Of a stretch of 64,000 nucleotides of DNA, positions 1 to 64,000 are shown piece by piece. The DNA lies in assembly GCA_034231615.1 (NCBI GenBank), contig CM067302.1, forward strand, positions 11,708,820 through 11,772,819, read 5' to 3'. The translations under genes were made by a program, and so were the position numbers. Numbering within the stretch: position 1 is the stretch's first letter; the number at the start of each line of letters is the position of its first letter. The notes beneath the pieces are model-generated. The model made no database searches. It had not been told where the DNA came from and saw only the letters and a list, made by a program, of their open reading frames with translations. The DNA is from Meghimatium bilineatum. Taxonomy: Eukaryota > Mollusca > Gastropoda > Stylommatophora > Philomycidae.

Positions 1-466
1 TAATGTGATAGTCATCTTGTGTTGGTGTTTGTGGCTTTCTTATTGACTTGATCATCTGTTTTTTCTATTGGTAGGTGATTGGTATATCTGGTTGGTCTTC
101 GGCAGCACCTTCCTTAGCCAGTTGGTCTGCTTTTTCATTTCCTGGTATTCTACAGTGAGAGGGTATCCACTGCATAGTTACCCTATACTGGTAAGACAAT
201 TCGCTAAGTAGTTTTTTCAAGTCTGTTAGTTTTCCAGACTGGAGAGCTTGAAGCACTGACCTTGCATCTGTCAGGAATACCACAGGCTGTAGGTCAGAGT
301 TGGAGTTCACCGGTTTTTTTTAGCTGCCACACTAATTGCCTGGATTTCTGCATCATAATTATTGCAGAATTTTCCTGTTGGTGTTCTGATTGTATCTCTA
401 GGCTTGTGTGGATATTCTATATATACACCTGCACCTCCATTCCTCACAGCATAATGTGCTGACCCA
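1..466 (-). mobile_element. LINE-I fragment, RNase H region, 5'-truncated, runs off left edge
   Basis: Read on the minus strand this stretch encodes the RNase H part of the same element that is nearly complete at 7928-11976, including the IPSHC and GNEKADQLAKEGA signatures. Bases 1-300 match about 11330-11660 of that copy almost base for base. The homology starts abruptly near 466 at the position equivalent to the DGSAQ segment, so the copy is 5'-truncated. A small deletion or frame break lies near 310. Its 3' tail lies outside the window. Confidence 0.85.
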
Positions 467-494
467 CCACAAGTGATCAAATTTCTGACATTTG

Positions 495-1790
495 ACAATA
501 AAATGATCAATATGGCAACCCTATACTTCTCAAGATAATACATGAAAGAATTAAGAACAAGATAGACATGGAGGTCGGTGAAGAACAATTCGGTTTTAGG
601 AAAAACAAAGGAACCAGAGAAGCTATACTGAGTATCCGGCTAGTGATAGATAAATATATAGAAGTCCAAAAAAGTATCTATATTTGCTTCATAGACTACA
701 GCAAGGCCTTTGACAGAGTCCAACATGAAAAATTAATCAAATGTCAAATTAATAATAATCAAATTATTCAAGAAATAGGCATAGATGGAAAAGACATCAG
801 GCTGATTAGAAATATATATTGGGAACAAACTGCATCAATAAGGTGTGAAAACAGCTACTCACCGTACATAGAAATAAGAAGAGGGGTAAGACAAGGATGC
901 ATTTTATCACCAAGCCTATTTAATATCTACACAGAGAATATCTTTAAAAATATAGAAGAAATACCAGGACTCAAGATCAATGGGAAAATAATAAACAACA
1001 TTAGATATGCAGATGACACTGTTCTTTTAGCAGAAAGTGAACATGAACTACAAAGACTAATAGATCAAGTCAATAAATCAAGTAATGTATATGGACTGGA
1101 TATAAACATTCAAAAAACAAAAACCATGATAATCAGCAAAAACACAGAAGAACAGGAGGTAAACATAAACATACAGGGAGAGAAACTACAACAAGTAAAA
1201 CAGTATCAATATCTTGGACACATAGTCACAAATGATGGCAGATGTGAAACAGAAGTTAAAAGGAGAATAGGAATGGCTAAAAGTACCTTCAATGACATGA
1301 GGAAATTATTAATATCTAAACAAATTACAAACAAGTTAAAAAGGAGAATTATAAAATGCTACATCTATTCCATATTAATGTATGGCTCAGAAACATGGAC
1401 ACTAAATAAACAATTAGAAGATTAAATTGATGCCTTTGAGATGTGGGTATATAGAAGAATAGGGAGAACATCATGGAAAGAGAAGAAAACAAATAAAGAG
1501 GTGCTAAAAACACTTAATATGAAGAAAGAACTACTAAGAGAAATAAAGATCAGGCAAATAAAATACTTTGGACACATTAAAAGACATGACACCCTATTGA
1601 AGACCTTACTTGAGGGTAAAGTCAAAGGGAAGCGAGCAAGAGGTAGGCAGAGATACAAGTGGGAGAGTAACATTACACGATGGACAGGTTACAGTCTAGC
1701 AGAGTGCACCACCAAGACAAGAGATGTTGGAGATACGTTTCAGCCAACCTTCGTTGCGGAGACGGCACTTGTTGATGATGATGATGGCAA
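495..1790 (+). mobile_element. LINE-A fragment: reverse transcriptase and C-terminal tail
   Basis: The translation shows non-LTR reverse transcriptase blocks in order: EEQFGFRKNKGTREA, FIDYSKAFDRV, GVRQGCILSPSLFNIY, and the catalytic YADD box at about 1006-1017. These are followed by the GSETWT segment and the RQIKYFGHIKRHD and GKRARGRQR tail. One in-frame TAA at 1423-1425 interrupts the frame, which resumes at once and continues to about 1790. The endonuclease half is missing. The copy ends in a short GAT run. Related degraded copies lie at 42550-43110 and 49810-50085. Clade assignment (RTE-like or related) is uncertain. Confidence 0.88.
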
Positions 1791-1880
1791 CCCTGCAATG
1801 TTAGTAGTCACTACAATTATGGGAGGTCGAAGTTCATGTAACCCTCTCAAAATGACATTTTCCGAGGCTAATTATACATG

Positions 1881-2052
1881 ACTTAAGTGGAGAAGTAGGA
1901 ACAAATAGAAATAGAGCTAAGCCGGGAACAAATAGAGATCAAATAGAGCTAAGCCAGAGTGGTTTTTTTAAAAAACAATTTGCACCAATGGAGCTCTCAC
2001 ACGTTGAAGTGGTAAAAATGTGACTGCTTGACTAGAAAACAAGTCTTTACCC
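1881..2052 (+). promoter_or_regulatory. Presumed 5' leader or promoter region of MESD
   Basis: This is the only non-repeat stretch between the LINE-A tail and the MESD start codon, so promoter and 5' UTR must lie here or be separated by an upstream exon. It contains an imperfect duplication built on the phrase AATAGAGCTAAGCC (about 1908-1955). No clear TATA box or initiator can be defended. Confidence 0.3.
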
Positions 2053-2268
2053 ATGGTTTATATATCGTTCGCCCTGTCCGGCACCAGAATCATGTTTCAT
2101 AGGAATGTGTTGTTTCTTCTTGTTATTCTGGTATATTTAAATATATCTATAACTATAGCAAAGAAAGATAAACACAGTAAAGGCAACGACGAGTCAGAAA
2201 AATGGAAGAAGAAAGACGTAAGAGATTATAACGATGCTGATGTGGAGCGCCTCTTGGAACAGTGGGAG
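2053..2268 (+). CDS. MESD: MESD exon 1 (coding part)
   Basis: It encodes the signal peptide and the conserved DYNDAD segment. The donor GT is at 2269 directly after a complete GAG codon (phase 0). ATGs at 2053 and 2092 are in frame. The second sits immediately before the run FHRNVLFLLVILVYL and is the likelier start. Confidence 0.92.
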
Positions 2269-5200
2269 GTAGGGTGAAAAATACGGTTGTTTAGGCCTGC
2301 TTGATATAGTACTTGTTATTAAATGCCATGAAAGTATGCCTATAATAATACTCAGTACTGTGGGCCTACCAGTCATCATTACTTTACTCTTGTGCCAAGC
2401 TTGACACATGGCAGATTTCATAGTTCGGTGAAAGTACAGAATAGTTCTCCTGCTGTGCTATATATAATAAATAGCACCACACTGTTGACAATTTTAACTA
2501 TCCAACGTCATGGGTTCCCGTGTAACACCAATCAAAATAATGGCTGCCGTGACATCACATCCCGACAATCCCACAGTTCAACTTTAGACACAGACAAACT
2601 TATGCATAATCTATTTGTTTTCCAATTTACACATTTTTTACAATTTCCTATTATTTGTGGTGAGCGATCAGTATTTCTGCCCGCTACACATGGAGCAAGG
2701 TGCGCGCACATATTAGAAATATTATTTCTAATCCTATCCTTATTCTAAGTACTTACCATAAGCTTGCCAAACCACACAACAAAGGTCAGGTAACACCTCG
2801 AAGCTAGAGCAAAGGTCACAGCGGAGAACTATAATGTACTTCAGCCCATAGTTCTCCATGCTTGTCAATCAACAGACACTGAGACAGTACAGTACAGATG
2901 GTTGTTTCAGATCGTTTGTTTTCATACCAGTTGTTGTGATTTCTTTTTCGATAGTTCTTTTCAGTGTTGGTTTTTATCTTCCCCTTTTTCTCTTGCCTCT
3001 TGGTGACCATGTAAAGACTTAACGTGGTATTCTGTCTTCATTAATTCTGAGTGAGTGACCGATGTATGCCACGCATGTGGCATGTGGTTGCATCTGTGGG
3101 TCTCACCAATGGCCCACTATGTGTCAAAATGTTGTTGTCGGTTTGTTTTTATTCAGGCTGTAGGCATGACCTTCTATCGATAAATATATATATATAAGAG
3201 CTCTTGACTATTTGGAAAACATGCAAAGTTGAGCAGGGCCGTAGATATAATCTCCCTAAGGGAGGTTTTATTTTTGTGCCAGGACATGTGAGAGTCCGGG
3301 GTAATGAAAGAGCAGATAGGTTGGTCACACACGTGGCTACTATTGACGTTGGTGGATTGATGGATCTGGCAGACATTTTGAACACCCTATGGGAAAACAC
3401 ATGAACAAATGACTATACGTGACTATGACTCTTGTTCCATGACTAGAATGGTGGAGCTTGGTTTGAAATGTGGTGTCGCTAGAAAGGAGCGGTTACATGG
3501 GCAAGAAAGAATTATGGTCAATCAACGGCGCACTGGGACCGTGAGTCAACGTGTAATGGCGGATACACTCAAGAAAAGATCTGAGCACCTATGGACTTGT
3601 CCAGAATGCAGCGATAAATGATCCAACGACTGACTAACTCAACATGTTATGTTGTTATTTATCACTTCTACTTAAATTATTGTTGCGGGTGTGGATTAAT
3701 TTGCTGTATTCTTGCATATTTTGTGTTTTACAGGAATCGGATGATGATAAACTGGAAGAGGATGAATTGCCAGAGTGGAAAAGAGAACCGCCAAAGATTG
3801 ATTTGACACACATTGATCCACAAGATCCGGAAGGTTTTCTCAAGATGTCCAAGAAGGGACGGACACTGATGATGTTTGCTACAGTCTCAGGTCCAGAATT
3901 GCCTATCTGTGTTCAGTTTGTTTGTTCTTTTGTTTGATTGGAATATCATTATATCTAAAGTTTCAATTTGTTAATACTGAATCTTTCAGGATATCTGAAT
4001 TGATTCTTTCATGGGTGTCTAGTTTATCAATGCTAGATTATTTCATGGGTCTAGTTTGTTACTGTTAGATTATTTCCTGGGTGTCTAGTTTGTTAGTGTT
4101 AGATTATTTCCTGGGTGTCTAGTTTGTTAGTGTTAGATTATTTCCTGGGTGTCTAGTTTGTTACTGTTAGATTATTTCCTGGGTGTCTAGTTTGTTACTG
4201 TTAGATTATTTCATGGGTGTCTAGTTTGTTACTGTTAGATTATTTCCTGGGTATCTAGTTTCATATTATGATAGTTCCAACTATCATAGAATAGTTGTGA
4301 TTCATATAACCAACCCTAAATATAACCCCAACTATGATAAATAAAAGTGATATGTTTATTTGATCATATATGATTATATCTGCATAGTGCACAGATGACC
4401 AATGATTATGTTTTTATAATGAATAAATAACCCATGATTCTGTCTGTATAATGAGCAGATAACCCATGATTATGTCTGTATCATGAGTAGATAACCCATG
4501 ATTATGTGGGTTTATGTTTTATTTTATCAAACACAATTGTATTTTATGTCCTATGAATGTGGCGAAGGGAGATAATGTTTGCTTGTTCCTGTTTGTTTTT
4601 GCAGGAAATCCCACAGAGCAAGAGACAGAGGTGATCTCCAGCTTGTGGCACAGCAGTCTGTTCAATGCTCACTTTGAAGCACAGAGGTCAGCAAGATTGA
4701 TTATTTCCATAATATATCTAATTACGTAAAACACAGTTTTTAGAGCGTTCTACTTAGACATGACGGACTATCACTAAAACTAGGGGGTAGTGATAGTCCA
4801 TCGTGTCAAAGTGGAGTGCTCTAAAAACCTGTGTTTTACGTAAGTACAATTGTTGTTACGTTTCACGCAGTATTACCATATATTGATTGTCGTATCTGTA
4901 ATAAAATTCTGTTCATCTTGTTTTAACACTTTGCTCACCAGCAATCCAGAGTGTACTTGTCCACTATTACCGAGGGTGTACACAAAATTTCATACATTGA
5001 CATCACCGTCTTTAAAAATTCATATAAAATCGATCTAGCACAAGAGATTCTTGAAACTTCCTGTGTCGTAACAACTGTTTGCACTTTCTGAATGAATTTG
5101 AAAGCTCCAGAGTTATTTCATGCTCAAAATGCTACTTATCATAATGCTAGACCTAGATTTACATTAATTTCTATATATCATACAATGTTACCTTTGAAAT

Positions 5201-8200
5201 CTCCCGATATTTATTGATAAAAACTAATCTTCGATGTCTATATCTGTATTCCAGACGTGCTGCTATTTTTTAGTGACATTATTGCAATGGGTATTACCAT
5301 TTTTTCGATCTATAATAGCGCTTTCGACAATTGTCGAAATTGGTCAGCAAGGATCAATAACGGAAATTCATCTATCATCAAAATTGGTCAGGAAAGTGTT
5401 AATGAATTCACTCTTTGTTTTGCTGAGTAATGTCCACACTGTCAGGCAAGCCTGATCGATGAACTCCCCCATTGTATGAAACTCTTCTTTGGTTCCATAT
5501 ATTTTTGCTTACAGGGTTGCGCCGTTGGGTCAGTACGTCTCTCTCAATTGTTCATACTGGGGACAGTTCTGCAGAATATGTTCAGGGGTTTGTTCAGTCT
5601 GTTGTGTCCTGTCCTTAGGCAAAGTATGGTGACCTGTCCCTGCTGATTTAGGTAGTGGTAGGCATACCGCAATGTGATGGTACCCACAGAAGTACAGTTC
5701 TGCTCTATTTTGCTTACTCTTTTGTATCACACTGTATCAGACACCCACCCACTAAATCTGTCACACTGTATCAGACACCACCCACTAAATCTGTCACACT
5801 GTATCAGACACCACCCACTAAATCTGTCACACTGTATCCGACACCCTCCCACTAAATCTGTCACACTGTATCAGACATGCACCCACTTCATTTTCTATCC
5901 ATCTTCCTAACCCACTTCATTTTCTAATACCTCTGTCCATCTCCCAAATCGCCTTCATTTTCTAAAGCCTCTGTCCATCTCCCAAATCTCCCTTCCTTTT
6001 ATAAAACCCTATACATCTCCCAAATCTCCTTCATATTCTAAGACCTCTATCCATCTCCCACATCAACTTCCTTTTTTTATCCATCTTCCAAGCGCACTTT
6101 CTTTTCTAAGACATCTGTCCATCTCCCAAATCTTTATTATCTAATATATCTACTGTATCCATCTCCCTAATCTCCATTTTCTATCAATTTTTCAAATCCA
6201 CTTCATTTTTGAAAACCTCTATGTGCTGTCCATCAACTTTTTCATCTCTACCTCTTTCTCCCAGACGTCTTCACTCTCTTTGAACTAAATCCAGCCACCC
6301 AAATCTCTAAGACCATTCACTCCATCATCAGATATGTCGTTGGGAGCAACAGGGTGCTGTTTATGTTGAAAGATGGAGCCAAGGCTTGGGAGATTCGAAA
6401 CTTCTTGGTGCAACAGGAGCGATGTGAGGAAGTCTCTATTGAAGGTCAGAGCTATCCAGGAGCAGGAGCAACCAATGTGAGTCTTTGTAATTATCTGTCA
6501 CTTTTTGTGAGTCCACCATCATGTCTCTTGATATGCATCTATTTATCACTTGATGTGTGTCCGTGTCACTTTATGTGTTCATCTGTCACTTTATGTGTAG
6601 CTAGCTGTCTGTCCATCTGTGTCATTTGATATGTATCCGGTGTTGCTTTATGTGTACATGTGTGTGTCCATCTGTCAGCTTGTATGTCTATTTGTCACTT
6701 TATGTGTCCTTCTTTACAGTAAAAAAAGAGTGCATCATCTTGTGAAAATAGAAATGCTGCAGCCCATCAGCGGAGAGTAGCTAGAAAGAACAAACTCCTT
6801 CTACAGTTGTCATTCCATGCCCATAATATCCAAGAATGTTTGCAGCTTGAATAGTGCTCATTAGTGAACTAATAGGCATGGACATAACTCTAACTGAATT
6901 TTCAAAAGTGGATGTAACAAATAGTCTCCATCATTTGTGATGGATGAACACACACAATTACAGTGAAACCTCGGTTTTTGTTGCAGACTTCGGTTATCGT
7001 CGCTTTTGATTTTTTTCCACTAATAATTTGTATGTTTTTGTCAGTTGTCTCAGATTTCATCCATAAGTTTGGGGGTGAGGATGTAGAAGAGTTAGTAAAT
7101 GACCATAGTGAAGAACTCACCACTGATGAGCTGCAATACCTTCACCTAGAAGAGCAATAGATGGCAGATGTAGAAGTTGCTTCAGATGAGAAGGTAGAGA
7201 CGGGTGTATGCGACCTGTTCAAAGATTAGGACATCTTCATGAAACAACACTGGAATCAAAACTCTATGGGACACTGTCAGTTAGTCAGTTAGTCGTCGGA
7301 TCATCATCACTGCAAACTGGACACATCCATAGTTGCTCCGATCTCTCCTTGAGTGTATCCGCCATCACACTTCTGCTGACAGTACCGGTCCTATGCTGGT
7401 TGACCATCATTCTTCTGCGCCCTCCAAAATGTTCACCTCTAGCAACACCGCATCTCAATCCCTGATCTTTAATCCTAGCCATTGAAAAGGAATCATCATC
7501 CACATTCGTCTCACTCTCGCGTGTTATATCTCTTAAGGAGTTCAAAACGTCAGTGCGATCCATTGCCCCATCGCCCTTTGCCACAATCGCACACGATGCC
7601 AGTTGATCCGCTCTTTCATTGCCTCGAACGCCCACATGTCCCGGCACGAAAATAAATGGGACACTGTATGAACTACAAAAGACAGTGAGTTTTATTAAGG
7701 AGACAGAATTACAGATATAGACATGTTTCAAGTGAACGAAAGAAGAAGAAGAAGGACATCTCCATGTATAGTATGGTACAAGGGTGTATGCGACCTGTTC
7801 AAAGATTAGGACATCTTCATGTATAGTATGGTACAAGAGTGTATGCGACCTGTTCAAAGATTAGGACATCTTCATGTATAGTATGGTACGGGGGTTTATG
7901 GAAAAGAAGTAACTCAGACAAAGCTGTCTCCATCGAGACCAGCACCGTGCAGAGGTGATGGGGCTTAGTTCAGCCATCAGGGGCTGGAAACTAAGACTGG
8001 TCGGGCAGTCCCACTCGAGCAGGACCATAGTCCTGCCCTAGTAAGCAGAGTGCTGAAGACGGAGGCATCCAGCCAAAAGGCGCACAGATAATCAGGATGC
8101 CACGCACAAAACACAATGGAAACATGTCTACATCTATAAATAGTTATGGTGCCTGCCCTGTGGCGGACGTTCAGGCAGGGACGGTGCCGGGCCCTATACC

Positions 8201-11200
8201 TCGAAAGGGCCCAACCTCAGTTACTGGAAGTCCTTCTCAATTGCCCCGAGGAGCCAGGAGGCAAGGGAATAGAGCTACTGGCCAAACAAACAAACGACCA
8301 ATAAAAATAATGCACTGGAATGCTGAGGGTGTCAACAGTAAAAGAGATAGATACAGCAAAAAATTGGAACTTGAAAATGTCCTCAGTGAAGAACAAGTTA
8401 ACATATGCTGTATCCAAGAAACACACCTCAGCAGCGACATAGCCTTCAAAATCAGAGGCTACCAGTGCTACCGATGTGACCGAAAGGACAGGCGAAAGGG
8501 TGGAATTCTGACACTTGTTAAAAACAATATCAGCGCATGTCAGCTGGAAGTATATATGGAAGGGGCAGAATACCAGATGCTCCACCTAAAAACAGACAGT
8601 GCAGAATTCCACCTCCTGAACTACTACTGCCCAAATGATAAACCATTGGCACTAGACACAATTCCAGACAAAGAGAGACTTATGGTGTGTGGTGACTTCA
8701 ACAGCCACTCTCAGAGCTGGGGCTACGATCATATCGACAAGAGAGGTGAGGAACTTGAGAGCTGGCAGGATGAAAATAATCTCATCCGTATTAACCAGCC
8801 AGCTGACTCACCAAACTTCTACTCGAGAGCATGGCACACCACCTCTACACCAGATCTGGCATTCCACTCACCAGGCCTGGAATGGAACATCACACGTGTT
8901 GTTGGAAAGCAGCTTGGGGGTAGTGACCACAGACCAGTATTTCTGGAAATCCACAATGAATTTACCAAGGACAGCAGCACGCTCACTAGGTGGAACTATA
9001 AGAGGGCAGACTGGAAAATGTACCAGCATTTAACCAGTGTTCTAGCTAAGGACATGAACTTGGACAAAGACATCAATAGAGCAGTGAGTGAATTTAATAA
9101 ATGTATACTACATGCTGCTAGTAAAACCATACCCAGGGGAGCACGCAAAAACTACAAACCCTACTGGAATGATGAACTGGAAAAGCTGCAAAATGAGATG
9201 GAAACATCTAGACAGCAGGCTGAGAACAGACCTAGCCAAGAACATCACAACAAATATCAGCAAACAAAGGCTAAATTTCAAAGAGCCAAGTTACAAGCCA
9301 GACGGAGTAGCTGGAAAGAAAAAACAGAGTCGCTGAACCTAGAAAGAGATACTAGGAAATTATGGAAACTTGTAAAACAACTAAATGATGAAGGTACAGG
9401 GAGAAATACCAGGATCACACTTTATAAAGATAGAGACATTTTAACAGGTAAACATGCAGCTGATTACTTTGCAGATTCCTTTGCAGAAGACAATAACATC
9501 AAAGTCAGCCCAGACAAACAACAGGAGGTTCGAGAGAACCAGCAAAACATTGGACAAGGCGAACCTATACCTGAAGTCATGGAGGCACCAATCACAATGA
9601 GAGAACTGGAGCATGCAATATCCAAATTGAAAATGAAAAAGTCCCCTGGAGCTGATGGAGTGTCCAATGAAATGATTAGAAACCTGGGAATTGCAGCAAG
9701 AGCAAAGCTACTGCAGATCTTTAACACAAGCTGGTCCACGGGTAATGTACCACAGGCGTGGAGAGAAGCAATAATGATACCACTCCTCAAATCAGGAAAA
9801 GATGGCAACACAGTCTCCAACTACAGGCCCATCAGCCTCACAAGCTGTCTATGCAAAACAATGGAACGCATTATCAATCTTAGGATGCAGTGGTACCTTG
9901 AAAGTGAAAACCTTCTGGTATCACAGCAAGCAGGTTTCAGACAGTGCTACTCTACTGAAGATCAGGCAACCTACCTCTCCCAAGAGATTGAGGATGCCTT
10001 CCAAGAAAAGAAACTGGTACTAGCAGCATGGATAGACCTCAGGAAAGCATTTGATAAGGTCTGGAAAGAAGGGCTCCTAAAGAAATTGCGAAATTGCAGG
10101 GTTAGCTCAAGAATGTACAAATGGGTAAAAACATACCTGCATAATAGAAGAGCTAGGGTACAATTAGATGGTCGCAAGAGCAAGAAGGTTCTACTGCGTC
10201 ATGGAGTCCCCCAGGGAGGAGTCCTGTCGCCCACACTTTTCTTGGTTTACATCAATGACCTAGTTGCTGAACTACCACACGGGATCAAAGTGGCAATGTA
10301 TGCTGACGACCTGGTGATCTGGTGCACAGAAGAACATGCGACAGTGGCCACTAAACAAATACAAAGAGCTATCGATGCCCTAACCTTATGGCCTAATAGA
10401 TGGTGCGTCAGCATTAACACAGATAAGTGCAGCACTACACTTTTTACCCTCTCACCAAAACAAAAAGCCGGTCATATTAAAATAGATGGAGAGCTCTTGA
10501 AAGAAGACAAACAACCCACATACCTCGGAGTTACTTTTGATGATAAACTGACATGGAAGCAGCACATAAACAAAGCAACAACAAAAGCCAGGAGGAAGTT
10601 AGCTATCCTGAGAAAACTAAGTGGAACCACATGGGGAGCCAGTGGGAATATACTCAGTAAAGTTTACCAGCAAGGCATAAGACCACACCTGGAATATGGT
10701 TCAGCAGCATGGTGTCCTGCATCAAACACCACATTACAAGATCTAGATAAAGTGCAAAACCAGGCACTTAGAATAATGTTGGGAGCAATGAAATCAACAC
10801 CCATAACAGAGATGCAGAAAATGGGAAGAATGCAAACACTTGGCGAACGCAGAGACACAAAGTACTAATTCAGGCAGAAAAGTTTCATTGTATGCCAAGT
10901 CATCCAATGAAGGAGAGATTCCAAAATCTAGCAATGGGACGACTGAAAAGAAGCAGCTTTATCCATCAAGCTAAACGACTCCGCAGACAACTTACAGACC
11001 TACCTGAAGTTGACAGCCCCTTAAGGCCTGTACCAGAACAAACCCCGTGGAGTGAAAGGCATGGAATGCCAATATACATTCAGACCCATGTGAAAGGAAT
11101 ACTAAGCGAGGACGAACAGAACAGTGTGCAGCGAAGGACAGTCACCCTCAGTTTCCTGGATGAGGAATATCCACAAGATATATGGGTCAGAGTATACACA

Positions 11201-14200
11201 GATGGGTCAGCACAGAATGCCGTGAGGAATGGAGGTGCAGGTGTATATATAGAATATCCACACAAGCCTAGAGATACAATCAGAACACCGACAGGAAAAT
11301 TCTGCAATAATTATGATGCAGAAATCCAGGCAATTAGTGTGGCAGCTAAAAAACTGCTGAACTCCAACTCTGACCTACAGCCTGTGGTATTCCTGACAGA
11401 TGCAAGGTCAGTGCTTCAAGCTCTCCAGTCTGGAAAACTAACAGACTTGAAAAAACTACTTAGCGAATTGTCTTACCAGTATAGGGTAACCATGCAGTGG
11501 ATACCCTCTCACTGTGGAATACCAGTAAATGAAAAAGCAGACCAACTGGCTAAGGAAGGTGCTGCCGAAGACCAACCAGATATACCAATCACCTACCATC
11601 AGAAAAAACAGATGATCAAGTCAATAAGAAAGCCACAAACACCAACACAAGATGACTATCATATTATGAACAGACCAGAACAAGTTATAATTCTACGTCT
11701 CAGAACGGGACACAACCAACTCCGCAGTCACATGTATGCAAAGTTCAAGATTGGCAACACAGCCATGTGTACATGTGGACAGGCAGCACAGAGTGCCAAA
11801 CATATACTTCAAGAGTGTTCTGAGCATGAAACGCTGAGGCAGACATATTGGCCAGAGGAAACAACACTGGAATCAAAGCTCTATGGGACACTGTATGAAC
11901 TACAAAAGACAGTGAGTTTTATTAAGGAGACAGAATTACAGATATAGACATGTTTCAAGTGAACGAAAGAAGAAGAAGACAAAGCTGTTGCAGGCCGTGT
12001 CTGTAACTTGTTTTGATGTGTTGCCCTATTTTAGGCAAATCTTAAAGAGGCTGCAGAAACAGGCCTGTTTGGACAGATTTCTTGTGCTGTATATGTCCAC
12101 TAACTCTGCAGCTGGTCCTAGTGCCAAAATACCAAGGGTAGTGACCCCAGATAGTGTCTTGATACCTGAAGTCCTTATGGAGAAGGATTTGCCTTCCAAA
12201 CAATAAAATGTCCTTTCCTCGCTGTCTTCCATACGCCAAGAAGAGTCTTCAGAAAAGTAAATGCCATGTTAAATGTTCATTTGTTCTTTACATTAGTCTT
12301 TTATGTTCATTTTATATTGTGTTTAGTATTAAACACTATATTTACTTTCTATAAATGTGTGTTTGGTACGTATTTTTGATTATCTTGAACAAATTAATTG
12401 GATTTACATTGATTCATATGTCATACCTCGACTTTTCTAATAGCTGTGCTGAGGGTCCTCTTTTCTTGATAGGTGATTTCTTGATATTTTTGTTCCTGTT
12501 TTGCTCCATCTTTTGCCACTTCATTTCTTGTGCTGCTCCATATCTGCCTTTTCATTTCTTAGTATGACACACTTAACTTTATGAATGCATTGCATTTGAC
12601 CGTTTTTGGCATGATGGATCCATTATATATCTATCTATGTGATGTGTCTTTAACAGAATGTTATCCTCACTGCCACTCTGTAAGCCTCTTGGTTCTGTAC
12701 AAGCTGTCCAGCTTCTTCCATTGTCGTGTTTAGAAAGTCCTCGATGTAGTATCTTGGCATTGTATACGTTTACGTGGTTTTCCATTGCTTTTTGAGCCAG
12801 TTCTGGTCTCTTATCAGTTACCATCCGGGGTGCAAAGGGAACACAATGCTCTAGGCGGACCCAGGGTTAGCAGATAACCAAGATCCCAAATGTACCTCCA
12901 CGCGGTGCACCCTGGAAACGGAAATACAGCAGCTCGAGCTGATTCTGGCCAAATCATTTGGGGATCGTGTCCGAGAATGTGGAGGTAGCAGATGGAAAGA
13001 GATTTGCCTGCACAAGAGACAGACAATATCTCCGACACCACCAGCATCACCACATATAGCGACACTGTCGACATACAGTGAAGCTAGTCAGTCCAGTCCG
13101 AACATTGGAGGGGCGGCCAATGTAAAATGCACGCAAAGGTAGATGCATGGCGAGAGACATAGATTTCATACCGAGTACAATGAAACAATGAAAGGGCAGA
13201 ACAGCGCTAGAGGGCAGCGCGAACTGCAAATAGAAAGTGAAAAGTCCCTAGGAAAGGGGAACTACAAGCTCCGTCAGCTCGAGACAAGCTTCTAGTTACC
13301 TGTGTTCCTTACAGGCAGAGACCCAGACCCATTCATTGGCATTTGGTAAAGCAAGAAGACCTAATCCAACTCTAATGTCGAGCCTTCCTAAACCGGAAAT
13401 ATGATCGCGAAGAGAAAGGGTTCCGTACTTGATGCGCTCAGGCACAAAAGGGACAACGATTTAGCCCTGGCCCAACTCTACTGTCAGGTTTTCCTACACC
13501 GGAAATACACTTGAAGAGAGAAAGGGTTCAGTACCTGATGGGCTCAGGCGCTATTGGGACAAGGACGCTCAGCTCGAGAACGCCATGCTCTCAAACGCGT
13601 GGTGTGAGACTCGAACTTGGACAAGGGGTACACGATGTCGGTGAATGACACCTTGGCTAAGAGGGCGAAAGAGCCAGGGTCCAGCTCTTCTGTTGAGTTC
13701 TTCCCCTTAAGGAACCAGGCTCACGGATGAGAAACGGTTCAGTACCCAATGGGCACAGGCACAACACGTCCAATTACACGAGGCAAGTTCATAGACAGTG
13801 GAACACCTCGTTCGAGTCAGACAAGAGCACAAAAAAAATCGTCTGGGCGAAGAGTCTCCACTACGCGTGCCTGGAGACAGATATAGAGGCTGTCACAGGC
13901 TAAGGGTAGCCCACCCGAATTGTCAGGCATGCCGAAATCGGATGTGCTAGGCCTACAAGGCGCATAACTGTGGCACAACGTAATCACGCTCCCGGCGGAA
14001 ATCGCACGGATATCCGTGATGGTTACAATGGAGCGAACGAAAAACAAACAAACAAAAGTTACCATCCTTGGTGTGCCCTTAGCCCAATACAGGGTCATTC
14101 AACTTACTGTCATCAAAACCATTGTTGATAATATGATCAGCAATTCTATATACTGTATAGGAGGACACCCACTTGCTGAGGAGCTTCACGTAATTTGACC

Positions 14201-17200
14201 AACTAGGCGAGATCATTCTCTGGTATATACTGTATAGGAGGACACCCACTTGCTGAGGAGCTTCACGTAATTTGACCAACTAGGCGAGATCATTCTCTGG
14301 TATATACTGTATAGGAGGACACCCACTTGCTGAGGAGCTTCACGTAATTTGACCAACTAGGCGAGATCATTCTCTTGTATATATTGTATAGGAGGACACC
14401 CACTTGCTGAGGAGCTTCACGTAATTTGACCAACTAGGCGAGATCATTCTCTGGTATATACTGTATAGGAGGACACCCACTTGCTGAGGAGCTTCACGTA
14501 ATTTGATCAACTAGGCGAGATCATTCTCTGGTATATACTGTATAGGAGGACACCCACTTGCTGAGGAGCTTCACGTAATTTGACCAACTAGGCGAGATCA
14601 TTCTCTGGTATATACTGTATAGGAGGACACCCACTTGCTGAGAAGCTTCACGTAATTTGACCAACTAGGCGAGATCATTCTCTGGTATATACTGTATAGG
14701 AGGACACCCACTTGCTGAGGAGCTTCACGTAATTTGACCAACTAGGCGAGATCATTCTCTGGTATATACTGTATAGGAGGACACCCACTTGCTGAGGAGC
14801 TTCACGTAATTTGACCAACTAGGCGAGATCATTCTCTTGTATATATTGTATAGGAGGACACCCACTTGCTGAGGAGCTTCACGTAATTTGACCAACTAGG
14901 CGAGATCATTCTCTGGTATATACTGTATAGGAGGACACCCACTTGCTGAGGAGCTTCACGTAATTTGACCAACTAGGCGAGATCATTCTCTGGTATATAC
15001 TGTATAGGAGGACACCCACTTGCTGAGGAGCTTCACGTAATTTGACCAACTAGGCGAGATCATTCTCTTGTATATATTGTATAGGAGGACACCCACTTGC
15101 TGAGGAGCTTCACGTAATTTGACCAACTAGGCGAGATCATTCTCTGGTATATACTGTATAGGAGGACACCCACTTGCTGAGGAGCTTCACGTAATTTGAC
15201 CAACTAGGCGAGATCATTCTCTGGTATATACTGTATAGGAGGACACCCACTTGCTGAGGAGCTTCACGTAATTTGACCAACTAGGCGAGATCATTCTCTG
15301 GTATATACTGTATAGGAGGACACCCACTTGCTGAGGAGCTTCACATAATTTGACCAACTAGGCGAGATCATTCTCTGGTATATACTGTATAGGAGGACTC
15401 CCACTTGCTGAGGAGCTTCACATAATTTGACCAACTAGGCGAGATCATTCTCTGGTATATACTGTATAGGAGGACTCCCACTTGCTGAGGAGCTTCACAT
15501 AATTTGACCAACTAGGCAAGATCATTCTCTGGTATATACTGTATAGGAGGACTCCCACTTGCTGAGGAGCTTCACGTAATTTGACCAACTAGGCGAGATC
15601 ATTCTCTGGTATATACTGTATAGGAGGACTCCCACTTGCTGAGGAGCGTCACGTAATTTGACCAACTAGGCGAGATCATTCTCTGGTATATACTGTATAG
15701 GAGGACTCCCACTTGCTGAGAAGCTTCACGTAATTTGACCAACTAGGCGAGATCATTCTCTGGTATATACTGTATAGGAGGACACCCACTTGCTGAGGAG
15801 CTTCACGTAATTTGACCAACTAGGCGAGATCATTCTCTGGTATATACTGTATACGAGGACACCCACTTGCTGAGGAGCTTCACGTAATTTGACCAACTAG
15901 GCGAGATCATTCTCTGGTATATACTGTATAGGAGGACTCCCACTTGCTGAGGAGCGTCACGTAATTTGACCAACTAGGCGAGATCATTCTCTGGTATATA
16001 CTGTATAGGAGGACTCCCACTTGCTGAGAAGCTTCACGTAATTTGACCAACTAGGCGAGATCATTCTCTGGTATATACTGTATAGGAGGACACCCACTTG
16101 CTGAGGAGCTTCACGTAATTTGACCAACTAGGCGAGATCATTCTCTTGTATATATTGTATAGGAGGACACTCACTTGCTGAGGAGCTTCACGTAATTTGA
16201 CCAACTAGGCGAGATCATTCTCTGGTATATACTGTATAGGAGGACACCCACTTGCTGAGGAGCTTCACGTAATTTGACCAACTAGGCGAGATCATTCTCT
16301 GGTATATACTGTATAGGAGGACACCCACTTGCTGAGGAGCTTCACATAATTTGACCAACTAGGCGAGATCATTCTCTGGTATATACTGTATAGGAGGACT
16401 CCCACTTGCTGAGGAGCTTCACATAATTTGACCAACTAGGCGAGATCATTCTCTGGTATATACTGTATAGGAGGACTCCCACTTGCTGAGGAGCTTCACA
16501 TAATTTGACCAACTAGGCAAGATCATTCTCTGGTATATACTGTATAGGAGGACTCCCACTTGCTGAGGAGCTTCACGTAATTTGACCAACTAGGCGAGAT
16601 CATTCTCTGGTATATACTGTATAGGAGGACTCCCACTTGCTGAGGAGCGTCACGTAATTTGACCAACTAGGCGAGATCATTCTCTGGTATATACTGTATA
16701 GGAGGACTCCCACTTGCTGAGAAGCTTCACGTAATTTGACCAACTAGGCGAGATCATTCTCTGGTATATACTGTATAGGAGGACACCCACTTGCTGAGGA
16801 GCTTCACGTAATTTGACCAACTAGGCGAGATCATTCTCTGGTATATACTGTATACGAGGACACCCACTTGCTGAGGAGCTTCACGTAATTTGACCAACTA
16901 GGCGAGATCATTCTCTGGTATATACTGTATAGGAGGACTCCCACTTGCTGAGGAGCGTCACGTAATTTGACCAACTAGGCGAGATCATTCTCTGGTATAT
17001 ACTGTATAGGAGGACTCCCACTTGCTGAGAAGCTTCACGTAATTTGACCAACTAGGCGAGATCATTCTCTGGTATATACTGTATAGGAGGACACCCACTT
17101 GCTGAGGAGCTTCACGTAATTTGACCAACTAGGCGAGATCATTCTCTGGTATATACTGTATAGGAGGACACCCACTTGCTGAGGAGCTTCACATAATTTG

Positions 17201-20200
17201 ACCAACTAGGCGAGATCATTCTCTGGTATATACTGTATAGGAGGACACCCACTTGCTGAGGAGCTTCACATAATTTGACCAACTAGGCGAGATCATTCTC
17301 TGGTATATACTGTATAGGAGGACACCCACTTGCTGAGGAGCTTCACGTAATTTGACCAACTAGGCGAGATCATTCTCTGGTATATACTGTATAGGAGGAC
17401 TCCCACTTGCTGAGGAGCTTCACATAATTTGACCAACTAGGCGAGATCATTCTCTGGTATATACTGTATAGGAGGACTCCCACTTGCTGAGGAGCTTCAC
17501 ATAATTTGACCAACTAGGCAAGATCATTCTCTGGTATATACTGTATAGGAGGACTCCCACTTGCTGAGGAGCTTCACGTAATTTGACCAACTAGGCGAGA
17601 TCATTCTCTGGTATATACTGTATAGGAGGACTCCCACTTGCTGAGGAGCGTCACGTAATTTGACCAACTAGGCGAGATCATTCTCTGGTATATACTGTAT
17701 AGGAGGACTCCCACTTGCTGAGAAGCTTCACGTAATTTGACCAACTAGGCGAGATCATTCTCTGGTATATACTGTATAGGAGGACACCCACTTGCTGAGG
17801 AGCTTCACGTAATTTGACCAACTAGGCGAGATCATTCTCTGGTATATACTGTATACGAGGACACCCACTTGCTGAGGAGCTTCACGTAATTTGACCAACT
17901 AGGCGAGATCATTCTCTGGTATATACTGTATAGGAGGACTCCCACTTGCTGAGGAGCGTCACGTAATTTGACCAACTAGGCGAGATCATTCTCTGGTATA
18001 TACTGTATAGGAGGACTCCCACTTGCTGAGAAGCTTCACGTAATTTGACCAACTAGGCGAGATCATTCTCTGGTATATACTGTATAGGAGGACACCCACT
18101 TGCTGAGGAGCTTCACGTAATTTGACCAACTAGGCGAGATCATTCTCTTGTATATATTGTATAGGAGGACACTCACTTGCTGAGGAGCTTCACGTAATTT
18201 GACCAACTAGGCGAGATCATTCTCTGGTATATACTGTATAGGAGGACACCCACTTGCTGAGGAGCTTCACGTAATTTGACCAACTAGGCGAGATCATTCT
18301 CTGGTATATACTGTATAGGAGGACACCCACTTGCTGAGGAGCTTCACATAATTTGACCAACTAGGCGAGATCATTCTCTGGTATATACTGTATAGGAGGA
18401 CTCCCACTTGCTGAGGAGCTTCACATAATTTGACCAACTAGGCAAGATCATTCTCTGGTATATACTGTATAGGAGGACTCCCACTTGCTGAGGAGCTTCA
18501 CGTAATTTGACCAACTAGGCGAGATCATTCTCTGGTATATACTGTATAGGAGGACTCCCACTTGCTGAGGAGCTTCACGTAATTTGACCAACTAGGCGAG
18601 ATCATTCTCTGGTATATACTGTATAGGAGGACTCCCACTTGCTGAGGAGCGTCACGTAATTTGACCAACTAGGCGAGATCATTCTCTGGTATATACTGTA
18701 TAGGAGGACTCCCACTTGCTGAGGAGCTTCACATAATTTGACCAACTAGGCGAGATCATTCTCTGGTATATACTGTATAGGAGGACTCCCACTTGCTGAG
18801 GAGCTTCACATAATTTGACCAACTAGGCAAGATCATTCTCTGGTATATACTGTATAGGAGGACTCCCACTTGCTGAGGAGCTTCACGTAATTTGACCAAC
18901 TAGGCGAGATCATTCTCTGGTATATACTGTATAGGAGGACTCCCACTTGCTGAGGAGCGTCACGTAATTTGACCAACTAGGCGAGATCATTCTCTGGTAT
19001 ATACTGTATAGGAGGACTCCCACTTGCTGAGAAGCTTCACGTAATTTGACCAACTAGGCGAGATCATTCTCTGGTATATACTGTATAGGAGGACACCCAC
19101 TTGCTGAGGAGCTTCACGTAATTTGACCAACTAGGCGAGATCATTCTCTGGTATATACTGTATACGAGGACACCCACTTGCTGAGGAGCTTCACGTAATT
19201 TGACCAACTAGGCGAGATCATTCTCTGGTATATACTGTATAGGAGGACTCCCACTTGCTGAGGAGCGTCACGTAATTTGACCAACTAGGCGAGATCATTC
19301 TCTGGTATATACTGTATAGGAGGACTCCCACTTGCTGAGAAGCTTCACGTAATTTGACCAACTAGGCGAGATCATTCTCTGGTATATACTGTATAGGAGG
19401 ACACCCACTTGCTGAGGAGCTTCACGTAATTTGACCAACTAGGCGAGATCATTCTCTGGTATATACTGTATAGGAGGACACCCACTTGCTGAGGAGCTTC
19501 ACGTAATTTGACCAACTAGGCGAGATCATTCTCTGGTATATACTGTATAGGAGGACACCCACTTGCTGAGAAGCTTCACGTAATTTGACCAACTAGGCGA
19601 GATCATTCTCTGGTATATACTGTATAGGAGGACACCCACTTGCTGAGGAGCTTCACATAATTTGACCAACTAGGCGAGATCATTCTCTGGTATATACTGT
19701 ATAGGAGGACACCCACTTGCTGAGGAGCTTCACGTAATTTGACCAACTAGGCGAGATCATTCTCTGGTATATACTGTATAGGAGGACTCCCACTTGCTGA
19801 GGAGCTTCACATAATTTGACCAACTAGGCGAGATCATTCTCTGGTATATACTGTATAGGAGGACTCCCACTTGCTGAGGAGCTTCACATAATTTGACCAA
19901 CTAGGCAAGATCATTCTCTGGTATATACTGTATAGGAGGACTCCCACTTGCTGAGGAGCTTCACGTAATTTGACCAACTAGGCGAGATCATTCTCTGGTA
20001 TATACTGTATAGGAGGACTCCCACTTGCTGAGGAGCGTCACGTAATTTGACCAACTAGGCGAGATCATTCTCTGGTATATACTGTATAGGAGGACTCCCA
20101 CTTGCTGAGAAGCTTCACGTAATTTGACCAACTAGGCGAGATCATTCTCTGGTATATACTGTATAGGAGGACACCCACTTGCTGAGGAGCTTCACGTAAT

Positions 20201-23200
20201 TTGACCAACTAGGCGAGATCATTCTCTGGTATATACTGTATACGAGGACACCCACTTGCTGAGGAGCTTCACGTAATTTGACCAACTAGGCGAGATCATT
20301 CTCTGGTATATACTGTATAGGAGGACTCCCACTTGCTGAGGAGCGTCACGTAATTTGACCAACTAGGCGAGATCATTCTCTGGTATATACTGTATAGGAG
20401 GACTCCCACTTGCTGAGAAGCTTCACGTAATTTGACCAACTAGGCGAGATCATTCTCTGGTATATACTGTATAGGAGGACACCCACTTGCTGAGGAGCTT
20501 CACGTAATTTGACCAACTAGGCGAGATCATTCTCTTGTATATATTGTATAGGAGGACACTCACTTGCTGAGGAGCTTCACGTAATTTGACCAACTAGGCG
20601 AGATCATTCTCTGGTATATACTGTATAGGAGGACACCCACTTGCTGAGGAGCTTCACGTAATTTGACCAACTAGGCGAGATCATTCTCTGGTATATACTG
20701 TATAGGAGGACACCCACTTGCTGAGGAGCTTCACATAATTTGACCAACTAGGCGAGATCATTCTCTGGTATATACTGTATAGGAGGACTCCCACTTGCTG
20801 AGGAGCTTCACATAATTTGACCAACTAGGCGAGATCATTCTCTGGTATATACTGTATAGGAGGACTCCCACTTGCTGAGGAGCTTCACATAATTTGACCA
20901 ACTAGGCAAGATCATTCTCTGGTATATACTGTATAGGAGGACTCCCACTTGCTGAGGAGCTTCACGTAATTTGACCAACTAGGCGAGATCATTCTCTGGT
21001 ATATACTGTATAGGAGGACTCCCACTTGCTGAGGAGCGTCACGTAATTTGACCAACTAGGCGAGATCATTCTCTGGTATATACTGTATAGGAGGACTCCC
21101 ACTTGCTGAGAAGCTTCACGTAATTTGACCAACTAGGCGAGATCATTCTCTGGTATATACTGTATAGGAGGACACCCACTTGCTGAGGAGCTTCACGTAA
21201 TTTGACCAACTAGGCGAGATCATTCTCTGGTATATACTGTATACGAGGACACCCACTTGCTGAGGAGCTTCACGTAATTTGACCAACTAGGCGAGATCAT
21301 TCTCTGGTATATACTGTATAGGAGGACTCCCACTTGCTGAGGAGCGTCACGTAATTTGACCAACTAGGCGAGATCATTCTCTGGTATATACTGTATAGGA
21401 GGACTCCCACTTGCTGAGAAGCTTCACGTAATTTGACCAACTAGGCGAGATCATTCTCTGGTATATACTGTATAGGAGGACACCCACTTGCTGAGGAGCT
21501 TCACGTAATTTGACCAACTAGGCGAGATCATTCTCTGGTATATACTGTATAGGAGGACACCCACTTGCTGAGGAGCTTCACGTAATTTGACCAACTAGGC
21601 GAGATCATTCTCTGGTATATACTGTATAGGAGGACACCCACTTGCTGAGAAGCTTCACGTAATTTGACCAACTAGGCGAGATCATTCTCTGGTATATACT
21701 GTATAGGAGGACACCCACTTGCTGAGGAGCTTCACATAATTTGACCAACTAGGCGAGATCATTCTCTGGTATATACTGTATAGGAGGACACCCACTTGCT
21801 GAGGAGCTTCACGTAATTTGACCAACTAGGCGAGATCATTCTCTGGTATATACTGTATAGGAGGACACCCACTTGCTGAGGAGCTTCACGTAATTTGACC
21901 AACTAGGCGAGATCATTCTCTGGTATATACTGTATAGGAGGACACCCACTTGCTGAGGAGCTTCACGTAATTTGACCAACTAGGCGAGATCATTCTCTGG
22001 TATATACTGTATAGGAGGACACCCACTTGCTGAGGAGCTTCACATAATTTGACCAACTAGGCGAGATCATTCTCTGGTATATACTGTATAGGAGGACTCC
22101 CACTTGCTGAGGAGCTTCACATAATTTGACCAACTAGGCGAGATCATTCTCTGGTATATACTGTATAGGAGGACACCCACTTGCTGAGGAGCTTCACATA
22201 ATTTGACCAACTAGGCGAGATCATTCTCTGGTATATACTGTATAGGAGGACTCCCACTTGCTGAGGAGCTTCACATAATTTGACCAACTAGGCGAGATCA
22301 TTCTCTGGTATATACTGTATAGGAGGACTCCCACTTGCTGAGGAGCTTCACGTAATTTGACCAACTAGGCGAGATCATTCTCTGGTATATACTGTATAGG
22401 AGGACACCCACTTGCTGAGGAGCTTCACGTAATTTGACCAACTAGGCGAGATCATTCTCTGGTATATACTGTATAGGAGGACTCCCACTTGCTGAGGAGC
22501 TTCACGTAATTTGACCAACTAGGCGATATCATTCTCTGGTATATACTGTATAGGAGGACTCCCACTTGCTGAGGAGCGTCACGTAATTTGACCAACTAGG
22601 CGAGATCATTCTCTGGTATATACTGTATAGGAGGACTCCCACTTGCTGAGAAGCTTCACGTAATTTGACCAACTAGGCGAGATCATTCTCTGGTATATAC
22701 TGTATAGGAGGACACCCACTTGCTGAGGAGCTTCACGTAATTTGACCAACTAGGCGAGATCATTCTCTGGTATATACTGTATAGGAGGACACCCACTTGC
22801 TGAGGAGCTTCACGTAATTTGACCAACTAGGCGAGATCATTCTCTGCTATATACTGTATAGGAGGACTCCCACTTGCTGAGGAGCGTCACGTAATTTGAC
22901 CAACTAGGCGAGATCATTCTCTGGTATATACTGTATAGGAGGACTCCCACTTGCTGAGAAGCTTCACGTAATTTGACCAACTAGGCGAGATCATTCTCTG
23001 GTATATACTGTATAGGAGGACACCCACTTGCTGAGGAGCTTCACGTAATTTGACCAACTAGGCGAGATCATTCTCTGGTATATACTGTATAGGAGGACAC
23101 CCACTTGCTGAGGAGCTTCACGTAATTTGACCAACTAGGCGAGATCATTCTCTGGTATATACTGTATAGGAGGACACCCACTTGCTGAGAAGCTTCACGT

Positions 23201-24163
23201 AATTTGACCAACTAGGCGAGATCATTCTCTGGTATATACTGTATAGGAGGACACCCACTTGCTGAGGAGCTTCACATAATTTGACCAACTAGGCGAGATC
23301 ATTCTCTGGTATATACTGTATAGGAGGACACCCACTTGCTGAGGAGCTTCACGTAATTTGACCAACTAGGCGAGATCATTCTCTGGTATATACTGCAACA
23401 ATTTTATTTTGACACCACAATCATGAATGTGAATTGGTTGAACTTATATTTTGACACCACAATCATGAATGTGAATTGGTTGAACTTGATATTTTGACAC
23501 CACAATCATGAATGTGAATTGGTTGAACTTGATATTTTGACACCACAATCATGAATGTGAATTGGTTGAACTTGATATTTTGACACCACAATCATGAATG
23601 TGAATTGGTTGAACTTGATATTTTGCCACCACAATCATGAATGTGAATTGGTTGAACTTGATATTTTGCCACCAAAATCATGAATGTGAATTGGTTGAAC
23701 TTGATATTTTGCCACCACAATCATGAATGTGAATTGGTTGAACTTATATTTTGACACCACAATCATGAATGTGAATTGGTTGAACTTATATTTTGACACC
23801 ACAATCATGAATGTGAATTGGTTGAACTTGGTATTTTGCCACCACAATCATGAATGTGAATTGGTTGAACATGATATTTTGCCACCACAATCGTGAATTG
23901 GTTGAACTTGATATTTTGCCACCACAATCATGAATGTGAATTGGTTGAACTTGGTATTTTGCCACCACAATCATGAATGTGAATTGGTTGAACTTGATAT
24001 TTTGCCACCACAATCATGAATTGGTTGAACTTGATACTTTGCCACCAAAATCATGAATGTGAATTGGTTGAACTTGATATTTTAATATAAATCTATTCTT
24101 CAGAAAAGCAAAGTCAGTGATAATAAAAAGACATCAAAGAAGGACAAGAAGGAAGAACTATAA
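2092..24163 (+). CDS. MESD: LRP receptor chaperone MESD (five exons, spliced)
   Basis: Joining 2092-2268, 3734-3890, 4605-4686, 6332-6476 and 24104-24163 gives 621 bases, 206 residues plus stop. MESD family proteins act in the endoplasmic reticulum as folding chaperones for the beta-propeller/EGF modules of LRP-type receptors (LRP5/6 in vertebrates, arrow and yolkless in flies). Residues 1-23 form a hydrophobic signal peptide. DVRDYNDADVERLLEQWE ends exon 1. The family core follows: LPEWKREPPKIDL, SKKGRTLMMFATVSGNPTEQETE, SLWHSSLFNA, then VLFMLKDGAKAWEIRNFLV. A lysine-rich tail ends in KEEL, a KDEL-like ER-retention signal; vertebrate MESD and fly Boca end in comparable tetrapeptides. An upstream in-frame ATG at 2053 would add 13 residues; the ATG at 2092 gives the better signal peptide. 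Every junction has GT/AG ends and matching phase, so the gene looks intact. Intron 4 is 17.6 kb and nearly all repeat. Confidence 0.95.
2830..3015 (-). mobile_element. LINE-D tail fragment in MESD intron 1
   Basis: The minus strand reads a WSPRGKRKRGRPKTTL-like segment with frame breaks. This matches the better-preserved minus-strand copy at 30985-31440. Only the C-terminal part remains. Confidence 0.55.
3240..3645 (+). mobile_element. LINE-B 3' tail (RNase H end) in MESD intron 1
   Basis: Plus-strand frames read FVPGHVRVRGNERADRL, then LADILNTL, then VNQRRTGTVSQRVMADTLKK and a terminal EHLWTCPECSDK. This is the same C-terminal RNase H segment as the copies at 7278-7655 and 29215-29541. The copy ends in GACTGACTAACT and carries a frameshift near 3400. 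Confidence 0.8.
3734..3890 (+). CDS. MESD: MESD exon 2
   Basis: The acceptor is TTTTACAG before GAATCGG. The exon reads ESDDDKLEEDELPEWKREPPK through SKKGRTLMMFATVSG, the most conserved part of the family. It ends with the first base of a glycine codon before GTCCAG, an acceptable but non-consensus donor. Confidence 0.93.
3988..4262 (+). repeat. 34-bp minisatellite, about 8 copies, MESD intron 2
   Basis: The phrase TTATTTCCTGGGTGTCTAG recurs every 34 bases (for example at 4073 and 4107). The first copies are the most diverged and the middle copies nearly identical. It lies about 100 bases past the exon 2 donor. Confidence 0.88.
4380..4507 (+). repeat. 32-bp degenerate tandem repeat, about 4 copies
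   Basis: AACCCATGATT followed by a TGTCTGTAT-like segment recurs at 32-base spacing (CCCATGAT at 4431, 4463 and 4495). Confidence 0.75.
4605..4686 (+). CDS. MESD: MESD exon 3
   Basis: An 82-base exon after a pyrimidine-rich TTTGTTTTTGCAG acceptor. It reads GNPTEQETEVISSLWHSSLF then NAHFEAQ, ending with two bases of an arginine codon before the donor GTCAGC. It restores the frame between exons 2 and 4. Confidence 0.93.
4722..4843. mobile_element. Hairpin (fold-back) MITE in MESD intron 3
   Basis: The two halves are inverted copies about 57 bases long. TTACGTAAAACACAG at the left reappears as CTGTGTTTTACGTAA at the right, and GGACTATCACTA pairs with TAGTGATAGTCC near the centre. A few mismatches show it is not a fresh assembly artefact. 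It begins 36 bases after the exon 3 donor. Confidence 0.82.
4927..5398 (+). mobile_element. TTAA-flanked MITE, family M2, copy 1 (472 bp)
   Basis: Flanked by TTAA at 4923-4926 and 5399-5402. The left end CACTTTGCTCACCAG and right end TTGGTCAGGAAAGTG form imperfect terminal inverted repeats. A second full copy with the same ends and interior lies at 39648-40155. TTAA target duplication is typical of piggyBac-type transposition. No coding capacity is seen. Confidence 0.85.
5455..5735 (-). mobile_element. LINE-I-related tail fragment
   Basis: The minus strand reads a TPEHILQNCPQYEQLRETYW segment and then IYGTKEEF. This parallels the C-terminal H-C zinc-binding and YGTLYELQ segment of LINE-I at 11790-11920, but is clearly more diverged. 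Confidence 0.65.
5735..5880 (+). repeat. 33-bp minisatellite, 4-5 copies
   Basis: TCACACTGTATCAGACAC followed by CACCCACTAAATCTG recurs every 33-34 bases in MESD intron 3. Confidence 0.88.
5880..6260 (+). repeat. Pyrimidine-rich degenerate tandem repeat before MESD exon 4
   Basis: Variants of CCATCTCCCAAATCTCCTTC plus TTTTCTAA recur about every 35-45 bases. The strand is strongly C/T-biased and runs up to 70 bases before the exon 4 acceptor, so it extends the local pyrimidine context. Confidence 0.7.
6332..6476 (+). CDS. MESD: MESD exon 4
   Basis: The acceptor is CATCATCAG. The first base completes the arginine codon from exon 3, then YVVGSNRVLFMLKDGAKAWE and the FLVQQERC segment follow. 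It ends on a full AAT codon before the consensus donor GTGAGT. Without splicing the frame stays open about 50 codons into intron 4. Confidence 0.93.
6962..7200 (+). pseudogene. pogo/Tigger-like transposase relic, left part
   Basis: It starts with an end-like sequence, CAGTGAAACCTCGGTTTTTG. It then reads GGEDVEELVNDHSEELTTDE and LQYLHLEEQ before a stop, resembling the acidic EEL segment near the C-terminus of Tigger-type transposases. The catalytic DDE region is absent, so an internally deleted copy is likely. The matching C-terminal part appears at 11989-12207, on the far side of the LINE insertions. Confidence 0.6.
7241..7752 (+). mobile_element. LINE-I 3' tail, 5'-truncated, itself interrupted
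   Basis: Bases 7241-7277 plus 7656-7752 match the last about 105 bases of the full LINE-I copy (11870-11975), including the A/G-rich GAAGAAGAAG end. The flanks AGGACATCTTCATG (7228-7241) and AGGACATCTCCATG (7753-7766) look like a 14-bp target duplication with one change. The middle is replaced by the LINE-B insertion at 7278-7655. Confidence 0.85.
7278..7655 (-). mobile_element. LINE-B 3' tail inserted inside a LINE-I tail
   Basis: The minus strand reads IFVPGHVGVRGNERADQLAS, MDRTDVLNSLRDI, RCGVARGEHFGG, VNQHRTGTVSRSVMADTLKE and LWMCPVCSDDDPTTN, then an ACTAACTAACTG tail. The 12-bp ATGGGACACTGT occurs on both sides (7266-7277 and 7656-7667), a target-site duplication within the LINE-I tail. 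The 5' end is truncated in the RNase H domain. Confidence 0.9.
8097..10868 (+). CDS. LINE-I endonuclease/reverse transcriptase
   Basis: A 923-codon frame. Residues about 68-285 form an exonuclease-endonuclease-phosphatase domain, which nicks target DNA: MHWNAEGVNSK, the QETHL glutamate, GDFNSHSQSWG, and SDHRPVF at the end. Reverse transcriptase follows: KKSPGADGVSNEMI, NYRPISLTSC, QQAGFRQCYSTEDQ, AWIDLRKAFDKVW, HGVPQGGVLSPTLF and the catalytic YADD box near 10300, then TYLGVTFDDKLTW. All core catalytic motifs are present. The frame stops at TAA 10866-10868, where the homologous reading continues one frame over. Initiation at 8097 is the first ATG of the frame; no obvious gag-like protein precedes it. 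Confidence 0.9.
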   Translation: MPRTKHNGNMSTSINSYGACPVADVQAGTVPGPIPRKGPTSVTGSPSQLPRGARRQGNRATGQTNKRPIKIMHWNAEGVNSKRDRYSKKLELENVLSEEQVNICCIQETHLSSDIAFKIRGYQCYRCDRKDRRKGGILTLVKNNISACQLEVYMEGAEYQMLHLKTDSAEFHLLNYYCPNDKPLALDTIPDKERLMVCGDFNSHSQSWGYDHIDKRGEELESWQDENNLIRINQPADSPNFYSRAWHTTSTPDLAFHSPGLEWNITRVVGKQLGGSDHRPVFLEIHNEFTKDSSTLTRWNYKRADWKMYQHLTSVLAKDMNLDKDINRAVSEFNKCILHAASKTIPRGARKNYKPYWNDELEKLQNEMETSRQQAENRPSQEHHNKYQQTKAKFQRAKLQARRSSWKEKTESLNLERDTRKLWKLVKQLNDEGTGRNTRITLYKDRDILTGKHAADYFADSFAEDNNIKVSPDKQQEVRENQQNIGQGEPIPEVMEAPITMRELEHAISKLKMKKSPGADGVSNEMIRNLGIAARAKLLQIFNTSWSTGNVPQAWREAIMIPLLKSGKDGNTVSNYRPISLTSCLCKTMERIINLRMQWYLESENLLVSQQAGFRQCYSTEDQATYLSQEIEDAFQEKKLVLAAWIDLRKAFDKVWKEGLLKKLRNCRVSSRMYKWVKTYLHNRRARVQLDGRKSKKVLLRHGVPQGGVLSPTLFLVYINDLVAELPHGIKVAMYADDLVIWCTEEHATVATKQIQRAIDALTLWPNRWCVSINTDKCSTTLFTLSPKQKAGHIKIDGELLKEDKQPTYLGVTFDDKLTWKQHINKATTKARRKLAILRKLSGTTWGASGNILSKVYQQGIRPHLEYGSAAWCPASNTTLQDLDKVQNQALRIMLGAMKSTPITEMQKMGRMQTLGERRDTKY
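10892..11947 (+). CDS. LINE-I RNase H and C-terminal zinc motif
   Basis: This 351-codon frame is probably the continuation of the upstream protein after a one-base frameshift around 10855-10865, because the frame is open before its ATG (LIQAEKF) and overlaps the upstream stop. It carries RNase H motifs in order: the YTDGSAQNAVRNGGAG catalytic aspartate block, NNYDAEIQAI, FLTDARSVLQAL, and WIPSHCGIPVNEKADQLAKE. A CTCGQAAQSAKHILQEC zinc-binding-like motif lies near the end. RNase H would remove the RNA strand during target-primed reverse transcription. The stop is at 11945-11947, followed by a 29-base tail. Confidence 0.88.
   Translation: MPSHPMKERFQNLAMGRLKRSSFIHQAKRLRRQLTDLPEVDSPLRPVPEQTPWSERHGMPIYIQTHVKGILSEDEQNSVQRRTVTLSFLDEEYPQDIWVRVYTDGSAQNAVRNGGAGVYIEYPHKPRDTIRTPTGKFCNNYDAEIQAISVAAKKLLNSNSDLQPVVFLTDARSVLQALQSGKLTDLKKLLSELSYQYRVTMQWIPSHCGIPVNEKADQLAKEGAAEDQPDIPITYHQKKQMIKSIRKPQTPTQDDYHIMNRPEQVIILRLRTGHNQLRSHMYAKFKIGNTAMCTCGQAAQSAKHILQECSEHETLRQTYWPEETTLESKLYGTLYELQKTVSFIKETELQI
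11989..12210 (+). pseudogene. pogo/Tigger-like transposase relic, C-terminal part
   Basis: It reads CFDVLPYFRQILKRLQKQA then CLDRFLV, which parallels the HFR-(7 to 9)-RQKQTSLDRFF end common in Tigger/Jerky-type transposases. It directly follows the right target-site duplication of LINE-I. An AATAAA lies at 12203. It is probably the displaced right half of the relic at 6962-7200. Confidence 0.6.
12211..12830 (-). other. Unassigned AT-rich stretch with one open frame
   Basis: The minus-strand frame 12824-12579 (81 codons) reads RPELAQKAMENHVNVYNAKI and further polar residues. I do not recognise it. It may be the remnant of an element protein. No splice sites tie it to MESD, and nothing else is evident. 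Confidence 0.3.
12830..14050. repeat. GC-richer unclassified repeat block in MESD intron 4
   Basis: Base composition is visibly richer in G and C than the surroundings and no long frame is open. The first about 300 bases share phrases with 50985-51370: GGGTGCAAAGGG, GGACCCAGGGTTA, GTGCACC..GGAAAC, ACATTGGAGGGGCGGCCAA and CGCTAGAGGGCAGC. The right part holds three diverged units near 13365, 13472 and 13681 with the common phrases CGGAAAT or GGAACC, then GAAAGGGTTCAGTACC..ATGGGC-CAGGC. It is probably a mobile element of unknown type. Confidence 0.6.
14147..23386 (+). repeat. 77-bp satellite, 120 monomers, with higher-order structure, in MESD intron 4
   Basis: The monomer begins TATATACTGTATAGGAGGAC and ends GATCATTCTCTGG. 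First start 14147 and array end 23386 give 9240 bases, exactly 120 x 77, and every monomer start checked falls in this phase, so no net insertion or deletion occurs. About ten substitution types distinguish monomers: GGACACCC or GGACTCCC, CACGTAAT or CACATAAT, GAGGAG or GAGAAG, AGCTTC or AGCGTC, GGCGAG or GGCAAG, TATAGG or TATACG, CTCTGG or CTCTTG. The variants follow a recurring order with a dominant period of 13 monomers (1001 bp). No frame is meaningfully open. Confidence 0.97.
23400..24084 (+). repeat. 43-bp satellite, about 16 copies, abutting MESD exon 5
   Basis: Units of GACACCACAATCATGAATGT plus GAATTGGTTGAACTTGATATTTT (42-43 bp, with a few shorter) run tandemly. GACACC units dominate the left, GCCACC units the right. 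The array starts at once after the last 77-bp monomer is cut off and ends about 20 bases before the exon 5 acceptor. Open frames across it are by-products of the period. Confidence 0.95.
24104..24163 (+). CDS. MESD: MESD exon 5 (terminal)
   Basis: The acceptor is TCTATTCTTCAG. It encodes 19 residues, KSKVSDNKKTSKKDKKEEL, then TAA. The lysine-rich tail and the KEEL end are what the family requires, which makes this the true last exon although it lies 17.6 kb from exon 4. The acceptor is only about 20 bases past the end of the 43-bp satellite. Confidence 0.92.
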   Translation, partial: KSKVSDNKKTSKKDKKEEL

Positions 24164-24758
24164 GATGTGACTCCATTTAACAACGAGAATGTTTCTGAAG
24201 CTGCCATCATCTCTTGGTGCATGTTTCCAGAATCTCTATATTATGGCACCAGCATTAAAAAGTATGACTGACAGTCCCAGGCATCAGCAGTGGTATCAAT
24301 TCATCCAACATTGATGCTTACTGGCGTACTGTGTATTTTCAGAAGCCAACTGAAATATTTTTTGTCAAGAAACAGTGGTCAGACTATGTTTGTTATGTCG
24401 TTATAGGACTTGTTTGGTGATAGTACTGCGACAGCCATGTTATAATGAATATTGTCCGTTACAAAACTGATTTAAGCAAAGCCTAGTTTTAGGCAGATTT
24501 TACAGTAATGAATGGTGTAGATTTTAAGACTGCTATTCATACACAGGAAATTCTCCAAGAAAACAGTGGTCAGACTATGTCTGGTGATGGTACTGTGAAG
24601 CAATGTCATATTGCATATTGTCGGTTACAAATCTGCATTAAGCAAAGTCTAGTTTTAGGCAGATTTTACAGTTGTAAATGGTGTAGATTTAACAACTGGT
24701 ATTCATACCAGAAAATTCGCCAAGAAAGAAAATGATGGAAGTTACTTTACAATAAGTT
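24164..24758 (+). other. MESD 3' UTR candidate with an internal duplication
   Basis: It follows the stop codon. Two imperfect copies of a block of about 130-185 bases are seen (about 24375-24500 and 24560-24690), sharing AACAGTGGTCAGACTATGT, AAGCAAAG-CTAGTTTTAGGC and AGATTTTACAGT. No convincing poly(A) signal is seen near the end, so the transcript end is uncertain. Confidence 0.5.
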
Positions 24759-24762
24759 TTAA

Positions 24763-25075
24763 CACTTTGCTGACTAAATGTGATGGTTGTCAAATTTCCG
24801 TTATATACCCTTGGTGACCAAACTTCAATGATCAACGTAACCACTATGAAATATGGTAACCATAGCAATAGTATTACTAAGAATAGGCCATCTGGGATAA
24901 CACATCATTGCAAAATGTCGGCACACACAAAATAGTCTCTTGACATGACTTTCGAGTTTTATTCTTGAAAAATTGTATATCCTGGAAGGTAAGATTTTGT
25001 GATAGAAAGAAAGTAATGTAATTCCATGCTGAAAATGGGTGTGTTGGGCCAGAAGACACAAAATAATGCAGTCAT
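24763..25075 (+). mobile_element. MITE family M2, partial or rearranged copy
   Basis: It starts TTAA then CACTTTGCTGACTAAA, matching the M2 left end. Further in, GAAAGAAAGTAATGTAATT and AAAATGGG match the M2 interior in reverse orientation. The right end is not found. Confidence 0.5.
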
Positions 25076-25169
25076 GCTGTGAAACCAGCAACACACTATA
25101 TGTCACGCTCCCCACCAGAAATCACATGTAATTTCATGTTGGTTTTCAGATAGCGAACGCAGGAGAAGA

Positions 25170-25290
25170 ATCTAAATTCAAATAAAACGGCAACACAACG
25201 CATTTCCATTCTCAAGACTACATCCAGCTGGAAATCTAGTAGGACCATTATCGTGCTACAAGAGAGACCCAGTGGGAGTTTGAGAATGAA
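25170..25290 (+). repeat. SINE S2 copy
   Basis: It carries the S2 signature in order: CAACACAACGCATTTCCATT, CTACATCC, TAGTAGGACCATT, then the tail GGGAGTTTGAGAATGAACGC. Confidence 0.75.
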
Positions 25291-25337
25291 CGCAAATGAA
25301 AATAAATAACCAACAATAAAACAAGGACAATTTTCTA

Positions 25338-25367
25338 CGTTTCGGTCCAAATGGGACCTTTTTCAAG
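25338..25367 (-). other. Stem-loop followed by GAAAC, possible Penelope-terminal relic
   Basis: On the minus strand, CTTGAAAAAGGTCC, a five-base loop and GGACCGAAACGT form a perfect 5-bp stem followed by GAAAC. Such a stem plus GAAA is seen at Penelope-like element ends, where it belongs to a hammerhead-type core. The CUGAUGA half is not intact here, so activity is not claimed. Confidence 0.3.
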
Positions 25368-25434
25368 AAACAAATACCAACCAAAAGCACAAATCCATAA
25401 GAATATTGAGAACTAGGGCTTGGAGCTGTTTCCC

Positions 25435-25575
25435 TTACCAGAAAATGGATATGTTTGACTTGGATATGTACCAGGACAATGGTCTTACTAGATTTCCAGG
25501 AGGATGTAGTGCAGGGAAAGGAAATTTGTTGTATCTCCATTTTATTTGTACCAATGTCCCGACACACAAGTGATT
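25435..25575 (-). repeat. SINE S2 copy, reverse
   Basis: It contains CAATGGTCTTACTAGATTTC, CAGGAGGATGTAGT, CATTTTATTTGTACCAATG and CCGACACAC in the order seen for reverse S2 copies such as 40305-40465. Confidence 0.7.
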
Positions 25576-25924
25576 TAAAGTGAAGAACTGTCAGTAATAT
25601 CAAAAGTGATGTGACTCTTATGAATGGCTGGACACATGAATTATGCAATGTATACACTTATACAACTGTGTACATACTCTACCTGTATAAATTACACCTG
25701 TTGATTTATGCTGCTTTAAAATGTTTAACAATGTTGACTGTTTTTCATCTAATTTTTTAAGTGTTTCTAACTATTTAAATTGTGTGTTTTAACTATGATC
25801 GTTAACTATGAACCCGCCAGTGATCATTGTACTTTACATCAAGGCAATAGAAGCCAACTATGAGAAAACAAAGATATGAAAACTATATAATTCTAGGTTG
25901 ATTTTCCTTCATTTCTCCACATAA

Positions 25925-26215
25925 TTTCCAACATTGATGCACTAATCCCATGATGCAAGGATATGCCCATTCTGATTATTTTCTTTGGTTAGTTTTCTCA
26001 GAGTCCCTAATTGTGAGCACACTTTCTGGAATTTCAATTGCTCACGGATTATGCTGTTGGCTAAACCATGTGAACACCCTATTTGAACATACAATTTACT
26101 CTATTTACCATTATTCGCCTGTTAGTTTGAATCTTTTCACCATTTCTGTGGTTGCAATTTCGGCTGAACGACCAGGTTGTGCATCAACAAGTGATGCTCG
26201 TCCTTGTGACAATTA
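25925..26215 (-). pseudogene. Degenerate mariner-like transposase fragment
   Basis: Reading the minus strand across several frameshifts gives GQPGRSAEIATTEMVKR, HGLANSIIREQLKFQKVCSQ and a KENNQNG segment. This resembles the linker and second helix-turn-helix of mariner/SETMAR-type transposases. Stops and frameshifts show it is dead, and the catalytic domain is not seen. Confidence 0.5.
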
Positions 26216-27539
26216 ATTTACTCAGTTTATGCACTGCTTTATACAACAAAAAGTACCAACATAAAGGAACCGCCTCCTTACAAATATGATTTGCTCAAAG
26301 TTCTTTTTCTCCCAAAAGAAATAGATAACTGCACGCTATTCATTCCCTGCACACCATTGCCATTTCTCAAGTGCGCTGCGCATGAATGTACAACTACCTG
26401 TGCAACTATCACCTGCCACATACATTTATGACATAACTGGACCTCATAATCCAACCATAAAAAATCACCTATTTAATTTCTTTTCCGGTTTATATTTTTT
26501 TGTGTATTATTTTATTACATTAGATAAAAAAAGGCCACCTAGAACATTGCTTCTCAATCACCTGGTGCAGAACAGCAGCAACATGGTTGTGATTCTCTTG
26601 GAATTGAGTATAAAGAATTTTTATGGACCATAAGCAAATTAGTCCTATAAGCAAATTTTATTTACTGTGCTGCTGTCTAACAAAGGATAAGAGACATTGA
26701 TTTAAAGCATACAATTTCTCATTATGAAGGGTATGCACAAATTTGAGGGGGGAGGTGTGACCTTGAAATATTCATGTTAATAAATCATTTTTAAAGTGAG
26801 CCCACTTGCAAAAAAAACAACCCAATTTTGTTTTCTACATATTCAGTACATCACTTGTGTTTAGAAAATGTGTACACTGAAAAAATAATGTTAGACTATT
26901 GGGGTGTAAATTTACATCAGAAATTATGCAAGTAACTTTTCTCTTTGCTTTATATCCATTTATGCCATGCAGCGTTAGGGGTAGAGGAGTTCTATGGAGT
27001 GGGCTTTTTCTTTTATTTCTGTATAGCAATGCTTTTTTATGGGCACTATCTGACGGTAGTCTGGAAGCATGTGAAAACCACTAAAATCTGTTGTCTTCCA
27101 GGATTGGCATTGTGTTTGTTAGTCTTCAGATGTTTTGATTAATGATTCTGTCTCTTATTGTTACTCAGAGAATTCTACGTGGACAAAGTAATTTCTGTTG
27201 TAACATGTTTTCTTTTGTGTCCCCGTTTGACATTGGTAGCATAGTTTTGGTTTTATATAGTACAGTTTTGATGTTCATATTTATTTTAATGAGACAGCTG
27301 CCCTAGGATCTAGTATGCTATGTTGCATCTATTGTTGGATTTTTTTGGTGTTGTGAGATCTCTTCATGTTTCCTATTGAGTGTTTTAGTTCTACACTGCT
27401 GGTTTGCTAGACCAGTCACAGGGTCGTTTCAGAATCTGAATGGTTAAACCATGTTCTAATCTATCACATTCAGAAAATAAATGGCATATTCCATTTGTGA
27501 TCGGTGTAACACGTAAAAAATCTCAATGTCAGTCATCTC
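26216..27539. other. AT-rich intergenic sequence, no gene seen
   Basis: Only short chance frames occur. A frame at 26945-27142 rich in F, L, Y and C has no recognisable family or splice context. No tandem structure is obvious. Confidence 0.5.
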
Positions 27540-27943
27540 AAATTTTTGCCGTTGATCAATGTTTCCGGGTCTTGATTTTAGCTTATTTAAGGACACACAC
27601 ATTTTTTGCCGTTAATCAGTGTTTCCGGATCTTGATTTTAGCTTATTTAAGGACACACAAATTTTTGCCGTTAATCAATGTTTCCGGATCTTGATTTTAG
27701 CTTATTTAAGGACACACAAATTTTTGCCGTTAATCAATGTTTCCGGATCTTGATTTTAGCTTATTTAAGGGCACACAAATTTTTGCCGTTAATCAATGTT
27801 TCCGGATCTTGATTTTAGCTTATTTAAGGACACACAAATCTTTGCTGTTAATCAATGTTTCCGGATCTTGATTTTAGCTTATTTAAGGACACACAAATTT
27901 TTGCCGTTAATCAATGTTTCTGGATCTTGATTTTAGCTTATTT
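27540..27943 (+). repeat. 59-bp minisatellite, about 7 copies
   Basis: The unit is AATTTTTGCCGTTAATCAAT, GTTTCCGGATCTTGATTTTA, then GCTTATTTAAGGACACACA, repeated every 59-60 bases with few changes. Confidence 0.93.
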
Positions 27944-27945
27944 CT

Positions 27946-28038
27946 GGGAGCCGTTGCGATCTGAAAACATTTCCGCCTCAACTGGGGAATGAACCCAGGA
28001 TCACTCATATGCGAAGCCAGTGCGCTAACGCGGCTCCC
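27946..28038 (-). repeat. tRNA-like element (possible SINE head)
   Basis: On the minus strand it begins GGGAGCC and ends GGCTCCC, a perfect 7-bp acceptor-like pair. CGTTAGCGCA..GGC resembles box A, and CTGGGTTCATTCCCCAG is a perfect T-arm containing a box B-like GGTTCATTCC. About 30 extra bases lie between the T-arm and the 3' acceptor strand, so it is not a normal tRNA gene. It abuts the 59-bp repeat and an M2 MITE fragment. Confidence 0.45.
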
Positions 28039-28039
28039 T

Positions 28040-28338
28040 AGATATATAGAAAGTAATGTAAATCTGATGTTTTGAAATGGGAGTGCGATATATAGAAAGT
28101 AACATAAATCACTGCCTACATTATAATGAGTAGGATTTTACTTTTGAAATAACTCGGGGACTTCCAAATTCATTCATAAACGCATTCATTATGACATCTA
28201 GAAAGTTTCAGAGCTATATAACACGAGTGTGATTTTATATGGATTTTTGAAAATACAAAACTTGCCTAAAAAATTGCAAACAACCTTTGGTACTGGGTGA
28301 TAGGTCTGCTTAGGGTTGTTGGTCATCAGTGTTAAAAG
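28040..28338 (-). mobile_element. MITE family M2, reverse, partial
   Basis: In reverse orientation it matches 4927-5398. Shared phrases are TATATAGAAAGTAATGTAAAT, AAATAACTC, AAATTCATTCA, GATTTTATATGGATTTTT and the end TTGGTCATCAGTGTTAA. The distal end is missing. Confidence 0.6.
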
Positions 28339-28664
28339 ATCAATAGATATTGTGTCTATAACGTAGATAATTTGATCATTGTATGTTTATTGCTATTGCC
28401 AATATGTACTGTTAACCTGTGTTTGTGCTACAGTGAGGTCATCATGAGTTTCATAGCACTGTCCACAGCTTCAGATATGGCCTGAAAAACACAGGTGTGC
28501 CTTTTAATTCATTCACATGATCTCCTTGTATCTGTTTTAATAGCTTACTGTGTACAAGTCTGAGCACAATCAATTATACAATAAATATACCTTGACTATG
28601 TATTCCTGAAATCTTGATATCACAGAGAGAGAGGTTTTCTGTCAAGTCATGTTAAGAGTTACGA

Positions 28665-28945
28665 CGCCCATGTGTTGACTAGGCCCGAAAGGGGAGCAAA
28701 GAATAGCAAAGTGTTTACCTTCCACACGTCGTAAAAGGCGACTAAGGAGGTTATGGGATGGAGTTTGCTGTCCCATCCCATATAGGGTCAGAGACCCAAA
28801 GCCATGTTGAAGTTGGATGTGTCAGGCCGAAATGCGCAGATATCGCATCAATGCTGTAAACCATGACACAGCTCATTCCGTTCTCCGGACTACATCCTGC
28901 TAATCTTCAAGAGTTTGAGAACGAACGCAGAAGAGTTACTAGATG
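28665..28945 (+). repeat. SINE S1 copy (long form)
   Basis: It holds the S1 blocks in order: GCCCGAAAGGGGAGCAAAGA, AAAAGGCGACTAAGGAGGTT, GTCCCATCCCATATAGGGTC, CGCAGATATCGCA, ACTACATCCTGCTAATCT, and the tail GAGTTTGAGAACGAACGCAG plus AAGAG. The best comparison is 51370-51655. Confidence 0.85.
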
Positions 28946-29214
28946 AACTTTTGGTCACGAATCTATATTGTATAACCATGAGGTCATAGTTCAACCATGC
29001 CCTTTTATGGTCTCATCTATGATATAACAAACTTAATTTATCTCTGCGGCGGAAAAGAGCATTCCTTGTCATTTGATGTAAATTTATATTATTTTATTGA
29101 GATCAAGATCTGGAACACTGCGTGAACTTGAATGATTCAGTTACTGACTGAATTCTTCAAATCTGGATCAATCATCTCATGTAACCGTTACATAAACCTA
29201 ATGCAGTAATAAAC

Positions 29215-29541
29215 TGGCATCGTGTGCGATTGTGGCAAAGGGCGATGCGGCAATGGATCGCGCTGACGTTTTGAACTCCTTAAGAGATATAACACACGAG
29301 AGTGAGACTAATGTGGATGATGATTCCTTTTCAATGGCTAGGATTAAAGATCAGGGATTGAGATGCGGTGTTGCTAGAGGTGAACATTTTGGAGGGCGCA
29401 GAAGAATGATGGTCAACCAGCATAGGACCGGTACTGTCAGCAGAAGTGTGATGGCGGATACACTCAAGGAGAGATCGGAGCAACTATGGATGTGTCCAAT
29501 TTGCAGTGATGATGATCCGACGACTAACTAACTAACTAATG
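29215..29541 (+). mobile_element. LINE-B 3' tail
   Basis: Nearly identical in protein reading to the copy at 7278-7655 (MDRADVLNSLRDITHESETN, VNQHRTGTVSRSVMADTLKE, DDDPTTN) and ends GACTAACTAACTAACT. It starts just inside the RNase H end, so it is 5'-truncated at about the same place. Confidence 0.88.
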
Positions 29542-29543
29542 CA

Positions 29544-29605
29544 GTGGAACCTCTCTATAGAGCATCCTTTTACAGTGGAACCCCTCAATAGAGCATCCTT
29601 TTATC
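29544..29605. repeat. DNA-transposon end-like duplication
   Basis: CAGTGGAACCTCTCTATAGA with GCATCCTTTTA occurs twice in tandem (29544 and 29575), with the style of a pogo/Tigger-type terminal repeat. No transposase is seen beside it. Confidence 0.45.
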
Positions 29606-30004
29606 AATTCCCAAATTTAACACTTTTCATAATTACGTGAAAAAATATTATCAGCTATGTAGTTTAGTACACTCAAGGACAGTGATGTATCAGTGAAGAA
29701 CTAGAAGTGACAAATTTAATTTATTCCGGATGTAAGACAAAGTCAGTGAAATCTATCACCACTGCAACTAGTGGCAATCCGGCAGTGTATATGTGTACTA
29801 AAAATAGAAATGGAGTTCAGAAAATGAGACAAAACTGCTACTTCAAATGTGTGGCAAACTCGAGAGAGAGAGAGATTGAATCAAGGTGCCAAAAAGCCTA
29901 ATGCTGTGATTTAATCAGCTGTCACCAACACACAATCTGCATGACTTAAAAACAATTGATAAACAGTATTTGTATACCAACTTTGTGTTACCAGTGTCAA
30001 ACAT

Positions 30005-30130
30005 GGCCTTTGGCAAAGACACTAGTCAACTCCATCCCATAACCTCCTAAGTCGCCATTTACGACATGCGTAGAAAGTAAACTGTGTTGCTATTCTTTGC
30101 TCCCCTTTCATGCCCCGGTTACACACAGGC
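30005..30130 (-). repeat. SINE S1 fragment, reverse
   Basis: CTCCATCCCATAACCTCCTA, GTCGCCATTTACGACATGCG and TTGCTATTCTTTGCTCCCCT match the S1 head reversed. It merges into a LINE-C tail at its right end. Confidence 0.75.
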
Positions 30131-30470
30131 GATCACAGTTTGTGAAATGAGGAAGGCTATTAATGTCATGAGAAGAGACCTCCGGAGAAATGGAGATATC
30201 AAGAAATAAGTAAAGATTATCTCAAGTCAAGACTACATCGAGAGGCAGCAAACCAGATGGTTTGGTCACGTCATGAGAATGGAGCCTGCACAACCAGCTC
30301 TTCGTGCATACATCATCAGAAGACAGGGCTACAAGGCATAAGGAAGACCTAGATAGGCAGAGACAATCAAAGAAACATTAAATAGGCACAGGCTTACCAT
30401 GGCCAATGCAACTCAAATAGCCAAAGACAAAAAACTCGGAATTTTCCAGAAGACGCTTGAAATGACGATA
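30130..30470 (+). mobile_element. LINE-C-like tail fragment
   Basis: It reads RQQTRWFGHVMRMEPAQPAL, RRQGYKA and GRPR with stops between. This is the C-terminal end of a non-LTR reverse transcriptase protein. Confidence 0.7.
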
Positions 30471-30559
30471 GATAAGTAGACATAATCTCCAATTATATTT
30501 ATTCTGTTTACTGTCGATCCAAACAATGTCATCATATGTGAATTTGACTACAGTGGAAT

Positions 30560-30955
30560 CCACTCGTTGAACATGTTTATTGAAGTGGGAGTCATCTGTT
30601 GGCAATGGATGGAGTTATATTCATGCCAGCACATGTGGGTTATGATCAAGCCAATAAATTGGCGAGAGTGGTCACAGTGTCAATAGGTACATCAATGGAT
30701 CGTTCTGACATATTTATGCGTTAAGGGACCTGTCCTCAAGTATTATCATAAGTGTGAATCCAGGTTGCTCTCAAGACTGCATGAGATTGGTGTAGAGATC
30801 GAAACAAGACATAAAGAGCAACATAATAGATACAGAGACTGATAAATCAACATCAAACTGGAACTGTCAGCTGCTACACTCTGAGATATTTATTGAAATT
30901 GGAATCTGACCACCTGTGGGCATGTCCGGTGTGCAATGATGATAACCTGTAGTCA
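30560..30955 (+). mobile_element. LINE-B tail, degenerate
   Basis: Across several stops it reads FMPAHVGYDQANKLARVVT-like, MDRSDIF, NQHQTGTVSCYTL and DHLWACPVCNDD, the order of the LINE-B C-terminus. Confidence 0.65.
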
Positions 30956-30984
30956 TAACAATTGAATAGTCATAACTATGGAAT

Positions 30985-31440
30985 CCTTCTATAGATTTAG
31001 TTAGTTTGTTCCTTTCGTGCCGCAAGCGACACATAGGGCATAGGTTTTGGTTCTCCATATGATGCGGTTCGCTGCCTGCAGCTTTAGTTCCTAGATGGTC
31101 TTACAGCCTATTAATTCCCCTTCTTTAAGAATGGTGTTTTGAAGGGTTGTTTTAGGTCTTCCTCTTTTTCTTTTACCCTTCGGTGACCACATAAGGGCTT
31201 GCTGGTTTATTCTGTTTACATCTAGTCGTAAAACGTGGCCAAGGTATTTCCATCTTCGTTTTCTTATGATGTTTGAAACATACCCTTGGTGTGTTTTGTC
31301 TCTTAGATCACTATTTGTGACGAAGTCGCTCCATTTTATGTTCATCAGTTTGTGTAGACATTTGTTTTCGAAGCTGTTTAGTTTGTTGTCTGTTGCTTGA
31401 GTTGATTTCCAGCTCCTTCTATAGAGCATAGTTCATAATA
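30985..31440 (-). mobile_element. LINE-D 3' tail, reverse
   Basis: The minus strand reads LNSFENKCLHKLMNIKWSDF, RKRRWKYLGHVLRLD and KGKRKRGRPKTTLQNTI, then AANRIIWRTKTYALC. This is a reverse transcriptase C-terminus related to the plus-strand copy at 59785-60160. Confidence 0.8.
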
Positions 31441-31539
31441 GATTTCCCTCTGCAATAGCACTTTTCAAAATCTCTAGTTATATTTATTGTGTATACTATA
31501 CGTAGCGAATTTCTGTTATTACATAAATACTTCATTAGT

Positions 31540-31800
31540 CCGGACCGGGAACATGATATAGTGAAATCCCTATATAACAAATTGGTCCGAACTGACGAAA
31601 TGTGTATATAATAACCAAAATTCGCTGTATAGCTATATACACTAAAGAAGAGAGAAGCATTTTTTTCTCTTCTGCCTTCATTCTCAAACTCCCACTGGAT
31701 CTCTCTAACAGCAGAACAATAGTCCTATTCAATTCTAGCAGGATGTAGTCCAGACAATGGTAATGTGCCGTCTCATTTGCGCAAAAAGGCCAGACAGTCG
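31540..31800. repeat. MITE-like sequence and partial SINE S2
   Basis: 31550-31640 contains AGTGAAATCCCTATATAACA and later AATTCGCTGTATAG, an inverted-repeat-like theme. 31660-31800 carries the S2 reverse signature TCATTCTCAAACTCCCACTG, AGCAGGATGTAGTCCAGA. Confidence 0.5.
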
Positions 31801-32074
31801 ATTTTAGCTGTGGTAACTAATACACTCAGTGTTTGTTTTTTCCACTGAACATCTAACCATATCACTTCAGGTCAGCCATACAAGAGAATTAGTTCCTGTA
31901 CAGACACTTCGGCCGCTGACCACAGTAAAAAAATATGCTTGACCTTTTTGTCAGTCTTGCATCCATCGACATGGTCACAGATGCCCACGACAAGGTATTT
32001 TGTTATAAAGGAATGCATTATAGAAGTCCCATCTTAGCAAATGTTTTTAATAAAATTGCCAATCAACAATCATC

Positions 32075-32275
32075 ATCAGTTTCCATGCCGGCTGGCATAG
32101 GCAGTCATGGCTCTCCACAGTATTATGTATCAAAGTCGTCATTGTTTCCTTGCCGTGCCAGGTTGTCAAACTGTCTAATATTTTCTCACGTTGTCGCACT
32201 GTCTCTGTTGTCTTTAAGTTAGCCTGTTGTGACTATGTTCTCTAAACCTGCCCGTCTCATGAATTGCCAAAAAAA
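32075..32275 (-). mobile_element. LINE-G tail fragment
   Basis: The minus strand reads RRAGLENIVTTG, NRDSATT and EPWLPMPAGMETDDD-like, ending in ATGATGATG. This has the form of the tail of a GHxxR/RGRQ-type LINE protein. Confidence 0.5.
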
Positions 32276-32544
32276 AGATTTTTGCCGTTTTTGCTTATAT
32301 TGTTGATTAGGGTCTGTTTCGCATTTGACTCTTTCAACACCTCTACATTAGTTTTTCTGGCAGTCCATGATATTCTAAGCATTCTTCTGTAGAACCACAT
32401 CTCAATTAACAATGCTTTGTTGAAATCCCAGATTGTTTAAAAAAAATTGTATATAGAGAAATTCTGTAATGACAAATATTTTGCCTCCCTGGATCAATTT
32501 GTTATAACTATTGTTGAGTGTACATCACAGGAAGAGAATGGAGA

Positions 32545-32945
32545 GAGAGAGAGAGAGAGAAAACACACAAATGTGTGACAACTATCACGAGGAAAAATAA
32601 CATGAAAGATTGAGGAGAAAGAATATAAAACTGTCACATAACATTGATAGAGGATAGAGGGATGAGAACAACACACAAATGTCATAAAACATGAAAGATC
32701 AGGTAGGAAATATAACAAGTCACAAAACATGTAAGATCAGGTAGGAAATAGAATAGAGCATACAAAACATGAAAGAGGTAGGAAATAAAACAAAACATGA
32801 AAGAGGTAGGAAATAAAACAAGTCACAAAACATGAAAGATCAGGTAGGAAATAGAACATACAAAACATGAAAGATCAGGTAGGAAATAGAACATACAAAA
32901 CATGAAAGAGGTAGAAAATAAAACACAAAACATGGAAAAAGACAA
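32545..32945 (+). repeat. GA microsatellite and about 37-bp degenerate repeat
   Basis: A GA run at 32541-32562 is followed by repeated AAAACATGAAAGATCAGGTA, GGAAATAGAACATAC with variable spacing, about nine copies up to 32945. Confidence 0.75.
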
Positions 32946-33069
32946 CACAGAAGCATCTCCCAACTAGCAGGGAGGAGAGATAGCACAATACATAAGCTTG
33001 CACAAGAAATTCAAGCACACAACCCATGGCAATGGCTATGTTCGAGGTCATATACTATATACATGTTTA

Positions 33070-33420
33070 ATGTCCATAACGAATTAAAATAAAACCGAGG
33101 GAAACAAACAAATTATATTTACAGAATGAAAAATCATGCATTGACAATGGCATATTTAATGTTCGTAAAGATGGCAGGAGAGAGAGAGAGCGTGTGTATG
33201 AAGATAAGGAAACCGGGCACGTAAAGGCAAGCACAATTACTGCTGGCCACTGTTGTGTAACAGATCTGATGATTAGGACAAGTATAAAGGAGCTGGAATC
33301 TTGAGGACATGAGAAGCTTTGCAGGACAAAGATGAGGATAAGAAATGTCCCACAGATACGGGGAAGGAAGAAAAATGAGCAGAAAAAAGGACACAGGAGG
33401 CACCGAGATTATATTTCACT
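33070..33420 (-). other. Probable 3' UTR of the ZFAND gene
   Basis: This sequence lies directly past the stop on the minus strand. It contains a GA run at 33179-33190 and no other gene. A transcript end cannot be placed. Confidence 0.35.
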
Positions 33421-33569
33421 TCATATCCTCTGTATTTTCTCTCCCTTGACAACTGGGTTATTTCTGCGTATCTCTTCTTGTCCTTTCTCCTTGAAGTCAA
33501 AGGTGCAGACGTGGGTATCCGAGTAACGATGTAAACTACATAAAAGTTTACCGCAGTGACAGACAAAAC
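33421..33569 (-). CDS. ZFAND5/6-like exon 4: second half of AN1 and C-terminus
   Basis: The acceptor is GCTGTTTCCAG. It reads [29 protein letters not shown], then [13 protein letters not shown] and TGA at 33423-33421. It completes the zinc ligands of AN1. Confidence 0.94.
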
Positions 33570-36500
33570 CTGGAAACAGCAACACGATGTTAGTTAATAC
33601 ATGAATAACCACTTTATCGGCACTGTATATTTAGTCAGACAAGACACAAAACGAGCTCGTGTTGACCAAATTTACCAGAACCACGTCATACACTTTTTCT
33701 AATTGTTGTAAAGCTAATGGTATTCTTCTTCTTCTTCAGCGTTCATTCTCAAACTCCTGCTGGATCTCTCCTGTAGCAGTGCTACTAGATCTCCACTAGG
33801 ATGCAGTCCAGAGAATGGAAATGCGTTGTGTCGCCGTTTTATTTGCACCAATGGCCCGACACATCCGTCTTCGGCGGAAGCTAATGGTATAACTGAATTA
33901 GACTAGCACTAGTAGTTGAAAGTGGCGTACATCACCATATAACGGTACATTTTACTTAACTAAAAGTGTGGCAAGAGGTGGTCCTGTTCATAGTGCAAAG
34001 AATTGGACCACTGTCTTCTTTCCAAGCACGTCATATGAGGTGGTTACGGAAAGTTGAGGGAGATAGACTGACAACCTGTCACTTGTGAAAAAATCATTGT
34101 CTCATCTTGTCTTCTCCATAGACGATGGTGTACGATAGTGGACATTGCACCTTTGTCCATTTGTGTCGGACTCCTAGGTAACAGGAAATGCTTGATATGT
34201 CATCACTGCAGATGGGTCAACAAATCTGATAGAAAAATGATGAGACAGTTGGCCCAGAAGTGTATGTTGTGCTCCTGGCAGGACGTGGGGGATATTGGTC
34301 CACTTGAATACCTGCCTTCACAGACTAACATGCATGCATAAACTCCCCTTACACAACCATGCCTTTGAGACAACATTATGTGAGTCCGGGTGTCGCATAA
34401 GTTACACAACCTGTGCTTTTGTTAGGACGATTGGGCTGTCTTGCCTGCTTACAGCTAAAGGTCTTGTCACTGAGACCACATGTGTAGGGACGAGAGAGTG
34501 AGGACGACAACATTGCGCAACTCTCCCTCACTTTAATCCAATTTTCATAACGTAAGTCATGGGGAAAAAAGAAGCGAAATGCGAAGCTGACATTGGCTTT
34601 GCAATTAAATCTAGCATAGCCGGAAAGATGGCTCCAAAAGGTCATTAATGACCGGCTGATGACTGTTTGCCTTCCACTTTCTAAAAAGCGCATGTAACAT
34701 CGTTAGCGTGTATGCCCAACTATGACGAACCCCAATGAACAGAAAGAAAAGTTCTATGATGGATTGAAAAAAATCATAAAGGTGACCCACAAATCCGACA
34801 AACTCATCATCCTAGATGACTAACGCATGAGTGGGTTCAGACTGGATGTCATTGGATGGTGTGCTGGGAAGGCATGGCATTGGCAAATACAATAGCAATG
34901 GACAGCTATTGTTTGAAACATGCACAGCATTTAACCTACACATCTCCAACATTGTCTTTCAACTAACTCGATAAGCGAGACAACGCGATAAGCAGGATGT
35001 GAGAGTCACTAAATCCATGTGTAGCGCCGTCTGCTGGACGAACCACAGACTGTTAGTTTACAAAATGAATCTCCATAATAAGCATCTCCAGCGACATCCA
35101 AATAGCAAACAGCCAAATAGTCTTGACATCTTCAAACTGAAAGATCCACTTTAAAACAACTTCTGCTCAGCTCAATGGATAGCAAAAGTGCACCAATGAC
35201 AATCAACTAACTACATGGACATTAAAGAAAAGCTGGGTAAACTTCTGTGACACTATCTACAGAACTACACAAGAAGTGGAAAGAAATAGTCTCAAAATCA
35301 GAGTAATCTCAATAAATGTCATTGCAGGACCTGATTTCTCGTGAAATTGATCAATATTGACATAGATCAGCTGTCTTGACTATTCTCAATCATTGCTAGG
35401 TCTATGGTGTGGGTGGACACAGTCATCATAAATTAGGCCTATACTATAGATAGACAATTGTTGCTACTTCAAATTCTAAATACAAAACTAATTCCCTATC
35501 AATGTCTGATTCATTCATGTTCTCTAAAATTCCATTTTAAAAATTGCCTATCTACATCATCTGTCATAATAAGTATGTCCATTTTTACCTAGTTCTGATG
35601 GAAAAAAAAGGTCATAAGAATCTTTTCGCAGTTCAGAAACGACAGCTGTTAGAAACAATCAGAAAACAACACTGGAAGCTGTCATTACTGGTAATCACAT
35701 CAGGACTAAATTTAGCATGTCTATTTGCATGGAAACCACAACGGTAAAAGGTAAGTCATGGATGAAGATAACTCTTCAAGTACTAAGCAGCAATTAATAG
35801 GTGGGGTGGTCAGTTCCCTTCCTTGCTGTCTTTACCTCCCCTAACTCATGCGTCAGGTACTCAATTACAGCTGAGTTGACTGGAGGAGTAGCCGTGTCCA
35901 GCGAGAAAAACAACCGATATTTTTTTTGTCCGGACGTGGTTTGAAGCCTGACGTGCTATAACCTGGTCATAGTAAGCAAGCTCACTATCAAATAGGCTAC
36001 CTTCCACCAAAGACGGATGTGTCGGGCCATTGGCACAATTAAAAAGGCAACAACGCATTTCCATTCTCTGGACTACATCCTTATGGAAATCTAATCTAAT
36101 CAAGAGATATCCAGTGGGAGTTTGAGAATGAACGATGAAGAAGAAAATATGCTACCTCACTCCTCAAAGAACCATAAAGAACACCAATCTAAATGACTGT
36201 GTCAATCGGGCGAGAATGGCTTATTCAGGAATTAATATATAGCTGGCAATTTCTGGTGATAGGGGATTGAATGGGTTAAGAGCAATTTCTGGTGATAGGG
36301 GATTGAATGGGTTAAGAGCAATTTCTGGTGATAGGGGATTGAATGGGTTAAGAGCAATTTCTGGTGATAGGGGATTGAATGGGTTAAGAGCAATTTCTGG
36401 TGATAGGGGATTGAATGGGTTAAGAGCAATTTCTGGTGATAGGGGATTGAATGGGTTAAGAAATAAAATCAAGATGGAAAATGGATGACACTCACCTGTA

Positions 36501-38193
36501 AGTCCAACTTTTTTACGACACTCCATGCAACGGTTCTTCCTGGATTTCTTGCCTTTCTCTCCTTCACTCTCACTATCACCTTCAGATGAAAGGGACAAAA
36601 ATCATGATCAGGGCTTTCCAAGAAAACATACAATTTGTGAGATTTTCCCCCCAATTTTCTATAACCATATACCGCTAACAAACAAAAAAACAGGTCGCAA
36701 GATAAAGGAATATCACACATTTTTGTATGTTTATTATTTTAACATTTTTTAAATTTTGGTGTAGTTTATAGCCTGTGCACAAATGTATTTAGTTATATTC
36801 TACTTACTCTCTTTTCTTCCTGATCTGTTGCATTCACTTTCAGAATGTTGTCACCCAAATATGTTAGAAGTACACTAGACATACTTACTTATTCAATCCC
36901 CTGGGTTGCAGGCTTTCACTTTCTTCCCTGTGCCAGGTGGTGGTAGGTGCATGTCTTCTTTAGCTGTGTTGTGTCTGTATAAAGGGTGTTAGTAATGGAG
37001 GGGTTTGGTGGTAATAGTTGTTTACGTAGGTCTTATAGTGCAGGGCATTCAATAAGGTGGTGTTTTACTGTTTCCTCCTATTGTCTGTATGGTCTGCTGT
37101 AAATCTTTGCAGTTATTTGTTAAGTTGTACATGTGTTGTTCGCAGCCTAAATATTGTGGTTTGATCTTTGCTGCGTAGTCTATTTATGCTGTCGTATGGA
37201 TTTGGTTGAGACCTATCCGCATATAGCAATCTTCCTTTTGGGCCAATGGCCCATCCATTGTTGTTTACAGTTGTTGCGGATAATGTGTTTAGCTGTTCTA
37301 AGGTTAGTGGAAATTCCTGTTTGGTGCATACTTGCTCCTTTTTTTTGCCAGTTTATCAGCACTTTCATTCCTGCTGATACCTGTATCAGCACTTTCATTC
37401 CTGCTGATACCTGTATCAGCACTTTCATTCCTGCTGATACCTGTATCAGCACTTTCATTCCTGCTGATACCTGTGGTCTGGTATAGATGTATAGCTACTA
37501 CTTTAGGGTAGTGCTGATGCCGTAGGATGTATATTTGTAGCTTGAAGTATATTATTTATAGTTTTCTCTGCTGTTGGATTCCAGCTTTCAAGGGGTTGTA
37601 CAGCAGACCGTAGTAACAGTCTGTGAATAATACTAGGTATTTTGGATATGTTGCATTATTTTTTGTATTTGGTGGTGATGTTCGATAAGAATGTTTCTGG
37701 TATTGCTTTCACCTCTACATCGCAGTTGCTGCAGAACTTTCTGGTACTGCTTTCACCTCTACATCGCAGTTGCTGCAGAACTTTCTGGTATTGCTTTCAC
37801 CTCTACATCGCAGTTGCTGCAGAACTTTCTGGTACCGCTTTCACCTCTACATCGCAGTTGCTGCAGAACTTTCTGGTACTGCTTTCACCTCTACATCGCA
37901 GTTGCTGCAGAACTTTCTGGTATTGCTTTCACCTCTACATCGCAGTTGCTGCAGAACTTTCTGGTATTGCTTTCACCTCTACATCGCAGTTGCTGCAGAA
38001 CTTTCTGGTATTGCTTTCACCTCTACATCGCAGTTGCTGCAGAACTTTCCAAAAGGAGCAGATAACTCTACTATTGATGTTTTGTCAGGGAGGACTATTA
38101 GGCCTACAGATTTCATTCATGCTTTCCTTACACTATGAATCATTACTTTTGAAGTAATCACATGTTAGAATTTTGTCAAAGATATAGTCCATA

Positions 38194-38288
<95 letters not shown>

Positions 38289-41200
38289 GGTCAGTATTTT
38301 GTACACGTTTTACTAATAAAAATAAAACACTTGCCCATTAAATACATTTTTTCTATAAATTCGTCTGCATTCAATTTGAAACTACAGCAGGATGCAGTCA
38401 GGAGAATGGAAATCGTTGTCATTTTTCCCAGGCTTGCTAAGGTATTTGCGATGTTTGGCCTGACACATCTGACTTTAGCATGGCTTCAAGGTCACATTTA
38501 CCCTATATGGGATGGAACAGTCAGCGTCACTCTATAACCTCCTTAGTTTCCTCTTACAACATACATGGAAAGTCAACAGTGTTGCCATTCTGATCTCTCC
38601 TTTCAGGCCTGGGAAACACAGTGCACTATGTGACTTTCTTCTTTCAGCATTCATTCTCAAACTCTCAATGGATCTCTCTTGTAGCAGAACAATGGTCCTG
38701 CTAGATTTGAAGCAGAATGTAGTCTGTAGAATGGACATGCACTGTGTTACCATTTTATTTGCGCAAATGACCAGACACACCCATCTTTGATGGCATATTA
38801 CATTTAAAAGTAAATTCACCAAGTCAATACTATTGGAAGTCAATACTAACATATGAAAAAGCTCACCTCCAGTAGAACCGCCACTTCCACCGACATCATC
38901 TCTGACATCATCGCTACATGAAGCTTTCATCGTCATCGTTGCTACCGTTGGACTGGCAGTCTCTATTCCTGAACTTTCAGCAGCTTCAAGTTTATCCAAC
39001 AGTTTGTCATTGTTGGGATTGCTGGAACCATTGACGTTCATTTCTGATCAAATAAAAGCCAACGTTCATGATACTTTACTAACTTCTGGCACAATTACAA
39101 CATCAAGATGGCAACTTAACAAGAATTATCTAGGAAACAATATCTGCATTTGAAAAACCAAGAAATTCTTTGTCATCAGAATAAAAACAATATTATTCAA
39201 AAATTGATGCCATTTAGATCGATTTTGGCGGATTGCAGAGACAACGAAGAATATTCACTCGATGTCTGCTGCCCAAGTTCCCACTTTGAACACCTGCTGA
39301 AAAGGAAAATAAATTACGTCTACTTTGATTCCTGTTACTTGAATGAATGACTTTAATCGATAATCATGATTTCCTTGTTGAAAGAGGTGCATAGCAACGT
39401 GTGCATAATGGCGCCAACGGTAGCTCAAAACACATGAGTCTGGAATATCAATTCACCGACATCGTGCTAAAGGTTAATTAAAAATTAATGCCTATGTGGT
39501 CTCAAACAGAAGCATGTCCAGGTAGAGTTTCCCAACCTGTTCATACGTGACCTCAATAATGAGATGCTACTCCTCTACCAACATAACATTAAAATTTCCC
39601 GGACACATAATTTTGGTAATATGATTATTATGTCACATTATGTTTAACACTTTGCTCACCAGCAATCCAGAGCATACTTATCCGCCATTACCAAGGGTTG
39701 ACGCAAAATTTTACACATTGACATCGCCGTCTTTAAAAATCTGTATAAAATCGATCTAGCATGAGAGAGCCTTGAAACTTTCTATGTGTTGTAACGACTG
39801 TTTGCACTTTCTGAATGAATTTGAAAGCTCGAGTTATTTCAAGTGCAAAAAGCTACTTATCATAATGTTAGGCCTAGATTTACATTAATTTCTAAATATC
39901 ATACAATATTACCTTCTAAATCTCCAATATTTCATGATAAAAACTCATCTACGATGTCTATATCTGTGTTCCAGATGTACCACCATTTTTTACTTTACAC
40001 AACATATTTCTCGAAACACTACTTTTAGTAACATTATTGCAATGGGTATTCCCATTTTTGTGATCTATCATAGCGCTTTTGACTATATCTTCGAAATTGG
40101 TCAGCAAGGTTCTGTAACGGAAATTCGACTTTTGTTAAAATTGGTCAGGAAAGTGTTAAATGTCATATAACATTAAATCTCCACAATATTGTGGTTAACT
40201 CTAATCACTTTCATCTCTTGATTTTTTTTAATCACTAGTGATCGAAATCAACAATCCCATTTTTAATATCCAATTATTTTTCAAATTTTTCTGGAAACCA
40301 TTCTTCTTCTTCAGCGTTCATTCTCAAACTCCCAATGGATCTCCCTTGTAGCAAGATCATGGTCCTACTAGATTTCCAGCAGGATGTAGTCCAGAGAATG
40401 GAAATGCGTTGTGTTGCCGTTTATTTTCGCCAATGTCCTTACACATCTGTCTTCGGCGGGAGAAACTATTCAAAGTTTGTGACTAATACTTAACTTTATG
40501 ATTCCAACTTATAAAATGTTAATATTTCAGTAATTGGAACATTTAACACACATTATTCCCTATATATATTTTCATATAAACATTTTGACATCAGACAGAA
40601 ATGACTTCTCTACGTAGAATCCTCTGAGTAACAATAAGAGACAGAATCAGGAATGAAAACATCAGAAGACAACAGATTAAGTGGTTTTCGCATGCGTCCA
40701 GACTACCATCAGACAGTGCCCTTCAAAAAGCATTACTATACAGACACAATGGATACAAAGCCAGGGGCAGACATTGCAAATGATGAATTACAGAAATAAA
40801 AGAGTCAACGAAAAAACATATATGAAACACAAAAAAGCCACCTCCAGAGAACTCTTCTACCCCGGACACTGCAAGGCATGAAGTATAAATCAAAAAGAAG
40901 AAAGAAGACTTCCGCTATATCTTCAATGAACTTGTGACCTGACATTAACTTGACCTTAGATCAAAAGGCAAATTCTTATAATAATTTTGATATTCACCTT
41001 GATAAGTAATATCGAAAGAGTTGTAAGTTTGGGGATAGCAACCAACTAATCGACCTTATCTGAATCATAAGTCCATTCTGACCATGTTTTGAAGATTAAA
41101 TTGAAGGCTATAATAAACTGTCTGCAGCTCGGAAACCACGGCTGTTAGAAACTGCTATTTAAGCAACCATTACTGCTAGTCACATGAGAGCTAAATTTAG

Positions 41201-41982
41201 CATGTCTAGCCACATGTAAAGAAGAAAAATAATTTAAATCACTATGTTGACATTTGCTGGGCGTGGCCGTTCTGGAATGAATCGATAGTGGCCAGTATGG
41301 AATTAAGAGTGCTAATCTGCCACCTGCGATCAAACCTGGTATTGGATGGTAGCTCTATTCTAAGTCTGAAACTGGAGGTCTACTTTCATTCTCAAACTCC
41401 TCCAGATTAGAAGGATGTAGTCCAGGGAATGTGTTGCGTCAAAGTTTACAACTTGGCTGCAATATTTGTGCTTTATGGCCTTAGACATACATCTTCAGCA
41501 TAACTTGGAATACTTTGATCCTATGTGGGACAGCCAATTCCACTTCAAAAAACTCCTTAGTCGCCTCTTATGATATGCATGGCAGGTAATTGTCACTATT
41601 CTTTGCTCCTCTTTCAGGTCCCTGTAACACACATATGAAGATGGGGGTGAAATTCAACAACACAGAACAGGGAATGGATTTGTTCATGAGGACAACTGAC
41701 AGACTCACCACCCAGAGAAGTCTTGCTGAGAACTGCTGATACAGCTTCCACACCACTATCCTCATCACCAGCAAGGATGGAAGACCTGCTGATGGAAGGT
41801 ATGGTCACTGGAGACTGAACTGCTGTCACCGGTGACTCATTCTGCTGCAGCTGTTTCAAGTCTTTGTAACACTTGGAGCACATGCCATCAAAAGCCTGGG
41901 CAGCATAGAATCCACAGCCATTTCGGCAGAACATCGGAGTGGCCATCTTCTGGTTGCCATTTTCTTCCATAGACATGGCCAA
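33421..41982 (-). CDS. A20/AN1 zinc-finger protein, ZFAND5/6 type (four coding exons)
   Basis: Joining minus-strand exons 41982-41709, 39043-38867, 36579-36496 and 33569-33421 gives 684 bases, 227 residues plus stop. All junctions are phase 1 with GT/AG ends. Residues 17-41 are an A20 zinc finger (C19, C23, C35, C38 in [20 protein letters not shown] and KCYKD). Residues 92-150 are low-complexity Ser/Gly linker. Residues 168-200 are an AN1 zinc finger (ligands C168, C171, C182, C184, C189, H192, H198, C200). The protein ends [14 protein letters not shown], the usual end of animal ZFAND5/6. In vertebrates these proteins bind ubiquitin through A20 and modulate proteasome activity, NF-kB signalling or peroxisome import. 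Human ZFAND5 and ZFAND6 are about 210 residues. Invertebrates often have one ZFAND5/6 co-orthologue, so I give no single symbol. It is convergent with MESD. Confidence 0.94.
33725..33885 (-). repeat. SINE S2 copy in ZFAND intron 3
   Basis: It reads CTTCTTCTTCAGCGTTCATT, CTCAAACTCCTGCTGGATCT, AGGATGCAGTCCAGAGAATG, CCAATGGCCCGACACATCCG and TCTTCGGCGG. The triplet tail (GAA on the minus strand) marks the 3' end of the element. Confidence 0.88.
33886..34714. other. Intronic sequence without recognisable element
   Basis: A few 60-100-codon frames on both strands overlap one another and show no family signature. I see no repeat unit here. Confidence 0.4.
34715..35340 (+). mobile_element. LINE-E endonuclease fragment, degenerate
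   Basis: It reads [31 protein letters not shown], then a [14 protein letters not shown]-like segment in shifted frames, the EEP endonuclease core of LINEs often labelled craniofacial development protein 2-like. A block between the QLTR segment and the VTKSMC segment is deleted. Confidence 0.65.
35341..35985. other. Intronic AT-rich sequence with a low-copy repeat
   Basis: 35630-35740 shares GAAAC-ACGGCTGTTAGAAAC, CATTACTG-TA-TCACAT and CTAAATTTAGCATGTCTA with 41120-41215. It is a two-copy repeat of unknown type. Nothing else is seen. Confidence 0.45.
35990..36142 (+). repeat. SINE S2 copy
   Basis: It has AGACGGATGTGTCGGGCCAT, CAACGCATTTCCATTCTCTG, GACTACATCC and the tail GGGAGTTTGAGAATGAACGA with GAAGAAGAA. 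Confidence 0.88.
36245..36462 (+). repeat. 36-bp minisatellite, about 6 copies, beside ZFAND exon 3
   Basis: The unit is GGGTTAAGAGCAATTTCTGG plus TGATAGGGGATTGAAT, virtually identical across copies. Because 36 is a multiple of three, open frames of a 12-residue repeat appear on both strands; these are not genes. It lies 34 bases inside intron 3 from the exon 3 donor. Confidence 0.95.
36496..36579 (-). CDS. ZFAND5/6-like exon 3: first half of AN1
   Basis: The acceptor is CATCTGAAG. It reads [20 protein letters not shown] then CRKKVGLTG before the donor GTGAGT. NRC-x2-CRKKVGLTG is the diagnostic start of the ZFAND5/6 AN1 finger. Confidence 0.94.
36885..37660 (-). mobile_element. LINE-I-related RNase H/C-terminal fragment with internal VNTR
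   Basis: The minus strand reads pieces matching the RNase H end: [20 protein letters not shown], and a C-terminal part near 36900-37100. It is diverged from LINE-I and carries several frame breaks. The 30-bp VNTR at 37354-37473 lies within what corresponds to the IPAGNE-D segment. Confidence 0.55.
37354..37473 (+). repeat. 30-bp VNTR, 4 copies
   Basis: TATCAGCACTTTCATTCCTG with CTGATACCTG repeats four times with no changes. The frame it produces ([10 protein letters not shown] in plus, [10 protein letters not shown] in minus) is a by-product of its 30-base length. Confidence 0.95.
37690..38050 (+). repeat. 44-bp minisatellite, about 8 copies
   Basis: TTTCTGGTATTGCTTTCACC, TCTACATCGCAGTTGCTGCA and GAAC repeat every 44 bases. 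Copies differ mainly at GGTATTG, GGTACTG or GGTACCG. Since 44 is not a multiple of three, all three frames stay open; none is a gene. Confidence 0.95.
38196..38285. repeat. (AT)n microsatellite
   Basis: An uninterrupted AT dinucleotide run of about 85 bases in ZFAND intron 2. Confidence 0.97.
38365..38620 (-). repeat. SINE S1 copy, reverse, diverged
   Basis: CAGCAGGATGCAGTCAGGAG, CATGGCTTCAAGGTCAC, CCCTATATGGGATGGAACAG, CCTCCTTAGT and CCTTTCAGGCC follow the reversed S1 order. Confidence 0.75.
38635..38795 (-). repeat. SINE S2 copy, reverse
   Basis: It reads CATTCTCAAACTCTCAATGG, AGAACAATGGTCCTGCTAGA and TTTGCGCAAATGACCAGACA. It ends about 70 bases from ZFAND exon 2. Confidence 0.82.
38867..39043 (-). 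CDS. ZFAND5/6-like exon 2: linker
   Basis: The acceptor is TTTGATCAG. It reads [40 protein letters not shown] and ends before the donor GTGAGC. It has low sequence conservation, but phase and position fit the linker of the family. Confidence 0.88.
39044..39640. other. ZFAND intron 1 sequence without recognised element
   Basis: No tandem repeat, SINE or coding homology recognised; a 66-codon chance frame at 39150-39350 has no support. Confidence 0.4.
39648..40155 (+). mobile_element. TTAA-flanked MITE, family M2, copy 2 (508 bp)
   Basis: It has TTAA at 39644-39647 and 40156-40159, with ends CACTTTGCTCACCAG and TTGGTCAGGAAAGTG identical to copy 1. The interior aligns along its whole length with 4927-5398, plus an insertion of about 35 bases. 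Confidence 0.9.
40305..40465 (-). repeat. SINE S2 copy, reverse (good reference copy)
   Basis: It reads TTCTTCTTCAGCGTTCATTC, TCAAACTCCCAATGGATCTC, AGGATGTAGTCCAGAGAATG, GAAATGCGTTGTGTTGCCG, CACATCTGTCTTCGGCGG. Confidence 0.9.
40590..40895 (+). mobile_element. LINE-C tail fragment
   Basis: Across frame breaks it reads [34 protein letters not shown] and [10 protein letters not shown], parallel to the copy at 63240-63640. Confidence 0.75.
41385..41650 (-). repeat. SINE S1 copy, reverse, diverged
   Basis: CATTCTCAAACTCCTCCAGA, AGGATGTAGTCCAGGGAATG, ATGTGGGACAGCCAATTCCA, CTCCTTAGTCGCCTCTTATG and TTCTTTGCTCCTCTTTCAGG give the full reversed S1 order. It ends about 60 bases before ZFAND exon 1. 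Confidence 0.82.
41709..41982 (-). CDS. ZFAND5/6-like exon 1: A20 finger
   Basis: It starts [20 protein letters not shown] and ends in SKTSLGG before the donor GTGAGT (read on the minus strand). Two alternative in-frame ATGs follow closely (residues 3 or 5, and 13). Any 5' UTR exon upstream could not be identified. Confidence 0.92.
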
Positions 41983-42047
41983 TGTCCTTTAAGCTCTAAT
42001 AATAAACATAGAAACTGATATTAACATGAGATTAAAATAGATATTAA

Positions 42048-42250
42048 CCCCTTAGCTGCGGAGGTATCCATAAGGATACGATGAAGGGTTGCCACCATTT
42101 TGCTGAGATCTTCATCTTAATTTCCCAGGGAAGCATGTATTATAAGCTTCTATACAGATTTTTTCCACTGGAAGCTAAGAAGAGGAGGATATCTGCATAA
42201 TGGCTGTGACTTTTCATCGTATCCTTAAGAATAGGTCCGCAGCTAAGGGG
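42048..42250. mobile_element. piggyBac-like MITE, family M1 (203 bp)
   Basis: It has TTAA on both sides (42044-42047, 42251-42254) and perfect 15-base ends, CCCCTTAGCTGCGGA and TCCGCAGCTAAGGGG. Inside these a second inverted pair, AAGGATACGATGAA and TTCATCGTATCCTT, extends the arms. It is non-coding. It lies just upstream of the ZFAND start codon, possibly in the 5' UTR or promoter. Confidence 0.92.
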
Positions 42251-42294
42251 TTAATATGAACTCAAATTTAAAAAATTTACATTGAGATAGATTT

Positions 42295-42440
42295 ATGTAT
42301 GAGGCCTTACATCACACACACAAGGCCTCACATCACACACACAAGACCTATCATCACACACAAAACCTCATATCACAAATAAAACCTTACATCACACAAG
42401 ACTTCATATGACACACATACAAGATCTATCACACACATAG
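42295..42440 (+). repeat. Degenerate CACACA/CATCACA-type tandem repeat
   Basis: Variants of AAGGCCTCACATCACACACA recur every 20-25 bases. Confidence 0.65.
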
Positions 42441-42549
42441 GATCTAAGAATCTATTGTCTTCTTTGATAGGACTACGCACTTGATAGTACTTATGTGTAC
42501 AATCAAGTTATTTTATACTTTTTGCCAATGAATCTTTATCATCACTTTA

Positions 42550-43110
42550 TGATTATTTTCAATATCTTGGACACATAATCACAAATGATGACAAACGTGA
42601 AACAGAAGTTTACGGAAATATATGATATCGGCTAGTTAAAAGTGTAAACAGTGTGCTATTTATAACACAGTGAGGACTTCTTTACTTTTACCCAGAAACA
42701 TGGACAATAAACAGTTAGAAGACAGAATTGATACCTTTGAGATGTGAATATATAGAAGAATAGGGAGAACATCATGGGAAGAGAAGAAAACAAAGAAAGA
42801 GGTTCTAACAACACTTAATATGAAGAAAGAATTATTAAAGGAAATAAAGATCAAGCAAATAAAATATTTTGAACACATTGATTTGAAAGACATGACACTT
42901 TGTTGAAGACCTTACTTGAGGATAAAGTTAAAGGGAGGCGAGCAAGAGGTAGAAAGAGATACAAGTGAGAGAGTAACATCACAAGATGGACAGGTTACAG
43001 TCTTGCAGAGTGAAACACCAAGACAAGAGACAGGGGATGTTGAAGGTCTGTTGTAGCCAAAGTTCGTTGCAGAGTCAGCACTTGACAAATAGTTTTGACT
43101 TGAAACCAAG
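42550..43110 (+). mobile_element. LINE-A tail, degenerate
   Basis: It reads YLGHIITNDDKRETEV, NRQLEDRIDTFEM, YRRIGRTSWEEKKTKKEVLT and NMKKELLKEIKIKQIKYFEH with frameshifts, matching 1200-1790. The RT catalytic part is missing. Confidence 0.85.
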
Positions 43111-44290
43111 AACCTCAGTATAGAGGTAGATGATGCCAAAGTGACATAAATGCATATTATTATTATACCTTATATAAGTATATTCAATTAACTGTTACAA
43201 TGGGACACTTTTCAACTTGATTTTTCTGATTTCTTTAGCACTCACTCCCATCGCATCTTTAGGACTGCCTTTTCAAATGGGAACCAACTATTTGATAATT
43301 TGGCACCACTCTGCATTTGTATGATTAGGCCTACCTGGGCTACCATTTTGGCTATGACTTTTCCTTCAATATTCAGTTATTAGATCATCATTCATATTCA
43401 TAGTATGAATCATACATATATTACAGTCACACTTGACTCACGGTCACACCTAATCCAAGTTGAATAACAACACTTCACTCTACAGTGAGACTACAGCTAC
43501 ACCAACACATCATAACAAACAAGAGAATTACCTCCCTGCAGTGCCACTAACGGCCCAGGTTCCGACCCAAGGTGTTGAGAAGAACACACCAGACAGATTC
43601 CTTGTCCTTTCAAAAGTTCATGTACTCTATTGTTGGACTCATGCCCTGTGTGCTAACGCAAGCAGGAAACAGCCACTGCCAAATGTTGGCTGGCACAACT
43701 CACGTCACAACCAAGAAGATCCGAGACTTCAAGCTAAAACGAACATTACAACAAATGAATATAAATAGACTTTGAACAATTGAAATGGAAATATTACAAT
43801 GATTTATGGGGATAGTATCAGTTCACACATATGTAATCCTCATTGTAAACACGCTCGAAATACTGTAACAAAACTAAAAACGATCGTCAATCGCCATTTA
43901 TCTTCCTGCTCCATACAATATGGCTGCAGGTGGAATAAAGATGTCGGACATTTCCGGTTACTTTTACCAAGTTGTTTGAAACTTTCCGTGTTGTAACCAA
44001 AAATATGTGTTTCGTCGAAACCATATAAATGAACAGTCAATATATATTTACAATTCTCAACTGAAATTACTATAAACTGCGTGCTTACGTGGATAGATAG
44101 TCAGTCACCCTGTCACTATTTCCGATTATCTCAATCACATGATGCAAACAAGTCTTTTCATTGGTGGACAAATAGTGACTTGTCGATCAGATTTACCTCC
44201 CTCACATGTAAAGGGATCCAATTTTGTTATTTCTTCTTTTGCGTGTGTTCTCGCACTCCTGCAGATCAACATTATGTAATCTGGAGAACA
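43111..44290. other. Intergenic or 5' flanking region of the ZFAND gene
   Basis: No known element. Frames at 43460-43768 (plus) and 44040-43840 (minus) are open but have no recognisable family. A non-coding first exon of the ZFAND gene could lie here, but I see no decisive splice or promoter signal. Confidence 0.35.
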
Positions 44291-44799
44291 TAGTGCGTCG
44301 TGTCATTGTTGACAGCTGTCCTGGGGGGGGGGATCCTCTACCAGGCGCGTCCACAGGTTGCGGATGGTGGAACGGTCACCAGATACGGTAGCTATCCTCC
44401 ATATCAGGTGGTTGCCCGCGTTATAAACCAGATCTCTGATAAGCCAGATCTTTGTTGTTACCTCTAATTTTTTATGGTAGTGCGTCCTTATATAACCTAA
44501 TTGGACTTTGCTGTCCGCTGGTTGAAAGGTGCGCCTCTTCAAAAGAGAGGTAAACTCATTAACTACCTACCTACCAGATCTCTGGACGAATAGGCCTAAG
44601 CTGTCGCTGACAAACTGGCGATGTTGCCCACCAGGACGGGGTGGGATATCAGGTGGCATTGCACGTGCTAATATTTTACCAGCTATTGATACCAACGATA
44701 TCCCTCGGTGGTTGTCACATGACTGTTTATTTCCCTTGCTTTTATATATGTGGGGTATCTTTTAGGTTTTGATACAGGATTCCTGAGCTTTAGCACGTA

Positions 44800-46640
44800 A
44801 CAAAGATCTTGGTAAGCTTCTGGACAAGTACCTCTCCTCATATCTTGTAGATGTCTGCTGGGATGGTATCCATACCAGGTGCCTTTCCATGTGACGTTTG
44901 TCCAATGGCAGTCTGTACATCTTGATTTGTTTATGGTATGTTAAGCTCTTTTCTTATGTTGCATTGTGGCATGTGATTTATTGCTTCTTGGCTGTTGACT
45001 AATTCAAAACTACTTCAAAATGTTGTGCCCATCGGTCTATGATATGGGGGTTTTTTATATTAATAGGGCTAACTCATCTTCGTCAAGCAAGGGCATTGAT
45101 CCTGCAGAACTTGGGCGGCATATTGTTCTAAATGCATCGTAGAATTGCATGTAGTCCCTACTGTTTGCGAAATTCCTGATCTCCTTGGCTTTTTGTTTTT
45201 GTTGCAACCACTTATCATGCGCATCTCTTAATTTCCGTTGGCAAGTGCTGCGGGCTCTGATGTATATTACCTTTTTTAAGGTGAAGAGGGATCACCTTGA
45301 AGATATCTGAAGGCACTGTTCTTTTCCTCTAGTAGAGTGGTAATTTCTATGTTATTGTCATCGAGCCAGTGTTGGATTTTGTGCTTCTTCAGACCTTTAT
45401 TGTCCTTAGCTGTAGCATAAAAGATGTTTGAGAAGGATGCCCATATATGCTCAACGTTAAGATCTTCCAGGTTTAAGTCTTTTAGTCTTATGTCCATGTC
45501 CTGGGGAGGCTCGTTACCGTGCTGAGGGTTTTTATTTTTTTCCAGTGCCCAATCGTTTCATTACTGTATATCCTTGTGGACGCCTCTGTGGCATGATTAA
45601 AAAGTTTATTTTGGACACTATCAGTCTGTGGTAAATCCAGCATTCTGCACCACACATGGCTTTAGTTATACGTTGGTCTCTCATACCCCTCTTCCTGGTG
45701 ATCACATAATCTATCAGGTGCCACTGTTTAGAGCATGGATACATCCACACTGTCTTTTTGCGTGTAGGCATACGAAAGACTGAGGTGGTGATAGTAACAT
45801 CATGAGTGAAACACAGTATCAGGAGGCGTAACGCATTGCTATTGCATTTACATATGATTTCATTTCAGGACTGATAATCATTTCCAACTCTTACGTTGAT
45901 ATCACCAAGAACTATACGTTTGTCTGATTTTAGCGTAGCTGATATCCCTGCATCAAATTTCTAATAGAATTTGTATTTTTCTTGATATTGGTTTGTCATT
46001 GTCGGAGCATAAATGCTAATTAAGGTTGTAAACTTCTTCTTTCCCACTTGTATGTGTAGTGTCATAAGACGGTCGCTTAGTTTCCGGGTAGGACTTGGGA
46101 GCCTTTGTACAAGGTCGGCTCTAACTGCAAATCAAACTACTGATTCCCGTCGCTCGGAGCTTGTGCGACCACTAAAAAATGTGTACACTCCTCCTCTTTC
46201 TGTTAACTGGCCTTCATCCGGTAATCTCATTTCGCTCAGTGTCACAATATCGAGCTTGTATCTGGCCATTTAATTTGCAACTAGCGCTGTTCTTCCTTCT
46301 GGTCTGTTTGCAGATGTTATATCTGTGACATTCCACTTTCCCACTAATAGAGGTTTCGTAATCTTATTTGTATTTCGACCGCAGTGGTTAGGCACCCGCC
46401 AGCCGCGGTATGCTGGCCAGATTAAGTTAGGCGATTTTAGGGCACATTTTCTAGCTCCTTCCCCATGCATGGAGGTTAGCAGAGCTATCCTGAATAGGCT
46501 GCTCAGTCGATCAGAGGGCTGCCAAATCCTATTTCTGCCTTGAGTTTAAACAGGAAGCGACCCTTTACCACGATTCACCAACGTGCAGGGTTGTGACTGC
46601 AGCATGAGTATTTCACACTTTCTGGTTCGCCACTTCCCCA
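44800..46640 (-). mobile_element. LINE-E 5' half: EEP endonuclease to start of RT
   Basis: The minus strand, crossing several breaks, reads RPEGRTALVAN, RYKLDIVTLSEMRLPDEGQL, a VLGDINVRVG block, CSKQWHLIDYVITRKRGMRD, GAECWIYHRLIVSKI, and further on QTAIGQTSHGKAPGMDTIPA, the lead-in to the RT domain. This is the endonuclease and linker of a CFDP2-like LINE. The RT and tail are absent, so it is 3'-deleted rather than 5'-truncated, unlike most copies here. Confidence 0.75.
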
Positions 46641-46744
46641 TTGCCACATAACTTGTGTGAGTTGATAATGATTGTTGATAATAGTTAAGTAATGACTAGC
46701 ACTGAATTTTGTTTAAAGTGTGGAGGATTTGCGTCATTCGTCGA

Positions 46745-46775
46745 CCACACACACACACTCTCTCTCTCTCTCTTC
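46745..46775. repeat. (AC)n-(TC)n microsatellite
   Basis: An ACACAC run passes directly into TCTCTC. Confidence 0.9.
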
Positions 46776-46859
46776 CTGATCCATCAAGTAGCATATCCTG
46801 AACGGGACGTAGCAATCATCATGTTTTGTTATTCACTTTCTCAGTGATTTGTTCTTAGT

Positions 46860-47115
46860 TAGTTATGTGACATATTCTTTCCAGAACATAGTATTTGCAG
46901 TTGATGTCCTGAACCTGACTTTATCCTGAGCCAATCTTGCTGCCTCCTCCAATGATGTCTTCATAAAGTCTTTGATGTCATATGTCCATCTCCTTCTAGG
47001 TCTACCTTTTCTTCTACTTCCAGGAATTCTGCCATCTAATATGCATCTTTCCATGCCATTGTGTATTTTTATATGTCCGAAATATTTAAGTTTCCTATGT
47101 AATATTGTATTCACA
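46860..47115 (-). mobile_element. LINE-F tail, reverse
   Basis: The minus strand reads LKYFGHIKIHNGMERCILDG, GSRRKGRPRRRWTYDIKDF and TMFWKEYVT, the same end as 54450-54625 and 60715-61125. Confidence 0.82.
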
Positions 47116-47564
47116 AATCAACCTTCTATATTCAGCATATTAAAAACCTCACTGTTCCTTATCGTTTCTTCGATTTTTCTTAGTGACCCGAATTCCTCAT
47201 CAATTATTCAATAGGGCCTATACAATTCTAAAGTAATATACAATCAATATAACATAAGACATAGATCTATATTACAATTAACCAACATGTTTTATAATTG
47301 TTGAAAGTATACAGTTCTGAGGACCCATCAGAATCATTATCCAAAAGTAACACTATTTGACTTTTCCCGTAATTTTTCTTGGTCATTCACGTTGTGTATA
47401 CTTTGTGCCGAAAACCAATAAATTTCACGGAAAAAGCGTCACTTTTGAAGAATGATTCCCAAAGAGATCACATGATTGTTTAATTGGCGAGGTAATAAAT
47501 GAACAGCCATAAAATCTAACCGCTTAAAAGATGAAATACGCCATACATACATATATACATACAT

Positions 47565-47614
47565 TAAATATATATATATATATATATATATATTAGGCCA
47601 CGCACGCGCGCGCG

Positions 47615-47649
<35 letters not shown>

Positions 47650-47672
47650 GGAAAGAGAAAGAGAGATAGTCA
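47565..47672. repeat. Compound microsatellite (AT)n, (GC/AC)n, (GA)n
   Basis: AT run at 47568-47592, alternating CGCGCACACA at about 47603-47624, then GA to about 47672. Confidence 0.92.
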
Positions 47673-47689
47673 ACAGAGACGTACCATGG

Positions 47690-48720
47690 GAAACTCTAGA
47701 AATGTATTGCACCAAAGGACAATTGTTAGAAAGTATAAGAGCTTTGTATTAGAACTGTCAATACGTGGTAAAAACATCAGATGGGTATTACAGACGCATT
47801 TGAGACAAAAAACGGGAATGCGCAGGGTTTCGTGCTCTCACCCTTGCTTTTCAATATATACATAGACAGAATAATAAAAGAGGCAAAAAGTTCAGAGGGC
47901 AGCATCACAGACTCAGAACAAGATGACTCAGAGCAACTAAACAATGAACTAAATGAACTGCTTTTTATAGACGATCAGAGACTTATATACGAAAACGAAG
48001 AAGAACTACAAAATCATGTTAACTCACTATCTGCAACATGTAGAAAATACAACATGAAGATCAATACACAAAAGACAGAAACTATGAAAATATGTAACAA
48101 AAAAGTAAAAAAAAAAGTATCGGAGTTCAGATATCTAGATATTATTTCTACAGAAAATGGAAGCCTTGATAGAGAGATAGAGACGAGATGTCAAAAGACA
48201 CATGCAGTAACATACTAACTGTCACAACTACTTCTTCATCCCAAGATCGAGATATAAATTACAAGACAAATGATTTACAGTATGTTCTACCAACACTGTG
48301 CTACCAGTGCCAAACCTGGTCTCTCTCATCTTCACATTACAGAAATACAGTGATATGGAAGATGAAATGATTGAGGAAAGCTGCAGGGTCACTCGGCTCG
48401 ATAGATTATGAAATGAAGACATCAGGGAAATAATAGGCATAACATCTTGCACAGAGTACATAGAACGCAAGCAGATCAAGTGGTTTGGCCACATTATGAG
48501 AATGCATCACGTCAAAGTTGCCCGCAAATGCATACAACCAAATGAGATCAGGGTACAAAGCCAGAGGAAGACCACGGAAAAGATGGATAGGAAACATCAG
48601 GGACATCCTTGAACAAACACGGTCATAGCAGAGCCGACATATCTGGCCTTGGAACACAAGCTCGAGCTCCAATCACCCCTACGCTTAACGGCAAGAGTGG
48701 ATACCAAACCACCTGGGGAA
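47690..48720 (+). mobile_element. LINE-C fragment: RT and tail
   Basis: It reads GNAQGFVLSPLLFNIYIDRI, then FIDDQRLIYENEEELQNHVN (a degraded YADD block, here FIDD), NMKINTQKTETM, VSEFRYLD, and after frameshifts QIKWFGHIMRM and a KPEEDHGK segment. The catalytic motif is mutated and the copy is dead. Confidence 0.8.
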
Positions 48721-48734
48721 AGAGAATAGATAAG

Positions 48735-48754
48735 AGAGAGATAGAGATAGATAT

Positions 48755-48845
<91 letters not shown>
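48735..48845. repeat. (GATA)n-(GA)n microsatellite
   Basis: About 13 AGAT units followed by a pure GA run of about 45 bases, next to the LINE-C tail. Confidence 0.95.
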
Positions 48846-48846
<1 letters not shown>

Positions 48847-49800
48847 GGGCTTTTCTAAGCTTTTTTAATATTCGGAACTGGGATTTTTCATAATGTTGAT
48901 TGGTAACTATTGTCTAGTCATTCATCCCGGGGTCAAAACAGGAAGTAAGCTTCAAGCAGACGATCGGCTGTGTACATACTAAAATCTCTATAAATAAACC
49001 CAGTAGTTGGCAACAATTTGAAGATTTAATATTTATTAGGTGACAATCACTGTTAATGCGACATCGCACGCATTTCACTGCTCTTAGTTTTAACGAGTGC
49101 AATATCGATAAAATGCAATAGCTGTTTTTCGGAGACTTGGCTCTATTCATTATTCTGATTCTCTTGGTGAGTAGGAGGCCCCTACTAGTAGTAGTAGTTA
49201 GTTGTCATTTTGTTAACTTAAAATTAATCTTAATTTGTAGGCCAAGGCCCTGAACTTGTTAGTTTAATCGTTATAGACTTGAATAAACATAGGCATAGAC
49301 ACCTTATAATCATCAAGCACTGACGCCGCAACGAAGGTTGGCTCCAACAGACCTCCAACATTCAGTCTCTTGTTTTGAACAGTTACTAGTTAGTTTTGGT
49401 GATCTTTACCCAATGATGTATCGGTATCTCGGTGCAACTACGGATCAGCTCATCACTGTGACCTTTGTTCTAGTTTCGAGGTATTACCTAACCTTTGCAG
49501 TGTATTTGCAGAAATTTTAATTAAAGTTAAAGTATGTTATTTGAAACGGAATACTAATTGGTATTAGCATTTAGATTAGGGAGGGGAGTAAGGGCTTAGG
49601 ATCAGTTATAACTTTAAAAAATGAATTGAATGTGTTATAAAAGTTATAATTTTAAATGTGCTTGATATCCTTTGCGTTTGAAGATGTGATGTCACGGCAG
49701 CCATTAATTTTATATGGCAACCATTAATTTCATTGGTGTTACACAGAAATCCGTGATGTCTGGTAGTTAAAAATGTAAACATTGTGTGCTAATAGCACAG
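48846..49800. other. Intergenic sequence without recognised element
   Basis: Short chance frames only. 49330-49350 shares CGCAACGAAGGTTGGCTCCA with the LINE-A tail (about 1742-1760) reversed, so a LINE-A end may be buried at about 49300-49370. Confidence 0.4.
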
Positions 49801-49809
49801 TAAAGAGTT

Positions 49810-50085
49810 GATCCGTAGTTTTACCGGTATCTCTACCTACCTCTTACTCGCATCGCTTTGACTTTACCCTCAAGTTATGTCTTCAACAAGGTGTCATATC
49901 TTTTAATGTTTCCAAAATATTTTATGTGTTTGAACTTTATTTATTTTAATAATTCATTCTTCATATTATGTTCACTTTCTGCTAAAAGAACAGTCTCATC
50001 TGCATATCTGAGGTTGTTTATTATTTTACCACTGATCTCGAGTCCTGACATTCCTTCTATAGAGATATTCTTTTGATCTCTAATA
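49810..50085 (-). mobile_element. LINE-A fragment with internal deletion, reverse
   Basis: The minus strand starts in the RT catalytic block (NNLRYADETVLLAESEHN) and jumps after about 20 residues to the KKNELL-IK-KHIKYF tail. About 500 bases of the element are missing between them. TACCTCTTACTCGCATC at the left is the tail RARGR segment. Confidence 0.72.
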
Positions 50086-50105
50086 ACTAATATATATGGG
50101 CTTGT

Positions 50106-50268
50106 TATTTATCTATTATCATATGGGGCCTACTATGATAATTTAATTTATATTATCATAGTAGGCCCCATATGATAATTCATTTGTTAACATATCATAT
50201 TCAGGACGTAGCCATCAACCCAGCATTTTTTGGCAGTAGTGATTTTTCATATGATAATAGATAAATAA
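50106..50268. repeat. Nested palindromes
   Basis: The inner pair, ATTATCATATGGGGCCTACT and AGTAGGCCCCATATGATAAT with ATGATAAT continuation, forms a near-perfect hairpin at 50117-50180. The outer pair, TTATTTATCTATTATCATAT (about 50107) and ATATGATAATAGATAAATAA (about 50248), encloses it. Confidence 0.85.
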
Positions 50269-50394
50269 TAACTGCACAGGCCTAGGTCTATATTTATTCA
50301 TGTCTATAACATTTAAGCTATTGTAGTGTATAATAATAGTAGAACAAGTGCAGGACTTACAAAGTGGTTTGCAGTAACATCAGATCTTCAAAGA

Positions 50395-50540
50395 CTGATG
50401 TTTCAGGCCATTGGCACAAATAAAATGGTGACATGACGCATTTCAATTCTCAGAACTATATCCTGCTAAAAATCTAGTAAGACCATTGCCTGCTACAAGA
50501 GAGATCCAGCGGGAGTTTGAGAATGAACGGCGTAGAAAAA
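50395..50540 (+). repeat. SINE S2 copy
   Basis: It has GACTGATGTTTCAGGCCATT, GACGCATTTCAATTCTCAGA, AGTAAGACCATTGCCTGCTA and the tail GGGAGTTTGAGAATGAACGG. Confidence 0.85.
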
Positions 50541-50549
50541 AAAGTAACA

Positions 50550-50985
50550 TCAGACAAGGATATGGCGTATCTGCACAATTGTTGTTTCTGATTTATTTGG
50601 ATAATATTACCAAAACAGTTCAAGTGGAGAGCTGTAAGATCACATAAACCTACTGAGTGAAAGTTGCCTCAATTGCAACATGAAGATCAAGACATAGAAA
50701 AAAAAACCAGAAGTAAAGTCTATATGCAGAGAACCAAATACAATCAACATAAAGACAAATGATAAATTACTAGAACAAGTGCAGGAATTTAAATATCTTA
50801 GGAGCATTTTACAGATGACGGAAGAATGGACAGAGAGCTTGAGACAAGAATTTAAAAAGCCAACTATGTAGATTATAAACGTACACCAATTTTGAAATAC
50901 AAAGCTAACCTGATGGAAACCAAAAGGCAAATTATAAATTCAATCTTCATACAAACATTGTCTTATCAATGTAAGACATAGGGTG
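50550..50985 (+). mobile_element. LINE-C RT fragment, degenerate
   Basis: Read in pieces: FIWIILPK, LQHEDQDIEKK-type, FTDDGRMDRELETRI, ANLMETKRQIINSIFIQTLS and YQCKT. It matches the RT thumb region of the LINE-C copies. Confidence 0.6.
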
Positions 50986-51370
50986 CAAAGGGTCTCACAT
51001 TGCTCTCGTGTGGACCCAGGGTTATCACATACCCAAGATCCTAAAAGTTCTTCCTCATGGTGCACCTTGGAAACAGAAATACAGCTGCTCTTGTTGTATT
51101 CTTGGCTAATACTTTTAGGTTCATGTCCGTGGATGCTGATGACGGAATGAGAACTGCCTGCAGAGAGACAGGAATTATTTCCAAAACCTCTACACCATCA
51201 CATCCAATATATTCAAGGCATCAGTGCTTTTCAACCTGGCCGGCTTAAAAAAGCAGAAACATTGGAGGGGCGGCCAAAGTCAATGTCCCTAACAAACTGA
51301 TCTGTAGAGTACACCACATGTAAAAGTTAACACACGCTAGAGGGCAGCACAGTGTTCGTGAATCAAATTC
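50985..51370. repeat. Second copy of the GC-richer unclassified repeat
   Basis: It shares in order GGGTGCAAAGGG, GGACCCAGGGTTA, CATACCCAAGATCC, GGTGCACC, GGAAACAGAAATACAGC, ACATTGGAGGGGCGGCCAA and ACACGCTAGAGGGCAGC with 12830-13220. Neither copy shows a coding frame. Confidence 0.72.
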
Positions 51371-51655
51371 AGTGACAACATCGCCCATGTGTTGCCAAGC
51401 CCGAAAGGGGAGCAAAGAATAGCAACACTGTTTACCTTCCACACATGTCATAAAAGGCGACTAAGGAGGTTATGGGATGGAGTTGGCTGTCCCATCCCAT
51501 ATAGGGCCAGTGACCAAAAGCCATGCTGAAGTCGGATGTATCAGGCCAAAAGGCGCAGATATCGCAGCAATGCTGTAAACCATGACACACCGCATTCCGT
51601 TCTCCAGACTACATCCTGCTAATCTGCAGGAGTTTGAGAACGAACGCAGAAGAAG
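51370..51655 (+). repeat. SINE S1 copy (best-preserved long form)
   Basis: It has CCCATGTGTTGCCAAGCCCG, AAAGGGGAGCAAAGAATAGC, AAAAGGCGACTAAGGAGGTT, GGCTGTCCCATCCCATATAG, GCGCAGATATCGCAGCAATG, CATCCTGCTAATCTGCAGGA and GTTTGAGAACGAACGCAGAA plus GAAGAAG. Confidence 0.9.
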
Positions 51656-52600
51656 AAGTGGCAACATAGCCACAATGACCCAGAACGAGACCAACTAGTG
51701 GAAGTGCTGTTTATGCTCGAGAACACACAAAAGCCCACATTTTATACCATAATTGACCCCATTCAATTGACCCAGGCATGAATATGAAAACTGTACTTTA
51801 GTAAATGTCCATGTTTCACAGCCCTATATTGCTACTGAAAATATGCTTGCTCTAATCAGATGTAGTTTTGCTTTAAAATCTTATGAATTCAAAAAAAAGC
51901 TTGTTGTGCCCCCCACCACCGAATAACGATCCTGTTTTATCTCTGTATTAATGATTGGTAATTGATGTTATTTTTCAACCAAAATGTCTGCCTTATGTTT
52001 GCCATTTAGACTTGCTTCATGCTTTTTGCTGTCATTGTATATTTGTTATAGTGGCTCACACTGGCTGATATCTGCAATAATTATGGTAAGAACATGACCA
52101 GTTTATTGCATGTCAACTTCTAATGTGGGGATATAAATACCTTTCCACATAAGGATTATACTTTGAGACAGTAATTTACCCAATTCTAATGTGTTACTCA
52201 ATCTATTCGTAATATAATATGCAACTATTCTATAGTAAAATTAATCAAAGTCCTGAGTCTAAGTCCATCCATGTATAAACAAACATGAAAGTTAACTTTT
52301 CTATAACAAATTTGTCACACATACGGTTGTGTCTGTGGGTCTCACCGATGGCCCATTAGACAAGCCAAGTCATCCATGCAACAGAAAACCTTAGTAGGTG
52401 ACATGCTGTTATATTGAGGCTCTCTTACAGAAGCTTTGTAACATGTCATCTATACAATTATAGACACCCTCTGAGTAGAAGACTCCTTCAATAGGCATTG
52501 CACTAAGCTGAAAGCTGAACTCTGGGTCTGAAAGAAAGCTCAGAAAAACCACATAGGAAGTAAGAACTAATCTCTCGCAATTCCTGGAATTCTCAAACAA
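51656..52600. other. Intergenic sequence, one short shared repeat
   Basis: 52320-52360 shares TGTGTCTGTGGGTCTCACC and GATGGCCCA with 3090-3120. Otherwise nothing recognised. Confidence 0.4.
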
Positions 52601-52609
52601 ACATCCATA

Positions 52610-52870
52610 ACAAATTTGACAAAAATTATTGATCTGAGTATCAGTCCATCCATGTATAAACAGATAATGTAACATTTATATCACAAATTTGACACAAATT
52701 ATTAGTCTACATATCAATTCATCCAAGTATAAACAGATAATGTAACATTTATATCACAAATTTGACAAAAATTATTAGTCTACATATCAATTCATCCAAG
52801 TATAAACAGATAATGTAACATTTATATAAAAAAATTACAAAAATTATGAATCTACATATAAGTCCATTCA
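52610..52870 (+). repeat. About 72-bp tandem repeat, 3-4 copies
   Basis: AATTATTAGTCTACATATCA, TTCATCCAAGTATAAACAGA and TAATGTAACATTTATATCAC recur every about 72 bases, with outer copies more diverged. Confidence 0.88.
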
Positions 52871-52879
52871 TGTATAAAC

Positions 52880-53042
52880 ATCTGCTCAAGACAGATATGT
52901 CTGGCCACTGGCTCAAATAAAATGACAAAACAACACATATTTTCATTCTCTGGACTAGATCCTGCTGGAAATCTAGTAGGACAATGTTCCTGCTACAAGG
53001 AAGATCCAGCGGGAATTTGAGAATGAATGCTGAAGAAGAAGA
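52880..53042 (+). repeat. SINE S2 copy inserted in the 72-bp repeat region
   Basis: It has AGACAGATATGTCTGGCCAC, TTTTCATTCTCTGGACTAGA, GGAAATCTAGTAGGAC and GAGAATGAATGC plus GAAGAAGAAG. ATGTATAAACA occurs on both sides (about 52870 and 53043), which may be the target duplication. Confidence 0.82.
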
Positions 53043-53099
53043 ATGTATAAACAGAAAGCATAACTTTTATAAAACAAAGTTGACCAATATCCTGAGACT

Positions 53100-53400
53100 G
53101 CATCTATAACAAAATTCACATAAGTCTGTGTATAAGTCCTCTATAAGAATTATTGGTATAAGTTCTCTACAAAAATATTGGCATAAGTCTTAAGTCGGTG
53201 TATAAGTCCTCTATAAGAATATTGGCATGTCTTAAATCTGTGTATAATCCCAGCAGTGTATTGGCAGATTAAGTAACTTTTCTTTAACAAACTATTGACA
53301 CAAATCCTGGTCTTTATATAAATCCTTCCTTGTATAATCCAAGTACGCATATTTCTATAACAAAGTCAACCAAAATCCTAGTCTATGTATAAACCAGGTG
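53100..53400 (+). repeat. Degenerate repeat of about 55-60 bp
   Basis: TATAAGTCCTCTATAAGAAT with ATTGGCATAAGTCT-like text recurs several times with drift. Confidence 0.55.
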
Positions 53401-53824
53401 AAAATTATGTTAAAAATATTGACAATAAAAATGTGTGACTCTAGGAAAATTAATGCTGATCTTAATATGTGTTTATGCAGTCATTATCATTAAAATGTGC
53501 TCTGGTTATGCATAACATATTTCTTGTCAATATTTGCTTTGACTTGCTTATGGAAATACCATGTGTGAAGTGTTTGTGTCTGCCCACTTTAATGGTTGGA
53601 TTGATGAGATTAACATCTTGCTGTTACTGGATATAGAATGGAGCAAGAGAAAGGGGACAGTTTTAAGAAGCTTTTGATGGATCGTTTGGGATTCATTGAA
53701 AGCATATAGCACAAAGAAAGTACCCCCAAAAAATTCTGCCATAAGATGAAGTCATCTGTGGTTCGAATTAAGTCATGTGCAATGTCTTTTTGTTTTTTTA
53801 GTTGGCTGGCTAGATTGAGCATTT

Positions 53825-54025
53825 TTAGTATAGTATGGGGGCCAGAAATATATTTTTTAGTATAGTATGGGGCCAGAAAACTATTTTTTAGTATAGTATG
53901 GGGGACCAGAAAGCTATTTGTTTAGTATAGTATGGGGCCAGCAGAAATCTATTTTTTAGTATAGTATGGGGCCAGAAATATATTTTTTAGTATAGTATGG
54001 GGCCAGAAAGCAATTTTTTAGTGTC
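53825..54025 (+). repeat. About 31-bp tandem repeat, 6 copies
   Basis: TTTTTTAGTATAGTATGGGG followed by CCAGAAA-TA recurs every 29-34 bases. Confidence 0.88.
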
Positions 54026-54119
54026 TCAAATCTCAAAGTTCAGTTTTTTTAGTTGGGGGGGGGGGGGATATGCTTATGGTAGAAATGCATATGGTACTTA
54101 TAGATCAGCTTAAACCAGG

Positions 54120-54385
54120 TGCTGCTGATATCTGAAAGGGAAGCAAATAATAGTGACATACCTGCCACATATGTTGCAAAATGAAACTAAGGAGACTTTA
54201 CTAACCAGGCAGGCAGTCCTATTCCATAGAGGGTCAAAGTGGCCCAGAAGATACACAGATGTGACAGGTTAAAATGAGCAAATATCATAGCTAAGCTGTA
54301 AAACATGGTCACTGCATTGTATTCTCTGGACTACATCCAGCTAATCTGTAGGAGTTTTAGAATGAACACTGAACAAGAAGAAGAT
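54120..54385 (+). repeat. SINE S1 copy, diverged
   Basis: It has CTGAAAGGGAAGCAAATAAT, CCTGCCACATATGTTGCAAA, CTAAGGAGACTTTAC, GACTACATCCAGCTAATCTG, GGAGTTTTAGAATGAACACT and GAACAAGAAGAAG. Confidence 0.75.
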
Positions 54386-54449
54386 TAAAAAAAACTTACA
54401 AAAACAGGAAAACAAACAACATTACATAGTAGATATGAAATATCTATGT

Positions 54450-54625
54450 CTATTAAATTATAAAGAGAAGAAGAGGAAGACCAAGAAGACGATGGACCAG
54501 TGACATCGAAGAATGTAAGCACATGTCTCTGGCCAATGCGGGCCTGCTTGCCCGGAACAGAGATACTCTCGTTCAGAGTATCCACGACGAAGACAACGTT
54601 CTGGAAAGAATATGTCACTTTATAT
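54450..54625 (+). mobile_element. LINE-F tail, short
   Basis: It reads KRRRGRPRRRWTSDIEE, SLANAGLLARNRDTL and DEDNVLERICH in mixed frames. It is followed by a TATATA run. Confidence 0.72.
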
Positions 54626-55229
54626 ATATATATTAAATTATAATGGTTAAATACAGGTTCACATATGTGTAATCTAAAGGTCACTGCATGCAGAAGGCAA
54701 ATGAAAATTTTAGAGTTATAAGTGATTTTTCTTGAAGAGTTTTCCATGTTTCGCTATGAAAATATAGCTGCAGTTTTAACTTCAACATAATACTATGCAT
54801 AAAACCTGTGCATGGCATTCTTTCACTACTGGCATTGAGTATAGCATCTGGACAATAGATATGAGCTACTTCTGTAGGGTCTTTGAAGTTCTTAACTTAA
54901 CTCTTTCAGGACTTGATTATGTTTAGGTTTGGACCAAATTAATTTTATAAAATTTCCTTATATGTGTTTTTTATTGTATCACTTGACATGCTAATATTGA
55001 TAAATAGTGTATGTGTAATATATCATTGGAAAGGGGAATGGATACAGAATATGAATATAAAAGTACATTGATGGTATGTGATTACTTCACAAGGTTAGAG
55101 TTAGCCTTGTGAAGTTATCAAAGCCAGTATACTGGCGATTGGTCCTGTAGACCCATAGTATAAAGCCAGTATACTGGCAATTGGTCCGGAAAAAGTTAAC
55201 ATGTCACAAATGAGCAAATTTTTTGGGTT

Positions 55230-55368
55230 CTTTCTCAAACTCCCACTGTATCTCTCTTGTAGCAGGACAATTGTCCTGCCACATTTCCAGCAAGGTGTAG
55301 TCTGGAGAATTGAGATGAGTTGTGTTACTGTTTTATTTGTGCCAATGGCCAGACAAATTTAGCATTAT
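55230..55368 (-). repeat. SINE S2 copy, reverse
   Basis: It has TTCTCAAACTCCCACTGTAT, AGCAGGACAATTGTCCTGCC, AGCAAGGTGTAGTCTGGAGA and TGCCAATGGCCAGACA. Confidence 0.82.
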
Positions 55369-55840
55369 GAATTGATTTAACCAGTGTTGGAAAGGTGTGC
55401 CCCCCCACCCCCAAAAAAAAAAACCCACAACTTTTTGGATAGGCTTATATTAGAAATGTGACTTTTAGGTGTGGGTTATTATTTGAATGTGATTTAATTT
55501 GCTGACTTGAATCTTTTTTTTTCCCCAACACTATTCCATGGTTATGGTTTGCTCATTACTGGTGTATGTCTATTTATTTTATTTATTGTAATAGATAATG
55601 AATCCTCTTGAGATGTGTGCATGTTTTTGTTGGTCTCTAGGAACTATGAGCAATGCATGTCACTCTTGGATTCCCCAGAGATACAGAAATCGTGGTAATA
55701 CACTTACTGCTGGATTATCCTACCATGATGCAATATGGAGCGCATATTTGCGGTGCTCGTTCATATCTGCAGGCATCAGTTTTGACAAGAACCATCCACT
55801 ACATGATGATATTGAAAAGATCAAAGGAAACAGATTAAAG
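55369..55840. other. Intergenic; unassigned frame
   Basis: A plus-strand frame of 85 codons, 55598-55855, has several cysteines early, no family match, and runs into LINE-D sequence. I see no evidence that it is a gene. Confidence 0.35.
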
Positions 55841-55844
55841 AGGG

Positions 55845-56165
55845 GGAAGTCATGACTTGGCAGGACAGATGAGGTTATTAAATGGATATACATATTTGAG
55901 AGGTCATTCCATCGATTGTTGGATTAATCAACTAACATCGTAAAGTCCAGACCGATTTGTGTAACAGAAGTCAGTTCATTCCAAAAGAGCAAGGGGTAGA
56001 CCAAAAGAAACACTCGGAAGAACAATACTTAGAGAAAGTAAAACAACCAATATTCATACTATTCAAGAACTGCATAGAATAGCTTTGAACAGACAGAATT
56101 GGAGAGATCTGACCTCTGCCCTATGCGCTAACTTCAGCGCAAAAGGAAAATGAATGAATGAAATG
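55845..56165 (+). mobile_element. LINE-D 3' tail
   Basis: It reads a GRTDEVIKWIYIFERSFHRL-like piece, then KRARGRPKETLGRTILRESK, TIQELHRIALNRQNWRDLTS and ALCANFSAKGK. It ends in ATGAATGAATGAAATGAA. Confidence 0.82.
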
Positions 56166-56559
56166 AATATTTGAGAACATAGAACCTGGAGAAGAGTGGG
56201 AAAGTAAGCCTACCAAAGTTTACAACTAGCATTGAAGTAGTAATCACATTTTCCAGGAAACGGGACAATGACATTCCATTGAATAAAGATTAAGAATTCC
56301 AGGCTCTAATCAGTGAGAATTCTTCAGTTGGGGATATAATTGTCAACATATTTGCTTTCTACACAACTACTAGTAACTGATGAACTCTGAACTCTGAACA
56401 AGAGTGTTCATCAGATGGATGTGATGGTAGTGACGAGGGCACTGATATAGCTGGAATCCCAGAGTGCTACAAGTGTTTTCTTACTGATTCTACGAGTATA
56501 CTTCGAAAGATTAAATCAGGTTATCTACACCGTCAGTGACTTGAGTCAATAACAAAATC

Positions 56560-56850
56560 TGTGCTGAAGAGAGTTACTTCATTTGTGTACCTGGACATGA
56601 AGGTGTTGAGGGGGAGTGAAAGAGCAGTCAGATTTGTCAGCGTGGCCACATTGACTAGTGGTAGTTCAATGGGCTATGCTGATATTTTGAATGCAATTAT
56701 GGAGTTGGACCAGTTGGAAGATGCAAGGTGTATCTCTTCTTTCGTATTTATGGCTAGAATGCAGTACCTGGAAGTGAAATGTGTTAATGCAAGAAATAAA
56801 TTTCATCTAGTACTGGTCTGATTGCACTGGAATATGCCTTCTAGAAGGTT
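56560..56850 (+). mobile_element. LINE-B tail, degenerate
   Basis: It reads SFVYLDMKVLRGSERAVRFV, GYADILNAI and FMARMQYLEVKC, an eroded version of the VPGHVGVRGNERADQLA, DRADVLNSL, SMARIKDQGLRC order. Confidence 0.65.
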
Positions 56851-56984
56851 GCCTCATTGCTCTAGCTTAGTCCTGCCAATTTCCTCCTCTTCCTCAGGGT
56901 GGAAAGTTTCTGTCTTGTCTTTGCCTCAATTTTCTCAATGTGAAGCCTCCATGTCAATCTCTTATATAGTGTGGTGCCCAGGTG

Positions 56985-57220
56985 CACCAGTAACACTGTT
57001 ACCTCCCAGATATGTTGTAAGAGGTGACTAAGGTGGTTTGGGGAATGGAGCTAGTTGTCCAATCCCATAGAGAGCCAAGATGACCAGAAGTCTTGCTTAA
57101 GTTGGATGTTTAAAGCCAAAAGGGGGCAGATATCACAGCCATGCTATAAACTATGACAATACATTTCATTATACTGATTCATCCTGCTAATCTGCAGGAG
57201 TTCAAGAACAAACGAAAAGA
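56985..57220 (+). repeat. SINE S1 copy, diverged
   Basis: It has GTTACCTCCCAGATATGTTG, AAGAGGTGACTAAGGTGGTT, GTTGTCCAATCCCATAGAGA, AAAGGGGGCAGATATCACAG, ATCCTGCTAATCTGCAGGAG and TTCAAGAACAAACGAAAAGA. Confidence 0.75.
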
Positions 57221-57364
57221 ATAAATAAAGATAATTGGTCAGTAACCATTTGTTCCATTTCTGTAACTTTAAAAAAAAACTAAGTATTTCTCCATCAGAT
57301 GTGTTACTGTATGAATTTTATATTATTATCAATGATTGATGATTTATTAGCATGTTTACTATAT

Positions 57365-57420
57365 ACAGTAATCCCTTTTTTTTTTCTTTTTTTTTTTCTT
57401 TCTTTTTTTTCTTTTGCTTT
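57365..57420. repeat. T-rich low-complexity tract
   Basis: Poly-T broken by single C residues. Confidence 0.9.
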
Positions 57421-57479
57421 TCATGGAGAAACAGATTATTTTCAGTTAGCTAGGAATTTAATGGAATTTCTCAACATTT

Positions 57480-57760
57480 TCTCTCATCAAAAGAGACCAC
57501 ACAATTTCTCTCAACAAAAAAGACAACACAATTTCTATCAACAAAAAAAACCACACAAATTCTCCCAACAAAAAAGACCACACAATTTCTCTCAACAAAA
57601 AAACCCACACAATTTCTCTCAACAAAAAATACACACAATTTCTCTCAACAGAAAAGAATGCACAATATTTCTCAACAAAAAGACCACACAATTTCTCTCA
57701 ATAAAAAAGACCACACAATTTCAACAAAAAAGACAGCACAATTTCTCTCAAGAAAACAGT
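57480..57760 (+). repeat. 27-bp minisatellite, about 10 copies
   Basis: CCACACAATTTCTCTCAACA with AAAAAGA recurs every 26-28 bases. The open frames across it follow from the near-27 spacing. Confidence 0.93.
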
Positions 57761-58004
57761 TCACTTGCAGAGAGCACACAATAAATCTGTAGCTTCATGT
57801 GATGATCTTCAGTGATCACTGAAAAGATAGCACTAGTAAACAAGATGTCATGGTCTGTTATCAAACCCAAGCCATGATGTGTTTGTTTACAAGTGCTTAC
57901 ATTTGTTTGTAAGGCTGTAGATATGATTTTGCTAAATGTGTGGAGATTGGTGGCTTTTAAAAAAGTTTGTAACTACCTTTAAAAAAATGATATTTGAGGG
58001 AAAT

Positions 58005-58045
58005 CAGGGGGGGGGGGGAGGGGGGGGGGGGGTTGGGGGGGGGAG
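58005..58045. repeat. Poly-G tract
   Basis: Long G run broken by single A or T bases; prone to G-quadruplex formation and to sequencing error. Confidence 0.9.
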
Positions 58046-58519
58046 AAAAGAGGAGGCTCTTCAAAAATCATGTTACTCCCTTTTTGGGGAGATTCTATGA
58101 TTTGTTGTTGTTGAGGGTGGTTAATAAACCTTTTAAAACTGTACGATTTTATATTGCTAGGTGTCATGTTCTATTTTTCTAAGGAAGAAGAGGGAGGGGG
58201 GAGAAGAAGAAGAACAAACCATTCTGTATTTATGGGTTTGTTTATTAGTATTAACAGCAATGTTATAGGTCACAGAAGTCAAAGTTTATCTAGTTGTGGC
58301 TATTTCACATTCAACAGATTTCTCCTGAATTACCTTATTGTTTTCTGATATGTTTTATACACTGACCTTTGTTCTGTTTCTGCTGTGCTGTCATCTCATT
58401 CCAACATTCTTTTAACCTTTAGCTGCCTGCATTAAATTTGTGTTATTTTCTCCCGCCACTGCATTTTTTTTTTTACTTTAATCATTATTCATGGAGGTTA
58501 TTTGGAATAACTTTTATTA

Positions 58520-59105
58520 TTTATTATTTTCCCTGTCTTTGCAGTTTTGTAAATGTTACACTACATTTTTGCTACTCTCTATTTCTGTAATCAATTTTGG
58601 GAATGTTACACAGTATTTGAGTGAATGTTACACCGTATTTGAGCTACTGTTTCTGAGACCATTTCTGCAAATAATTGTATTGACTGTATCTGTAAATGAC
58701 TGAAAATACACTGTATCTGTTCTACTTTCTATTTCTGTAACCATATTTGTAAATTTTACGTTGTATCTGTGCTACTCTCTGTTTCTGTAAATGTTACACT
58801 GTATTTTTGCTACAGGTACTCTATTTCTGTAACTATTTCTGTAAATGTTACACTATGTTTTCACTACTATCTGTTTCTGTAACCACTTTTGAAAATGATG
58901 TGGTAAATGTAATGTTGCACTGTATCTGTGCTACTCTCCCTCCATTTCTGTGACCATGTTTGTAAAAGTTACTTTGTATCTGTGCAAACCATTCTCTGTT
59001 TCATCATTTTTTGTAAATGATGCATTTGATGTGTGCTACTTTTTCTGTAATAATTTCTGTAATACTTTCTGTATATGTTACATTTTATCTCTGCAACTAT
59101 CTCAC
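58520..59105 (+). repeat. Degenerate repeat of about 45-60 bp
   Basis: TGTGCTACTCTCTATTTCTG, TAACCATTTTTGTAAATGTT and ACACTGTATC recur with drift. It grades into the cleaner 49-bp array to its right. Confidence 0.75.
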
Positions 59106-59778
59106 TCGTACACATACTTTTTATAAATGCTACACCACCATATCTGTGCTACTGTCACACACATACTTTTTATAAATGCTACACCACCATATCTGTGCTA
59201 CTGTCTTACACATAATTTTTATAAATGCTACACCACCATATCTGTGCTACTGTCTTACACATAATTTTTATAAATGCTACACCACCATATCTGTGCTACT
59301 GTCACACACATACTTTTTATAAATGCTACACCACCATATCTGTGCTACTGTCACACACATACTTTTTATAAATGCTACACCACCATATCTGTGCTACTGT
59401 CTTACACATAATTTTTATAAATGCTACACCACCATATCTGTGCTACTGTCTTACACATAATTTTTATAAATGCTACACCACCATATCTGTGCTACTGTCA
59501 CACACATACTTTTTATAAATGCTATACCACCATATCTGTGCTACTGTCACACACATACTTTTTATAAATGCTATACCACCATATCTGTGCTACTGTCTTA
59601 CACATAATTTTTATAAATTCTACACCATCATATCTGTGCTACTGTCTTACACATAATTTTTATAAATGCTACACCACCATATCTGTGCTACTGTCTTACA
59701 CATAATTTTTATAAATGCTACACCACCATATCTGTGCTACTGTCACACACATACTTTTTATAAATGCTATACCACCAT
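59106..59778 (+). repeat. 49-bp minisatellite, about 14 copies
   Basis: The unit has ATAAATGCTACACCACCATA, TCTGTGCTACTGTC, then CACACACATACTTTTT or TTACACATAATTTTTA. The two variants alternate in blocks. TATAAATGC occurs at 59122, 59171, 59220 and so on. Confidence 0.95.
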
Positions 59779-59784
59779 ATACCT

Positions 59785-60160
59785 ACCATATGCCTACCAC
59801 AACAAATGCCTACATACCATTCTGAATGTTAAGTGTAGTGACTTTAAATCTAACACTACTATAAGAGAAGAAAGCAAACAAACCTATATATCTTCCTTCA
59901 TTAGACAAAGGCGTTGGACTTACATCGGCCATGTTCTCAGAATGAACAGCCTAAGAATTCCCCAGCAGTCACTATATAGGGTGCCACCTGGAGTAAGAAG
60001 AAGAGGGAGACCTAGAGAAACTCTAGGAAGAACCATTAATAGAGAAGGCATGTCAATGAACCTAAACAACATGCAACAATTGAAAGACCTGGCAACACAA
60101 AGACAGAAATGGAAAGCTATGGTTTCTGTCCTATGCGCCGCCTATGGCCCTGGAGGAACA
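59785..60160 (+). mobile_element. LINE-D 3' tail ending in a pentanucleotide array
   Basis: An open frame reads YHNKCLHTILNVKCSDF, SSFIRQRRWTYIGHVLRMNS, GVRRRGRPRETLGRTINREG, LKDLATQRQKWKAMVSVLCA and AYGPGGT, a reverse transcriptase C-terminus. It is 5'-truncated and seems to have inserted into the 49-bp array. The CATAA repeat begins right after the stop region. Confidence 0.88.
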
Positions 60161-60453
60161 TAACATAACATAACATAGCATAGCATAGCATAGCATAGCA
60201 TAGCATAACATAGCATAGCATAGCATAGCATAACATAACATAGCATAACATAACATAGCATAGCATAGCATAACATAGCATAGCATAGCATAACATAACA
60301 TAGCATAACATAGCATAACATAGCATAGCATAACATAACATAACATAACATAGCATAGCATAGCATAGCATAGCATAGCATAGCATAGCATAGCATAGCA
60401 TAACATAACATAACATAGCATAGCATAAGATAACATAACATAACATAACATAA
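60158..60453. repeat. (CATAA/CATAG)n pentanucleotide array, about 59 units
   Basis: Strict 5-base phase with two unit types, CATAA and CATAG, in irregular order, directly after a LINE-D tail. Minus-strand open frames of M, L, C, Y and A are by-products. Confidence 0.97.
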
Positions 60454-60616
60454 CACCATATCTCTGCTACTATCTCACAGTCTATCACACGTATTTCTCA
60501 TTATCTTCCTCTCTGAGTTCCCTACCTCATAGTCTCTCCCATACATCTCTTCACTTATCCATTTCATATCTCTTTGAAATTGCATACCAAACATACTATA
60601 TGTTACACTTTATGAG

Positions 60617-61130
<514 letters not shown>

Positions 61131-61145
61131 TATGATATATGCATG

Positions 61146-61148
<3 letters not shown>

Positions 61149-61178
<30 letters not shown>

Positions 61179-61179
61179 T

Positions 61180-61210
<31 letters not shown>
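61149..61210. repeat. (GA)n microsatellite
   Basis: GA run of about 60 bases with one TT interruption. Confidence 0.95.
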
Positions 61211-61213
<3 letters not shown>

Positions 61214-61844
61214 ACTCATTAACCATCTCACATATTTCTGATTTATCATGCTACTTATTTTTGTATTTCTCTGAAATCTCTCTGGGTATCTCGTCGCACT
61301 CTCTCACCTCTGGTGCTGCTCTCATCTAATTTCCTCCTAGATATTATTTGACTTGTGTCTAGCTGAAGCGAAATTCATTCCCTTGTTGATGATATCCTGC
61401 TTCAAGAATAGATCTCAAATGATTTCCCAAAATAAATCTCATCTTGTACATTGGTTGAGTAGATTTGCGTACCTTATTCAGCGGGAATATTTGAGGTTAG
61501 TATAACCAGCCAGCCAGCCGCACAATAAATAGGCACCCACAGTCTTCAAGAAAACATCTGGGGGCTGGGATCAATAATTTACATCATGACTTTCAGCAGT
61601 CCTCTTATTCCCTGTCATTGTGTTGTTTTTTTCTCCCATTTCTCTGTAATTTCAAGTTCAGAGTTATGTACAGCCACTCTTTACCATTTGTCAGCATTAA
61701 TGTCCTCTTATGTTTGACATCTGCCCACGTTACATTACATTCTGTGATGTTATTTTTTCTATTGCCTTCTGTTACATTAAGTCTGTTCTATTAGGTATTA
61801 CTCTTTTCTCACAGACTTTACTAATACATCTAGTTATTTCATTA

Positions 61845-62035
61845 AACAGGTGAAACTTGGAGGAGCAGGGTAATGAAGTTTTGCTAATTGTAGTGCCATT
61901 ATTACTTGTTTTATTATGTTGTGAATGTGTTTTTGATAAAGACCTTTTAATCGAAATGTCACTTTGTTTGTGTATTATACGTGTTTTCATTAATTAGCAA
62001 AACTTTATTACTCTGTTACAAGTTTCATCTGTTTC
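61845..62035. mobile_element. Inverted-repeat element, Penelope-terminal-like
   Basis: AGGTGAAACTTG plus TAATGAAGTTTTGCTAATT on the left (about 61849-61890) returns inverted as AATTAGCAAAACTTTATTAC and CAAGTTTCATCT on the right (61993-62032). Inside is TTTGATAAAGACC..TCGAAATGTC (about 61932-61960), a phrase typical of Penelope-like terminal repeats. The family call is tentative. Confidence 0.45.
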
Positions 62036-62312
62036 TTCTTCTGCGTTCGTTCTCAAACTCCTGCAGATTAGCAGGATGTAGTCCGGAGAATAAAATGCGT
62101 TGTGTCATGGTTTACAGCATTGCTGCGATATCTGCGCCTTTCGGCCTGACACATTTGACTTCAGCATGGCTTTGGGTCACTGACCCTATATGGGATGGGA
62201 CAGCCAACTCCATCCCATAACCTCCTTAGTTGCCTTTTATGACATGCGTGGAAGGTAAACAGTGTTGCTATTCTTTGCTCGCCTTTCAGGCCCTGGCAAC
62301 ACTTGGGCATCA
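62035..62312 (-). repeat. SINE S1 copy, reverse, just upstream of RAB27 exon
   Basis: It has TTCTTCTTCTGCGTTCGTTC, TCAAACTCCTGCAGATTAGC, AGGATGTAGTCCGGAGAATA, GCTGCGATATCTGCGCCTTT, CCCTATATGGGATGGGACAG, CATAACCTCCTTAGTTGCCT and CTATTCTTTGCTCGCCTTTC. It ends 75 bases from the RAB27 acceptor. Confidence 0.9.
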
Positions 62313-62387
62313 TCTGTTTGATTTCAGATTTTCTGCAATGAGTACATATTATTTCATTACAAATATTTTTTAAATGTTTTCTTTCAG

Positions 62388-62495
62388 CTCTTGACATGAA
62401 TGAAATAGGAGATCGAGTCCACCCACTGGTCTCAGGAACAGGTCCTGGAAATGGTGGTCCAGACTATGACTACTTAATCAAGTTTTTAGCCTTGG
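62388..62495 (+). CDS. RAB27: RAB27 exon with start codon
   Basis: The acceptor is TTTCTTTCAG, so at least one upstream (probably 5' UTR) exon exists. ATG is at 62396. The exon ends with the first base of the P-loop glycine before the donor GTAAGT. Confidence 0.9.
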
Positions 62496-63814
62496 GTAAG
62501 TTGTCTGTCTCATTTCTTTTAGAGAATATTTTCTATGTTGTTGGGTTTTTCTGAACCAGTCATAAATCATCATTTGTTATTGACAAGTCTGGAAGCATAC
62601 AAGAAACTAGCACTGCCAATTTTCAAACTTGGGGTGGGGCGTTTGACCCACAGTGAGAACCACTGAACTAGAGGACCTAGATTTTGAAAATGGCTTTTTA
62701 ATCTGTGCTTTTCATTGGCAAGTGTTGTAAAGTACACAGAAAGTGGCTAATGAAAAAATCAGATCAGTCAAGATGAATGATGTGGCTAGTTTTTTTTCTA
62801 TCGGATCATATATACACTGCAGTATAGTCAAAAGTACCAACGAAGAAGATAACATAAAAGACAAATTGAATGAACTACTCTTTGCAGATGACTAAGTCCT
62901 AATAATGACATCAGAAGAACAATTGCAAGAACATATGAAGACTCCACACAACATGTCAAAAATTCAACATGAAGATTAATATTGAAAAGACTGAAATAAT
63001 GGCAATAGTAAAGAAAGAAAGAAATATTACTATCTCCATTGATAATAAACACAGTAAACAGGTAAATGAGTTCACTTACTTAGGAAGCATTATATCGAGT
63101 GAAGGGAAAAACATTAAAGAGATACAAAATAGATGCAACAAAACATACCAGATCCTAGGACAGATTACACGTATTTTCCAGAACAAAAATGTAAACATAG
63201 ACACTAAAGTTGCATTATACAAGATTATTATTATTCCATCACTGTGATATCAGTGCCAAACCTGGACAATGACAGCACAAGACAAAAGAAAAATAGTGAC
63301 AGCCGAAATGACATGTCTACGAAGAATACTTGGAATGTTATTAAGAGATAGAATTAGAAACGATAACAGACAGATAACCAAAACAATACCAGTATTGGAA
63401 CACATCAAAAGACAACTGATTGAGTGGTTTTCACACACTTCCAGACTACCAACAGATAGCATGTCACAAATGGCCATGACACATAGACATCACGGCTATA
63501 AAGCCAGAGGCATACCATGTAAAAAATTGGATCACAGAAATCAAAGAAACCACAGGAACAAGTTTACAAACAGCACACAAGAAGGCCATCTTTAGAGAAC
63601 TCTTCTACACGGCAAGACAAACAAGGGCCACAGCGTATAGATAGATAGATAGATAGAGTATAGTCTTGGTGAGACCTAACTTTGTTGGTTATCTTGTGCT
63701 CCTACAGGTGACTCTGGAGTGGGTAAGACAAGTTTTCTATATCAGTACACAGACAACATCTTCAATGGGAAGTTCATATCTACAGTTGGCATTGACTTCA
63801 GAGAGAAGAGAGTG
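62396..63814 (+). CDS. RAB27: Rab GTPase, RAB27 type (first two coding exons, partial)
   Basis: Joining 62396-62495 and 63708-63814 gives the first 69 residues. [19 protein letters not shown] is the P-loop (G34 to S42; K40 and T41 bind phosphate and magnesium). FLYQYTD follows, then [14 protein letters not shown] with the switch I threonine T59. [19 protein letters not shown]-x-LYQYTD and [10 protein letters not shown] are hallmarks of RAB27 rather than other Rabs. RAB27 controls docking and exocytosis of secretory granules and lysosome-related organelles. Residues 1-22 form an extension rich in G, P and N before DYDYL, longer than the four or so residues in human RAB27A. The exon opens 8 bases before the ATG, in a frame that could continue upstream. 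The remaining G motifs and the prenylated C-terminus lie beyond the window. Confidence 0.92.
62830..63640 (+). mobile_element. LINE-C fragment in the RAB27 intron
   Basis: It reads [18 protein letters not shown] and a stop where the YADD block should continue, [51 protein letters not shown], then [17 protein letters not shown] and [10 protein letters not shown]. It is truncated at the 5' end, has at least two frame breaks, and ends near an AGATAGATAGAT run at 63640-63657. Confidence 0.85.
63708..63814 (+). CDS. RAB27: RAB27 exon with P-loop and switch I
   Basis: The acceptor is GTGCTCCTACAG. It starts by completing glycine 34 and ends on a full GTG codon (valine 69) before the donor GTATGT. 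The next exon is not in the window. Confidence 0.92.
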
Positions 63815-64000
63815 GTATGTACTACCTCATATTTGTTATGTCTTCCTAGTCAAGCTTTTGCCAGATATAATTATCTGACAATTTCCATCAATTGTGATTA
63901 ATCTTAATGACAGCAAATCTGCGTAAAAGATATTTCTTCCCTGGGACTTGCGTGGCTGGCACTGACCATCAGGTTGTCGCTGTCATGAAATTGTGCTCCT
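63815..64000 (+). other. RAB27: RAB27 intron, start
   Basis: Sequence after the donor GTATGT. No further exon is visible before the window ends. Confidence 0.7.

Follow-up and report, generated by a model that had tools for sequence, protein, structure and literature searches.

A tandem array of 120 monomers of 77 bp was found in intron 4 of the MESD gene of Meghimatium bilineatum, within an analysed stretch of 64,000 nucleotides, here called the window. The 77-mer was private to this locus, apart from diverged, single-pass relatives within a dispersed repeat. The array is best explained, and in our judgement very probably so, as a single-locus satellite that was born in place from the remnant of an old repeat and is carried as a passenger in the intron. 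Satellite beginnings are often hard to see, with the founder sequence lost or scattered. In this array, comparison of the flank with the dispersed family makes the founder segment legible, and the succession of monomer variants records growth in blocks. It can serve as a compact test case for models of how satellites first grow, in DNA expected to be transcribed; on MESD itself it tells little.

Positions, strand and supporting evidence of the features in and around MESD intron 4 (window coordinates)
Feature	Position	Strand	Evidence
MESD exon 1 (coding part)	2092..2268	+	gene-structure reading, genome match
MESD exon 2	3734..3890	+	gene-structure reading, genome match
MESD exon 3	4605..4686	+	gene-structure reading, genome match
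MESD exon 4	6332..6476	+	gene-structure reading, genome match
LINE within intron 4, two frames (endonuclease + reverse transcriptase; RNase H)	8097..11947	+	Pfam
Left part of dispersed-repeat remnant	12630..12826	+	BLAST, alignment
1.23-kb later insertion, (AAAC)n-like end	12827..14056	+	sequence; copy in L010
Right part of remnant, unbroken into monomer 1	14057..14223	+	collinear alignment, 8/8 copies
Tandem array, 120 full 77-bp monomers + 9 bp	14147..23395	+	TRF, grid alignment, pattern counts
Second array, 43-bp unit x 16	23405..24083	+	TRF, genome search
MESD exon 5, K-rich tail, ending KEEL-stop	24104..24163	+	acceptor, frame, ending

The array within MESD intron 4

TRF reported one 77-bp array (14147-23395, 120.1 copies, 0% indels, score 17,490). 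As an earlier note on this DNA had stated, 120 whole monomers filled positions 14147-23386; a 9-base partial copy (TATATACTG) follows and extends the array to 23395. With the array cut on a strict grid of 77 bases, each of the 120 monomers differed from the consensus by 0-3 bases. Thirty-one were identical to it, and the mean pairwise identity was 97.6%, in agreement with the recent amplification proposed in that note. Its estimate of about ten substitution variants is replaced by 12 variable sites and 15 distinct monomer types. Chance is ruled out as the source of the array. The absence of any net indel across the 77-base phase held on the grid and in TRF. Substitutions outnumber indels several-fold in general, and as the variable sites total only 12, an indel-free array would require no special constraint. 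The head-to-tail repetition of one unit, and the homogenised monomers with a block (higher-order) structure, are features of satellites and minisatellites.

The MESD open frame comprised 206 residues over five exons, separated by GT..AG introns. Its product, a chaperone of the MESD/boca type, matched the Pfam family Mesd (PF10185, E = 1.2e-69) and solved MESD structures (PDB 2kgl, E = 4.6e-64). A search of the genome with the protein gave four matches, which were exons 1-4 of the window locus, and found no second MESD copy (six candidates scored); exon 5 falls below the length that such a search can match. The Mesd profile stops at residue 192 and exon 4 at residue 187. Because the profile ends approximately where exon 5 starts, the support for exon 5 comes from its acceptor, frame and ending and not from domain homology. 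The KEEL ending is a putative ER-retention signal, which would keep the protein in the ER. Both strands of 6477-64000 (57.5 kb) were scanned for last exons in phase 0, with 8-60 residues and the ER-retention-type ending [KRHQ][DE][DE]L. On the plus strand exon 5 was the sole match, with two nested starts (24104 and 24131), and the minus strand of this region contained no such last exon. The outcome speaks for exon 5 being the genuine last exon of MESD and for an intronic position of the array. By this gene structure, MESD is apparently intact and the array is intronic, lying between exon 4 (ending at 6476) and exon 5 (starting at 24104), as the earlier note had it.

Intron 4 measured 17,627 bp, slightly more than half of which was occupied by the 77-bp array. 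The LINE in the same intron matched RVT_1 (4.7e-39), Exo_endo_phos_2 (2.1e-15) and RNase_H (2.1e-15). A stretch of 97 bases close to the end of this LINE (11883-11979) recurred unchanged at 7656-7752, and 11858-11894 recurred at 7241-7277 (97%). The recurrences within 7241-7752 probably belong to a second, shortened copy of the LINE family just upstream. The second array, with its 43-bp unit, ended 20 bases before exon 5; judging from this position, a tandem repeat probably contains or borders on the branch-point zone of intron 4. The 43-bp array was local, with one weak relative (75%) at G000:C8:43816037-43816134 in the genome search (two of two candidates scored), which could be a related locus. 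Past exon 5, a short dispersed repeat of approximately 115 bp (25179-25293) had eight relatives, which were distributed over both strands of the window (31661, 33739, 36036, 38647, 40314, 50417, 52913 and 55222), as well as an inverted partial copy at 25467-25548.

Distribution of the 77-mer and of minisatellites in the genome

The genome searched, 1,612,235,226 bases long, is divided into 32 contigs. Three 77-bp monomers used as DNA queries recovered their own array and two weak single places, on C22 (79%, 63 bp) and C25 (87%, 45 bp); all three first-look candidates were scored. A 29-base pattern of the 77-mer, with up to two mismatches, gave 120 matches in the genome on a single strand, and the reversed control gave none. 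Since the array by itself contains 120 matches to this pattern, there is no match at any other place; the 100 among the matches listed were all within the array. Elsewhere in the window, the 77-mer had only matches of 10-18 bases (E of 1.8 or worse). The question, raised in the earlier note, whether the 77-mer is also a centromeric or dispersed satellite was thereby answered in the negative on both counts, as apart from its diverged relatives it was present at one locus only. An array at a single locus in a gene intron also differs from classical (centromeric or heterochromatic) satellites, which form long arrays at many or centromeric sites. A literature search on 77 bp satellite DNA monomers in molluscs found no such satellite.

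Minisatellites were counted in a genome sample of 19 stretches of 10 kb (L011-L029) on 19 contigs, whose places had been chosen manually with the sequence still unseen. The counts were made with TRF (period of at least 10), rows overlapping by more than half being removed and remaining overlaps counted twice. The sample contained 147 arrays, which covered 21.4% of 190 kb, and the longest measured 2,306 bp. In the window 28 arrays were counted (4.4 per 10 kb, versus 7.7 in the sample). They covered 22.2% of its bases, or 7.7% without the 77-mer; apart from the 77-bp array, the window is poorer in minisatellites than the sample. TRF found several further minisatellites in the MESD introns. What is extreme about the 9.2-kb array is its length and not its kind, bearing in mind that 10-kb samples can truncate long arrays. 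That an array inside this intron is unusual, as had been claimed, thus stands for its length but not for its kind, which is common both in the sample and in MESD itself.

Source repeat and growth of the array

Around the segment that matched the 77-mer, the two weak places on C22 and C25 (L009 and L010, respectively) aligned with each other over 331 columns at 73% identity. A query of the genome with the C22 element produced 2,121 first-look candidate places; 40 of these were scored and yielded 45 matches at E <=1e-3. Eight copies of this dispersed repeat were compared: L009, L010 and L030-L035, the latter found via L009 and not via the flank in the window. The flank portion of the repeat in the window consisted of 12630-12826 and 14057-14146, split by the 1.23-kb insertion. 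Direct repeats of 11 bp (AGTTACCATCC), at 12816-12826 and 14057-14067, bound this insertion. Over 501 aligned bases, the insertion was 96% identical to a copy in L010, from which its family looks young.

With the insertion removed, the left flank together with monomer 1 aligned to eight of eight copies (E = 3e-52 to 3e-30, identity 68-71%), in one run per copy that stopped within or at the end of monomer 1. The run started in the leftmost remnant in three copies (L009, L034, L035) and at approximately 12737 in the other five. In the L030 and L033 stretches the leftmost part was placed elsewhere, and it was inverted in L030. Because flank and monomer 1 are collinear with all eight copies, the 77-bp monomer is a piece of the element in its native position. 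The homology of its monomer to a segment of a dispersed repeat makes the array a TE-derived satellite.

Each of the eight related copies contained the 77-bp segment as a single pass. This bears on the possibility that the array was inserted ready-made within a mobile element, as a central repeat of the Helentron/HINE type. Satellite-like arrays of the oyster travel inside non-autonomous Helentrons, as described in PMC7492417. The genome, however, contained no other 77-mer array, and the single-pass copies differ from an element that carries its array in many copies. We regard a ready-made insertion as highly improbable.

Counting against birth in place, the reading we prefer, are the leftmost part of the remnant, collinear with only three of the eight copies, and the right end of the array. 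BLAST of the eight copies against the array-masked window (E 1e-6) gave no match to the right half of the dispersed repeat in 23396-25178. At the right joint, the 9-base partial monomer is followed by nine further bases and then by the 43-bp array. Because the right half of the repeat is absent past the array, this joint is unexplained. The dispersed repeat possibly represents the 5' part of a LINE. Pfam was searched for LINE domains beside the parent repeat in two of the eight copies, L010 and L032, and no such domain was found in them at E 0.001. Frames beside the element weakly resembled a LINE endonuclease (Exo_endo_phos_2, E = 0.002 in L010 and 0.058 in L032, both below the curated cut-off). 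As a rule for this genome, a derivation of minisatellite monomers from dispersed repeats was not supported: monomers contained dispersed-repeat pieces no more often than random intervals did (23 of 117 monomers versus 162 of 585 random intervals), in a test that favoured the 77-mer, as L009, L010 and L030-L035 had been fetched for it.

The order of the monomers repeated at lags of 57, 13, 31 and 44 (0.38, 0.34, 0.31 and 0.28 identical), above the maximum of 0.269 in 1000 shuffles (lags 1-60). Lags 43, 4, 27 and 17 (0.25, 0.24, 0.23 and 0.23) were within that maximum. The longest repeated order comprised 23 monomers, versus at most seven in 300 shuffles, and the longest exact internal repeats were 1,847 bp (lag 57), 1,250 bp (lag 31) and 1,131 bp (lag 27). 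The first 14 monomers, at the left end, were absent from the repeats of at least six monomers among those listed. The strong homogenisation noted earlier was present, and these repeated orders and exact repeats refine it as acting by blocks of many monomers. All four gametes occurred at the site pairs 21/35 and 21/44 of the monomer, which points to sequence exchange between monomers; at 21/44, where site 44 is a CpG, recurrent mutation could be an alternative. These observations point to unequal exchange or block duplication as the probable mechanism.

Exact internal repeats of 1.1-1.8 kb also make the array prone to misassembly. The real array could be much shorter or longer, and its copy number an artefact. 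Such an error would be compatible with birth in place, so that the odds of the two are not exclusive. Arguing against it are the ordered block pattern, the differing ends of the array, the other sequence on both sides and the absence of N from the window. Long reads of at least 10 kb would resolve an array of 9.2 kb. We consider an assembly error unlikely.

For birth in place we propose the following history. An old copy of the abundant dispersed repeat would have been resident in MESD intron 4, and a 1.2-kb retroposon-like element would also have entered this copy. A 77-bp segment of it would have been duplicated in tandem. Homologous, register-keeping exchange, either unequal crossing-over or block duplication linked to replication or repair, may have brought the array to 120 copies, with several to a few dozen monomers added at each step. 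As a passenger, the array would be transcribed within the MESD pre-mRNA and spliced out with intron 4.

The array might also be functional and, for example, tune MESD transcription or splicing or yield small RNAs. It sits in the sole MESD gene found, and transcription of the intron is expected. We found no fold above shuffles, no Rfam family and no long open frame that would speak for such a role, and minisatellites were everywhere in the sampled genome. On either strand, the monomer folded less stably than its shuffled versions did on average, and a ribozyme or structured RNA was rejected. A snoRNA match in six monomers was below the threshold (12.9 bits versus 39), and no Rfam family reached the gathering score in the window. 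No open frame of at least 100 residues was present within the array. AATAAA, ATTAAA, GTAAGT and GTGAGT were absent from the consensus dimer, an absence that chance alone predicts for a unit of such short length. A function thus appears very unlikely to us, and the array is best read as a recently expanded intronic passenger with no sign of function. We give little credence to a farther-reaching view, in which this is a satellite near its birth, with founder, parent repeat and growth blocks all legible, whose copy number varies between individuals and affects MESD processing.

Relation to known systems

The growth of satellites from transposon parts, satellites in introns and arrays inside Helentrons have already been described (PMC4079207, PMC5844308, PMC6508621 and PMC7492417). 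At the level of the genome, the slug Deroceras laeve, rich in tandem repeats, is reported to have 31 chromosomes and approximately 1.78 Gb, with TRF adding 28.39% of the genome (PMC12506671). The 32 contigs, 1.61 Gb and 21% minisatellite in the sample recorded here resemble these values, a likeness that we take as a lead only.

In Drosophila virilis, the TIR-220 satellite arrays grew from parts of the Tetris transposon, as outlined in PMC4079207. Both there and in MESD, the monomers come from a dispersed element and amplification gave arrays of kilobase size. The TIR-220 repeats were, however, already in tandem within the element, and their growth was tied to beta-heterochromatin (PMC4079207), whereas the 77-bp array grew from a single-pass segment of an old remnant, at a single place within an intron. 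Like MESD, kl-3 and kl-5 of Drosophila are genes with satellite DNA in their introns, which are filled with it (PMC6508621). According to the same source, these introns contain megabases of simple repeats, were shown to be transcribed and involve RNA-binding factors. The MESD array is a 77-mer repeated over 9.2 kb, within an intron of 17.6 kb, and is predicted to be transcribed.

The TCAST repeats of Tribolium euchromatin are likewise satellite-type repeats in and near genes, with enrichment in introns. According to PMC5844308, they form dispersed families that occur preferentially as single repeats, in contrast to the one array at one place described here. The oyster Helentrons (PMC7492417) resemble our case in that tandem arrays are linked to dispersed elements. 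In that account the Helentrons carry their arrays in many copies, whereas in MESD intron 4 a single element copy bears the array.
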